NCBI GenBank assembly: GCA_947587485.1 | Contig: CANPXZ010000004.1 | Coordinates: 1 to 41,673, forward strand | Reading direction: 5' to 3' | Source: an uncultured Oscillospiraceae bacterium | GTDB taxonomy: Bacteria; Bacillota; Clostridia; Oscillospirales; Oscillospiraceae | Length of the DNA stretch: 41,673 nucleotides | In this document: piece after piece, positions 1-41,673 of the stretch | Position numbering within the stretch: the first letter of the stretch is position 1 | How the letters are laid out: each line of letters begins with the position of its first letter | The notes under the pieces: model-generated | Databases searched by the model: none | What the model was told of the DNA's origin: nothing | Seen by the model: only the letters and a program-made list of their open reading frames with translations | Made by a program: the position numbers and the translations under genes

Positions 1-22
1 ACGACCGCTTCCTAAAATTTGA

Positions 23-181
23 GGATTCTTAACTTCGGCCTTAAAAAACTTACACACTTTTCTTGACACTGCCTTCCGGGAAGCCAATGAACGCATTGAC
101 AGTTTCATCTACTTCTACAACCATGAGCGCATCCAGTTAAAGACTGGAGTGGCACCGCTCTCGCTGCGCCACTCCGCTTAA
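23..181 (+). pseudogene. C-terminal remnant of IS3-family transposase (left flank)
   Basis: The frame is open from 23 to the TAA at 179-181. Its last 30 or so residues read like the end of an IS3-family DDE transposase: FIYFYNHERIQLKTG, then a short APLSLRHSA tail. That Y-N-x-x-R-x-Q-x-K-T-G block is typical of the C-terminus of the IS3 OrfB protein. The stretch before about position 68 is not convincing transposase and an in-frame TGA lies at 20-22. The element is therefore either cut by the window edge or already decayed. It points into the cluster and its terminal sequence follows at 165-241. Confidence 0.7.
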
Positions 182-241
182 ATCTTATTTCCTACACAGG
201 AACCTTTTCTTTTCCCTGTCCTCTTTCCTTGGGGCAGTTCA
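165..241 (+). repeat. Left copy of IS end, inverted relative to the right window end
   Basis: These bases, including the last codons of the transposase, are the reverse complement of 41597-41673 with a single mismatch that I can see. Read from the inside on the minus strand the end begins TGAACTGCCCC, a typical IS3-family terminal repeat opening with TG. The match runs two further bases on each side (TA), which may be chance or part of the target site. The cluster is thus framed by two copies of one element in opposite orientation. Confidence 0.85.
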
Positions 242-458
242 TATCGCCATCCCCAAATATTACTACCTATATAGCGAACAGCTGCTGGAGACGGAGGAAA
301 AGGGTAGGTTCAACGATTTCACGGCCTGCGAGCCGCTGACGAAGGAGTCGGGCAAGCCGCCGGGCTGTATCCAGTACGGCCAGTGCGAGGGTGTATACTC
401 CCAGCACCTGCACATCATCGAGGATCTGCGGGCGGTGGGCAAATGCTTTGCCCAATGA
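240..458 (+). pseudogene. 3' remnant of an unrecognised gene cut by the IS
   Basis: A frame runs without stop from the IS boundary to a TGA at 456-458 and gives about 72 residues (HIAIPKYYYLYSEQ..., ending DLRAVGKCFAQ). It has no start codon of its own. The codon pattern and amino-acid mix look like real protein, so this is probably the C-terminal end of a gene whose front was lost when the IS inserted. I do not recognise the family. Three cysteines (in ACEP, GCIQ and QCEG) are spaced in a way that may have been structural. Confidence 0.4.
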
Positions 459-521
459 GGAAACGAGCGAAAAAACAGCGGCAAAAGCCCCGTCGATGCG
501 GGGGCGGAAAGGAAATATATC

Positions 522-550
522 TTGCAATAATTGCCTTGCTGTGGTAAGAT
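522..550 (+). promoter_or_regulatory. Likely main promoter of the glycan cluster
   Basis: TTGCAA at 522-527 and TAAGAT at 545-550 are separated by 17 bases. TGG directly before the -10 box gives an extended -10. This is the best sigma-70/sigma-A type match upstream of the first gene, leaving an untranslated leader of about 140 bases before the ATG at 697. No operator or riboswitch was recognised in that leader. Confidence 0.5.
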
Positions 551-696
551 TAGACGAATAACTATAGCCCAATATGTAGTTTGCTTTTTGCCAATCGAGT
601 ACGACAAATCATCTATTTTGTTATACATGCGCTGTGAGCGTTGCCTCTGAAAGATCAGACGGCCCGATTCTGCGGCTGGGAAGGGACAGGTTAGCG

Positions 697-1683
697 ATGA
701 TATTAACACGGACGCCGTTTCGGGTAAGTTTTGCGGGCGGTGGAAGCGACCTTGCGGAGTATTACGAGCAGCACGGAGGGTGCGTATTGAGCACGAGCAT
801 CAACCGGTACTGCTACATCTCGATCCACCCCTATTTCAACGAGCAGCTGACGCTGCTGAAGTACTCGGAGAACGAGCTGGTGGAGGATCTGTCCCAGATC
901 CGGCACCGGATCTTCAAATGCGTGCTGGGCGAGGCGAAGCTGCACGGAGTAGAGATCGTATCGACGGCGGACGTGCCGGGGGGCACGGGCCTGGGCTCGT
1001 CCAGCACCTTCACGGTGGGGCTTCTGCACGCGGTGACGTGCTACCAGGGGAAGTACTACTCGAAGGAGAAGCTTGCGGCGAAGGCGTGCGAGGTAGAGAT
1101 AGAGAAGCTGGGCAGTCCCATAGGGAAGCAGGATCAGTACGCGGCGGCGTGCGGGGGCCTGAACTACATCCAGTTTCATCGTGATGGAGAGGTATCCGTG
1201 ACGCCGGTGGTGATGAAGGGCAGCGTATACCGGCAGCTGCAGGAGAACCTGGTGATGTACTACACGGGGGAGACGCGATCGGCGAACAGCATATTGAGCG
1301 AGCAGCGTCAGAACACGAAGCAGGAGGACAAGGCGGCGAATCTGGGCGCGATGTGCGCGCTGGCGGAGGAGATGAAGCGGAGTCTGGAGCAGAACGATCT
1401 GACGGGCTTTGGGGAGCTTCTGCACGAGGGCTGGAAGCTGAAGAAGACGCTGGCGCGGGGGATAACGAATCCGGAGATAGACGAGGCGTACGAGACGGCG
1501 ATGAAAAACGGCGCGGTAGGCGGGAAGCTGCTGGGCGCCGGCGGGGGAGGATTTCTGCTGTTTTACTGTCCGAAGGAGAAGCAGGAACAGCTGCGTGTAG
1601 CGCTGCGGATGCGGCCGTTTCCGTTCCGGTTTGAGAAGGACGGCACGACGGTGGCGTACATAGGCGAGAAGTACTGGGATTGA
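697..1683 (+). CDS. hddA: D-glycero-alpha-D-manno-heptose 7-phosphate kinase (GHMP family)
   Basis: This 328-residue GHMP-superfamily kinase should phosphorylate C1 of D-glycero-alpha-D-manno-heptose 7-phosphate, giving the 1,7-bisphosphate on the way to GDP-heptose. The N-terminus MILTRTPFRVSFAGGGSDL is the usual HddA opening. GLGSSSTFTVGLLHA around residue 108-122 is the GHMP ATP loop, and KLLGAGGGGFLLFY near residue 288 is motif 3. The ATG at 697 was chosen because AAGGGACAGG precedes it and family homology starts there, although the frame is open upstream to 634. Neighbours hddC-gmhB and gmhA complete the pathway. A second hddA lies at 27772, which suggests two heptose sets from different sources. 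Confidence 0.87.
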   Translation: MILTRTPFRVSFAGGGSDLAEYYEQHGGCVLSTSINRYCYISIHPYFNEQLTLLKYSENELVEDLSQIRHRIFKCVLGEAKLHGVEIVSTADVPGGTGLGSSSTFTVGLLHAVTCYQGKYYSKEKLAAKACEVEIEKLGSPIGKQDQYAAACGGLNYIQFHRDGEVSVTPVVMKGSVYRQLQENLVMYYTGETRSANSILSEQRQNTKQEDKAANLGAMCALAEEMKRSLEQNDLTGFGELLHEGWKLKKTLARGITNPEIDEAYETAMKNGAVGGKLLGAGGGGFLLFYCPKEKQEQLRVALRMRPFPFRFEKDGTTVAYIGEKYWD

Positions 1684-1698
1684 CGGAGGAGCGAGAAG

Positions 1699-2646
1699 AT
1701 GCGGGTGATGGTAGCGGGCGGCGCCGGTTTTATAGGGAGCAACCTGATAGACGCGCTGCTGGAGGCAGGGCACAGTGTGGTGTGCGTGGACAACTACTTC
1801 ATAGGGACGAAGGCGAACATAGCGCATCTGCACGGCAGGGAGGACTTCACGTTTTACGAGAAGGATCTGTCGGACAGAGAAGCGGTAGAGAGGATATTTG
1901 AGAAAGAGAAGATAGATTTTGTATACCACATGGCGGCGAACTCGGACATACAGGCGAGCGCGGGGGCGCCGGAGGTGGAGTACCGAAACACGTACACGAC
2001 GACCTTCAATATTCTGGAGGGGATGCGGAAAAACGGGGTAAAGGGCCTGTTTTTCTGCTCGACGAGCGCGGTATACGGGGACGCGCAGGGAGCGCATGTG
2101 GATGAGAACTACGCGCCCTTGCGTCCGATATCGTACTACGGCGGCTGCAAGCTTGGATGCGAGGGGATCATCAGCGCGTACACGTACATGAACGACATGC
2201 ACACGATGATGTTCCGTTTCCCGAACGTGATCGGGCCGCGGCTTACCCACGGGGCGGTATTCGATTTCATCCGGAAGCTGAAGGCAGATCCCACGCGGCT
2301 GGAGATCCTGGGAGACGGGCACCAGTGCAAGCCATACCTGTACGTAGGGGATCTGGTGGAGTGCATTATGCGGTACACGAAGGACGTGCCGGCGGGCCTG
2401 ACGGTCTACAACGTGGGCGGGGAGAGCCAGAGCACGGTGACGGGGATCGCGCAGATCGTGTGCCGGGAGATGGGCCTGAAGGACGTGACGTTCACGTACA
2501 CGGGCGGCCGGGGCGGCTGGAAGGGAGACGTGCCGGCGTTTGCGTACAATCTGGACAAGATCCATGCGGCTGGGTGGCATGCCAGCATGACCAGCGACGA
2601 AGCTGTGGCGCAGACGGTGAGGGACGTGATCGGATGCAGGCGGTGA
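1699..2646 (+). CDS. NAD-dependent sugar epimerase/dehydratase (extended SDR)
   Basis: This is an extended short-chain dehydrogenase of 315 residues. It starts MRVMVAGGAGFIGSNLIDAL with the GxxGxxG NAD motif at residues 7-13. It has CSTSAVYGD, which supplies the catalytic Ser/Thr region, and the YxxxK pair in YYGGCK near residues 147-151. The family resembles UDP-glucose 4-epimerases and related nucleotide-sugar enzymes. The real substrate is not readable from sequence. Because it sits between hddA and hddC-gmhB, a GDP- or phospho-heptose is possible, but a UDP-sugar cannot be excluded. It starts 15 bases after hddA and its last 13 bases overlap the next gene. Confidence 0.8.
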   Translation: MRVMVAGGAGFIGSNLIDALLEAGHSVVCVDNYFIGTKANIAHLHGREDFTFYEKDLSDREAVERIFEKEKIDFVYHMAANSDIQASAGAPEVEYRNTYTTTFNILEGMRKNGVKGLFFCSTSAVYGDAQGAHVDENYAPLRPISYYGGCKLGCEGIISAYTYMNDMHTMMFRFPNVIGPRLTHGAVFDFIRKLKADPTRLEILGDGHQCKPYLYVGDLVECIMRYTKDVPAGLTVYNVGGESQSTVTGIAQIVCREMGLKDVTFTYTGGRGGWKGDVPAFAYNLDKIHAAGWHASMTSDEAVAQTVRDVIGCRR

Positions 2647-3950
2647 TCATGGCGGGGGGCAAGGGCACCCGCCTTCGCGCCATTACGAAGGACGAGATCC
2701 CCAAGCCTATGGCGCCGGTATGCAGCAAGCCGATCCTGGCCCGGCAGATCGAGACGCTCCGGGATCAGGGGATCGACGATATCGTGCTGATCGTAGGGTA
2801 TCTGGGAGAGAAGATCCGGGACTGGTTCCAGGACGGCGGGTCCTATGGCGTGCGCATCCGGTATATCGAGGAAGAGGAACCTCTGGGCACGGCGGGGGCG
2901 CTGGCGCTGCTGCCGCCGCTGCTGACGGGGGACAGCTTTTTCCTGGTGTTCGGGGACGTGCTGTTCGATATCGATCTGGGCCGGATGGCGGCGTTCCACC
3001 GGGAGAAGAACGCGGAGGCCACGCTGTTCGTCCATCCCAACAGCCACCCCTTCGACTCGGATCTGGTGGTCTGCGATGATACGGGCCGGGTGACCGGGTT
3101 CGATTCCAAGCATAACGAGCGGAACTACTGGTACGCCAACTGCGTGAACGCTGGGTTCTACCTGATGGACGCGAAGATCTGCGACCGGGTTCCGGAGGCG
3201 AAAAAGACCGACCTGGAAAAAGAGCTCCTGGCTGGCATGATCGCCCAGGGCGCGGCGGTATACGGCTACCGATCCCCGGAGTATATCAAGGACGTGGGCA
3301 CCGTGGAGCGCATCCAGGCCGCGGAGCGGGAGCTGACGGACGGCCTGATCGCGGGCCGCAGTCTTCGGCGCCGGCAGCGGGCGATCTTTCTGGACAGGGA
3401 CGGGACGCTGAACCGGGAGAACGGGCTGGTATACCGGGAGGATCAGTTTGCGCTGGAGGATCGAGCGGCGGAGGCGATCCGGCGCATCAACGGGTCAGGG
3501 TATCTGGCGATCGTGATAACGAACCAGCCGGTGGTGGCCCGGGGCCTGTGCGGGATAGAGGACGTGGAGAATATCCACCGGAAAATGCAGACGCTTTTGG
3601 GCCGGGAGGGGGCGTATCTGGACGGGATAGAGTACTGTCCGCACCACCCGGACAAGGGATACCCGGAGGAAAACCCGGCGTATAAGATCGCGTGCCATTG
3701 CCGCAAGCCGGACACAGGGATGATAGAGCGAGCGGCGGAGCGGTACAACATAGACGTGAGCGCATCGTGGATGGTAGGAGACAGTACGGTGGACGTGCAG
3801 ACGGGAAAGAACGCTGGCACGGGAACAGTGCTGGTACGCACGGGGGTGTCAGGCCGTGACGGGAAGTACGCGGTACGGGCGGACATGGAGTGCGCGGACA
3901 TACTGGAAGCGGTGGAAGAGATACTGAAGAGAGAGGGAGGACAGCGATGA
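2634..3950 (+). CDS. hddC-gmhB: Fused heptose-1-phosphate guanylyltransferase and heptose-1,7-bisphosphate 7-phosphatase
   Basis: One 438-residue protein carries two pathway steps. Residues 1-235 are a nucleotidyltransferase of the RmlA/GalF fold with MAGGKGTRLR at 6-15 and FGDVLFDID near 106-114. This part should join GTP and heptose 1-phosphate. Residues 248-438 are a HAD phosphatase of the GmhB type: FLDRDGT puts the nucleophile at D254 and the acid at D256, VITNQ is motif II, and CPHH with CHC gives the zinc site expected for GmhB. The ATG at 2634 overlaps the preceding gene by 13 bases, and the stop overlaps the gmhA start (ATGA). In most bacteria these are two genes, so the fusion is notable. 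Confidence 0.87.
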   Translation: MQAVIMAGGKGTRLRAITKDEIPKPMAPVCSKPILARQIETLRDQGIDDIVLIVGYLGEKIRDWFQDGGSYGVRIRYIEEEEPLGTAGALALLPPLLTGDSFFLVFGDVLFDIDLGRMAAFHREKNAEATLFVHPNSHPFDSDLVVCDDTGRVTGFDSKHNERNYWYANCVNAGFYLMDAKICDRVPEAKKTDLEKELLAGMIAQGAAVYGYRSPEYIKDVGTVERIQAAERELTDGLIAGRSLRRRQRAIFLDRDGTLNRENGLVYREDQFALEDRAAEAIRRINGSGYLAIVITNQPVVARGLCGIEDVENIHRKMQTLLGREGAYLDGIEYCPHHPDKGYPEENPAYKIACHCRKPDTGMIERAAERYNIDVSASWMVGDSTVDVQTGKNAGTGTVLVRTGVSGRDGKYAVRADMECADILEAVEEILKREGGQR

Positions 3951-4537
3951 CAGACTACAGAGAGCAGATAAAGAGCTATTTGGCGTACGAGCAGGCGACG
4001 CTTGCGGCGCTGGATATAGAGTCGATCAACCAGGCGCTGAACGTCCTGGAGGGGGCATACGAGCGGGGGAGCACCGTGTATATATTCGGAAACGGAGGCA
4101 GCTCCGCGACGGCGTCCCACTACCAGAACGATTTCAACAAGGGCGTGTCGGAGACGCTGGAGAAGAAGTTTGACTTCCGGTGCCTGAACGACAACATCGC
4201 GACGGTGATGGCGGTGGCGAACGACATCGGCTTTGAGGAGGTATTCCGTTACCAGCTGCGGGGTCACCTGAAGGCGGGAGACGTGGTGATGGCGATCTCG
4301 GGAAGCGGAAACTCGGCGAACGTGGTGTTGGCGGCGGAGTACGCGAAGGAGCAGGGGAACGAAGTGATAGGGATCACGGGCTATAACGGAGGGAAGCTGC
4401 GGAAGCTGTGCGACGTATCGCTGCACGCGCCGATCAACAGCATGCAGGTGACGGAGGACATACACATGATCTTCGACCATCTGATGATGAGCGTGATGTG
4501 CAAGAGCTTGGCAGGGATCGATCACTGCAAGGAGTAA
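3947..4537 (+). CDS. gmhA: Sedoheptulose 7-phosphate isomerase (SIS domain)
   Basis: This 196-residue SIS-domain protein should convert sedoheptulose 7-phosphate to D-glycero-D-manno-heptose 7-phosphate, the first step of the heptose route. The phosphate-binding loop FGNGGSSATASHYQNDF lies around residues 46-62, a second SIS loop SGSGNSANV near residue 121, and a late histidine in HMIFDHLMM matches the catalytic end of GmhA. Length fits the family (about 190). The start at 3947 overlaps the preceding TGA as ATGA, so translation is probably coupled. A second, more divergent gmhA lies at 28782. Confidence 0.87.
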   Translation: MTDYREQIKSYLAYEQATLAALDIESINQALNVLEGAYERGSTVYIFGNGGSSATASHYQNDFNKGVSETLEKKFDFRCLNDNIATVMAVANDIGFEEVFRYQLRGHLKAGDVVMAISGSGNSANVVLAAEYAKEQGNEVIGITGYNGGKLRKLCDVSLHAPINSMQVTEDIHMIFDHLMMSVMCKSLAGIDHCKE

Positions 4538-4556
4538 GGGACAGGAGAGGAAGCAA

Positions 4557-6878
4557 ATGGCGCCGAAGATATCGGTGGTACTGCCCATAAACAACAGTGC
4601 CAAGTACCTGACCCGGGCGATAGACAGTATAGAGGAGCAGACGTTCGGGGACTGGGAACTGCTGGCGGTGAACGAAGCGGGGTCGCAGGACGGGTCGGCG
4701 GAGATAGTGAAGATGTACAGCCGCCGGGACGAAAGGATACGGCTGCTGCAAAACGAGCAGCCTCTGGGCCTGGCGGAGTCGCTGAACCGTGGCATACGGG
4801 AGAGCACAGGGGAGTATATAGCGCGGATGGACGCGGACGATATCTCGCACCGGGATCGGTTTGCCAAGCAGTATGCGTATATGCAGGCGCACCCGGAGGT
4901 AGGGGTGTGCGGAACGTACCAGCGGCACTTTGGGGGAAAGAAGGAGTGGACGCACCGGCCGCCGGAGAGCCCGGAGGACATGAAGGCGGCGCTGCTGTTT
5001 CACTGCAACATCTGCCACTCGACGGTGATGCTGCGGCGGAGCGTATTTGTGGCCAACGGATTATATTACGACGGCAGATACAAGGCGGAGGATTTCGAGC
5101 TGTGGAGCCGGGCGGTGGGCGTGACGGCGTTCGCCACGATCCCCGAGGTGCTGGAGGAGAAAGGAAAGAGCAGCCGGGATAAGAGCTGGAACGACGGACA
5201 GATCACAGCGCGCATGCTGCGGACGATGCTGGGCATCGAGCTTGCAGAAGAGCAAACAGCGTGTTTTCAGCGTCCAGAACTAAATAAAGAAGAACGTAAA
5301 CAGTTCAAATCGCTCCTTTGGGAGGTATATAACAGGAACGAAGAGCGGCAGGTATTTGCGCGCGAGAGCCTGGTGAACATGCTGTGCACGGAGTGGCGGT
5401 ATGTGACGGGGCGTGGAGAGCGTCTGTGGAGCGGCGAGCGGTATGTGCAGACGATAGAGCAGGCGCTGGACGAGAAGGCGCCTGTGCCCGAAGAGCGCAA
5501 GAGCGTGCCGGAGAGAGTGAAGGCGGGCGTGGCGGCGCGGCTGCGCCGGAGCCTGGACATGGAGGGCCAGCGGAAGCGGATCGTGCAGGACGTGGAGAAG
5601 CGGCTGGGGAAGCTGGAGACGAAGCTGACGCGGCAGGCGGAGCGGCGGACAGGGGAACTGTCGGCACAGCTCCGGGAGCAGGCCCAGGCACTGGCACAGG
5701 TGCAGGCGCAGGCGGACAAGCCGGCGCCGGAGCCGCCCCAATGGGAGAGAGTATATCTTCCATACCGCGCGGGAGAGAAGCTGCGCGCGGGCGTACTGGT
5801 GACGTCGGCGGCGGACTGGCCTACGCTGGAGAGCGTATGGCGCGCGCTGGCGCAGGATGGCCGGACGGAGGCGGCGCTGTACGTCTACGGCAGCCAGGCG
5901 CGGGAGTATATGGAGAGCATAGGGGAGAGGTATGCGCCGGCGGAGCAGTATACGCTGGCGGAGGCCAGGCCCCATGTACTCATACGGCGGATCAGCAAGG
6001 CGAAGCTGCCGGTATATCTGCAGAGCGAGAAGCTGAGTCGGCTGGGGATACGGCAGTGCTGCATACCGGAGCAGTTTCCGGTATGCGCGCAGAGCGAGCA
6101 GAGCGCGGCGGAGCGCCAGGCTTGGGGCGTATTCACCAGCTCGGGGCGCGTACAGTATGACCACATCTGCCAGAGCGAGGCGGGATGGGAGAACGAGCGC
6201 GGCGCGGGAGCGCCGATCCTGGACGGCCTGCGCCGGAGGGAGTCGTACCCGCTGGAAGAAAAGGTGCGCCATCGTATAGGCGCCCGGAAGCTGGTGGTGA
6301 TGTATATCCACGGGCCGGAAGCGGACGAGGCCAGCCGGCTGCCCCAGGCGGACATAGACGAGTATACGGCGTTTATAACGGGCGCTGTGGCCCGGTGGAA
6401 GAGTTATTTCTTCCTGGTGCTGCTGGGAGAAGACTTTGCGCAGCGGTGCAGCGCGTACGGCCTGGAGAAGAACGGCGCCGCGCTGCAAGAGGCGATAGAG
6501 GCGGCGGAGAACGCGGCGCTGTATACAGGCGCGGATCACCGGCGGGCGCTGTATGGCGCGGCGTATGTGATAGCGGACAGGTCGGACATGCTGCTGGAGA
6601 GCGCGGCGGCGGGCATACCGGCGCTTTATATGCACAGCTTTTACTGCCGGGATCGGCTGCTGCCGGGGATAGAGCCGGTGTATGAGAGTCTGTACCAGGG
6701 CACGTGCCGGTATGACATGGACATGTACCTGGACATGGTGGGAGAGAAGAGCGGCGACTACAAGGCGGAGGAACGGCGGCGCGCGGCGCGGGCGAGTCTT
6801 CCGGCGGCGGACGGGGAGAACGGCCGGCGCGTGTTGGAGTCGGTGCTGGAGGCCATGGCGGAGGAGGCGGCGAGGTAG
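4557..6878 (+). CDS. Two-domain glycosyltransferase: GT2 plus coiled coil plus TagF/GT-B-like domain
   Basis: This 773-residue protein opens with a GT2 domain (MAPKISVVLPINNSAKYL, with RMDADD near residue 90 as the DxD metal site), which runs to about residue 230. Residues about 340-395 are rich in Q, E, L and R and should form a coiled coil. The rest, from about 400, resembles the sugar-donor half of a GT-B enzyme. ADRSDMLLESAAAGIPALYMHSF recalls the acceptor or donor loop of CDP-glycerol glycerophosphotransferases. The substrates are unknown. No membrane helix is seen, so it probably acts on the cytoplasmic face. An AT-richer patch at about 5245-5340 interrupts the GC-rich style at the end of the GT2 domain and may mark an old junction. 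Confidence 0.72.
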   Translation: MAPKISVVLPINNSAKYLTRAIDSIEEQTFGDWELLAVNEAGSQDGSAEIVKMYSRRDERIRLLQNEQPLGLAESLNRGIRESTGEYIARMDADDISHRDRFAKQYAYMQAHPEVGVCGTYQRHFGGKKEWTHRPPESPEDMKAALLFHCNICHSTVMLRRSVFVANGLYYDGRYKAEDFELWSRAVGVTAFATIPEVLEEKGKSSRDKSWNDGQITARMLRTMLGIELAEEQTACFQRPELNKEERKQFKSLLWEVYNRNEERQVFARESLVNMLCTEWRYVTGRGERLWSGERYVQTIEQALDEKAPVPEERKSVPERVKAGVAARLRRSLDMEGQRKRIVQDVEKRLGKLETKLTRQAERRTGELSAQLREQAQALAQVQAQADKPAPEPPQWERVYLPYRAGEKLRAGVLVTSAADWPTLESVWRALAQDGRTEAALYVYGSQAREYMESIGERYAPAEQYTLAEARPHVLIRRISKAKLPVYLQSEKLSRLGIRQCCIPEQFPVCAQSEQSAAERQAWGVFTSSGRVQYDHICQSEAGWENERGAGAPILDGLRRRESYPLEEKVRHRIGARKLVVMYIHGPEADEASRLPQADIDEYTAFITGAVARWKSYFFLVLLGEDFAQRCSAYGLEKNGAALQEAIEAAENAALYTGADHRRALYGAAYVIADRSDMLLESAAAGIPALYMHSFYCRDRLLPGIEPVYESLYQGTCRYDMDMYLDMVGEKSGDYKAEERRRAARASLPAADGENGRRVLESVLEAMAEEAAR

Positions 6879-6879
6879 T

Positions 6880-7881
6880 ATGCCAGAGATATCCGTGGTG
6901 ATGCCGGTATACAACGGCGCGCAGTATCTGCCGGAGGCGATAGAGAGCGTACTGGATCAGAGCTATGGGGACTTTGAGTATCTCATCGTGTGCGAGCACG
7001 GGAGCGACGAGGCGAGCATGGCGGTCGTGGAGGGGTACGCGGCGAAGGACGAGCGGATACGCCTGATACGAAACGAGCGGCGGCTGGGCATAGCGGCGTC
7101 GCTGAACGTGGGCCTGGCCGCGGCACAGGGCCGATACATTGCCCGGATGGACGGGGACGATGTGTCCGGCCGGCGGCGGTTCGAGGTACAGCGGCAGTTT
7201 CTGGAGAGCTATCCGGAGATAGGCGTGTGCGGGATACACCCCCGGGTGCTGTACCCGGCGGACAAGCCGGGGGATTTTCTGCTCGATTACGGAACCGATC
7301 CGGAGCAGATGGAGAGCGACCTGCTGTTCTTCATCCCCATGCGGCACCCGAGTGTGATGTTCCGTGGAGAGCTGACAAGGACGTGCGCCTATGACGAGAC
7401 GCTGGCGGGGGGAGAGGAATACAGCTTCTTCTACCGGATGAGTTTGCAGACGAAGCTGGGCAATATCCCTGATCCGACGCTGTTTTCCTACCGGCGCACG
7501 GGGGAGAACGCCTCCCGGGTATATCTGGCGCGGGACACCTTTATCCGGCGGGAGACGATGCGGGAGATCTTTCGTCAGCAGCTGGGGATGGAGTTTGAAA
7601 ACCGCCAGATGGACATACTAAATTTTTTGGGGAACACGGCGTACGACGATCTGAAGAAGGAGCAGTATCCGGCGGTGGTAGAGCAGCTGGAGCGACTGCT
7701 GGAGCAGATAGAGGAGCAGAACGAACGGAAGGGCGTATACCGGCCGGCATGTCTGCGCAAGACGCTGGAGCACCGATGGTTTCGGGAGAAGCGGCGGCTG
7801 CGTCTGATGATGAAGGGGCAGCTGACGGAGGCGGTGGAGAGGGCGTTGGCGGAGAGCCGGTATGCCAGCGTGTGGTTCTGA
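6880..7881 (+). CDS. Family 2 glycosyltransferase
   Basis: This is a 333-residue GT2 enzyme. MPEISVVMPVYNGAQYLPEA is the standard first strand and loop, RMDGDDVSGRRR near residue 90 carries the DxD, and GGEEYSFFYRM holds the acidic catalytic-base region. It transfers an unidentified sugar in the cytoplasm. The ATG at 6880 follows the previous stop almost directly. The frame is open further upstream but only inside the preceding gene. The GT2 domains at 4557 and 8569 share its R-L-x-x-N-E and LGIAASLN blocks, so these three probably descend from one ancestor. Confidence 0.82.
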   Translation: MPEISVVMPVYNGAQYLPEAIESVLDQSYGDFEYLIVCEHGSDEASMAVVEGYAAKDERIRLIRNERRLGIAASLNVGLAAAQGRYIARMDGDDVSGRRRFEVQRQFLESYPEIGVCGIHPRVLYPADKPGDFLLDYGTDPEQMESDLLFFIPMRHPSVMFRGELTRTCAYDETLAGGEEYSFFYRMSLQTKLGNIPDPTLFSYRRTGENASRVYLARDTFIRRETMREIFRQQLGMEFENRQMDILNFLGNTAYDDLKKEQYPAVVEQLERLLEQIEEQNERKGVYRPACLRKTLEHRWFREKRRLRLMMKGQLTEAVERALAESRYASVWF

Positions 7882-7894
7882 AGGAGAGGAAGAG

Positions 7895-8530
7895 ATGGAC
7901 AAGCAGGTGAGACGGCAGATCCGGGTGAAGAACTGGCGGCTATGGGCGCTGGCGGGGATAGCGATCCTGACGTTGGTATACACGTTCCTGCGGCAGGCGC
8001 CCATAGGGGAGAGGACGATAACCCTGACGGCGCGTGGAGAGCAGGAGAGCGTGGCGGACGGGAGCGAGATCTGGCTCCGGCGGGTGGAGATAGACGGAAA
8101 GGAATACGCGCCGGAGGAAGTGTTCACCGGCAAGTGGATCGAGGAAAAGGGATACTACGTCTGGCGTACATACGACCGGGTGGAGGGAATGACGGACAGC
8201 CTGACGGCCACATTCCCGGGGGACGCGGACGTGGATATGTACTTTGAGTCGAACCGGTGGCGGGGGATCCTGCGGGTGCAGGACGGGTGTATTCTGCCGC
8301 GGCTTTACAGGGTGAACTGCTACCGGGACACGGGCGCGGGGGACGAGCTTATCAGCTACAAGCAGACCAGAATGGCTCCCGGCATCCTCCGGGCCGCCAG
8401 ACTGCTGCTGTTCTACGCGACGGCCTGGATTCTCATTACGGAGATACGCCAGCGGGTTTTGAATAGAAGACGCATGCTTGAGCAAAAGACGGTGTCAAAA
8501 AAGCCGGTTCCAAGCGATCCGGACGTCTGA
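7895..8530 (+). CDS. Two-TM protein with extracytoplasmic module (shared module, copy A)
   Basis: This protein of 211 residues has one membrane helix at about 14-32, a roughly 130-residue outside segment and a second helix at about 165-184. A basic tail follows. I do not recognise a named family. The outside segment has the same landmarks as segments of the proteins at 12831, 14468 and 16236: ITLTARGE, an EIW strand, DGK, GKW, YVWR, a proline-led strand and a final D/Y turn. It is closest to the GT-C protein at 16236. The start at 7895 follows GGAGAGG. It sits between glycosyltransferases, so a role in export or decoration of the glycan is likely but unproved. Confidence 0.65.
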   Translation: MDKQVRRQIRVKNWRLWALAGIAILTLVYTFLRQAPIGERTITLTARGEQESVADGSEIWLRRVEIDGKEYAPEEVFTGKWIEEKGYYVWRTYDRVEGMTDSLTATFPGDADVDMYFESNRWRGILRVQDGCILPRLYRVNCYRDTGAGDELISYKQTRMAPGILRAARLLLFYATAWILITEIRQRVLNRRRMLEQKTVSKKPVPSDPDV

Positions 8531-8568
8531 ATCTGTATGCAAGTAGAGAAGAGTGGAGGAAATAAACC

Positions 8569-11500
8569 ATGGGAAAAAAGAATGCGATTATCCTTGCTGA
8601 TACGAGGCCGGCGCTGGTAGGAACGGTACTGCTGCAGCTGGATAAGACAAATAAGGGCCTTTTTGACGAGGCGATCATATATTATTCTGATCCAATCGAT
8701 GAAAAAGACCAGGCGCTGATGTGCCAGATCATGCCCTGCCGCTTTATTGAGTATGAACCGGATCTGCCGGATTTTCTCTTTGATAAGCCCCGCTTCAAAC
8801 GGTTTTCCCCCTTGATGTTCTGCCGGTATGAGATGCCGCGGTATTTAGAAGAATTTGAGACTGTCACATGGCTTGACACAGACATTCTGATCCAGGGTGA
8901 CTTGAGCCAGATAATCGAACAGGCAAAGCAATGTGGCGCGGCAATTGTCCGGGAGGACGACATCAATAAGACTGCCAAGCGACCGGATACAATGCGAACC
9001 TGCTTCACAAGGGATGTCGTTGGATATAAAACGGACGAATATCTCTACGTTTCAGCTCTGATCGTTCTCACAAAGAAAAGCGGACTGACTGAACAATATA
9101 CCAATTGGTGTTACAGGAAGACAACGCAGTGGTCGGATATTTTGAATTTACCTGACCAAGGCGTTATTAATGCTGCCATACAGGCATTTGATATCAAAGT
9201 GTCGCCTGTATGCGGAAGTATTTTTGGCTGCTATCCATTCCGGGGAAGAGATTGTTCCAAGGCGAAGATTATCCATGCGTGGGGGTCAAATAAGTTTTGG
9301 AATGATTGGTATCTGCATCTGAACTATCCCCAGTGGCAAGACTATTATGAACAGTGGATTGCGATGGGAGGATGTAGTTTCCCGGTTCAGCAGGAGCCGA
9401 AGATTTCCATCGTTATTCCATTGTATAAACCAGATCTGGAACAGCTGGAAAAATGTCTGGACAGCCTGATGGCGCAGAACCGGAATGATTGGGAGAGATA
9501 TTCGGATTTTGAGATCATCCTTGTGGCAGAGCCGGGAGAGAACGACGCGCTGCAGGCTCTGCTGGATACATATCAGGACAAGGGTATCCGGCTCCTGGTC
9601 AACGAGCGGCGGCTGGGGATAGCGGCGAGTCTGAACCGTGGAATGAAGCAGGCTAAAGGCCGCTATATTGCCAGGGTGGACGCGGACGACGTCTGTGCCA
9701 GACCGCGGATGTGTATGCAAGAAGAGTATCTGGACAGTCATCCGGAGATCATGCTCTGCACCAGCGATTACGAATACTTCGGTGATATGAACGAGGGACG
9801 AGTGATCTTTGAAGGAGAATTGAGCAGAGCTTGGTCAGTACTCACTTGCCCGTTTGATCATCCGACCATTATGTTCCGCAAGGATTTCTTCCTGGATAAC
9901 GATCTGTTCTATGATGAACAGCGTGGGTTCGTGGAAGACTGGGAACTGTGGTGCCGTGCGTTCAAAAAGGGCATGACGGTGGGGTGTATCCACAAGGTGC
10001 TCTACTCACACCGGTGGGTAAACGCGGCCAGTGCCGGACAGACAAACCAGACCATCATCATGATGCGGGAGATGATTCAGAAAAACTTCTCCGAGCTGGG
10101 TGTGCAGATCCCTACGGAGGATCTGCGCATCATGGGCCCGTGGAACGGGAAACTGCTTGATCCTGCCGATATTGAAAAACTGAAGGGCTATCTTGACCAG
10201 GCGCTCAAGCAGAACCAGACCCTGGGTCTGTATGACCAAGAGAGTTTGGAGTATGTATTCTCGCTGCGCCTGCGGGAGGCCGAGACTGGAAAGCTTCCCG
10301 GCCTTGTAAAGAAGGCCAAGAAGAAGAAAAAAGCTCCCCCAAAGACAAAAAAGCTGCCGGAAAAGCCCAAAACCCTCAAGGGGAGAGTCAAGCAGCTGCT
10401 CAAACCTCTGTATCAGCCGTTCAGAAAACGGTATGAGAATCGGCTTATCCGTCTGGAAAAGAAGGCCGACAGCATCAGAGAACATAGCTATGTGCTGGAA
10501 GGGCATTTGTGGAGCTGCATCAACAAATTGGATGTAGAGCATCAGATGATCAACTCGAATATGGAATTGATCACAGCGCTGCTCTACGAACAACTGCAGC
10601 TTCGCAGGCGCATGGATCGGCAGGAGAAGCAGTTTGAGCAGGCGATCGAGAACTGGACAAGGGAACGCTACCAGCGGACAGAGCAGTTGGTCAGAGACAA
10701 GGTATGGAACTTGGGGCAGCAGCTGGACAAGCAGGTTGAGGATTGGACCTGGGAACGGTATCAGCGAACGGAGAATCTCATTGAGAATAAACTCTGGTCG
10801 CTGCAGCAGGAAACGGAAAGGCTTGTTAAAGACTGGACATGGGAGCGCTACCGCCGGACAGAGCAGCTGTCGGAAAAAGTGGAAGGCGAGCTCAACGACA
10901 CACTGGGCAGATATACAAGAGAGATCCATCGGCATGTAGATTTTACATACCGGGATCTGATGGTAGCGCTGGAACGTGCGTCGGCCTTTCTGCCGGCAGC
11001 GGATATCACCCTGGAGACCGACTATCCGATAGCTTATGAAAGCCTGGATCATCTTTATCCCCATGGGACGATACAAGATAACACACGCTACCCGCGGTTT
11101 ATTGAGAAGTGCGAAACACTGTTGAGACCGAAGGGGAAGCTCTCGTTCTTGGATCTTGGATGTTCTGGCGGCGGCATGGTACTGGAGGCGGCGCTGCGGG
11201 GCCATGTCTCGATCGGTCTTGAGGGGAGCGACGCTTCTCTGAAAGAGCAAAGGGCAGAATGGCGGCTGCTGGGCGACCGGCTGATGACCTGCGATATCGC
11301 AAAACCCTTCAAACTCCGGGGCAGCGACGGGCAGAACTACAAGTTTGACGTGATCACCGCCTGGGAGGTGCTGGAGCATATCCAGGAAAATGACATTGGC
11401 CAGCTCCTGGAGAACATCAAAGAGCATCTTTCCGAAGATGGATTCTTTGTTGGCTCCATTGCCAATTGGGACGATATCGACCCGGAGACGGGTGTGAACT

Positions 11501-11700
11501 GGCATGTCACGGTGCACCCCTACGAATGGTGGAAGGAGCGCTTTGAGGCGGCGGGGATGCAGGTCTGCAGCGAGATGTTCGACCCCATTGATCTGGCCCG
11601 GGGCGGGTACAATCCTCCCCACTGCTATGAGGCGCCCTATCCGGAGATAGATCCGAACCGGTCGATCCATATTGCCGCGAGAAAGGCGGAGAGCGTATGA
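8569..11700 (+). CDS. GT8 - GT2 - repeat/coiled coil - methyltransferase fusion
   Basis: This 1043-residue protein has four parts. Residues 1-265 are a GT8-like glycosyltransferase with the DxD in WLDTDILIQGDL. Residues about 277-500 are a GT2 domain (PKISIVIPLYKPDL, RVDADD near 370). A very lysine-rich linker (577-607) leads to a helical region with three copies of a W-T-x-E-R-Y-Q-R-T-E motif at residues 696, 726 and 756, an exact 30-residue period. Residues about 855-1040 are a class I SAM methyltransferase (FLDLGCSGGG, then AWEVLEHI). It probably builds and methylates a short oligosaccharide. The stop overlaps the next gene's ATG (ATGA), and the next protein carries the same repeat. Confidence 0.8.
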   Translation: MGKKNAIILADTRPALVGTVLLQLDKTNKGLFDEAIIYYSDPIDEKDQALMCQIMPCRFIEYEPDLPDFLFDKPRFKRFSPLMFCRYEMPRYLEEFETVTWLDTDILIQGDLSQIIEQAKQCGAAIVREDDINKTAKRPDTMRTCFTRDVVGYKTDEYLYVSALIVLTKKSGLTEQYTNWCYRKTTQWSDILNLPDQGVINAAIQAFDIKVSPVCGSIFGCYPFRGRDCSKAKIIHAWGSNKFWNDWYLHLNYPQWQDYYEQWIAMGGCSFPVQQEPKISIVIPLYKPDLEQLEKCLDSLMAQNRNDWERYSDFEIILVAEPGENDALQALLDTYQDKGIRLLVNERRLGIAASLNRGMKQAKGRYIARVDADDVCARPRMCMQEEYLDSHPEIMLCTSDYEYFGDMNEGRVIFEGELSRAWSVLTCPFDHPTIMFRKDFFLDNDLFYDEQRGFVEDWELWCRAFKKGMTVGCIHKVLYSHRWVNAASAGQTNQTIIMMREMIQKNFSELGVQIPTEDLRIMGPWNGKLLDPADIEKLKGYLDQALKQNQTLGLYDQESLEYVFSLRLREAETGKLPGLVKKAKKKKKAPPKTKKLPEKPKTLKGRVKQLLKPLYQPFRKRYENRLIRLEKKADSIREHSYVLEGHLWSCINKLDVEHQMINSNMELITALLYEQLQLRRRMDRQEKQFEQAIENWTRERYQRTEQLVRDKVWNLGQQLDKQVEDWTWERYQRTENLIENKLWSLQQETERLVKDWTWERYRRTEQLSEKVEGELNDTLGRYTREIHRHVDFTYRDLMVALERASAFLPAADITLETDYPIAYESLDHLYPHGTIQDNTRYPRFIEKCETLLRPKGKLSFLDLGCSGGGMVLEAALRGHVSIGLEGSDASLKEQRAEWRLLGDRLMTCDIAKPFKLRGSDGQNYKFDVITAWEVLEHIQENDIGQLLENIKEHLSEDGFFVGSIANWDDIDPETGVNWHVTVHPYEWWKERFEAAGMQVCSEMFDPIDLARGGYNPPHCYEAPYPEIDPNRSIHIAARKAESV

Positions 11701-12795
11701 GTGGGAATACGGATATGCGGAAAAATCAGCCCCGGAGCGATCGCGGGGGGGGGTAAACACGAAAGTTTCTTCCATCGGTTGGGAAAGCGCCTTTTCGCCG
11801 GCTTCGCAGACGAGCTCCGGGAGGAGATAAGGCAGGTTCTCCAGCGTGAGACGCAGGAATTGGAACGCAGCGTCGAGGCTTGGACCTGGGAGCGGTATCA
11901 GCGAACGGAGAAACTGGTGGAGAACTGGACCTGGGAGCGATACCAGCAAACGGAAAAGCTTCTGAAGGACACGATAGACCGCCGCCTGCAAAAGCTCATG
12001 CCGCTGCCGTCTCTGCGGACGCTGGATGTGCATATTGCGGAGCACTGCAATTTGAACTGTCAGTGCTGCGACAATTTCTCCCCCATCGCCGAGGAACAAT
12101 ACACAGACTATGACAGCCTGGCGCGGGATTTTGCCAGACTGCGTGAGCTGTCCCACGGGCAGGTGGGCACCATCTATCTGGACGGCGGCGAACCGCTGCT
12201 GCATCCGAGGATCGCCGATTTTGTCTCTCTTACGAGAGAGCATTTTGAAGAATCGGATATCTATGTGGTGACCAATGGGATACTGCTTGCTCAGATGCCG
12301 GAAGCGTTCTGGGAAAAATGCGCCTCCAACCATGCCGGAGTCCTGATCACGAAATATCCGATCCATCTGGATATGGAGACCATCGAGGCGAAAGCGGCAG
12401 AGCACGGTGTCGTCTGGCGGTTTTACGATGAAAGCGCGGATTATAAGGAAAAAACCACCACATTCATGCCTTTGGATATGCATGGCGGCCACGAAAGCTA
12501 CCAGAATTTTGTGAACTGCTATCACGCGAATTACTGCATCTACCTCTGGGAGGGGCGGATCTATACCTGTTCAGTAGCCGCGAGCATTCGGCATTTCAAC
12601 CGGTTCTTCCACGAGGATCTGCCGGACGTGCCGGAAAATTCCATCAGCATCTATGAAGCGAAGGATATGGACGAGATCCTGCGGTTTTTATGCCGGCCCA
12701 TCCCGCTGTGTGAATACTGCGATATCCCCGGCCGAACCTTTGATATCCCCTGGGGGATATCCAAACAGGAAAAGAGCGAGTGGGCGCATGTATGA
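11701..12795 (+). CDS. Radical SAM protein, N-terminus behind a poly-G switch
   Basis: The frame encodes a radical SAM enzyme with the cluster motif C116-x3-C120-x2-C123 (AEHCNLNCQCCD) and later cysteines (NCYHANYC, YTCSVA, LCEYCDIPG) that could hold an auxiliary cluster. The substrate is unknown. Two W-T-W-E-R-Y-Q-x-T-E repeats lie at residues 61 and 76. The natural start should be the ATG at 11697, which overlaps the preceding stop, but with nine G at 11745-11753 that frame stops at once (TAA 11754-11756). Only with 8 or 11 G does it join this frame. As written, the protein needs the GTG at 11701, a weaker start in the wrong phase for the ATGA coupling. Confidence 0.75.
   Translation: MGIRICGKISPGAIAGGGKHESFFHRLGKRLFAGFADELREEIRQVLQRETQELERSVEAWTWERYQRTEKLVENWTWERYQQTEKLLKDTIDRRLQKLMPLPSLRTLDVHIAEHCNLNCQCCDNFSPIAEEQYTDYDSLARDFARLRELSHGQVGTIYLDGGEPLLHPRIADFVSLTREHFEESDIYVVTNGILLAQMPEAFWEKCASNHAGVLITKYPIHLDMETIEAKAAEHGVVWRFYDESADYKEKTTTFMPLDMHGGHESYQNFVNCYHANYCIYLWEGRIYTCSVAASIRHFNRFFHEDLPDVPENSISIYEAKDMDEILRFLCRPIPLCEYCDIPGRTFDIPWGISKQEKSEWAHV
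11745..11753 (+). repeat. Poly-G tract (G9) in the 5' end of the radical SAM gene
   Basis: Nine G follow codon 16 of the frame that starts at the ATG at 11697. With G9 the frame ends GGG-TAA. With G8 it reads RGGGKHESFFHRLG and runs through the whole radical SAM gene. This is the layout of a slipped-strand translational switch. Confidence 0.8.
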
Positions 12796-12830
12796 AAAGG
12801 CGGTGCCGGGGGCTGCCAAAGGAGGTATTC

Positions 12831-13385
12831 ATGAATACATCGGATAGAGCATGGGGGAAGGCTGCGCTGAAGCGCATGCTGCCCAGTTTGGTAACAGCGC
12901 TGGCTGCGGCGGCCGTCTTGTTCGCTGCTTTTTCCGTATGCCTGAGGACGAATCTTGCGGAGCCGACGTATATGGCGATCTCTTCCCTGGCAGAGGATCA
13001 GCCTGTCACCTTCCGGGGCGCGACAGTAGATGGAAAATGGCTGAATCCTTCCGATATGCTGGTGTCGGCAGGGAGCTGGGTCGAGGATCCAGAGCAGAGG
13101 GTTTATACCTCCTCAGACGAGACTCCGCTGCGGCTGGAGCTGCCGCCGGGACAGGAGCGCACCCTGGCCTTCAATTCCGGCCCGGACGAGGGCGCGGTGC
13201 TGGTAGAGTTTGACGAGGATCAGCTGGAATTTGACCTGTACAGCGACGCCGTCGCTGAGCTGGGGTCGAATTACCAGGTGCCCGCCGCGCTTCCCCACGG
13301 GCTGCCGTTTTATATTTTCTTCCTAATAGCCGCGCTGCTGTTCGGCATGTTCGCGCTCATCCCCGACAGAAGTGCGGGGGGGTAA
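12831..13385 (+). CDS. Extracytoplasmic module with two TMs (copy B), front half of a split acyltransferase
   Basis: This is a 184-residue product: membrane helix at about 17-37, outside module at about 40-155, second helix at about 157-177, then SAGG and a stop right after a G7 tract. The outside part is clearly paralogous to residues 45-150 of the protein at 14468 (V-T-F-R-G-A-T-V versus V-T-Y-R-G-A-M-V, NSGPDEGAVLVE versus NYGPDEGVAVVE). That protein continues into an acyltransferase-3 domain, so this gene should too. One extra G at 13376-13382 joins it in frame to the acyltransferase at 13445, giving about 528 residues. The ATG at 12831 follows GGAGG. Confidence 0.75.
   Translation: MNTSDRAWGKAALKRMLPSLVTALAAAAVLFAAFSVCLRTNLAEPTYMAISSLAEDQPVTFRGATVDGKWLNPSDMLVSAGSWVEDPEQRVYTSSDETPLRLELPPGQERTLAFNSGPDEGAVLVEFDEDQLEFDLYSDAVAELGSNYQVPAALPHGLPFYIFFLIAALLFGMFALIPDRSAGG
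13376..13382 (+). repeat. Poly-G tract (G7) splitting module B from its acyltransferase domain
   Basis: Seven G are followed by TAA in the upstream frame. With eight G the frame reads SAGGVRLPEERDVSGDLLRG and then runs into the acyltransferase. The break lies just before the catalytic R-x10-H motif. Confidence 0.8.
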
Positions 13386-13444
13386 GACTTCCTGAAGAAC
13401 GGGACGTTTCCGGCGACCTGCTCCGGGGCGTATGCTGTTTCACG

Positions 13445-14416
13445 GTGGTGCTACTGCACTGCACGTGTAACTGCCTTGACAGCTATGGCCCACCGCTCTC
13501 TGCCTGGTATCCCCACCTTATCATGAACAGCCTTACGGCCTTTGCCGTACCTGCATTTTATATGCTCTCCGGGGCATATTTGCTGGGCAAGCCCCAGCCC
13601 GTCCGGAACACGCTGTCTAGAAGGGTGCCGCGCCTGTTGATCCCGCTGGTATTTTGGAGTGTATTCTACATTATATTCAGCGGCGATATCCGGCCACAGA
13701 AGTTTTTAGAAATGTTTTTCCAGCCGCAGACGCCCCATTTGTGGTTTATGTACTGCATTCTGGGGATCTATTTTCTCCTTCCGCTGTTATCCAGACTCTA
13801 CGTGGCTTTGGGGACAAAGGAGAAAATATACCTGCTCATGCTGCTGCTTGTGGTTCCGTCGCTGCTGCATGACACGGAATATATCGTAAACCGCTATGTG
13901 CAGATGCCGTATTTTGCAGTGTTCTGGCCGGATCTAGGGCTGTTTTGCCTGGGGGCGTTTCTGCGGGAACACAGCGAACAACTGAAAAGATATAAAAATT
14001 GGATGCCCGCGGCATTCATTTTAGGACTGGTGCTTACCGCCGGACTGACGCTGTATGTCAGCGCACGTGATAATGCTCTGAACAAAAACTTTATCAGCTG
14101 CATCGGAAGCGTTGGCGTCCTGCTTATGGCGGCGTCGCCTCTGATATGGGCTTGGGGCAACGAGGAAGCACTGAAGAAGCTTCCAAACTGGACAAAAAAG
14201 CTGATCCATGGGCTCGGACAGACGTCGATGGGCGTGTACCTGATCCACGTATTGGTGATGCAGATGCTTAACCGCTCTGCACTCCCGTGGCTGCCGCTGT
14301 ACAGTAACGAGGGATCGATGCTCCAGATGTGCTTCAGCGCCGTCGGATACTTTGCCATAAGCGCGGTCATCTGCTGGTGCGGAGAAAAAACGCCGCTGGC
14401 GAGAAAAGTGATATAA
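13445..14416 (+). CDS. Acyltransferase-3 family membrane protein, back half of a split gene
   Basis: About 323 hydrophobic residues match the acyltransferase-3 family (OatA/WecH-like), which acylates sugars at the membrane. The first in-frame start candidate as written is the GTG at 13445, which begins VVLLHCTCN and lacks the arginine of the R-x10-H motif. Reading back across 13383-13444 in the same frame gives DLLRGVCCFTVVLLH, the complete motif. The frame joins to the gene at 12831 if the G tract at 13376 has 8 or 11 bases. Later features (FWSVFYIIFSGD, HLWFMYCILGIYFLLPLL) are typical of the family. On its own this half probably gives no functional enzyme. Confidence 0.78.
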   Translation: MVLLHCTCNCLDSYGPPLSAWYPHLIMNSLTAFAVPAFYMLSGAYLLGKPQPVRNTLSRRVPRLLIPLVFWSVFYIIFSGDIRPQKFLEMFFQPQTPHLWFMYCILGIYFLLPLLSRLYVALGTKEKIYLLMLLLVVPSLLHDTEYIVNRYVQMPYFAVFWPDLGLFCLGAFLREHSEQLKRYKNWMPAAFILGLVLTAGLTLYVSARDNALNKNFISCIGSVGVLLMAASPLIWAWGNEEALKKLPNWTKKLIHGLGQTSMGVYLIHVLVMQMLNRSALPWLPLYSNEGSMLQMCFSAVGYFAISAVICWCGEKTPLARKVI

Positions 14417-14467
14417 GACCGGCTGGAATATAAGCAATCAGCCAGGATGTAATTTGGAGAATGGTTC

Positions 14468-16090
14468 ATGAAGCGTGTTAGGAAGAAAGGTGATCGTCGG
14501 ACGCGGATCGTGCTGAACAACAGGATTGTCGCGGCTTTTGCAGTGGTCATTCTATGTCTGTCCTGCGTGCTGGCGGCGGTTGTTATCCGAAGACCTATCC
14601 GAGTACTGGTCACGGTGCAGGAAGGTTCTGGTTCGGTGACCTACCGAGGAGCGATGGTGAGCGACAGTTGGTGCAATCCGCCAGCCGGATTATCTCCAGA
14701 TGGCTCCTGGATTTTTGATTCCAAGACGTCTACATATACCGCCGCAAGTTATCTGCCTTTAGAGATCGAATTGCCGGCAGGAGAGGAATGTGCTCTTGTT
14801 TTCAATTACGGTCCGGACGAGGGCGTTGCGGTCGTAGAGGCGCGGGGCGAGCGGTTTGAATTTAATCTGTACAACAATACAGTTGTGGAGTATGGAAAAT
14901 CATTCCAAATTCCGGGCGTGGAGCCGATGGATCGTTCGTATTACGCTCTTCCTTTGGTCATCTTGGCGGTTCTTATCGCTCTTATGGGATATGTCTATGC
15001 AGGAAACGACATGCAGAGGAAGACCCGCAGCCGGGGGATTGAAATATACAGGTTTTTGTTTTCCCTGGTGATCATGCTGCACCATATCGGTTGGCAGTTC
15101 AGTTTTAATTTGTTCAGCGCCGGATATCTGGCGGTAGACATGTTTTTTATTGTCAGCGGATATTTCCTTGCGGCGCATTACGAGCGGAAGACCGTGGAGG
15201 GTAGGGGGGTATTAGGGCCGGAAGAAAGTGCCCTGCAATACGCGGCCGGGCGGTGGAAACGGATGTTTTTCCACCACAGCTGGGCGTTCCTTGTGGCGGC
15301 TTTTTCTTCGGTCGTGCTGCTGAAAAACGCCGGTTGGAAGCAGATCCTGTTTGATAACTGGCTGGAGTTTCTCATGTTGGAAGAGACCGGCCTTGGAAAT
15401 GAAGCGGTTATAAATGGCGTGGGTTGGTATTGCAGTGCATTGTTCCTGGCTTCTTTCCTGGTGTATTATTCCCTGTGCAGGAACAAAAAAGCACATGTGT
15501 GCGTGATTATGCCGATCACCGCTGTGCTGGCATTTTCCTACTTTTATAGATATGGGGATCTGAACCGATACCTACAAAATCCGCTGATGATCTGCGATGG
15601 GGCGATCCGGGGATTTGTAGAATTGTCGATGGGCTGTGCATGCTATTATGCAGTCGTGAGGATAAAAGGAGGCCAGTACAGATTTGTGCAGCAGCGTTTG
15701 GAACCGTGGATGTACGGTCTGACGGAGACATTGTGCTTTGGTGCGCTGATGTACATCATGTGGAAACCTGGCGGGTATAAGCCGGGATGGTTTGTGTCCC
15801 AGGACTTTATGGCCATACCAATAATGGTACTGCTTGTGATTGTAGTGTTGTCGGAGAAAAGTATCCTTCATAAGCTTTGGGATAATAGTCTGTCCGCTTT
15901 CCTCGGAAAGCTCAGTTTTTCTATCTTCTTAAATCATACAGTGATTCTTGGCCTGCTCACAAAATTCATGATCGGCAGACCGGTGCCGATGATCCTGTCG
16001 ATCTATCTTGGCACAACGATCGGATATTCTGTTTTGACGATGCTGGTGATCGACGCGCTGGAGAATGTCGTTTTTAGGAAGAGAATCTGA
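14468..16090 (+). CDS. Extracytoplasmic module (copy C) fused to acyltransferase-3 domain
   Basis: This 540-residue membrane protein is the intact version of the architecture split at 12831/13445. Helix at about 19-41, outside module at about 45-150, helix at about 159-177, then an acyltransferase-3 domain from about 188 with R195-x10-H206 (YRFLFSLVIMLHH) and FFIVSGYFLAAHYERK. It likely transfers an acyl group, such as acetyl, onto the surface glycan, with the module held outside near the acceptor. That role for the module is inference. The start ATG at 14468 follows TTGGAGAA. The stop is followed by a 145-base gap. Confidence 0.8.
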   Translation: MKRVRKKGDRRTRIVLNNRIVAAFAVVILCLSCVLAAVVIRRPIRVLVTVQEGSGSVTYRGAMVSDSWCNPPAGLSPDGSWIFDSKTSTYTAASYLPLEIELPAGEECALVFNYGPDEGVAVVEARGERFEFNLYNNTVVEYGKSFQIPGVEPMDRSYYALPLVILAVLIALMGYVYAGNDMQRKTRSRGIEIYRFLFSLVIMLHHIGWQFSFNLFSAGYLAVDMFFIVSGYFLAAHYERKTVEGRGVLGPEESALQYAAGRWKRMFFHHSWAFLVAAFSSVVLLKNAGWKQILFDNWLEFLMLEETGLGNEAVINGVGWYCSALFLASFLVYYSLCRNKKAHVCVIMPITAVLAFSYFYRYGDLNRYLQNPLMICDGAIRGFVELSMGCACYYAVVRIKGGQYRFVQQRLEPWMYGLTETLCFGALMYIMWKPGGYKPGWFVSQDFMAIPIMVLLVIVVLSEKSILHKLWDNSLSAFLGKLSFSIFLNHTVILGLLTKFMIGRPVPMILSIYLGTTIGYSVLTMLVIDALENVVFRKRI

Positions 16091-16235
16091 TGCTGTTTTT
16101 ATCCGTAGGAACGGCAGCGTGATATATGATAACAAAATGAAAAACAGTATTGATGTTGGAAAGAAACCTATATCCGCTTACTGACCCTATCGCTGTGAGT
16201 TAAGTTACAGTACCTTAAGTTAGGAGAAAGAACCC
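16091..16235 (+). other. Intergenic gap of 145 bases
   Basis: AT-rich spacer between the acyltransferase and the GT-C gene. It contains two TAAGTTA-like words (near 16200 and 16217) and a ribosome site AGGAGAAAG before 16236. A similar TTAAGTTAGG word precedes glf at about 37570. No convincing promoter or terminator was found. Confidence 0.35.
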
Positions 16236-18347
16236 ATGATACTTAAAACAGACTTAGTGCTCAAGATCTTCATGACCTTTGCAACCGTTTTGATTGGGTA
16301 TTTCGTGCTGCGAAAAAAGCTGACTGTTGGACAACTTTTGATCTTTTGCCTGTCTGTCGCCATATTTGCGCTGGCAGCAGATCGCATATCCAAAATAATT
16401 CCGCCGCTGCGGGATAAAATAGTCATCACTGCGCTGGGGGAAAAGAACGAGGCAGCGCAGGCAGACGAGCTGTGGTTTTCCGGCTATACGGTAGACAGCG
16501 AAGTGTTTGAAAATGGAACATCCCTGCAGATCCGTGATGGGAAATGGTTCTGGAGCGGAGAAACGTATGTCTGGAGGAATGAACTGGATCCGCGTCAACC
16601 GGCGGGAACGACTCGGACGATTACAGTCGGTATCCCGGTCGGTTTGCATAGGTCGTTGAACTTCACGATGAACCCGTGGGGAGGAAAGGCTGAAATTGCG
16701 GATAGTCAGGGAAGCGAAGTATATGATTTTTATTCTGAAAAAGAAAGAACAGTAAGTATATCAATCTGTGAAAGTGAAACATCTCTGTTGATTTGGAATT
16801 GGATTCTCCATCTGGCAGTATACGCGATTGTTTTTTTAATATTGTCATATATTACAGCTGCGCTGATTATCCGTCTCAAGCGCGATTCGGTTTGGAGAGA
16901 AAAGCACAGTGGCAAACTGATTTACGGTGGCATTGCGGTATGGGCCTTTGTTCTGATGGCGACGTATGCGGGCAATACGCCGTTCTGGCAGGATGAGTTG
17001 TGGCAGATAACCGGAACCAGTGGGACGATTAAGGAGGCGATCCAGTACTGTCTGGAGGTGCGCGAGGCATCCCCTCCGCTGCCGTTCATTATTTCGACGA
17101 TTTGGTACCATATAGCGCCGTATGGGGAGCAGTGGCTCCTTATGGTATCGACTGTCCCGGTGACGATCGCTGTCTATGCCATGGGGTTGGCGGGCGAACG
17201 GGTCGGAGGCAGGCTGTTTGGGATACTGTCTGTAATCTTTATGGTGACGGTACCGACGTTGTGGGGCAACGTGGCCTATGAATACAGAGCTTATGCGTTC
17301 ATGGTAATGTTCTCAACGCTGACATTGTACAGCTACATCTACCGGAATCAGAATCCAACGTCAAAAAAAGCGAGTGTTTTGTTTGGACTTTCTATGACCG
17401 GCCTGGCAATGAGCCACTACTATGGTATGATAGCGTGCGTCTGTTATTTTGTGGCGGACTGTTTCCTAGTATATTACAAACAGCGATCCTGGAAGGAAGT
17501 GTTCACTTATTTTCTTCCAGGAGGCGTGAGTCTCATATGGCTCGTTCTAGTCGTGATCACTGTAGTCCGGGTCGGGGGAATGCAAGGAGAAGTTGCTTGG
17601 CAACCAGTTCCTTCGGTGGCGCTGGTCAAGGATGTGTTTGATTTTATTACAGGGTATTTCACTTTTGCTTGCTGGGTTTTGTTTGCGGGTGTTGCTGCAT
17701 CGCTGGTGGTCGCTTTTCGGCTTCGGAAAGAAACGTTTACATGGCAGCGGTTTTATGTATCTTTCTGTGGTCTTGCATTTCTCGGAACGATTACAGTGAT
17801 GTACATCTATGGCAATATCAATACAAAACACACGATGTGGCTCAGCAGGTATTTTTTCTTTTTATTACCACAATCCTGTTTTTTGTCAACATGGATAGTG
17901 GGAAAAGGCGCCGAGCTTCTTGGCCGGCAGGAAGAACAGACGGTGCTTATCCAGAAAACGGTATGTCTCTTTATTGCCGTAATCATGGGATTCAACTGTT
18001 GGAGTTATGGCATTAGGGCGCAGTTCATGTTGGAGCCTAATAAAGATGCTGCTGATTGGATATATACACAGATCAATACGATCTTCCTGGATGACACGGT
18101 GATTTTGGCGCCTAAGCATGTGGATGTAGGTTGGGAGAAGTATTACATTGAACGGCAGGGGCGCAGAGATCCGCTACATGTTGTCTGCCAGGCTGATATT
18201 GAAAAAGAAGAACTGCTGGCGTATGATACGGTGTTTACAATTACCCCGCTTCGTGAAGAACTGCAGAGAACCCTGGATGAAATGTATACTCTGGAGGTCG
18301 ATAATACAACGGCAGCAGCAAAACTTTATGTGAGGAATACAGATTAA
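16236..18347 (+). CDS. GT-C glycosyltransferase (ArnT/PMT-like) with inserted extracytoplasmic module (copy D)
   Basis: This is a 703-residue multi-membrane protein. Two helices (about 9-25 and 31-48) are followed by an outside module at about 58-182 related to the small protein at 7895 (ITALGEKNE, DELW, GKWFWSGETYVWR, DFYSEKE). From about 186 a GT-C core follows, with PFWQDELWQ putting D253/E254 in the first catalytic loop, and PPLPFIISTIWYHIAP like other GT39/GT83 enzymes. Such enzymes move a sugar from a polyprenyl phosphate carrier to an acceptor outside the membrane. The polyprenyl sugar probably comes from GT2 enzymes such as 18383. A run of seven A at 17363-17369 lies within the intact frame. 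Confidence 0.78.
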   Translation: MILKTDLVLKIFMTFATVLIGYFVLRKKLTVGQLLIFCLSVAIFALAADRISKIIPPLRDKIVITALGEKNEAAQADELWFSGYTVDSEVFENGTSLQIRDGKWFWSGETYVWRNELDPRQPAGTTRTITVGIPVGLHRSLNFTMNPWGGKAEIADSQGSEVYDFYSEKERTVSISICESETSLLIWNWILHLAVYAIVFLILSYITAALIIRLKRDSVWREKHSGKLIYGGIAVWAFVLMATYAGNTPFWQDELWQITGTSGTIKEAIQYCLEVREASPPLPFIISTIWYHIAPYGEQWLLMVSTVPVTIAVYAMGLAGERVGGRLFGILSVIFMVTVPTLWGNVAYEYRAYAFMVMFSTLTLYSYIYRNQNPTSKKASVLFGLSMTGLAMSHYYGMIACVCYFVADCFLVYYKQRSWKEVFTYFLPGGVSLIWLVLVVITVVRVGGMQGEVAWQPVPSVALVKDVFDFITGYFTFACWVLFAGVAASLVVAFRLRKETFTWQRFYVSFCGLAFLGTITVMYIYGNINTKHTMWLSRYFFFLLPQSCFLSTWIVGKGAELLGRQEEQTVLIQKTVCLFIAVIMGFNCWSYGIRAQFMLEPNKDAADWIYTQINTIFLDDTVILAPKHVDVGWEKYYIERQGRRDPLHVVCQADIEKEELLAYDTVFTITPLREELQRTLDEMYTLEVDNTTAAAKLYVRNTD

Positions 18348-18382
18348 GCATATGCTGCTAAGAAAAGGGATGTGAAACGAAA

Positions 18383-19156
18383 ATGGAATTTAGATCTGTC
18401 AGTATTATTCTGCCGACTTTAAAGGAAACGGATTCTTTTATTCAGGCGGTCTCCATGCTCCTTGATATGAATGATCGGCAAGACATCGAAGAATTTATTG
18501 CTGTGGTCTGCGACCGAACAAAACCAGAGAGTTTTCAGAGTATAGAAAAAGGACGGAAGATCGCAGAGGCGGCTGGCATACCGCTTAAAGTGCTGCATCA
18601 GACACGCCCATTTTTCGGCGGGGCGCTCCAGGATGGGTTTGATGTGGCAAAGGGATCCCATGTTTGCATGGTCACGCCAGACCTTGATACTGCGCCGGAT
18701 AAAGTGCCGGAAATGATCATGCAGGCGAAACAATTTCCGGGAGATATAATCATTGGCTCCCGATGGAAAAAAGGCGGAGGATTTAAAAATTACAGCAGGA
18801 TCAAGAAAATATGGAATTTTTTCTCCCAAAAGTTTTTGGATGTGCTTTATCTATCCACACTCACAGACTTTACGTGGGGAAATCAGTTGACACCGACAAT
18901 ACTTGCGCGTGCGATTTATCATAGGGAAGATAAACATCCGATCAATATTGAACGAGTGGTCATCCCATTGAGGCTAGGCGTCGGCTTCCGTGAAGTCCCG
19001 GCAGTGTGTCACATGATGGATGGAGAGACGGTGAATCCATTAATGGCAAATCTCGCGTATCTACGCCCTGCTTTCCGTTGCCGCTTTGCACGGCGGGAGA
19101 CTTTGGTAAAGCCGGGAATCGACTGGAAGGCGCTTATGAAGGAGCTAAAAGGATAG
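18383..19156 (+). CDS. GT2 glycosyltransferase, polyprenyl-phosphate-sugar synthase-like
   Basis: This 257-residue GT2 resembles dolichol-phosphate-mannose-synthase-type enzymes that load a sugar onto a polyprenyl phosphate. VSIILPTLKETDSF opens it, FGGALQDGFDVAKGSH matches the DPM-type block, TPDLDT holds the DxD, and SRWKKGGGF follows. No membrane helix is present. A close paralogue lies at 22324 with the same length and order of motifs. It is followed by two GDP-fucose-synthase-like SDRs, so the sugar may be a GDP-deoxy(heptose) sugar, but this is inference. Confidence 0.8.
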   Translation: MEFRSVSIILPTLKETDSFIQAVSMLLDMNDRQDIEEFIAVVCDRTKPESFQSIEKGRKIAEAAGIPLKVLHQTRPFFGGALQDGFDVAKGSHVCMVTPDLDTAPDKVPEMIMQAKQFPGDIIIGSRWKKGGGFKNYSRIKKIWNFFSQKFLDVLYLSTLTDFTWGNQLTPTILARAIYHREDKHPINIERVVIPLRLGVGFREVPAVCHMMDGETVNPLMANLAYLRPAFRCRFARRETLVKPGIDWKALMKELKG

Positions 19157-19171
19157 GAGGGTAGGAATGCA

Positions 19172-20173
19172 ATGGAACAAACGGCAAAGATCTATGTGGC
19201 TGGACATACAGGGTTGTTTGGTTCAGCGCTTGTTCGCGCACTGGAGAAAAGAGGATTTGCAAATATAGTTACGCGCACCCATGCCGATCTTGATTTGACA
19301 GACGGCGCCGACACAATGGCCTTCTTTAAAACGGAAAGGCCGGATTATGTTTTTGTGGCAGCGGCTAAAGTGGGGGGCATTCAGGCAAATAATCTGTATA
19401 TGGCGGATTTTGCCATGGAGAATTTGCTTATTACCTGTAATGTGCTGCGCGCCGCCCACGAGGTGGGAGTGAAAAAACTTCTTTATCTTGGCTCTTCCTG
19501 TATTTACCCGAGAGAAGCAGATCAGCCAGTGAAGGAGGAGTATTTACTGACTGGTTTGCCGGAACCTACAAATGAAGGCTATGCCGTCGCAAAGATCGCA
19601 GGCGTGCGGATGTGCGATTACTATAAGCGGCAGTATAATGACGATTTTATAAGCTGCATACCTGCTAACGTATACGGGGAAAATGATAACTTTGATTCAC
19701 AGAACAGCCATGTGATACCGGCGCTGCTTCAGAGATTCCATCAGGCAAAGAAGGAACGGGCACCTTATATTGAGATATGGGGCACGGGCAGCGCAGAACG
19801 GGAATTCATGTATATTGATGATGGCGCCGATGCATGCCTCTATGTTATGGAGCACTATAATGGACCGAGGACTATCAATATTGGAATGGGCCGCACAACT
19901 TCGATCCGTGAACTTGCTGAGCAGATTCGCAAGGTAGTCGGATATGAAGGAGAGATCCGTTACGACACTACCAAACCGGATGGCATGCCGCGCAGGCTGC
20001 TGGAGAGCAGCAAGATCACAAATCTGGGCTGGGCGCCGCGTATCGAATTGGCGGACGGATTGGAGAAAACATACCGTTGGTATTTGAATAAGCTTGCGGA
20101 TAAAGAGGATCGCGTCAGAAAGGAGATCGACATGAATAAGGACGATAAGGTTTTTGTGGGGGGGTTGGAGTAG
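19172..20173 (+). CDS. GDP-L-fucose synthase-like SDR (epimerase/reductase)
   Basis: This SDR of the GDP-fucose synthase family (Fcl/ColC/MlghC-like) carries out C3/C5 epimerisation and/or C4 reduction of a GDP-4-keto-6-deoxy sugar. VAGHTGLFGSALV near residues 9-21 is the cofactor loop, GSSCIYPREA is the family signature, and YAVAK is the catalytic YxxxK. It is 333 residues as read. The true C-terminus is probably earlier, since the last 14 residues (MNKDDKVFVGGLE) are the start of the next gene, which has its own AAGGAG site. The frame then stops after a G7 tract. With one more G the two SDRs would be read as one continuous protein. Confidence 0.82.
   Translation: MEQTAKIYVAGHTGLFGSALVRALEKRGFANIVTRTHADLDLTDGADTMAFFKTERPDYVFVAAAKVGGIQANNLYMADFAMENLLITCNVLRAAHEVGVKKLLYLGSSCIYPREADQPVKEEYLLTGLPEPTNEGYAVAKIAGVRMCDYYKRQYNDDFISCIPANVYGENDNFDSQNSHVIPALLQRFHQAKKERAPYIEIWGTGSAEREFMYIDDGADACLYVMEHYNGPRTINIGMGRTTSIRELAEQIRKVVGYEGEIRYDTTKPDGMPRRLLESSKITNLGWAPRIELADGLEKTYRWYLNKLADKEDRVRKEIDMNKDDKVFVGGLE
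20158..20164 (+). repeat. Poly-G tract (G7) inside the cofactor loop of the second SDR
   Basis: Seven G encode part of the glycine-rich NAD(P) loop. With G7 the frame from the ATG at 20132 ends at TAG 20171-20173. With G8 or G11 it continues as ...VAGTAIVRLLQKNGYIN into the gene at 20188. G11 gives the same loop spacing as the paralogue at 19172. Confidence 0.8.
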
Positions 20174-20187
20174 CAGGTACTGCAATT

Positions 20188-21063
20188 GTGCGATTGTTAC
20201 AAAAAAACGGCTATATTAACATTTTGGCTCCAACTCATAGGGAGTTGGATCTGGGTTCCAGCGAACAGGTGAGCCGCTTCTTTCATGATAACAGACCGCA
20301 GTATGTGTTTTATACGGCGGCCAAGATGGGTGGCATCACTTACCGGAACGCACACCCCGCAGAGCTTTTGCTGGAGAATCTGCAAATGCAGGTCAACGTG
20401 ATCCAATATGCACATGAGTATGGCGTAAAGCGTTTGCAGTTTATGAGCAGTGACTTCATTTATCCAGAGAAGACAGCAGACGGCACATTGCGGGAGGAAG
20501 ACTTTTTGAACGGTCTTCCCAGCAGAAGAGATTTTCCATACAGTTTGGCAAAGATCGTTGGGGTAAAGTTGTGTGACTATTATCGTGAAGAATATGGCGA
20601 CAGTTTTTTTACAGTCGTACCTTGTGCGTTTTTTGGTATAGACTCGTCATTTGATGTTGAACGGGCAAATGTGGTGGCGTCATTGATGAGACGAATGCAC
20701 GAAGCTAAGGAATCTGGCACGCGGGAATTTGTCTTATGGGGCACAGGGAAACCGGTCAAGGAATTCCTATTCAGTGACGATTTGGCTTCAGCCTGTGTTC
20801 TGCTGATGGAGCAGGATGCATGTGAGGGGCTTTACAATATTGGCTCGGGTTCTGGCGGCATTTCCATTATGTCGCTGGCAGAGAGCATCAGAGAAGTAGT
20901 TGGGTATAAAGGCAGAATCGTCTGTGATCCATCTATGCCGGATGGCGTCCCCCGCAGAGTTCCGGACTCTACGCGCTTGCGGTCGCTGGGATGGAGACCG
21001 TTATACGATCTACAAACGGCACTCCAGTTGACGTACGATCATTTTATTAAGTCATGCGCGTGA
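20188..21063 (+). CDS. Second GDP-fucose synthase-like SDR, N-terminus cut off by a G7 frameshift
   Basis: As written the frame starts at GTG 20188 and yields 291 residues without the cofactor loop. The intended start is the ATG at 20132 (AAGGAG six bases before it) and the intended N-terminus MNKDDKVFVGG, which is out of frame by one base at the G7 tract. The remainder is a good SDR: TAAKMGGITYRN, SSDFIYPEK, YSLAK as YxxxK, and WGTGKPVKEFLFSDD. It parallels the gene at 19172 and probably makes a different stereoisomer. In the sequence as given the enzyme should be inactive. Confidence 0.78.
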   Translation: MRLLQKNGYINILAPTHRELDLGSSEQVSRFFHDNRPQYVFYTAAKMGGITYRNAHPAELLLENLQMQVNVIQYAHEYGVKRLQFMSSDFIYPEKTADGTLREEDFLNGLPSRRDFPYSLAKIVGVKLCDYYREEYGDSFFTVVPCAFFGIDSSFDVERANVVASLMRRMHEAKESGTREFVLWGTGKPVKEFLFSDDLASACVLLMEQDACEGLYNIGSGSGGISIMSLAESIREVVGYKGRIVCDPSMPDGVPRRVPDSTRLRSLGWRPLYDLQTALQLTYDHFIKSCA

Positions 21064-21103
21064 GCAAATATCAAATATCATTAATAATGCGGAGGGAATA
21101 CAT

Positions 21104-22327
21104 ATGAAAGTCTTGATTTTGGGCGCCGGCGCAGCTGGATTGACACTGGGGAACAGGCTGGTGGATAAAGGGATTGATTCATTTTTGATCCTTGAGAAGG
21201 AAACGGAACCGGGGGGCCTTTGCCGCTCCATAGAGTTTGAGGGCGAGCCGATCGATATTGGTGGACCGCACTATTTGGATCATCGTTCTGAAAAAGTGTT
21301 GAACTACTTGTTTGGCTTCATGCCCAAGGACGAGTGGAATCTCTATGAGAGGGACAGCAGAATACTGGTGAATGGGCAGCTCATCAACAGCCCGTTTGAA
21401 GCAAATCTATGGCAAATGGATCTGGATAGCCAAGTTGGCTATCTGGAGTCTATTTCTGCAGCCGGGTGCAACACGGGGGCCAATGCGCCGGAGAGCTTTA
21501 AGAACTGGATATATTGGAAACTCGGTAAACGTATAGCTGATGATTATATGATCCCTTATAACTCCAAACTCTATGGAGACAATCTGGACGCCATGGGAAC
21601 ATACTGGCTATATAAATTGCCAAGCGTCTCATTCCGGGAGACGCTGTTGAGTTGCCTGCAAAAGAGAGCGTATGGTACACAGCCATGCGTGGCAGAGTTT
21701 TATTATCCCAAGAAAACGGGCTTTGGAGAATTGTGGCGCAGAATGGCGGATCGGCTGGAGGGGCATATCTTCTGCAATCAGAGCGTCAGTTATATTGATA
21801 TGGATCGCAAGACCGTGAAGACGAAGACAGGCGAAACATATCAGGCGGATATTATTATTACCACGATCCCTTGGAGATGCTTTGATGAAATAGACGGGCT
21901 GCCAAAGGAACTGAAGGAAGGATTGAAAAGCCTGAAGTATGTGGCTATAGAGAACCGGTATATCAACGATGACGTGGATACGCAGGCGCAGTGGGTGTAT
22001 TTCCCGGATATGAAACTGCCCTACCATAGAGCGACTATCCGTAAAAATGTTTGGCCGACTATGCATGGCATGATAATTGAGATCAATCAAAATAGAGTGA
22101 AGCTCATACCGGATGATATGCCGTATAACTATAAGTTTGCTAATGAGTATGCCTATCCGGTCAATACGATTGGCAAGCCGGAGCTTATGAAATCTGTGCT
22201 GGCATATGCGGGGCAAAAACAAGTATATGGTCTTGGCAGGTGGGGAGAGCATCAGCACCACAATTCTGATGTGGTCGTTGAATTGGCAATGGATTTTGTG
22301 GATAAAGTGGCGGAGAAGATCATATGA
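21104..22327 (+). CDS. FAD-dependent mutase/oxidoreductase, UDP-galactopyranose mutase-like
   Basis: This is a 407-residue flavoprotein. LILGAGAAGLTLGNRL gives the Rossmann FAD loop GxGxxG at 7-12, LILEKETEPGGLCRS binds the adenosine part, and a C-terminal GLGRWGEHQHHNSD block closes the FAD site. The order resembles UDP-galactopyranose mutase and amine-oxidase relatives, but it differs from the true glf at 37592. It could convert a pyranose to a furanose form of one of the local nucleotide sugars; this is a guess from family and place. The start at 21104 follows GGAGGG, and its stop overlaps the next start as ATGA. Confidence 0.72.
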   Translation: MKVLILGAGAAGLTLGNRLVDKGIDSFLILEKETEPGGLCRSIEFEGEPIDIGGPHYLDHRSEKVLNYLFGFMPKDEWNLYERDSRILVNGQLINSPFEANLWQMDLDSQVGYLESISAAGCNTGANAPESFKNWIYWKLGKRIADDYMIPYNSKLYGDNLDAMGTYWLYKLPSVSFRETLLSCLQKRAYGTQPCVAEFYYPKKTGFGELWRRMADRLEGHIFCNQSVSYIDMDRKTVKTKTGETYQADIIITTIPWRCFDEIDGLPKELKEGLKSLKYVAIENRYINDDVDTQAQWVYFPDMKLPYHRATIRKNVWPTMHGMIIEINQNRVKLIPDDMPYNYKFANEYAYPVNTIGKPELMKSVLAYAGQKQVYGLGRWGEHQHHNSDVVVELAMDFVDKVAEKII

Positions 22328-23100
22328 GATTTGAAAATGTTTCAGTAATCATTCCTACGCTGCGAGAAACAGAATCATTTCTCCAGACAATAGATACGAT
22401 CTTGGATAGTTGCGAGCATCAGGATTTGAAAGAATTTCTCATAATGGTTTGCGACGCGACTACCGAGCGATCTATGGAATATATTCTCAGATGCAAAGCT
22501 CGAGTTGAATCTATGGGGATCTGTTTCCGCATAGAGCGTCAACAGCGGCCGTACTTAGGCGGAGCGCTGGTCGATGGTTTTTTGGCGGCAAAAGGCTCAC
22601 ATCTTGTAGTCGAAACTGCAGATCTGAACACGGCGCCGGAAAACTTGGCGTCTATGATCGAACTTGCAAAGCAGTATCCCATGGATGTGATATCATGCTC
22701 CCGATGGCTTAAGGGAAGCGGTTTTGAAAACTATCAGTTTGTCAAGAGAGCTTGGAATTATTGCTCGCAGAAGCTATTGCAAGCGCTTTATATGACGCGC
22801 TTGAGCGATTTCACTTGGGGGACGCATTTGGTGCCGTCTGCACTTTACCAAGCCATTGATTTTCAGGAGAGAAAGCACCCGATCGCAGTGGAGGAGGCAG
22901 TGATTCCTTTGCGCTTGGGTATTGCGTTTCATGAGATTCCTGGAATATGTCATGTTGACGAGAGCGATGTCTCTGTGCAGCCGCTTTGGGCAAACGTTCT
23001 CTATTTGCGGCCAGCGTTCAAGTGGCGGTTCGCAAAGAAGGAAAAAATGCTGCGCAAAGGCGTCGATTATGATGATTTGATAAACAGGCTGAGAGGATAA
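22324..23100 (+). CDS. GT2 glycosyltransferase, paralogue of the gene at 18383
   Basis: This 258-residue GT2 matches the protein at 18383 in length and motif order: VSVIIPTLRETESF, LGGALVDGFLAAKGSH, SRWLKGSGF, DFTWGTHLVP and a closing RPAFKWRFAKKEKML. The DxD is TADLNT, so the second aspartate is asparagine, which is tolerated in some GT2s but should be noted. It likely loads a polyprenyl phosphate with a sugar formed by the flavoenzyme just upstream, to which it is coupled by a four-base overlap. Confidence 0.8.
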   Translation: MRFENVSVIIPTLRETESFLQTIDTILDSCEHQDLKEFLIMVCDATTERSMEYILRCKARVESMGICFRIERQQRPYLGGALVDGFLAAKGSHLVVETADLNTAPENLASMIELAKQYPMDVISCSRWLKGSGFENYQFVKRAWNYCSQKLLQALYMTRLSDFTWGTHLVPSALYQAIDFQERKHPIAVEEAVIPLRLGIAFHEIPGICHVDESDVSVQPLWANVLYLRPAFKWRFAKKEKMLRKGVDYDDLINRLRG

Positions 23101-23193
23101 AGCATCAATACCTATTGTAATTATTCCGGAAAAGGAGCGCAGGTCGGTGCAACCGCGTGAGGTAAGTTGGCATAGGGTAGAGAGGTGGAATTG

Positions 23194-24336
23194 GTGGAGC
23201 TTTCTGTAGTGATGTTGGCGTATCATGGGGATGAGAGTCTGAGGCGGTTTTTTCCGGAAGTGAAAAAAGTGATCGGGACGATGGATGTTGATTCGGTTGA
23301 GTATTTGATTGTTGATTCAGCTAATCCGGCAGTTGATACCGAGGGTGTATGCAGGGAGTTGGGCGTTCGCTATGTCAAACAGGAAGAATTTGGCTATGGT
23401 GGAGCATACCGAACTGCCATCCGGCATGCACAGGGCGGATCGGTTCTGATTCTAGATACCGATGGTTCTCAGAGCATTGATCAGATCCCCAGGATGTATC
23501 AGGAACTGAAGGCCGGCGCTGATGTGGTGCTCGGATCGTATGTTTCAGGTGAAAAGACTGATGAGCCAAGATTACCCCGAATCATGTCCAGAATGTTGAG
23601 CTTTTTTTCCCGGCTTGGGATCGGTGTCAACATACGTGATTTCTCAGGCAGTTTGAGACTTTATCATACGGAGGATCTGCAACGGCTTCACTTGGTTAGT
23701 GAGGACGTAAATATATTAGGAGAACTGATTCTTAAGTTAGAACTGTCAAAAGGAAATGCTATTGTTACAAAAGAAGTCCCGATCTCCTATCTGAGAAGGA
23801 TCGAAGACGGATCGAAATATTCCCTGATCAGGTTCGTCATATCTTTTGGACGAATGTTGGTATATTCGATGGTTTTACGGTTCCTGGCTAGAGGAGGGTA
23901 CTGTACGCAAAAGCATGATCCGCGTGCACAGACGATAACTGATCTGCTATTTTATGGCATAGTAGGAGCTATGACAGCGGCAGTCAATCTTGTGGTATAT
24001 TTTCTTCTGGAAAATGTCGTGCATTATCTGTTCGCTAATGCAATTGCGTGGATAATCTCTGTTTTGTTTGCTTTTATAACAAACAAAACGATAGCATTCA
24101 ATAATTGGGATTGGGATCACATCGCCTTAGTAAAAGAATTCATAGGGTTTGTGACTTCGAGGCTTATTACTGGCGCTTTGGATATGCTGATGCTTTGGTT
24201 GATGGTAGATTTGGCGGCGATGGGCGGTTCCCTCCCGAAATTCTTGGACGCAATCACCGTGATCATTTTGAATTATGTATTCGGAAAGTATGTTTTTAAA
24301 GAAAAAAAGGAACGGAGCTCTGAGCAAGAGCGGTAA
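23194..24336 (+). CDS. GT2 fused to a GtrA-like membrane domain
   Basis: This 380-residue protein joins a GT2 domain (LSVVMLAYHGDESL, FGYGGAYRTAIRHAQG, LILDTDGSQSID with the DxD) to a C-terminal GtrA domain (about 245-372) with four membrane helices. GtrA proteins are thought to flip polyprenyl-phosphate sugars, and GT2 partners make them. Here both steps are in one chain. I chose GTG 23194 because AGAGGTGG stands five bases before it. GTG 23185 in the same frame has no good ribosome site. It could supply the GT-C enzymes at 16236 or 29570. Confidence 0.75.
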   Translation: MELSVVMLAYHGDESLRRFFPEVKKVIGTMDVDSVEYLIVDSANPAVDTEGVCRELGVRYVKQEEFGYGGAYRTAIRHAQGGSVLILDTDGSQSIDQIPRMYQELKAGADVVLGSYVSGEKTDEPRLPRIMSRMLSFFSRLGIGVNIRDFSGSLRLYHTEDLQRLHLVSEDVNILGELILKLELSKGNAIVTKEVPISYLRRIEDGSKYSLIRFVISFGRMLVYSMVLRFLARGGYCTQKHDPRAQTITDLLFYGIVGAMTAAVNLVVYFLLENVVHYLFANAIAWIISVLFAFITNKTIAFNNWDWDHIALVKEFIGFVTSRLITGALDMLMLWLMVDLAAMGGSLPKFLDAITVIILNYVFGKYVFKEKKERSSEQER

Positions 24337-24523
24337 TTACAGGATTAAAGTTTGTGCGGAGGATGAGACAAGAGCGGGACGATATGAATAAGAGTTTTTC
24401 CTTTGCAGTCTGAACTGATCGTGGCTGATAGGTCAGAAGAGCGGTTTGCGCGCATCCAGGCGGCTATTGACGAAAACCTGGGACGCGTGTAATATAGAAA
24501 AACAAAACCGGAGGAGTGACATT
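24337..24523 (+). other. 187-base gap with a short coding relic
   Basis: Between the GtrA fusion and the dehydratase there is a short frame ending at 24492 whose last residues read ELIVADRSEERFARIQAAID then ENLGRV. Amino-acid use looks protein-like but the frame has a stop a few codons upstream, so this is probably the tail of a deleted gene. A good ribosome site (GGAGGAG) for the next gene lies at its end. No promoter was recognised. Confidence 0.35.
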
Positions 24524-25690
24524 ATGTTAAACATACCACTGATGAAAAATAACATCCTGCCTGAAGATATAGAGGCTCTCGTCACGTTTTTGCGTACAGA
24601 AGATCGGCTGACGAATGGACCGAAGGTCGTGGAATTTGAGAAAGCGTGGAGTGAATGGCTGGGTGTGAAGCACAGTTTGTTCGTTAATTCCGGAGCTTCT
24701 GCGAATCTAATTACCATGGCGGTCATCCGGGATCTGTATGGCCCTGGCGAAGTCATCGTGCCGCCCATTACTTGGAGCAGCGATATAACCTCTGTTTTTG
24801 CCGCGGGATTGACGCCGGTGTTTGCTGATGTAAACGTGAGTAATATGGCCATGGACGAGGAAGAGATAATCTCGCATTTGAGTGAGAATACCCGTGCGGT
24901 GTTCTTGACCCATGTGCTGGGTTTCAATGGCCTGTCACAGCGGCTCTTGGAAGAGCTGAAGGCACGGAATATCCCTCTGATCGAGGATGTATGCGAGTCC
25001 CATGGCGCGAGTATGGGAGGAAAGAAGTGCGGCACCTTTGGCTTGGCGTCTAATTTCTCTTTTTACTATGCACATCATATGAGCACGATTGAAGGCGGTA
25101 TGATCTGCACGGATGACGATGGGTTTTATCAAATGTGCCGAATGTATCGCAGCCATGGTATGGTGCGGGAATTGACGGATGAAAATATGAAACGCGAATA
25201 TGCGGAGAAGCATCCGGATCTCCGACCGGAGTTTCTGTTTGCGGTACCCGGATATAATATGCGTAGTACAGAACTGAACGCTGTGATGGGGCTTAGCCAG
25301 TTGCCCCGCTTGGATGCAAACAATGCACGCCGAGTGGAAAATTTGAAGCTTTTCATCAGTCATTTGGATCCGGAGAAATACTTTACAGATTTTGCGATGG
25401 AGGGCGCCGTCAATTATGCGTTCGTGGTTTTGCTGTGTCATCCCAGTGAGGAGAAGTTCCAAGCGTTGACAGATATGCTGCGTGCCGAGAATGTGGAATT
25501 CAGAAGAGGGACGGCAGGTGGTGGAAACATGGCCAGGCAGCCATTTGTGCGTCAGAGAATGCCAGGGTTTAACCCCGCTTCGCTCAAAAATGCAGATATC
25601 ATCCATTTTTATGGGCTTTATACCGGAAACTATCCGACGTTGGAAAAAGAGAAAATATTGGGGCTTTGTGAGTGCCTCAACAGTCTATAA
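24524..25690 (+). CDS. ColD-like PLP-dependent 3-dehydratase (DegT/DnrJ/EryC1 family)
   Basis: This 388-residue DegT-family protein has FSFYYAHHMSTIEGG near residues 178-191, where the Schiff-base lysine of aminotransferases is replaced by histidine (H184). That substitution marks GDP-4-keto-6-deoxymannose 3-dehydratase (ColD) and related 3-deoxygenating enzymes, which use PLP plus glutamate to remove the C3 hydroxyl. Length also fits. With the 4,6-dehydratase-like gene at 26709 the product would be a GDP-3,6-dideoxy sugar. Given two heptose pathways nearby, a 3,6-dideoxyheptose is an attractive possibility. ATG 24524 was chosen for its GGAGGAG site. Confidence 0.8.
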   Translation: MLNIPLMKNNILPEDIEALVTFLRTEDRLTNGPKVVEFEKAWSEWLGVKHSLFVNSGASANLITMAVIRDLYGPGEVIVPPITWSSDITSVFAAGLTPVFADVNVSNMAMDEEEIISHLSENTRAVFLTHVLGFNGLSQRLLEELKARNIPLIEDVCESHGASMGGKKCGTFGLASNFSFYYAHHMSTIEGGMICTDDDGFYQMCRMYRSHGMVRELTDENMKREYAEKHPDLRPEFLFAVPGYNMRSTELNAVMGLSQLPRLDANNARRVENLKLFISHLDPEKYFTDFAMEGAVNYAFVVLLCHPSEEKFQALTDMLRAENVEFRRGTAGGGNMARQPFVRQRMPGFNPASLKNADIIHFYGLYTGNYPTLEKEKILGLCECLNSL

Positions 25691-25712
25691 ATCGAGAGGT
25701 GCCTGGAGAAAG

Positions 25713-26687
25713 ATGCAAGTGAGTGCTGGTTTGGAAAACAGAAGGATTTTGGTCACTGGGGGAGCAGGCTTTGTTGGCACGAATGTGATTAGACGCCTCG
25801 CAGCAGAGAAAGCGACAGTGACGGGAACCTATCATAAGCATATGCCTCGCTTTCCAGTGGAAGGAGTAGAATATGTACAGGCCGATCTGACGCAAAAGGA
25901 GGATTGTCTCCGCGTGACAGCTGGAAAGGATGCAGTTGTGTTGACGGCGGCCTTTGTCGCGGGCGCTCAGGGTATGCTGGCAAAGCCTATGGGATTGGTC
26001 ACTGATACAGTCATTATGAATCTCCGCATGCTGGAATCGGCTTATGAAAACGGCGTGAAGAAGTGCATCTATATCAGCAGCGGCATGGTCTATCCGTTTT
26101 CTAAGGAACCGTTGACCGAAGATAAGGGCTATATAGGCGATCCCTTTGAAAAGTATTTTACTGGAGGGTGGAGCCGGCGTTTTGTAGAGATCGTATGCAG
26201 GATGTATGCGGAGAAGTTGCGCGCTATGAATATAACGGTTCTACGTATTGATAATCTGTATGGTCCCTGTGATAAATTTGAGCACGCGAAATCTCATGTT
26301 ATGGCGTCTCTGATTCGCAAGGCTGTTGAGCGGATGGATCCTTTTGAGGTATGGGGAGACGGCAAAGATTATAAAGACTTCATTTATGTGGAAGATCTAG
26401 CAGAAGGTATCGTCCTTGCGTTGAAAAAGGTGAGTGGATTTAACATCTACAACCTGGCATCCGGACGGAATGTAACGATCAATGACGCATTGAAGATCAT
26501 CCTCCGTTGTGCAGATTATGAAGACGCAAAGATCGTCTATAATGCGGACATGCCCACGATGATCCCATATAAAGTTCTATCAGTGGAGAAGGCACACAGA
26601 GAACTGGGGTTTGAGGCACGAACTTCATTGGAGGAAGGAATACAAAAAACGATTGATTGGTACCGGGAGCATCCGGCTTTAGACTGA
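25713..26687 (+). CDS. Extended SDR with altered YxxxK catalytic motif
   Basis: This 324-residue NAD-binding protein (ILVTGGAGFVGTNVIRRL) has SSGMVYPFSKEPL like GDP-fucose synthases and dehydratases. Where the catalytic Y-x-x-x-K should stand, it reads G-G-W-S-R (in FTGGWSRRFVEI), so both the tyrosine and the lysine appear replaced. Either the enzyme uses another residue, or it has become non-catalytic or structural. It lies between the ColD-like and the 4,6-dehydratase-like genes and would be expected to be the C4 reductase or C5 epimerase of that route. Start ATG at 25713, 22 bases after the preceding stop. Confidence 0.75.
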   Translation: MQVSAGLENRRILVTGGAGFVGTNVIRRLAAEKATVTGTYHKHMPRFPVEGVEYVQADLTQKEDCLRVTAGKDAVVLTAAFVAGAQGMLAKPMGLVTDTVIMNLRMLESAYENGVKKCIYISSGMVYPFSKEPLTEDKGYIGDPFEKYFTGGWSRRFVEIVCRMYAEKLRAMNITVLRIDNLYGPCDKFEHAKSHVMASLIRKAVERMDPFEVWGDGKDYKDFIYVEDLAEGIVLALKKVSGFNIYNLASGRNVTINDALKIILRCADYEDAKIVYNADMPTMIPYKVLSVEKAHRELGFEARTSLEEGIQKTIDWYREHPALD

Positions 26688-26708
26688 TATTTAGAAAGGT
26701 TGATCGAT

Positions 26709-27731
26709 ATGGCAACAAGAGCACTTATAACAGGTATAACGGGTATGGTCGGATCACATCTGGCGGACTTCCTGTTGGAAAAAACGAATTGGGAGGTATA
26801 TGGGGTCTGCCGATGGAGAAGCCCTATAGATAACGTATCTCACCTCATTGAACGTGTGAATCAAAAGGACAGGATCTATTTTGAATATGCTGATTTGAAT
26901 GATGCCGTCTCGCTTATCCATGTGATGGAAAAGGTCAAACCAGATTACATTTTTCATCTGGCTGCACAAAGCTATCCTTTGACTAGCTTTGATTCTCCCT
27001 TAGATACGCTGAACACGAATATTTTGGGCACATGCCGCTTGCTGGAGGCAGTCCGTGTTGCGGGTCTAGATCCGACTATCCATGTCTGCGCATCCTCTGA
27101 GGTTTTTGGAAAGATCCCACCGGAAAAGAAGCCGGAGACGGGCATTCACGAGGACTGCCCATTCCATCCGGCATCTCCTTATGCAATCTCCAAAGTGGGG
27201 ACAGATCTGTTGGGACGGTATTATGCAGAGGCATATGGGCTAAAAGTCATGACGACTCGTATGTTCACGCATACAGGGCCTCGCCGTGGAGATGTGTTCC
27301 ATGAGTCTACTTTTGCTAAGCAGATTGCTATGATTGAGAAAAGACTGATCGAACCTGTAGTCAAAGTGGGGAATCTCAAATCCTTGCGAACCTACGCGGA
27401 TGTTCGGGATGCGGTGAGAGCGTATTATATGCTGGTTACGGTCAATCCAATTCCCGGGGAGTATTATAATATCGGAGGCAGCTATACTTGTACGGTGGGT
27501 GACACGCTCAATACGTTGCTTTCTTTCTCTCCCATGGGACAGAGCATCCGGATCGAGGTCGATCCGGAACGGCTGCGTCCCATCGATGCGGATCTGCAGG
27601 TACCGGACTGCACTAAGTTCAAAAAACATGCCGGCTGGGAACCAGAAATCCCTTACGAAAAGACGATGCTAGATCTTCTGGATTACTGGCGTGAGCGTAT
27701 TAACAGGGGAGAACAGTTCCTGACAAGATAA
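26709..27731 (+). CDS. GDP-mannose / GDP-heptose 4,6-dehydratase-like SDR
   Basis: This 340-residue SDR follows the GDP-mannose 4,6-dehydratase pattern: ALITGITGMVGSHLADFL, DYIFHLAAQSYPLTSFDSP, SPYAISK as YxxxK, and TRMFTHTGPRRGDVFHES. The close homologues DmhA (Campylobacter, Yersinia) act on GDP-D-glycero-alpha-D-manno-heptose. With a heptose kinase and isomerase immediately downstream, the heptose substrate is favoured, but GDP-mannose is not excluded. The ATG at 26709 has AGAAAGG upstream. Confidence 0.8.
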   Translation: MATRALITGITGMVGSHLADFLLEKTNWEVYGVCRWRSPIDNVSHLIERVNQKDRIYFEYADLNDAVSLIHVMEKVKPDYIFHLAAQSYPLTSFDSPLDTLNTNILGTCRLLEAVRVAGLDPTIHVCASSEVFGKIPPEKKPETGIHEDCPFHPASPYAISKVGTDLLGRYYAEAYGLKVMTTRMFTHTGPRRGDVFHESTFAKQIAMIEKRLIEPVVKVGNLKSLRTYADVRDAVRAYYMLVTVNPIPGEYYNIGGSYTCTVGDTLNTLLSFSPMGQSIRIEVDPERLRPIDADLQVPDCTKFKKHAGWEPEIPYEKTMLDLLDYWRERINRGEQFLTR

Positions 27732-27771
27732 CGAATTCCGCAAAAGAAGAGATATAGAGAGGAAAACACCC

Positions 27772-28785
27772 ATGATCATTACCCAGACGCCCTTCCGGGT
27801 CTCGTTCTTCGGTGGAGGAACAGACTTTCCGGCATTTTATGAAAAATATGGCGGACAGGTTTTGTCTACCAGCATCAATAAGTACTGCTATATCACGGTG
27901 CGTCATCTCCCGCCGTTTTTTGAGTATTCAAACAGCGTAATGTATTCTCAGATAGAGCGAGTAAAAAATATTGCTGATATTGAACATCCGGCGGTAAGGG
28001 AAGCTATGAAATTCTTGGATATGCATGAACTATCCATTATTTATGATGCAGATCTTCCGGCTCGGACAGGGTTGGGAACAAGCAGTTCTTTTGCTGTTGG
28101 CCTGTTGCTGGCTTTTCATTCTTTGAAAGGAAAGTATGCAGACAAAAAGCGTCTGGCGGATGAGGCAATTTATTTGGAACGCGCACTGTGTAATGAGAGC
28201 GGTGGCCTTCAGGATCAGATTGCAGTTGCATACGGGGGACTTAATAAGATCATCTTTAATTCCAGCGGCTATAGAGTGCAGCCGGTGGTGGTAAATGATG
28301 AAAATAAGAAAGCGTTGGACGAAAATCTGATGCTGTTCTTTACGGGCATTTCCAGGTATTCATTCTCTATTCAAGCAGAGCATGAGAGAAATTTGGAGGT
28401 AAAGAACCGGCAGCTTCTCCAAATGAAGGATCTGGTAGATGAGGCGGAAATGGCGCTGGTGGAGGGAAGAGTAGATGATTTTGGCAGCCTGTTAGAGCAG
28501 GAATGGCAGTTGAAGCGGGAGATTAATGGCAGTGTAACGAATCCTGCGATAGATAGCTATTATGCCCGGGCCAGGAAGGCAGGCGCTCTAGGAGGAAAAC
28601 TTCTTGGGGCAGGCGGTGGAGGTTTTCTTCTGCTTTATGCGAAGAAAGAGAAGCAAGATTCGGTTCGTGAAGCTCTTTCTGAATTGCTGGAGATTCCGTT
28701 CGGATTTGAGACCGGAGGCGCTAAAGTCTTGTACTATATGCCGGAGAGCTATGTCCTGCCTTGGGAGAGGGAGGCAAAAGGATGA
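27772..28785 (+). CDS. hddA: Second heptose 7-phosphate kinase (GHMP family)
   Basis: This 337-residue GHMP kinase has the same opening as the gene at 697 (MIITQTPFRVSFFGGGTDF), GLGTSSSFAVGLLLAF as the ATP loop and KLLGAGGGGFLLLY as motif 3. It is too diverged from the first copy to be a recent duplicate and its base composition is more AT-rich. It has a good GAGAGGAAA ribosome region and overlaps the next gene as ATGA. No second guanylyltransferase is seen here, so the fused hddC-gmhB at 2634 may serve both sets. Confidence 0.87.
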   Translation: MIITQTPFRVSFFGGGTDFPAFYEKYGGQVLSTSINKYCYITVRHLPPFFEYSNSVMYSQIERVKNIADIEHPAVREAMKFLDMHELSIIYDADLPARTGLGTSSSFAVGLLLAFHSLKGKYADKKRLADEAIYLERALCNESGGLQDQIAVAYGGLNKIIFNSSGYRVQPVVVNDENKKALDENLMLFFTGISRYSFSIQAEHERNLEVKNRQLLQMKDLVDEAEMALVEGRVDDFGSLLEQEWQLKREINGSVTNPAIDSYYARARKAGALGGKLLGAGGGGFLLLYAKKEKQDSVREALSELLEIPFGFETGGAKVLYYMPESYVLPWEREAKG

Positions 28786-29420
28786 AGCAAAGTACTGAAT
28801 ATATTGTCCAAAAATATATCGAGAGGCACAGCTTCGTAGAGGAACTGAAGGAAAAGCTATGCGAAGCCGTGGAGATTTTAGAGACCTCCTATCAGAAGGG
28901 CGGCAAGCTGCTAATTTGTGGAAACGGCGGAAGCTGTGCGGATGCTAGTCATATTGTTGGTGAACTGATGAAACCGTTTCGGATCTCGCGTCCGCTGGAT
29001 CGGAGAACGCGGTCAGCTTTGTTGAAACAAGGTGTGCCTTGTCTGGCAGAGATGTTAAAGGGGGCATTGCCGGCAGTCGACCTGGGGGCACAGGCGGCGC
29101 TCATCACAGCACAGCTCAATGATGTGGGAGCAGACTTTATCTATGCGCAGCAGGTCATCGGATATGGCTGCCCGGGTGATGTACTTTTAGGCATCAGCAC
29201 TTCGGGGAACTCAAAGAACATATTGTATGCTGGCGTTGCAGCTAATGCTAAGGGAATGAAGACCATTGGACTGACTGGAAAGTCCGGGGGTAAAATGGGG
29301 AAGTTTTTTGATGTGCTCCTCTGTGCGCAGGCTGAAGACACAGAAGATATTCAGGATATGCATAGCGTTATCTATCACCTGCTGTGTGCGGCAGTAGAAA
29401 ATGAGTTTTGGGGAGAATAA
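28782..29420 (+). CDS. gmhA: Second sedoheptulose 7-phosphate isomerase (SIS domain)
   Basis: This is a 212-residue SIS protein with CGNGGSCADASHIVGEL (phosphate loop), ISTSGNSKNI, TGKSGGKMG and a terminal DIQDMHSVIYHLL with the catalytic-type histidine. It has an insertion (about residues 68-105, including KPFRISRPLDRRTRS) that the first gmhA lacks. It is coupled to hddA by a four-base overlap. Together they form a second heptose supply set beside the ColD-like and 4,6-dehydratase-like genes. Confidence 0.85.
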   Translation: MKQSTEYIVQKYIERHSFVEELKEKLCEAVEILETSYQKGGKLLICGNGGSCADASHIVGELMKPFRISRPLDRRTRSALLKQGVPCLAEMLKGALPAVDLGAQAALITAQLNDVGADFIYAQQVIGYGCPGDVLLGISTSGNSKNILYAGVAANAKGMKTIGLTGKSGGKMGKFFDVLLCAQAEDTEDIQDMHSVIYHLLCAAVENEFWGE

Positions 29421-29569
29421 AAACTGTTGCGACGGACATATGGAAGACGCACGTTTGGCATAATGGTATTTATTCAGATGGATGAATTGGATGGAGGTTA
29501 AATATGCTGTGCATTATATTCACATGAAGTATAATGGCAGATTCGCTTTGGTGAACTAAGGAGAGAATT
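29421..29569 (+). other. 149-base gap with tiny frame and -10-like box
   Basis: The gap holds a TATAAT at 29530-29535 without a good -35, and a 22-codon frame at 29491-29559 (MEVKYAVHYIHMKYNGRFAL, then VN) that ends 10 bases before the next gene. It may be a leader peptide, a remnant or chance. The next gene has GGAGAG before its ATG. Confidence 0.3.
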
Positions 29570-31072
29570 ATGAATATTCAAGCGGAGAATGGTGTTTTGC
29601 AAAGAGAAAAGAAGATAGGGAGACTTTGGATCGGCGCTTTTTTTTCTGTGCTCTTTGTAATTATTTATGTTTTTTTCCGATACGTACATCCAATCGTTCC
29701 ATGGAATGGGGACGATTGGCGCACAGTAATGGAATGGGGTATACCGTATATCCCGTATAAAGTAAATTATGTTATTGTTAATTACAACATAATTCTCAAC
29801 TTTTTGGGCCCGCTGTTTGGTGATATAGCCGCATTTGTGATCTACCCCATAACGGGAGATTATGTGGGGGCGCTTATTGCTGCCAATGCGCTGGCAAAAG
29901 CGTTGTTTATTACTATATTGTTATTTGCAGTTTGGAAGTTTCTGAACGTGGTGACAGGAAATGAGAAAATTTCGCTGACCGGAACCATGCTGTTTCTTTT
30001 TATATCGTTTGTGATCTTGAAGGGAGCGTACTTGAGTCAGCATCTATATTGGGAGTATGATATGTGTACTGTGTATGCATATAGTATTCCCAGTTATTGT
30101 GCGGTTGCGTTCTCGCTATATATGATCAACAGGTACATTACGGACAAACAATTCAAGTTGAATTTGAAAACCACATTTGCGCTTGCAGGCGCATATTTTG
30201 TGATGTTTTCTTTTTTTAATGCGTCAGTATTTATTACGATTGTTGCTGTTACCATACTGCTTTACGATATGATTGCGCATAGGCGCTTTTTTGCCACGCT
30301 TCGGGATAATTGGTTTTATGTCGTTATCTTGGCGTTGTTCCCTTTGAAATTCTACGAAGAGTTTCTGAGAACATTTGCTACTGGGTATTTTTCTGCACCT
30401 TCAGAAGTGATAGAAAAGTTTAAGATTTCATTGCTCTCTCTCCTGCGTTTGATCAAACAAACGAATGGGCTGTTTAAGGCTGTTACAGTTTTAGGCTTGT
30501 GTGGTGTGTTTTTTCTTGCGGTCAGGGAAAGAAAGACATACGATCGTGATAAGTGCGGAGTTTGGGTCAAACTGTTTGTAATCTTGTTTGTCTCTCTCAT
30601 CGCAGTAGCACTGTTTTTTGCCATGTTTGGTGTTGTGTCCATCCAATACATTGTTATGGAAGACGGAAGGTTTCGTGTAGATGCAATGTTTGTGCTTCTG
30701 TTCTCGGTGATCCTTTTTGTTGTATTGCTATGGTCACTTTTAATGCAAAAAAATAGCCGGATTACGGTTCTGCTTCCTGTTTTGATGTGCATGATGTTAA
30801 ATGCAATCGTATATCCGTATAAGGCGTATTCTGAGTCGTATTACGAAGATACTACGGCGAAGCAAAAATACACTATTATGAGTGAAGTGGTGGAGGAAGC
30901 ATGCAAAAAAGATGTAAGAGGCGAGGATAATTTAGTGGTTCATATGCCAGCTTATGGTCATTACATGACAGATATAATGGGGTGGGTGTTGTATAGCCAC
31001 AATTTAACAGACAGATCATTGGACATTCAATTCCAATATAATGCTGAATTTGGAGATTTGTGGTTTGAATGA
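29570..31072 (+). CDS. Polytopic membrane protein, probable GT-C glycosyltransferase
   Basis: This 500-residue protein has about ten or more membrane helices. The first outside loop carries NGDDW (residues 46-50), the usual place of the catalytic acid in GT-C enzymes, and the last 60 residues are soluble. I cannot assign a family with certainty; GtrII-like or another polyprenyl-phosphate-sugar transferase are candidates. The GtrB-like GT2 follows at 31149, so the two may form a donor-synthase and transferase pair. A T8 run at 29638-29645 lies in the intact first helix. Confidence 0.65.
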   Translation: MNIQAENGVLQREKKIGRLWIGAFFSVLFVIIYVFFRYVHPIVPWNGDDWRTVMEWGIPYIPYKVNYVIVNYNIILNFLGPLFGDIAAFVIYPITGDYVGALIAANALAKALFITILLFAVWKFLNVVTGNEKISLTGTMLFLFISFVILKGAYLSQHLYWEYDMCTVYAYSIPSYCAVAFSLYMINRYITDKQFKLNLKTTFALAGAYFVMFSFFNASVFITIVAVTILLYDMIAHRRFFATLRDNWFYVVILALFPLKFYEEFLRTFATGYFSAPSEVIEKFKISLLSLLRLIKQTNGLFKAVTVLGLCGVFFLAVRERKTYDRDKCGVWVKLFVILFVSLIAVALFFAMFGVVSIQYIVMEDGRFRVDAMFVLLFSVILFVVLLWSLLMQKNSRITVLLPVLMCMMLNAIVYPYKAYSESYYEDTTAKQKYTIMSEVVEEACKKDVRGEDNLVVHMPAYGHYMTDIMGWVLYSHNLTDRSLDIQFQYNAEFGDLWFE

Positions 31073-31148
31073 AAATCCTACGCTATAATGAACGGAATAA
31101 TTTTATGGATTTGCATAGGCATGCGGGCCTTTGAGGAGTGGAGGAATA

Positions 31149-32096
31149 ATGAAGATAAGCGTAACAATCCCAAGCTATAATGAGGAAAAAAGTGTGCGGC
31201 TGATGTATGAGCGGCTGACGAGGGTTTTTGCAGAGAAACTTCCTCAGTATGATTATGAAATCATCTTTGTGGACGACTGTTCCCCGGATAATACGCGGGA
31301 AGAGATCCGAAAGCTTTGCGCCGAGGACAAGCGTGTAAAAGGTGTCTTTAACGCGAGAAATTTTGGCTTTAACCGCAACGTGTTCGCTTCCTTGCTCTAC
31401 GGCGACGGTGATGCCACCTTCATGCTCTTCGGCGATTTGCAGGATCCGCCGGAGATGCTGCCGCAATTTGTGGCTGAGTGGGAGAAGGGCCATAAGGTGG
31501 TCGTGGGGCAGAAGACAAAGAGCGCTGAGCCATGGCTGATGTATACCCTGCGCACCTTATATTACAACGTGATCGGCCGACTGGCGGATTCCGGGCAGAT
31601 CCAACATTTCAACGGCTATGGGTTGTATGACCGGGTGTTTATCAATGCCATGCGGCTGATAGATGACCCGAATCCCTATCTGAAAGGCCTTGTCTCTGAG
31701 TTCGGGATGAACATCAAGGTGCTCCAGTATGAACAGGCGGAAAGCATGCGGGGCAAATCCGGCTTCAACTTTATGAAGTATTATGATGTAGCGATGCTTG
31801 GTATCACATCCTATACCAAGATCCTCATGCGGATTGCCACGTTTTTGGGGGCGGGGTTGGGGATAATCAGCGCATTCCTGGCCTTGTTTGTACTTATCAG
31901 CAAATTGATGAACTGGAATACCTACCCCTACGGTACGGCAGCAATTCTCATTGGCGTTTTCGCGATCGGCGCGGTGCAGCTGTTTTTCATGGGGATCCTG
32001 GGCGAGTACATATTGAGCATCAATACGCGGACGATGCGCCGGCCGCTGGTGGTAGTGGGTGAAAAGATTAACTTTGAAGAGGACAAGCAGGAATGA
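31149..32096 (+). CDS. GtrB/ArnC-like GT2 with two C-terminal TMs
   Basis: This 315-residue protein has a GT2 domain (MKISVTIPSYNEEKSVR, FVDDCSPDNTREEIR, NARNFGFNRNVF, LFGDLQDPPEML) and two membrane helices near residues 230-255 and 265-290, ending LGEYILSINTRT. This is the standard build of bactoprenol-phosphate sugar synthases such as GtrB and ArnC. It should make a polyprenyl-phosphate sugar for a GT-C enzyme, most likely the one just upstream. ATG 31149 was chosen for GGAGTGGAGG. Its end overlaps the next start as ATGA. Confidence 0.85.
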   Translation: MKISVTIPSYNEEKSVRLMYERLTRVFAEKLPQYDYEIIFVDDCSPDNTREEIRKLCAEDKRVKGVFNARNFGFNRNVFASLLYGDGDATFMLFGDLQDPPEMLPQFVAEWEKGHKVVVGQKTKSAEPWLMYTLRTLYYNVIGRLADSGQIQHFNGYGLYDRVFINAMRLIDDPNPYLKGLVSEFGMNIKVLQYEQAESMRGKSGFNFMKYYDVAMLGITSYTKILMRIATFLGAGLGIISAFLALFVLISKLMNWNTYPYGTAAILIGVFAIGAVQLFFMGILGEYILSINTRTMRRPLVVVGEKINFEEDKQE

Positions 32097-33487
32097 GCGT
32101 AAAGGACACATTGCTGTCGATCGCCAAGAGCTGGTGTGAGCCGGAGGGAAAGGTGCACAGCACAGCGGAGATATTGGAGTGGGTGCGGGAGCGGAACGAA
32201 AATACGTATGTCTCCATCCGGCCCATATCTCTGGAGCAGTGCGAGCCATGGTACTATGACAGGCAGAGCGGGTGCATCCAGAACCGGAACCTGAGCTTTT
32301 TCCAGATCACGGGGATGCGACAGGAGCGGCAGGACGGCACGGTGCAGACCCAGCCCATCATCCTGCAGGAGGAGATCGGCTTTCTGGGGGTGCTGTGCCG
32401 GGAGATCGACGGCGTGATGCATTTTCTCATGCAGGCGAAGATCGAGCCGGGAAACGTGAACTGCGTGCAGATCTCCCCGACGATCCAGGCGACGCTGAGC
32501 AACTTCACCCGCAAGCACGGGGGGGTATCTCCTCCTTACCTGGAGTACTTCCTGAATTCCAATAAGTATGAGGTAGTGGTGGATCAGATCCAGTCGGAGC
32601 AGTCGGCGCGGTTTTACAAAAAGCGCAACCGGAACATCATGATCCGTGTGGAGGAAGAGGTGCCGGTACTGCCCAGCCACTGCTGGATGACGCTGGGGCA
32701 GATCAAGCGTCTGATGCGCCAGGACAACCTGGTGAACATGGACACGCGCACGGTGCTGTCCTGCATCCCGTACGCCAAGCTGCAGCTCACCGAGCGGGAG
32801 CTGCTGGATCTGTCGGAGCAGTTTCACGATATGCCGCTGTTCCGCTCCCTGTTTATCCGCACGGGTGAGGACGCTCTGCCCCGGATGTACCAGCGGCTGA
32901 ACAACTACAAAATGTTCGAATCGTTCAAGCAGGATCTGGTGCCGCTGCACGAGCTGACAAACTGGGAGATGCGGGGCAGCGAGTTGGTGTGCAAAGAGCC
33001 ATATCCCTTCCGGGTGCTGTTTTGCGATATCTCCATAGAGGGCCGGGAGGTGCGGCACTGGACGCAGCCGTTGTTTGCTGCCAACGGCATAGCCCTGTTC
33101 GGCCTGTTGTGCTGTGAGATCGACGGGGTGCTGAATTTCCTCGTCCAGTTCAAGCAGGAGATCGGCGTGTTCGACACGGTGGAGCTGGGCCCGACGGTGC
33201 AGCAGGAGGCTGGCACGGCGCCGGCGGAGGACGACATCCTGCGGCTGTTCCGGGAGCGTCTGGAGCGGGGCGAAGGGGTCATGTTCGACCACCTGATGAG
33301 CGAGGAGGGCGGCCGGTTTTACCATGAGCAGAACCGGAACGTGATCCTGCGGGTGAAGGAGGAGGAAATGCCGGTACTGCCGGAGGGGTATTTCTGGCTG
33401 GATCACCGTTCGCTCAACGAGATGCTGCAGATCAACAACATACTGAACATTCAGCTGCGGAATCTGCTGTCACTGTTGGAGGCGTGA
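32093..33487 (+). CDS. NDP-hexose 2,3-dehydratase
   Basis: This 464-residue protein belongs to the NDP-hexose 2,3-dehydratase family, which removes the C2 hydroxyl of dTDP-4-keto-6-deoxyglucose on the way to 2,6-dideoxy sugars. It shows the typical internal duplication: EIDGVMHFLMQAK and ISPTIQ in the first half match EIDGVLNFLVQFK and LGPTVQ in the second, each followed by an R-F-Y-x-x-x-N-R-N block. A G7 tract at 32519-32525 (in KHGGVSPP) lies within the frame, which is intact. It is coupled to the preceding GT2 by ATGA. The gene at 33489 supplies the next step. Confidence 0.87.
   Translation: MSVKDTLLSIAKSWCEPEGKVHSTAEILEWVRERNENTYVSIRPISLEQCEPWYYDRQSGCIQNRNLSFFQITGMRQERQDGTVQTQPIILQEEIGFLGVLCREIDGVMHFLMQAKIEPGNVNCVQISPTIQATLSNFTRKHGGVSPPYLEYFLNSNKYEVVVDQIQSEQSARFYKKRNRNIMIRVEEEVPVLPSHCWMTLGQIKRLMRQDNLVNMDTRTVLSCIPYAKLQLTERELLDLSEQFHDMPLFRSLFIRTGEDALPRMYQRLNNYKMFESFKQDLVPLHELTNWEMRGSELVCKEPYPFRVLFCDISIEGREVRHWTQPLFAANGIALFGLLCCEIDGVLNFLVQFKQEIGVFDTVELGPTVQQEAGTAPAEDDILRLFRERLERGEGVMFDHLMSEEGGRFYHEQNRNVILRVKEEEMPVLPEGYFWLDHRSLNEMLQINNILNIQLRNLLSLLEA
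32519..32525 (+). repeat. Poly-G tract (G7) within the intact 2,3-dehydratase frame
   Basis: Seven G inside codons for KHGGVS near residue 145. The reading frame is continuous at this length. A change of one base would truncate the enzyme, so this tract could also switch. Confidence 0.6.
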
Positions 33488-33488
33488 G

Positions 33489-34457
33489 ATGAGAATCGGA
33501 ATACTGGGGACATCGGATATAGCGTGCCGGCGATTTCTGCCGGCGCTGAAAAAGTGTGCAAATCTGACATACGCGGGCGTGGCCAGCCGGACGCCGGAGA
33601 AGGGAAAGCCGTTTCAGGAGCAGTACGGCGGGCAGATCTACGACGGGTATGACGCGCTTTTGGCGGACGAGAGCATCGGGGCGGTATATGTGCCGCTGCC
33701 GCCGGCGCTCCACTGTCAGTGGGCAAAAAAGGCCCTGGAGGCGGGAAAGCATGTGCTGTTGGAAAAGCCCTTTGCCACCAGTCCGGAGCAGACGGAGACT
33801 CTTCTGACGCTGGCGGAGGAGAAGAACCTTGCGGTGCATGAAAACTATATGTTCCTTTACCACCGGCAGCTGGCGCTGATAAAGCGCTATATCGAATCCG
33901 GCGAGCTGGGGCAGCTGCGGCTGCTGCGGATGGCGTTCGGCTTTCCCAAGCGGGAGGGGAACGACTTTCGCTATAACCGGGAGCTGGGCGGCGGCGCGCT
34001 GCTGGACTGCGGCGGGTATCCGGTACGGCTGGCCCAGGAACTGCTGGGCGGCAGCGCCCGGGTGACCCAGGGCCGGCTTGTGGAGCCGGAGGGGTATGAG
34101 GTAGATCTTTACGGCAGCGCGGTGCTGGAAAACAACGAGGGGCTGTGCGCCCAGGTGTCCTTTGGTATGGACAACGCCTACCAGTGTCAGCTGGAGGTGT
34201 GGGGAAGCAAGGCCACGCTGATCGCCCCGCGGATCTTCACGGCGGGGGCTGACCTTGCCCCGCGCCTGATCTTGCGCGGTGCCGGGGGCGAGACCGTGAC
34301 GGATGTCGAGCCGGACGACCAGTTCCTGCACTCTATAGAGCGGTTCATGCAGAGTGTGGAGGACGAAAACGTCCGGAAGCAGATGCGCCAGGCCATCCGC
34401 CGGCAGAGCCAGGCGGTGGACGCGATCCGGCAAGGAGGAGAGAGAAAATGCGAGTGA
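33489..34457 (+). CDS. Gfo/Idh/MocA-family 3-ketoreductase
   Basis: This 322-residue NAD(P) oxidoreductase starts MRIGILGTSDIACRRFLPAL with the cofactor loop. It has EKPFATSPEQ holding the family EKP lysine and LGGGALLDCGGYP in the substrate part. In deoxysugar clusters such enzymes reduce the 3-keto group formed after 2,3-dehydration (for example KijD10-type). It directly follows the dehydratase (one base apart) and overlaps the next gene by 10 bases. This supports a dTDP-2,6-dideoxyhexose route. Confidence 0.85.
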   Translation: MRIGILGTSDIACRRFLPALKKCANLTYAGVASRTPEKGKPFQEQYGGQIYDGYDALLADESIGAVYVPLPPALHCQWAKKALEAGKHVLLEKPFATSPEQTETLLTLAEEKNLAVHENYMFLYHRQLALIKRYIESGELGQLRLLRMAFGFPKREGNDFRYNRELGGGALLDCGGYPVRLAQELLGGSARVTQGRLVEPEGYEVDLYGSAVLENNEGLCAQVSFGMDNAYQCQLEVWGSKATLIAPRIFTAGADLAPRLILRGAGGETVTDVEPDDQFLHSIERFMQSVEDENVRKQMRQAIRRQSQAVDAIRQGGERKCE

Positions 34458-35005
34458 CAGAGCTGGCCCTTCCAGGGGTGAAGATCATAGAGCCCACCTA
34501 TTTTGAGGACTACCGGGGCTATTACTGCGAAACCTATTCCAAGCGGACGCTGGCGGAATACGGGATCGACTGCGAGTTTGTCCAGGACAACCATTTCCTG
34601 TGCCTGGAGCGGGGCACGATCCGGGGCATCCACTTTCAGAATGATCCCCATGCTCAGGCAAAGCTGATCCGGTGCACCCGGGGCAGTCTGCTGGATATTG
34701 CGGTGGATCTGCGGAAGGGCTCGCCCACCTATTTGCAGTGGTGCTCTGTGATTTTGAGCGCAGAGAACCGAAAGCAGCTGTTCATTCCCCGGGGATTCGG
34801 GCATGTGTGTATGTCGCTGGTGGACAACACGGAGGGGCAGTATAAGGTGGACAACTTGTACGCGCCGGCGTATGACAGGGCGATAGCGTGGAACGATTCG
34901 CAGATCGCCATAGCCTGGCCGGACATCAAGGCGGTGGTGTCCCCAAAGGACGTGAAGGCGCCCACGCTGGCGGAGAGCGACGTGAACTTCCGGTACGCGG
35001 GGTGA
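34448..35005 (+). CDS. RmlC-like dTDP-4-keto sugar epimerase (first copy)
   Basis: This 185-residue cupin of the RmlC family has RGIHFQNDPHAQAKLI with the catalytic-type histidine, DIAVDLRKGSPTY and FIPRGFGHVCMSL. Family members epimerise C3 and/or C5 of 4-keto-6-deoxy sugars. A second copy at 36058 shares most of these blocks. Each is followed by an SDR, so the two pairs probably arose by duplication of a cassette. The start overlaps the previous gene by 10 bases and follows AGGAGAGA. Confidence 0.83.
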   Translation: MRVTELALPGVKIIEPTYFEDYRGYYCETYSKRTLAEYGIDCEFVQDNHFLCLERGTIRGIHFQNDPHAQAKLIRCTRGSLLDIAVDLRKGSPTYLQWCSVILSAENRKQLFIPRGFGHVCMSLVDNTEGQYKVDNLYAPAYDRAIAWNDSQIAIAWPDIKAVVSPKDVKAPTLAESDVNFRYAG

Positions 35006-35010
35006 GCGGG

Positions 35011-35991
35011 ATGAAAAAAGCGGTAGTGACCGGCGCCAGCGGTTTTATCGGTAAGGCGCTGGTGAGAGAGCTTCTGAATCAGGGATGGACGGTCTGGGCG
35101 GTGGTGCGCAGCCCGAATAAGCTGGCGGATCTGGCCCAAGAGCGGCTCATGTGCGTCCGCGCGGAGCTGACAGAGTACGCAGCGCTGCCGGAGCGGATCT
35201 GTGAGCGTGGCTTTGACGCGTTTTTCCATCTGGCATGGGACGGGACGTTTGGCGTCAGCTTCCGGGACTACCATCGCCAGCTGCACAACGCTGCCTATGC
35301 GGCGGACGCGCTGACGGCGGCGGTCGAGTTGGACGCGAAGAGGTTCATTTTCACCGGCACCATCGTGGAACTGGAAGCGAAGCACTATATGATAACGGAC
35401 GGCGGTGCGCCGAGAACGTCCTGTATTTATGGTACGGCCAAAGCGGCGGCGGAGATGATCTGCCGTACGGTGGCCTATGAAAAGCGTCTGCCTATGAATA
35501 CGGCCATATTGGCCAGCGTATACGGGGACGGCGACGAGTCCGGCATGATCCAGAACGTGCTGATTCGTGCCCTGCAAAAGGGCGAGAGCCCCAAGCTGGT
35601 GAGCGGGGAAAACCTGTACGACTGGATCTATGTGGAGGATGTGGTGCGAGGTCTGATCTCCATCGCGGAGCAGGGGGCGGTGGACAAGACGTATTATGTC
35701 GGCCACCGGCAGTTGCAGACGTTCGAGTCTCTTGTGACCCGGACAAGGGATGTGGTGGCGCCGGAGGTTCCCCTGGCCTTTGGGACGCTGGAGGATCGGA
35801 CGGTGACGGACTACACGCTGATAGACCGGGAGGCCCTGTATCGGGACACCGGATTTGAATGTCAGGCCGATTTTGACGAGAGTATCAGAAAAACGGCGAA
35901 TTGGCTCAAAGCCAGAGATAAGGAGGAACACGAGAATATGAATGACAGAAGTACTGTGGTGAATAACCCCACGGGGGGGGGTAAGTTGTAA
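35011..35991 (+). CDS. SDR 4-ketoreductase-like (first copy), reads into a poly-G leader
   Basis: This extended SDR has VVTGASGFIGKALVREL, FHLAWDGTFG, YGTAKAAAEM as YxxxK, and DWIYVEDVVRG. It likely reduces the 4-keto group of the dideoxy sugar. Homology to the paralogue at 36621 ends around WLKARDKEE. The last 17 or so residues come from a second translation unit that begins at ATG 35938 in the same frame and includes a G9 tract. The real end of the enzyme is therefore uncertain. It follows the epimerase by five bases. Confidence 0.8.
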   Translation: MKKAVVTGASGFIGKALVRELLNQGWTVWAVVRSPNKLADLAQERLMCVRAELTEYAALPERICERGFDAFFHLAWDGTFGVSFRDYHRQLHNAAYAADALTAAVELDAKRFIFTGTIVELEAKHYMITDGGAPRTSCIYGTAKAAAEMICRTVAYEKRLPMNTAILASVYGDGDESGMIQNVLIRALQKGESPKLVSGENLYDWIYVEDVVRGLISIAEQGAVDKTYYVGHRQLQTFESLVTRTRDVVAPEVPLAFGTLEDRTVTDYTLIDREALYRDTGFECQADFDESIRKTANWLKARDKEEHENMNDRSTVVNNPTGGGKL

Positions 35992-36058
35992 ACTTACGTT
36001 CCTGCCCGGCGTCCCGGCATATGACCATGCCGGCCTCCATATGGGAGGTGCGGCTTGA
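35938..36058 (+). promoter_or_regulatory. Poly-G leader frame with three hairpins, frame-dependent coupling to the next gene
   Basis: ATG 35938 has AAGGAGG eleven bases before it and starts MNDRSTVVNNPTGG. With G9 at 35973-35981 it stops at 35989-35991, and with G10 it stops at the TAA directly after the tract. With G8 it runs to a TGA at 36056-36058 that overlaps the ATG at 36058 (TGATG). Three perfect hairpins follow the tract: 35981-35987 with 35991-35997, 36014-36020 with 36027-36033, and 36034-36038 (CCTCC) with 36044-36048 (GGAGG). The last hides the ribosome site of the epimerase. Ribosomes in the G8 frame would open it. This is an inferred switch. Confidence 0.6.
35973..35981 (+). repeat. 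Poly-G tract (G9) upstream of the second RmlC-like gene
   Basis: Nine G at codons 12-15 of the leader frame from ATG 35938. The tract is followed by TAAGTT and a GTAAGTT/AACTTAC hairpin. It has the same kind of placement as the tracts at 11745 and 20158. Confidence 0.8.
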
Positions 36059-36624
36059 TGAAGATCACAGAGATGGCCCTTCCGGGCGCGAAGGTCATCG
36101 AACCGACGTATTTTGACGACAATCGGGGCTATAGCACAGAGGCTTATAACGATCGCACCCTGAGAGAGTATGGCATCGACACGAAATTCGTAGTGGACTA
36201 CGAGTGCTACAATCAGGAAGCGGGTACCATTCGTGGTATCCACTTCCAGAATAACCCCCATCCTCAGGTGAAGCTGGTTCGGGTGCTCCACGGCGCGGTT
36301 ATGGACTATATCGTGGATTTGCGGAGGGATTCTCCCACCTTCAAAAAATGGGTCTGCCAGGAGGTATCCGCGAAGAACCGTAAACAGCTCTATCTTCCCA
36401 ACTGCTTTGGTCATACCTATGTGACGTTGGAACCGGGAACCGTGGTGCTGTATAAATTTGACGATTATTACGACCGCCAGTTCGTACGGGCGATCCGCTG
36501 GAACGATCCGCAGATCGGCATCGACTGGCCCATCAGCAATCCGATCCTGTCCGCTGCGGACAGTCAGGCGCCCTTTCTCCGGGACAGCGACGTGAATTTC
36601 ACGGTGGAAGGGAACCCGGTATGA
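36058..36624 (+). CDS. RmlC-like dTDP-4-keto sugar epimerase (second copy)
   Basis: This 188-residue cupin is parallel to the protein at 34448: ALPGAKVIEPTYFDD, RGIHFQNNPHPQVKL, DYIVDLRRDSPTF and LPNCFGHTYVTLEPG. Both copies keep the histidine and aspartate positions expected for activity, so this pair may generate a second stereoisomer. The ATG at 36058 is preceded by GGAGG, which can pair with CCTCC just before it. Its stop overlaps the next start. Confidence 0.83.
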   Translation: MKITEMALPGAKVIEPTYFDDNRGYSTEAYNDRTLREYGIDTKFVVDYECYNQEAGTIRGIHFQNNPHPQVKLVRVLHGAVMDYIVDLRRDSPTFKKWVCQEVSAKNRKQLYLPNCFGHTYVTLEPGTVVLYKFDDYYDRQFVRAIRWNDPQIGIDWPISNPILSAADSQAPFLRDSDVNFTVEGNPV

Positions 36625-37532
36625 AGAGAGTGATCGTGACCGGGGCCAGTGGATTTATCGGACAGCATCTGGTGCGGGCGCTTCTGGACGAGGGCGTTGA
36701 GGTATGGGCGGTTCTGCGCAATGAAAAAGCGCTGGAGGATCTGAAGCGGGATACGCTGCATATCGTGACGGCGGAGTTTGACGAGTACGCGTCTTTGAGT
36801 GAGAAGATCCCGGAGCGCGGATTTGACGCCTGTTTCCATTTGGCCTGGAGCGGAACCTGGGGCAAGCCCTTCGCGGACTATACGCTCCAACTGCAAAACG
36901 CGAAATATGCTGCGGATACCGTAGTGCAGGCCGCAGCACTGGGCTGCGGGCGGTTCGTTATGGTGAGTACGATCGTGCAGTTAGAGGCACAGAGATATAT
37001 GCTCTCTGACGAGGGCACGCCGAGGATCTCCTGCATCTATGGCACGGCCAAGAGCGCGGCGACTATGCTTTGTCGGATCGAGTCGGAGCATCTGGGGATC
37101 GAATGGAACACGGCAGTTCTGTCCAGCGTCTACGGGGTCGGCGACCGCTCGAAGATGATCGAGAACGTTCTGATCGAGAGTTTCATGGCCGGGCAGCGGC
37201 CCAGACTTGTAGAGGGGAACAATCATTATGACTGCACATATGTGGACGATATCGCAAGGGGCCTGATCACGATCGTGGAGAAGGGCCGCGGAGGTCGCAC
37301 CTATTATGTGGGACATCGCCAGCTACAGACGTTCCGGGAGATCGTGGGTCAGATCCGGGATGTGCTGGCGCCGGATATGGAGCTCGTTTTTGGGGAGTAT
37401 CCGGACACGACGCCCATCGATTACTCTCTTTTGGATGTGGGCGCGCTTTATAAGGACACGGGCTTTGAACCGTCGGTTTCTCTGCGGGATGGCATACAGG
37501 CAACGGCGAGGTGGATGCTTCAGCAGAAGTGA
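36621..37532 (+). CDS. SDR 4-ketoreductase-like (second copy)
   Basis: This 303-residue extended SDR is paralogous to the one at 35011 across its whole length: VTGASGFIGQHLVRAL, FHLAWSGTWG, YGTAKSAATM and YVDDIARGLI. It keeps a complete YxxxK. Together with the epimerase at 36058 it forms a second epimerase-reductase pair. It is coupled to that gene by an ATGA overlap. A 59-base gap follows before glf. Confidence 0.82.
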   Translation: MKRVIVTGASGFIGQHLVRALLDEGVEVWAVLRNEKALEDLKRDTLHIVTAEFDEYASLSEKIPERGFDACFHLAWSGTWGKPFADYTLQLQNAKYAADTVVQAAALGCGRFVMVSTIVQLEAQRYMLSDEGTPRISCIYGTAKSAATMLCRIESEHLGIEWNTAVLSSVYGVGDRSKMIENVLIESFMAGQRPRLVEGNNHYDCTYVDDIARGLITIVEKGRGGRTYYVGHRQLQTFREIVGQIRDVLAPDMELVFGEYPDTTPIDYSLLDVGALYKDTGFEPSVSLRDGIQATARWMLQQK

Positions 37533-37591
37533 CGGAGTAACATAGAAAATGGTTGTCAGAGCGATTCTTTAAGTTAGGTAAGGGTAGATAA

Positions 37592-38776
37592 ATGGAAAAG
37601 ATCATCGTAGTAGGCAGCGGGTTTTCGGGGGCGATATTGGCCCGGAAAATCGCGGAGGAGCTGGAGCGCAAGGTTCTGATCGTGGAGAAGCGTCCGCACA
37701 TCGGCGGCAATATGTACGACGAGGTGGACGAGCACGGGATCCTGGTTCAGAAGTACGGGCCCCATTTTCTCAACACAAACAATTACCGGGTGATCGCCTT
37801 TCTCAAGCAGTACGCGGCGCTCTTCCCCCACGAGACAAAGCTGCTCAGCTATATCGACGGACAGTACGTGCGGCTGCCGTTCAATTTCAAGACGGTGCAG
37901 CAGCTGGTGGGGCCGGAGCGGTCGGAGGGACTGCTGAAGAAGCTGCGGACGGCGTTCGCGGGCCGGGATCGGGTGCCGATCCTGGAGCTGGTGGATCACG
38001 CCGATCCGGACGTGAGCGCATACGGAAACCTCCTGTTTGAGAAGGCGTACCGGACGTATACGTCCAAGCAGTGGGGCATCCAGCCGGAGGAGATCGACAA
38101 GTATGTTCTCGACCGGGTACCCATGGCCATGAACTACGATGAACGGTATCTGAACAAGGACTTTCAGTACCTGCCCATAGAGGGCTTCACAAAGCTGTTC
38201 GAGCGCATGCTGGATCACCCGAACATACGGGTGGAGCTGAACACGGACGCGCTGGAGAAGCTGACGATGGGCGAGGGGACGGTGTCCTACGGGGGAGAGC
38301 CGGTGCAGTGCCTGATCTGGACCGGCCCCATTGACGAGCTGTTCCATTACCGTTACGGCGCGCTGCCCTACCGGTCACTGGATATCCGTTACAGCTACGA
38401 GGACAAGCCCAGCATCCTGCCCAGCGAGATCATATCCTACCCCCAGGCGCCGGGGTATACGCGCAGCACGGAGTACAGGAAGATCATGTATGACGATGGC
38501 GGCGCCCGGGGCTCGGTGGTGGCCACGGAGTATCCGCTGGCCTATGACCCAAAGGCGGCGGTGGGGAACGTGCCCTACTACCCGGTGGTGACGAAGGCCA
38601 GCAGCGCCGTATACGAGCAGTACCTGGAGCAGGCGGCAGAGTACAGGAATCTCTTCCTGTGCGGGCGTCTGGCGGAATTCAAGTACTACAACATGGACAT
38701 CTGCATCGAGCACGCCCTGGCGTACTTTGAGAACGTGAGGGACTATCTGAAGAGAGATAAAGAGGAGAGCAAATGA
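37592..38776 (+). CDS. glf: UDP-galactopyranose mutase
   Basis: This 394-residue flavoenzyme should convert UDP-galactopyranose to UDP-galactofuranose. [15 protein letters not shown] is the FAD loop, [13 protein letters not shown] and [11 protein letters not shown] are strong Glf signatures, [12 protein letters not shown] follows, and AFNKGYT-type residues appear as [14 protein letters not shown]. The C-terminal [13 protein letters not shown] is typical. The ATG at 37592 is preceded by AAGGGTAGA. It implies a galactofuranose in the glycan. Its end overlaps rmlA as ATGA. Confidence 0.9.
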
Positions 38777-39648
38777 AAGGTATAATTCTGGCCGGCGGCT
38801 TCGGAACTCGATTGCACCCCATCACAAAGGGTGTGAGCAAGCAGGCGCTGCCCGTATACGACAAGCCCATGATCTACTATCCCCTGTCCACGCTGATGCT
38901 GGCGGGGATCCGGGAGGTGCTCATCATCTCCACGCCCCGAGACGTGCCGGTGTTTGAGGAGATCCTGGGGGACGGGTTCCAATTAGGGATGAGGTTCTCC
39001 TATGCCGTACAGGATCGGCCAAACGGCCTGGCTGAGGCGTTTCTCATCGGTGAGGAATTTATCGGGGGAGACAGGGTTGCCCTGGTGCTGGGGGATAATA
39101 TCTTCTATGGCAGCGGTTTCTCTTCGTTTCTGGCGGAGGCGGTATCCATAAAGGATGGAGCGGTGATTTTCGGCTACCCGGTTCATGATCCCAGAGACTT
39201 TGGCGTGGTGGAGTTTGATGAGACCGGGAAAGTGATGTCTCTTGAGGAAAAACCTGCCCATCCCAGATCCAAGTACGCTGTGCCGGGCCTCTATTTCTAT
39301 GACAACCAGATAGTGGAGATCGCCAAACATATCCGGCCGTCCGATCGGGGCGAGCTAGAGATCACTGCGGTGAACAACGAATATCTGCGTCGAGGCCAGC
39401 TGCGGGCGGTGAAGTTTTTCCGGGGCATGGCCTGGCTGGACACGGGAACCTACGAGGGGCTGCAGGAGGCGTCCCAGTTTGTGAACATCATCCAAAAGCG
39501 CCAGGGCCTGTATGTGTCCTGCATCGAGGAGATCGCCTACCGGCGAGGGTTCATCGACCGGGCACAGCTGCTGCGCCTGGCCCAGCCGCTGATGAAGACG
39601 GAGTATGGACAGTATTTGCAGGCGATTGCCATGGGGGAAGAGAAATGA
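38773..39648 (+). CDS. rmlA: Glucose-1-phosphate thymidylyltransferase
   Basis: This 291-residue protein has [20 protein letters not shown] and [18 protein letters not shown], the signatures of RmlA, and [11 protein letters not shown] and [13 protein letters not shown] later. It makes dTDP-glucose, the entry compound for the deoxysugar genes upstream. It overlaps glf by four bases, and its last bases overlap the start of the ruined rmlB. Length is as expected for the family (about 290). Confidence 0.92.
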
Positions 39649-40229
39649 AGAAGATCCTTGTGACAGGGGAGCGGACTTTATCGGCTCCAACCTTGTTCAC
39701 TATGGCTGGAGACCAAGTTGGATGTGGAGTTGCTGGTGAATATCATCCGCTGCTCTAACAACTACGGGTACTATCAGTCTCCAGAAAAGCTGGTTCCCCT
39801 GATGATCCACAGTGCCCTGGAGGACAAGCCCCTGCTGGTCTACAAAGGCGGGATGCAGATCCGGGACTGACTGCATAAGTACAACCACTGTGTGGCCATC
39901 TGAACCGCGCAGGAAAAGGAAGCGCCGAGGGAAATCTACAACGTGGGTGGCAACCACGAGAAGGCAAATCTGCAGATTGCCGGCTGATCCTGCAGGAGTT
40001 GAGTAAGTTGAAGAGCCTGATCACCCATATCGCGAACCGGCCGGGCCATGACTACCGGTACGCCATCGACAATGCCAAAATCTCCACCCAGCTGGGATGG
40101 AAGCCAGCCTATACGTTTAAGGCGGGCATCATCCAGACCGTCTGCTAATATGTGGGCAGCTGGGAGTGGACAGAGCGGATCACCTCCGGGGCCTATCGCG
40201 GATACTATGAAAAGATGTATGCCCAGAAT
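39645..40229 (+). pseudogene. rmlB: Ruined dTDP-glucose 4,6-dehydratase (rmlB)
   Basis: A start MKKILVTG overlapping the rmlA stop is followed, after a one-base shift, by [12 protein letters not shown], the N-terminus of RmlB. The middle of the gene is missing. From about 39720 the C-terminal third is recognisable: [43 protein letters not shown] and YYEKMYA. Stops at about 39870, 39903 and 40147 and further shifts show decay. The dTDP-4-keto-6-deoxyglucose needed by the upstream genes must therefore come from another rmlB elsewhere in the genome. Confidence 0.85.
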
Positions 40230-40250
40230 GCCGGATACAGCGCTGGAGAG

Positions 40251-40289
40251 GGCGTCCGGCCGCCGGGAAACGGCGGCCGGACGCCTTTT
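40251..40289 (+). terminator. Rho-independent terminator of the cluster
   Basis: A perfect 14-base stem (40251-40264 with 40272-40285), loop GGGAAAC, followed by TTTT. It stands just after the rmlB remnant and is the only strong terminator seen in the window, so the cluster transcript probably ends here. Confidence 0.85.
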
Positions 40290-40581
40290 CGCTAGCCAGC
40301 GGGGACATACTGGGCAGAATAGCTAAAACTTACCAGGAGTTTGCCTGAAAAACGTTTTTCTCTGAGGGACAGAATCGACTGACTTCCCATTTTGCCTTTT
40401 TGCCTTTTGGTATAATGATATCACAAAGGATGCCTCCTTTAACATTAGTTTTCATTCATAAAGTTCTATTCTGTATCTTGTGCACTCCGCAACAGATCAG
40501 TCCATGCCCTGAGCAGATTGAATGGTGGCAATCATCAGAAGATTGCCATTGATCTCGGCAAAGTTCAGCATATAGCCAGCG
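40290..40581 (+). other. Intergenic stretch with weak promoter and relics
   Basis: The stretch holds no intact gene. TATAAT at 40411-40416 with TGG directly before it is an extended -10 box, but no good -35 lies at proper distance. From about 40500 the minus strand has a short protein-like frame (MLNFAEINGNLLMIATIQSA...) that ends at 40497. This looks like the end of a deleted gene. Confidence 0.4.
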
Positions 40582-41454
40582 TTGAAAGTTCTGCTCTCTG
40601 AGATAGAAGAACATCCTGTCCGCCTGTTCACTTGCTTTGGATACCGATATGCCGCCGCAAAGGAGTACGGCGTCAGCAAATTTGTCTATGTACCACTCTG
40701 GCAATCTCTCGGAGCGCTGAAAAATAAACTCTATCGTCTCAAGGTGAAAGAGCCCACATATACGGATGAGTTCGTAATGTCCTGGAACGCTTTTCTTGCC
40801 AGTGCTTCCGCAGTTGGCGAGATCGTACCGGCAAAATATGAAAAGGATAAATGCACCGTGATTGGGCACACCGGCGGCACGACAGGCACTCCTAAAGGCG
40901 TCATGTTAAGTGATTACGCTTTCAACTCTATCCCTACGCAGGAGAAGTGGGGCTTTCATTATCTGCCCCATGAGAAACATATGGATATGGTCGTCCCGTT
41001 TGCGGTCTATGGCTTGTCCAACAATCTGCATATTGCCCTGTCGATTGGGATGAACGTGATTTTGATCCCCAAAGTTGCCCCCGAGAAAACGGATGAACTC
41101 TTACAAAAATATAAGCCAAATCACATCACCAGCATCCCGAACTACTGGACGGCCATCCCTCGGAGCAAGCGGCTGAAAGATGAGCTGGCCGGTCTGGCGG
41201 ATGCGCTGGCGGCGGGCCGAGACATCCGGTTCAGCGAGAGCCTTGCCAAGCACGCCGACTGGGCGGAGGAACTGAATACACGGTATATCTTCATGGCGGA
41301 GAATGCGCTGGATATCCTGAAGGACGGGTGGGCCAGGGGTTCTTCCAGGTTCTGGAGTATGCCGGGGTATATAAGCGCACCCTCGAGGAAAAGGCAGCAT
41401 TTTTGCAGTTCACGGATAGCGTGCGATAAGTCCGGGCCGGACGGTGGTTTTTAA
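40582..41454 (+). pseudogene. Chimeric relic: AMP-dependent acyl-CoA ligase fragment joined to an unknown fragment
   Basis: Residues 1-190 of this frame are the middle of an AMP-binding ligase: HTGGTTGTPKGVML (residues 96-109) is the A3 ATP motif, and VAPEKTDELLQKYKPNHI and PNYWTAIP follow. The N-terminal third and the whole C-terminal part of a normal ligase are missing. From about residue 200 (LADALAAGRDIRFSES, MAENALDILKDGWA) the sequence no longer resembles the family. A one-base shift near 41340 would continue it as FFQVLEYAGVYKRTLEEKAA, ending at 41428. Two broken genes therefore seem joined here, beside the IS end. Confidence 0.65.
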
Positions 41455-41526
41455 CTGTCCAGAAACTCGCCGGCGCCCATCCGCCTGACTGCCGGTATGC
41501 GCGTGGCGATACCAAGAGCGCAAGCA

Positions 41527-41572
41527 ATACTGCGACGGGGTCTGTTGCAAAAAACAGGCCCTGCCGCAGTAT
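41527..41572. other. 20-base imperfect hairpin before the right IS end
   Basis: 41527-41546 pairs with 41553-41572 over 20 positions with one mismatch and two G-U pairs, loop GCAAAA. It is not followed by a T run on the + strand. On the minus strand the T run is in the loop. It is therefore not a standard terminator. It could be a decayed terminator of the relic upstream or belong to the mobile element border. Confidence 0.45.
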
Positions 41573-41596
41573 ATATAAACAGGGGTACAGGCTTTA

Positions 41597-41673
41597 TGAA
41601 CTGCCCCAAGGAAAGTGGACAGGGAAAAGAAAAGGTTCCTGTGTAGGAAATAAGATTTAAGCGGAGTGGCGCA
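41597..41673 (-). mobile_element. Right copy of the IS3-family end, inverted
   Basis: The last 77 bases repeat 165-241 in reverse complement with one mismatch. They start TGAACTGCCCC and include the last codons of the transposase on the minus strand. The rest of the element lies outside the window. Both copies have their transposase 3' ends facing the cluster. Confidence 0.85.

Follow-up and report, generated by a model that had tools for sequence, protein, structure and literature searches.

A WTWERY repeat unit in the linkers of surface-glycan enzymes, a candidate co-assembly module

To our knowledge, how the separate cytoplasmic enzymes of surface-glycan synthesis are held together is mostly unknown beyond a few Gram-negative O-antigen systems. 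In WbdD-type proteins, a coiled coil separates polymerising from terminating modules (PMC11231755). A coil of a different geometry is found in the VASP tetramerization domain, where 15-residue repeats build a right-handed coiled coil (Kuhnel et al., 2004, as cited in PMC4721544) through which, as PMC4721544 summarises it, Ena/VASP paralogues form mixed tetramers. Here we describe a locus that resembles both in part. The window that we analysed, 41,673 nucleotides in length, is a single contig (41.7 kb, incomplete at both ends) of the 2.5-Mb, 74%-complete assembly of an uncultured Oscillospiraceae bacterium, and the genes at 4557..6878, 8569..11700 and 11701..12795 lie on its plus strand.

Positions 8569..11700 encode a 1043-aa protein (P0001) with the Pfam architecture GT8 (PF01501, residues 70-247), GT2 (PF00535, residues 280-411), coiled-coil linker and SAM methyltransferase (PF13489, residues 852-985). 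Like WbdD, WbbB and K. pneumoniae O7 ORF6 (PMC11231755, PMC3482155), it combines methyltransferase and GT modules, set apart by a long coiled coil, within a glycan assembly locus; PF13489 follows a predicted 165-residue helix, modelled with low confidence, and a terminator role for it is putative. P0001 differs from the WbdD-type proteins in its reversed order (GT8-GT2-coil-methyltransferase), in that no kinase domain was found in it, and in its conserved WTWERY unit, which in the window is common to other enzymes of the locus. An ABC exporter (Wzm/Wzt) was not found on the window contig. In a Lachnospiraceae relative (G471), however, an ABC-2 permease and an ATPase stand immediately upstream of the motif gene, as beside WbdD-type genes. 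The likeness to VASP lies in the 15-residue repeat and 15/4 hydrophobic pattern of the WTWERY linkers, compared at the level of sequence pattern; these linkers have no PDB sequence match, and their carriers are unrelated enzymes rather than paralogues.

The next gene (P0002, 11701..12795) encodes a 364-aa twitch-type radical SAM protein (PF04055, Foldseek) with an N-terminal helical linker. Its called start is a GTG, and the resulting N-terminus is unusual. An ATG at 11697 that overlaps the upstream stop and is preceded by AGGCGGAG opens a frame that reaches the radical SAM frame out of register, and the two join across a nine-G run (11745-11753) that may be phase-variable or may reflect a length error in the assembly. 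Another nine-G run (35973-35981) is located close to the end of an epimerase gene (34888-35991). A further protein of the window (4557..6878), classified by Pfam and periodicity as GT2 - coiled coil - glycerophosphotransferase-like, has no WTWERY unit and is the homologue of a motif-bearing protein of the same type in a genome of the same genus (G018).

The repeat unit and the geometry of its linkers

A preliminary description of this DNA had reported a repeated W-T-W-E-R-Y-Q-R-T-E motif in the two adjacent enzymes. We confirmed that W-T-x-E-R-Y occurs three times in P0001 with an exact 30-residue period (W codons at 10654, 10744 and 10834; residues 696, 726 and 756) and twice in P0002 with a 15-residue period (W codons at 11881 and 11926; residues 61 and 76). 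The ten-residue motif is real, with the qualification that the first copy reads WTRERY and the last runs on as YQQTE. The P0001 units are M1 (QAIENWTRERYQRTEQLVRDKV, 10639..10704), M2 (KQVEDWTWERYQRTENLIENK, 10729..10791) and M3 (RLVKDWTWERYRRTEQLSEKV, 10819..10881), and its translation has degenerate 15-mers separating M1 from M2 (DKVWNLGQQLDKQVE, 10696..10740) and M2 from M3 (NKLWSLQQETERLVK, 10786..10830). In P0002, S1 (RSVEAWTWERYQRTEKLVEN, 11866..11925) is followed 15 residues downstream by S2 (KLVENWTWERYQQTEKLLKDTI, 11911..11976). Given the degenerate 15-mers between the 30-spaced copies, the basic period is 15 residues in both proteins; a spacing of 15 was also seen in G471 and in another carrier genome, G451.

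A comparison of 22 units from 10 proteins showed no variation at W, T and R and hardly any at Y, E and W, while the spacers diverge. The core is preceded by D-K-x-[VI]-E-R and followed by R-x-E-x-x-L, giving the consensus LDKx[VI]ERWTWERYxR, which is placed in enzyme linkers. No further WTxERY copies were found elsewhere in the 2.5-Mb host assembly (a reversed-pattern control gave 0), and the recurrence is far above chance: a profile of the unit picks up no coherent matches beyond the relatives described below.

Hydrophobic residues recur every 3.74 residues per turn in P0001, 3.78 in P0002 and 3.72 in G451, with 0 of 300 shuffles showing a signal as strong. The period of 3.7-3.8 in both window linkers thus fits 15/4 (3.75), that of a right-handed coiled coil, and not the heptad value of 3.5. 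A 15-residue repeat combined with a period near 3.75 was found in these three linkers; periods of 3.86-3.90 were obtained in G450 and G018, and no significant peak in G454 or G453. The motif-free coil of 4557..6878 is heptad-like, at 3.56-3.58 in its best-scoring part. AlphaFold2 models residues 641-805 of P0001 (10489..10983) as one continuous helix and P0002 as having helices at 36-69 and 78-99, with pLDDT of ~30-60 for both linker helices, and no usable geometry was obtained from these models. Taken together, the 3.74-3.78 periodicity and the low-confidence helices support a helical repeat shared by the two enzymes, as had been proposed, and from them we infer a coiled-coil fold for the WTWERY linkers.

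Occurrence in other genomes

Scanning the pattern GARNNNTGGACNTGGGARMGNTAY against 84,980 species returned 26 stretches, compared with ~30 expected by chance according to our estimate, which assumes uniform base composition. Seven of these are in-frame units inside the linkers of glycan-type enzymes: they come from Acetatifactor (in two proteins), Lachnospiraceae RGIG970, two Veillonellaceae, one Eggerthellaceae and G018. The remaining 19, lone matches in solute-binding proteins, GT4 C-termini, outer-membrane proteins and non-coding frames, were discarded, as were five single matches in viral contigs, all in unrelated contexts; plasmid records contained no match. Profile searches over ~1,400 genomes added hardly any further carriers. 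With a frequency of approximately 1 in several hundred genomes, the WTWERY unit is very rare and patchy. Neither the repeat itself nor a profile of it had a relevant match among PDB sequences, no Pfam model covers the linker, and WTWERY was not mentioned in the literature searched.

The carriers outside the window are methyltransferases and CDP-glycerol-phosphotransferase-like proteins from Oscillospiraceae, Lachnospiraceae, Veillonellaceae and the one Eggerthellaceae genome. The glycan locus of G018 holds two of them, a methyltransferase of 460 aa that carries three units and the 815-aa GT2-glycerophosphotransferase-like protein, which carries one, and Acetatifactor has two carrier proteins ~16 kb apart, with three and one units. 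Three loci, including that of the window, therefore each hold two different carrier enzymes. A single motif protein was found in each of the Veillonellaceae loci, where it is a different methyltransferase with two units, and in that of G471, which has WTWDRY and WTWKRY 15 residues apart. In RGIG970 and the Eggerthellaceae genome the carrier is at a contig end, where a second carrier is possible, and the Eggerthellaceae locus is a putative glycan locus. Searched for beyond the window, the motif was found in other glycan loci, and its repeated, linker-embedded form was seen only on glycan-type enzymes rather than broadly in unrelated proteins. The two Veillonellaceae methyltransferases (L070:3187-3819 and L071:2783-3670) come from closely related genomes, and in one of them ~85 internal residues that span the SAM-binding region are absent.

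Both the phosphotransferase-like domain (L075, L078) and the radical SAM domain (L080, L082, L083, L095) have catalytic homologues that lack the linker, and the unit is therefore an add-on module.

Possible functions of the unit

The reading that we favor, at a little less than even confidence, is that the unit is a portable coiled-coil association module for the docking or co-assembly of surface-glycan enzymes. It would be a block of ~15 residues of right-handed-type (15/4) coiled coil, grafted into the linkers or N-termini of cytoplasmic enzymes in certain surface-glycan loci, and its task would most likely be to gather the enzymes of one assembly line. The non-heptad coils of P0001 and P0002, predicted to have the same geometry, may pack together or on a common partner and thereby bring chain extension, methylation and radical-SAM oxidation to one lipid-linked chain, and the number and spacing of units may also set the distance between catalytic heads. 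Sharing of the unit by two enzymes of one locus recurs in G018 and Acetatifactor despite the rarity of the motif, as would be expected if such enzymes dock with one another or with some common partner, and the fixed core sequence likewise speaks for docking. In addition, the flanks of the P0001 units score a mean BLOSUM of 42.8 against the P0002 units versus 22.9 against those of the orthologous G018 methyltransferase, the catalytic domain of which is 60% identical to that of P0001; this closer likeness to P0002 than to the orthologue is as expected if the coils of partners change together. Cross-docking of P0001 with P0002 is thus plausible from their sequences, and mixed oligomers and an assembly role are what we would infer for the unit. 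Against docking, the units of the paired carriers in G018 and Acetatifactor are no more alike than units of other loci, the Veillonellaceae and G471 loci show a single carrier each, AlphaFold confidence in the helices is low, and the likeness seen in the window could reflect one old module transfer between the genes. Nor is one continuous 15/4 coil compatible with the spacings of 23, 39 and 43 or with the prolines that separate some units.

In a bolder form, which we regard as possible with distinctly lower confidence, WTWERY would be an exchangeable right-handed coiled-coil code, such that any tagged enzyme joins the same mixed complex where the surface glycan grows; the tag would have spread across loci and phyla, with different catalytic heads. 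The docking domains of polyketide synthases are an analogue of such an exchangeable tag on different catalytic heads. If association is indeed the function, a short tag would mark which enzymes of a locus form one complex, making complexes predictable from sequence, and coiled-coil-organised glycan assembly would extend to gut bacteria of the Bacillota and Actinomycetota with a non-heptad geometry. On our best reading, the unit would be filed under glycan assembly organised by coiled coils, here of a non-heptad kind.

Alternatively, and as a strong rival that we hold somewhat less likely, each enzyme may form its own homo-oligomeric coil, which as in WbdD would act as a spacer or ruler that keeps membrane or GT modules a set distance away from the catalytic head, the units being alike through shared module origin and not through cross-docking. 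In P0001 a long coil does run from the GT modules to the methyltransferase, a layout known from the coil-ruler polymerase/terminator proteins (PMC11231755), the G018 orthologue keeps three units at spacings of 43 and 39 in place of 30 and 30, and the motif gene of G471 adjoins an exporter pair. However, a ruler demands length, not one fixed WTWERY across phyla and unrelated enzymes, and the pairing of rare motif genes within one locus is left unexplained. A spacer and docking or co-assembly are compatible and do not exclude each other.

It is less likely than the spacer, and rather improbable, that the unit docks the enzymes on a common third partner, such as an exporter, a scaffold or the membrane surface, or is itself a Trp/Arg-rich amphipathic membrane helix. 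Several lineages have units of ~23 residues bounded by prolines, and some carriers begin with a common amphipathic helix, RLIxAVxxAVREEM, which was found in G450, G451 and G453 and in the G018 methyltransferase (P 0.0015), is marginal in P0002 (P 0.07) and is absent in P0001. Yet a strict WTWERY with an invariant Arg exceeds what affinity for a membrane would require, charged residues make up 33-46% of the linkers, with repeat regions near-neutral in net charge in both P0001 and P0002, and a common third protein was not found. RLIxAVxxAVREEM lies N-terminal to the WTWERY units in several families (L068:6425-7969, L069:2-592, L072:7047-7864 and L010:11130-12512).

The units might also be functionless, left behind neutrally by duplication in tandem and between genes, a reading that synonymous codons make very improbable. 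For residues common to two copies, we compared codon agreement with random synonymous choice, and found it no higher than random in eight of ten window pairs and in 14 of 16 pairs outside the window. Codons agreed at 9/13 positions between M2 (10744) and S1 (11881; P 0.05) and at 7/9 between M1 and M3 (P 0.03), both weak signals once ten tests are allowed for. Only in the G018 methyltransferase do tandem copies, with 16/18 and 12/13 codons in agreement, look like recent duplications; they and the M2/S1 pair are what favors a leftover, whereas in nearly all other pairs the residues are kept and the synonymous sites are saturated. As residues are fixed while synonymous codons are random, selection, and not recent copying, keeps the protein sequence. 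Near-identity of the DNA between some copies, as stated in the preliminary description, is not general and applies to one pair only, and the suggestion that the copies provide sites for recombination is weak given the saturation almost everywhere. On the same codon comparison we rejected recent recombination as the cause of the likeness in most pairs. The WTWERY unit is real, selected, modular and rarely seen.

The radical SAM protein and the sugar cassette

Although Trp-rich repeats adjoin a radical SAM gene, we rejected as scarcely credible that this enzyme takes the Trp/Tyr-rich repeat as its peptide substrate (in a cyclophane- or cross-link-type maturation), since no such radical SAM homologue was found in G018, G451, G454 or G471, an Eggerthellaceae radical SAM homologue lacks the motif, and the fold of P0002 is nearest to SpeY, a small-molecule dehydrogenase.

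The best Foldseek match of P0002 was SpeY (7wzx, E 1.3e-10), which is also the best sequence match of its catalytic domain. P0002 has an invariant CxxxCxxC cluster motif (C116, C120 and C123) and, consistent with a twitch-type enzyme, further invariant cysteines toward the C-terminus (C273, C290, C337 and C340; alignment A3). It differs from SpeY and BtrN in its N-terminal WTWERY linker, its surface-glycan locus and an identity of only ~20%. With a twitch radical SAM dehydrogenase as its nearest fold, P0002 likely oxidises a sugar hydroxyl, and P0001, judged from its Pfam families, would transfer one or two sugars as well as a methyl group.

A cassette of GHMP kinase, epimerase and nucleotidyltransferase-phosphatase fusion, partly read from sequence, recurs near the motif in several cases; in G018, RGIG970 and the window it also includes a SIS isomerase. 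We take this cassette to match the Hdd/Gmh pathway, which presumably points to a heptose nucleotide. The window contains two sets of GHMP kinase and SIS isomerase genes (634-4537 and 27772-29420), suggesting two heptose-type sugars. An epimerase pair is tandemly repeated in 34448-37532, each copy consisting of a dTDP-sugar epimerase (34448, 36055) and an NAD-dependent epimerase/dehydratase (34888, 36621). An uncharacterised domain (xTFRGAxVxxxWxNPxD...GSWxxD...FNxGPDEG) is common to the protein at 12780-13385, where it is unfused and an acyltransferase gene of its own follows, and to the start of that at 14468-16090, where it is fused to an acyltransferase; 7862-8530 possibly encodes a more distant relative.

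Follow-up and report, generated by a model that had tools for sequence, protein, structure and literature searches.

A membrane acyltransferase gene of an uncultured Oscillospiraceae bacterium is broken at a run of seven G residues. The break probably reflects phase variation by slipped-strand mispairing at poly-G; the enzyme would be a surface-glycan acyltransferase, and the assembled sequence captures its putative OFF state. The gene (12831–14416) lies within the window, the 41,673-nucleotide stretch of DNA analyzed here, which is contig C4 of a single fragmented, MAG-like assembly (2.54 Mb; 201 contigs; 74% complete). This assembly encodes a citrate synthase 97–98% identical to homologues in rabbit-gut MAGs labelled uncultured Oscillospiraceae.

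The window is a surface-polysaccharide cluster, with genes for glycosyltransferases, NDP-sugar epimerases and dehydratases, radical-SAM proteins, and acyltransferases. Judged from its sequence, the product of the split gene probably decorates the cell's sugar coat. If the proposed switch is real, the bacterium could add or omit one acyl decoration of that coat, which would probably affect how phages adsorb and how the host recognizes the cell. (The 3′ end of the window, 39660–41450, holds remnants of dTDP-sugar dehydratase-like and CapK/adenylate-ligase-like genes with in-frame stops; these are ordinary pseudogenes.)

Frames, junction, and motif of the split gene

The upstream open reading frame (12831–13385, forward strand) begins with an ATG preceded by a strong Shine-Dalgarno sequence, AAAGGAGG, and encodes an N-terminal module: a transmembrane (TM) helix, a predicted β-sandwich, and a second TM helix. 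The structure was modelled with moderate confidence (pLDDT 61) as one long helix, nine strands, and one helix. The fold has no PDB match at E≤0.001, and the TM–β-sandwich–TM module has no Pfam family. The frame ends GCG GGG GGG TAA at 13385; the G7 tract (13376–13382, forward strand) is preceded by C and followed directly by the stop codon.

The downstream frame (13259–14416, forward strand) is offset by one base and encodes the AT3 domain (Acyl_transf_3, PF01757). It is free of stop codons from 13259 to 14413, with the PF01757 match starting near 13415. The first TM helix (TM1) of AT3 proteins carries the motif R/K-x10-H (PMC9558356); here, it reads R GVCCFTVVLL H (13424–13459, forward strand; R at 13424, H at 13457) in the AT3-domain frame.

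These two frames might be two genuine genes, a stand-alone module followed by an AT3 gene that starts with GTG 13445, and a related stand-alone module does occur in the cluster (a 222-residue protein, 7862–8530; 25% identity, E 6e-5). But this GTG, the first in the AT3 frame, lies inside the R-x10-H motif, so that initiation there would lose the R, and it has no Shine-Dalgarno sequence. Further upstream, the AT3 frame contains no ATG, GTG, or TTG (scanned from 13259), and CTG 13418 has no ribosome site. When the frame is read from the tract onward, the PF01757 score climbs by 19 bits, from 108.5 to 127.7 (cut-off, 31), and the match starts at profile position 5 instead of 16. The resulting full-domain match (profile positions 5–325 of 326) thus reaches upstream of GTG 13445. 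Finally, the neighboring protein encoded at 14468 is a single-frame fusion of module and AT3 domain. Two separate genes are an extremely improbable reading. The best explanation of the sequence is a single gene, 12831–14416, for a putative TM–β-sandwich–TM–AT3 membrane acyltransferase, an architecture supported both by the single-frame 14468 protein and by the absent AT3 start codon.

The position of the frame switch is narrowly bounded. Homology between the N-terminal module and the 14468 protein reaches approximately 13349, in the frame that is not the AT3 frame. Together with the upstream extension of the AT3 domain, this places the switch between about 13350 and 13385, an interval of about 36 bp with the G7 inside. 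A homopolymer therefore sits at the point of frame break, as slipped-strand mispairing requires. The original prediction had put the break at this tract, just ahead of the motif, and both points hold: TAA directly follows the tract; the frames are one base apart; the AT3 frame has no start before 13445; and R-x10-H lies 3′ of the G7, in the AT3 frame.

The junction G GGG GGG TAA could instead support a programmed −1 ribosomal frameshift, or transcriptional slippage, yielding the short module and the fusion in a fixed ratio. The heptamer permits perfect −1 re-pairing, and a stop codon comes next. However, downstream structure is at chance level (z 0.12 and 0.23), and tracts at homologous sites across the genus have neither the constant length nor the constant phase that a programmed shift would require. 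A programmed −1 frameshift was rejected on these features, and fixed-ratio decoding at this site is quite improbable.

Relatives of the split gene are sparse. Close relatives were absent from the named genomes searched; 34 congeners gave AT3-domain matches only (22–31%); and no other carrier of the N-terminal module was found among 300 genomes of the family. For the AT3 domain, no relative of known structure was found at E≤0.01.

The neighboring protein and the N-terminal module

The adjacent gene (14468–16090, forward strand) encodes an intact protein of the same architecture in a single frame, without a long G tract. It had been described as the intact twin of the split gene. The likeness extends to the architecture and to the N-terminal modules, which are 36% identical (E 5e-30), but not to the AT3 domains: although both match PF01757, they are not alignable as a pair (21% over 141 residues, E 0.23). 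On these comparisons, "mosaic partner" describes the 14468 protein better than "twin" does, and the modifications made by the two enzymes may be unrelated.

The module itself appears, from similarity searches, to be a lineage-specific element that recurs in the cluster, both alone and fused to AT3 domains: at 7862–8530, 12831–13385, 14468–14990, and 16236–16980. The last of these, the start of a membrane protein at 16236, is a weak link (E 3e-4) through a TM region only.

Poly-G tracts in the window and in the genome

In the proposed mechanism, the reading frame would depend on the length of a hypermutable poly-G tract, which replication slippage alters; the tract falls in the cytoplasmic linker that joins TM2 to AT3 TM1. 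At the assembled length, ribosomes would encounter the TAA directly past the G residues and make only the N-terminal module (OFF). Tract lengths in register would yield the full enzyme (ON), which would acylate an exported glycan. From the sequence, we infer that slippage at 13376–13382 takes place in living cells, that it is reversible, and that the enzyme transfers acyl groups.

Does the window contain an excess of such tracts? That idea was rejected: its genes contain four runs of at least seven G residues, compared with 3.57 in synonymous shuffles, and G7 counts equal those in dinucleotide shuffles as well. The position of frame breaks is another matter. Positions no more than 18 bp from a run of at least seven G residues account for only about 0.55% of the window. 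Yet the window has two discrete frame breaks in genes that are otherwise intact (13376 and 20158), and both fall on such runs; our own product of probabilities for two of two is about 3e-5.

The second break is in a GDP-L-fucose-synthase-like gene (20132–21063, forward strand) at a G7 (20158–20164). This gene has its own Shine-Dalgarno sequence (AAGGAG), and its first 11 codons (MNKDDKVFVGG) are out of frame with the remainder, which matches an NCBIfam profile (positions 20–304 of 308) 3′ of the tract. The epimerase gene immediately 5′ reads into it, stop-free in the assembled phase. Two G9 tracts also lie in the window, on the forward strand. At one (11745–11753), near the start of a radical-SAM gene whose start codon is uncertain, the ATG frame stops at the tract and the GTG frame reads through; the other (35973–35981) lies where an epimerase gene ends, ahead of the next gene.

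Elsewhere in the genome, a second AT3 gene (L032:1884–3021, reverse strand; contig C25) is broken by a G8 that comes straight after an R-x10-H motif, and the rest of its AT3 domain is in the other frame. (The interruption thus lies beside TM1 in each of the two AT3 genes of this genome seen to carry a tract.) A choline-kinase-family gene (L031:3079–4165, forward strand; contig C7) is broken by a G8 near its 3′ end; two congeners have tract-less relatives (L200 and L201) in which the counterparts of both halves lie side by side in a single frame. Other tracts are in frame within genes, for a short-chain dehydrogenase/reductase (SDR), a capsule-synthesis protein (PGA_cap), a glycosyltransferase, and a subtilase.

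The main rival to phase variation is a recent pseudogene, in which the acyltransferase was lost for good through an insertion or deletion in its G run. The decayed remnants at 39660–41450, the chance frequency of G7 runs, and the absence of length variation at 13376–13382 in the one assembly all accord with this. Yet both frames of the split gene are otherwise free of lesions (184 and 343 codons), in further genes of this genome, too, the break falls at a G run and not at some other position, and tract lengths across the genus follow a switching pattern. Permanent inactivation is an unlikely account.

A sequencing or assembly error, with a true tract length that keeps the acyltransferase in frame, also merits consideration: the sequence comes from one metagenome-type assembly, homopolymer indels are a classic error, and two window genes are affected. 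But G7 is short, and many G9 tracts, which are longer, stay in frame in the same assembly. Moreover, the differences between homologues obey frame logic over several assemblies. Such an error is improbable.

A tract-length switch is the best supported reading because other genes in the genome are broken at G runs and because homologues elsewhere in the genus have tracts of different lengths and frames. These same observations favor the on/off part of the earlier claim, which envisaged switching of one of two related acyl modifications; "related" fares less well, given AT3 domains that are only distant relatives. Counting against the switch, the G7 is shorter than the genus mode (G9–G10), which suggests that switching at this gene may be slow, and the window has no more G7 runs than chance predicts; an excess over composition appears only in the runs of at least 8–9 G residues of the genome and genus. 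Likewise, alleles in and out of frame are seen at other loci in the genus; the split gene is known from one allele.

Tracts across the genus, and known systems

The genus was represented by 35 genomes of uncultured Oscillospiraceae species. Together, they contain 235 occurrences of G9T but only 70 of the reversed control, TG9; single genomes reach a maximum of about 43 G9T, compared with 0–2 in most genomes of the order. Among four genomes, runs of at least eight G residues are strongly biased toward the coding strand (67:8, compared with 288:243 for G5 runs; p 1e-9) and toward gene ends and junctions (49:26, compared with 63:468; p 1e-22). Three of these four genome sets were obtained through G9T, so the bias in the following base was judged on the split gene's own genome only: T follows 17 of 19 tracts of at least eight G residues, as against 28 of 160 G5 runs (p 5e-10). 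Flanks of the long tracts are non-random throughout the genus, with C on the 5′ side and T(A/T) on the 3′ side (the window and L029–L038 in the genome studied here).

Tract length also varies between homologues. One congener (G033) encodes two FkbM-type methyltransferase paralogues (L143:5773 and L144:6507) with a tract at the same codon: G9, in frame, and G10, out of frame. Orthologues with nearly identical flanks likewise carry the tract pairs G9/G10 and G9/G11. Families of double-glycine leader peptides also carry poly-G, some copies in frame and others out (L167, L191, L155, L137, and L145–L147; congeners G027, G031, and G033). These peptides are small and RiPP-like, some with Cys-rich cores, and in L167 and L191 the tract falls at the GG cleavage site itself.

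Loss of the mismatch repair protein MutS was considered as the cause of tract instability and rejected: MutS was found in 32 of the 35 genomes, including that of the split gene. Its presence would lower slippage, and so counts against the switch.

These observations make it reasonably likely that this uncultured, apparently commensal Oscillospiraceae genus runs a multi-locus poly-G phase-variation repertoire, with up to about 40 tracts per genome and a shared C-G9/10-T(A/T) flank. Its targets would comprise capsule-type enzymes (including two AT3 enzymes), a protease, sensor and regulator genes, and double-glycine leaders in which the tract encodes the GG cleavage site. If so, tens of poly-G tracts reside in the surface and peptide genes of a non-pathogen gut genus.

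The mechanism, poly-G contingency loci together with phase-variable AT3 enzymes, is already known, mainly from pathogens. Salmonella oafB is switched epigenetically, and Haemophilus influenzae oafA by a longer repeat unit. On/off expression has been described for AT3 surface-glycan O-acetyltransferases, with H. influenzae oafA and Salmonella oafB as examples (PMC9558356), and the split gene probably encodes a further phase-variable AT3 enzyme. Here, in contrast, the repeat is poly-G and sits within the coding sequence, where an additional N-terminal TM–β–TM module joins the AT3 domain, and the organism belongs to a Clostridia genus.

The LicA-type choline kinase of H. influenzae is phase-variable through a tetranucleotide repeat near the 5′ end of its gene. 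The choline-kinase-family gene L031 similarly is broken at a repeat tract, but this tract is a G8 near the 3′ end, and the assignment of L031 extends only to the family.

No report of poly-G switching at multiple loci was found for Oscillospiraceae or related Clostridia in the non-subscription literature searched; within that literature, use of the mechanism at many loci by a non-pathogen genus of Clostridia seems not to have been described. A close parallel is Campylobacter jejuni, with 29 poly-G/poly-C contingency loci that have tracts of seven or more (PMC4965091). Both organisms carry many short, frame-switching poly-G tracts in surface-glycan genes, mostly of 8–11 residues. The Oscillospiraceae genus differs as an unrelated, GC-richer commensal that has kept MutS, strongly favors T after its tracts, and includes double-glycine leaders among its tract-bearing genes. 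In the gut commensal Bifidobacterium breve, replication slippage in poly-G tracts of 10–12 residues switches sortase pili (PMC9187656). There, one or two pilus loci per genome are involved, whereas the Oscillospiraceae genus carries tens of tracts in many gene classes.

Follow-up and report, generated by a model that had tools for sequence, protein, structure and literature searches.

A predicted GDP-deoxy-heptopyranose/furanose mutase of the eukaryotic-type UGM branch in a GDP-heptose gene cluster of an uncultured Oscillospiraceae bacterium

The 41,673-nt stretch of DNA from an uncultured Oscillospiraceae bacterium that was analysed here (the window) encodes both an ordinary glf and a divergent UGM-like flavoprotein, which raises the question of what the second protein does and on which sugar it acts. 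The original prediction described this flavoprotein as distinct from the true glf, coupled to a GT2 and placed among GDP-sugar genes, and raised the possibility of a mutase for another sugar, such as a heptofuranose. The gene is intact (Table 1), its product has a complete Rossmann/FAD N-terminus (Pfam NAD_binding_8, and Amino_oxidase at 56 bits), and it overlaps the GT2 gene that follows on the same strand by 4 bp. The sequence matches of the flavoprotein in the PDB were UGMs, with A. fumigatus UGM (4u8j) at 1.4e-27, T. cruzi UGM (4dsg) at 5e-25 and bacterial UGM far weaker at ~1e-6. When a profile of 63 orthologues was used, the match to eukaryotic-type UGM improved to 9e-41. An AlphaFold (AF2) model built from these orthologues had a pLDDT of 91.7 and a pTM of 0.89 and contained the three-domain UGM fold with its FAD site. 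The top Foldseek match of the model was T. cruzi UGM (4dsh, TM 0.87, E 4e-32), A. fumigatus UGM had a TM of 0.84, and the eukaryotic UGMs were followed by protoporphyrinogen oxidases and bacterial UGM. On a tree, the protein was located among eukaryote-type relatives, apart from A. fumigatus UGM itself. The protein belongs to the eukaryotic-type UGM branch and not to the bacterial Glf branch, a placement that the original prediction had not foreseen.

With bacterial Glf (PF03275/TIGR00031), such as the product of the glf in the window, the flavoprotein shares the superfamily and a presumed FADH2 mechanism, but it differs in its uridine site and its gene context and lacks the GLF domain match. 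No match to Pfam GLF was obtained, and the TIGR00031 score of 45.4 bits was under the cut-off of 303.75 bits. These scores bear on whether the protein could be an alternative UDP-galactopyranose mutase, redundant with the glf at 37592. Such a second Glf would be in keeping with the UGM fold and the retained diphosphate residues, but it is very improbable given the family scores, the loss of Gln107 and Tyr104, the changes of Arg182 to Lys, Asn207 to Val and Tyr453 to His, a cassette without UDP-Gal genes and the true glf genes that the genome already has. A simple second glf was rejected because of the family cut-offs and the uridine-site residues, and the distinction drawn in the original prediction between this gene and the true glf is borne out. 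The host genome (G000) has three further Pfam-GLF genes besides that in the window, on contigs C21, C57 and C10, and furanose sugars therefore seem common in the glycans of the host.

Residue roles were taken from the A. fumigatus UGM (PMC3624792, Table 3), and positions were mapped by profile alignment across 83 family sequences. Invariant in all 83 were H56, N153 (Asn163), Y299 (Tyr317), R309 (Arg327), Y351 (Tyr419), R379 (Arg447) and N387 (Asn457). The protein is thus like the eukaryotic-type UGMs (A. fumigatus 3ukh, T. cruzi 4dsg) in its fold, FAD site, flavin-stacking His, Arg327/Tyr317/Tyr419, Asn163 and Asn457. It is unlike them in having Glu99 (for Gln107), Ser96 (Tyr104), Lys171 (Arg182), Val196 (Asn207) and His385 (Tyr453), in an identity of ~22% over the structure alignment and in its GDP-heptose gene neighbourhood. 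In the alignment, the eukaryotic-type uracil site Tyr104/Gln107/Phe158 was not kept and reads Ser96/Glu99/Tyr148, and the Tyr104 position is Ser, His, Tyr or Gln across the family. Structure prediction and active-site comparison, two of the checks suggested with the original prediction, favour it, as the UGM fold is present with the phosphate and flavin residues invariant and the base and sugar positions altered.

The same residues bear on an alternative reading, in which the protein is not a ring mutase but a flavin-using oxidoreductase akin to amine oxidases and protoporphyrinogen oxidases that acts on a sugar or lipid. The Amino_oxidase match, the proximity to PRK07208 ("hypothetical protein") in NCBIfam and the rank of protoporphyrinogen oxidases just after the UGMs in the fold search would be expected of such an enzyme. 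However, every oxidase ranked behind the eukaryotic UGMs, with E-values weaker by several orders of magnitude; nucleotide-sugar and glycosyltransferase genes make up the conserved neighbourhood, and all family members keep the diphosphate and flavin-stacking residues that are specific to UGMs. We consider this oxidoreductase quite improbable, and it was rejected because of these invariant residues.

The substrate-binding arginines, whose loss the original prediction had named as evidence against itself, were examined on alignments with a divided result. Of the two arginines that bind the substrate phosphates, Arg327 is kept as R309 in 83/83 sequences, but Arg182 is replaced by the invariant Lys171. 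In fungal UGM, R182K keeps ~10% of activity, R182A keeps 6e-6, and R327 is essential (PMC3893270). By analogy, the change of Arg182 to Lys appears to be a tolerated one. Since R309 is kept and the fungal R182K enzyme is partly active, the replacement would probably not amount to the loss that had been named.

Table 1. Features of the window considered in this study, with their positions and the basis of each assignment.
Feature	Position	Strand	Basis
First GDP-heptose gene set: HddA, SDR, HddC-GmhB fusion, GmhA	694..4537	+	Sequence similarity
Large glycosyltransferase-like membrane protein, resembling the GT39/GT-C type; might use a lipid-linked sugar	16236..18347	+	Sequence only
Paralogous GT2, homologue of 22324-23100	18383..19156	+	Sequence similarity
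Second GDP-fucose-synthase-like epimerase/reductase, all catalytic residues present	19172..20173	+	NCBIfam and motif
Run of seven G breaking the C4-reductase frame relative to intact orthologues	20158..20164	+	Comparison with L022-L024
C4-reductase, GDP-fucose-synthase-like, N-terminus out of frame	20188..21063	+	YxxxK kept; epimerase residues Cys109, His179 replaced by Phe, Asn
UGM-fold flavoenzyme, predicted GDP-heptopyranose/furanose mutase, 407 aa, ATG start	21104..22327	+	Sequence, profile and fold searches
H56 codon; equivalent of conserved flavin-stacking His63	21269..21271	+	Invariant 83/83; role from PMC3624792
E99 codon, at uracil-binding Gln107 position of A. fumigatus UGM; proposed guanine-reading residue	21398..21400	+	Invariant 83/83
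K171 codon, at Arg182 position	21614..21616	+	Invariant 83/83; profile alignment with R182K structure 3ukk
V196 codon, at sugar-binding Asn207 position	21689..21691	+	Family mostly His; Val/Gln only with 3-dehydratase neighbour
R309 codon (Arg327), diphosphate-binding	22028..22030	+	Invariant 83/83
GT2, distantly ArnC/polyprenyl-phosphate-GT-like, 258 aa, ATG start; predicted furanosyl donor-forming transferase	22324..23100	+	Profile match; neighbour kept in L022-L024
GT2 fused to GtrA domain (polyprenyl-phosphate sugar synthase and flippase-like domain)	23185..24336	+	Pfam GtrA_DPMS_TM, Glycos_transf_2
ColD-like PLP enzyme, predicted GDP-4-keto-6-deoxy-heptose 3-dehydratase	24521..25690	+	Best PDB match 2gms (ColD/WbdK) 1.7e-44
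GDP-fucose-synthase-like SDR, catalytic Tyr/Lys absent, His179 kept	25740..26687	+	Domain match and motif
GDP-heptose 4,6-dehydratase	26700..27731	+	Best PDB match 7us5 2.5e-112 vs ~1e-44 for GDP-mannose dehydratases
HddA-like heptose-7-phosphate kinase	27772..28785	+	Profile matches
GmhA-like sedoheptulose-7-phosphate isomerase	28782..29420	+	Sequence similarity
Ordinary glf (UDP-galactopyranose mutase), for contrast	37592..38776	+	Pfam GLF 186 bits; TIGR00031 357 bits, above cut-off

The genes around the mutase (Table 1) place it among GDP-sugar genes, as the original prediction had it, and it is these neighbours that point to a heptose as the substrate. The 4,6-dehydratase was closest to the C. 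jejuni GDP-heptose 4,6-dehydratase in the PDB search. The ColD-like enzyme, which the original prediction had not anticipated, has His where the PLP lysine would be, the ColD-type hallmark (motif HHMSTIEGG, in alignment with the ColD active site), and since a 3-dehydratase is present in the cassette, the sugar is probably a 3,6-dideoxy-heptose. The SDR between these two genes might act as an epimerase without reductase activity. The trio of GDP-heptose 4,6-dehydratase, PLP-dependent 3-dehydratase and C4-reductase resembles the C. jejuni 3,6-dideoxy-heptose pathway of HS:5 and HS:11 (PMC10680097), from which the mutase step is absent and in which the product remains a pyranose. Within the first GDP-heptose gene set, a single open reading frame (2643-3950) joins an HddC-like nucleotidyltransferase to a GmhB-like HAD phosphatase, and similar full-length matches were present at four other loci (L014, L016, L024 and L201).

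The C4-reductase copy beside the mutase, also unforeseen, is frameshifted in this assembly. Since the encoded protein has lost Cys109 and His179 but kept the Tyr/Lys pair, it would be expected to be a plain C4-reductase. Phase variation, death of this gene copy or a mistake in the assembly could each account for the break at the run of seven G; the pathway may therefore be off or may rely on the product of 19172-20173. An intact second reductase-like gene, that at 19172, lies just upstream of the frameshifted copy. In C. jejuni, C4-reductases make GDP-3,6-dideoxy-D-arabino-heptose and GDP-3,6-dideoxy-D-lyxo-heptose from a shared intermediate, and poly-G tracts are thought to select between two C4-reductases (PMC10680097). 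Two other runs of nine G each, at 11745 and 35973, are located in or near open reading frames of the window and are candidate phase-variable tracts.

One scan of 84,980 species genomes recovered 80 loci of the mutase family. Cultured bacteria that carry a member include Kineothrix alysoides and a Butyrivibrio sp. The closest orthologues were in three rabbit-gut-named MAGs of Clostridia (L022-L024; 83, 83 and 72% identity), all of which have an intact C4-reductase and share the gene order C4-reductase, mutase, GT2 and ColD-like enzyme. The GT2 coupling of the original prediction is thus seen both in the 4-bp overlap and in these relatives. In L023 and L024 the cassette extends to the GDP-heptose 4,6-dehydratase and HddA, and in L024 also to GmhA and HddC. 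The recurrence of this gene order in three genomes is far beyond chance. At 55% identity, the mutases of L029 and L037 adjoin the ColD-like enzyme and heptose genes, and elsewhere on the tree a selenomonad mutase (L073) is found with a reductase, HddA, the heptose dehydratase and HddC.

Elsewhere in the family (L026, L031, L034, L058 and L082 among others), the mutase adjoins genes for the hexose GDP-mannose 4,6-dehydratase, fucose synthase and ManC. The neighbours in L021/L082 amount to an entire GDP-colitose-type set (GDP-mannose dehydratase, ColD, fucose synthase and ManC), and the mutase of L058/L071 lies in complete GMD-cupin-Fcl-ManC operons; these operons suggest GDP-colitofuranose and another GDP-6-deoxy-hexofuranose, respectively. 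Such loci, together with a true GDP-mannose dehydratase on another contig of the host genome (512 bits), would fit a mutase for a GDP-6-deoxy-hexose such as GDP-fucose or GDP-colitose in the window as well, with the adjoining heptose genes serving another residue of the same glycan. However, the cassette of the window and its closest orthologues holds the heptose-type dehydratase, not the hexose one, together with a heptose kinase and isomerase, and the window clade has a residue signature of its own (P55, Y157, H386 and V/Q196). A hexose substrate for this protein is unlikely, and a GDP-heptose remains the preferred reading.

The link to GDP-sugars extends across the family. A GDP-sugar-specific gene lay within 9 kb (<=9 kb) of the mutase in 23/81 distinct members and a dTDP gene in 1/81; the remaining 58/81 had no GDP gene within that distance. 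In a control of 36 true glf loci from the same order, which were placed by known coordinates and in some of which the glf ORF was missing from the ORF calls or the contig was short, GDP genes were found at two loci, dTDP genes at four and heptose genes at none. The difference in GDP linkage (23/81 vs 2/36) gave a Fisher p of 0.006. Among genomes whose mutase lacked a GDP neighbour, 41/50 encode GDP-mannose 4,6-dehydratase elsewhere, compared with 33/90 at family level (p = 2e-7) and 7/118 at class level; since the carriers are mostly Lachnospiraceae-like, the class-level background inflates the difference, and the family-level figure is the fairer one. For the other nine of these 50 genomes, an incomplete sequence or the use of a different sugar may be the explanation.

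To compare the base-binding position, remote UGM-like proteins that share roughly 22-31% identity were gathered from the family, class and phylum; the mutases of L011, L012 and L016 were located by tblastn. Glu occupied the Gln107 position in 5/5 remote proteins inside GDP-heptose gene sets (L011, L012, L014, L016 and L201). Gln was retained in L013, L015, L017 and L202, which have no GDP-sugar genes nearby, and L214, which groups with A. fumigatus UGM, retains the full uracil set. In other remote relatives the residue is Thr, Ser, Lys, Asn, Ile or Gln. Glu with no GDP neighbour was confined to L215 and L200, and the L200 genome carries a GDP-mannose dehydratase; the remote protein at L215:9376-10779, with no close GDP-sugar neighbour, is the one clear exception. 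A carboxylate is an established reader of guanine N1/N2. The natural interpretation is that Glu99 would be the guanine-reading residue, as judged from alignment to a UDP complex and not a GDP complex.

A second position, that of Asn207, varied with the 3-dehydratase. Of the 81 distinct members, 74 have His there, and the seven with Val or Gln are precisely those with a ColD-type 3-dehydratase neighbour. The Val/Gln changes had two origins on the tree, and an independent-pairs test against ColD had too few pairs for significance. The pattern is compatible with a residue that would contact the sugar near C3.

Two further lineages were noted among the remote proteins. The UGM-like proteins of L014, L016 and L201 (24-28% identity) lie beside HddA1, an SDR, HddC-GmhB and GmhA; the genes of this operon other than the mutase match the 694-4537 set of the window, and Glu is at the Gln107 position. 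This lineage is a candidate separate GDP-heptose mutase. A third lineage of ~30% identity (L011:9136-10380 and L012:4185-5117) lies by a GDP-heptose 4,6-dehydratase, a small cupin, HddA and HddC, and the cupin is possibly a sugar ketoisomerase or epimerase.

From the fold, the conserved mutase residues, the GDP-heptose cassette, the GDP linkage of the family and the change at the base position, we infer that this member of the eukaryotic-type UGM branch is probably an FADH2-dependent GDP-deoxy-heptopyranose/furanose mutase, whose product would probably be GDP-3,6-dideoxy-heptofuranose destined for a lipid-linked donor pathway. The mutase for another sugar raised in the original prediction is thus supported as a predicted activity. 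In the proposed pathway, the 4,6-dehydratase would convert GDP-heptose to the 6-deoxy-4-keto sugar, the ColD-like enzyme would take off the 3-OH and C4 would be set by a GDP-fucose-synthase-like reductase. N5 of the reduced FAD of the mutase would then attack C1 with displacement of GDP, and the ring would open through an iminium and re-close via O4 to give GDP-3,6-dideoxy-heptofuranose. Both the distant likeness of the overlapping GT2 to polyprenyl-phosphate sugar synthases and the GtrA domain that comes after it suggest a furanose donor linked to a lipid. This GT2 and the GT2-GtrA fusion would probably load the furanose onto polyprenyl phosphate, and the membrane glycosyltransferase might then use the lipid-linked furanose.

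The nearest precedents are in C. jejuni. The CDP-fucopyranose mutase HS41.17 and the UDP-arabinopyranose mutase HS15.16 are experimentally proven and FADH2-dependent, and isotope exchange with both supports the N5-FAD mechanism proposed for UGM (PMC12369002, PMC10615251). Like the enzyme predicted here, these mutases act on sugars other than galactose, with CDP or UDP as their nucleotide. GDP-6-deoxy-heptopyranoside mutases were predicted in HS:10, HS:41 and HS:60 (HS10.16, HS41.15 and HS60.11) and were uncharacterised when published; HS:60 has a 3-dehydratase and a mutase together, with a product undetermined at publication (PMC10680097). The reaction proposed for these proteins, compared by description, is the same, and a GDP-heptose mutase has therefore been suggested before. 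The new elements, in gut Bacillota, are a separate branch associated with GDP across the family, a probable specificity residue and a defined cassette. No characterised GDP-sugar pyranose/furanose mutase was found in the literature covered, where the C. jejuni GDP-heptose enzymes are predictions. A search of the same literature on Eubacterium saburreum furanose glycans found no structural paper, and these glycans were given no weight.

More broadly, we tentatively suggest that gut Bacillota may have a whole family of GDP-sugar pyranose/furanose mutases with the eukaryotic-type UGM fold, in which Glu at the position that reads the base would set guanine specificity, and that the window clade may make GDP-3,6-dideoxy-heptofuranose and hand it to a polyprenyl-phosphate furanose donor pathway. 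If so, GDP-3,6-dideoxy-heptofuranose would be a previously unknown activated sugar. The family is well populated and has a clear genomic signature, with cassettes ready for reconstitution; it offers the hypothesis that a single residue (Gln107/Glu99) decides between UDP and GDP, and a further residue varies with whether the 3-OH is present. Under this assignment, many genes that are annotated as "amine oxidase" or "hypothetical protein" in Lachnospiraceae and Oscillospiraceae of the gut would become predicted furanose-glycan genes, and it may aid the prediction of unusual surface sugars of gut commensals.
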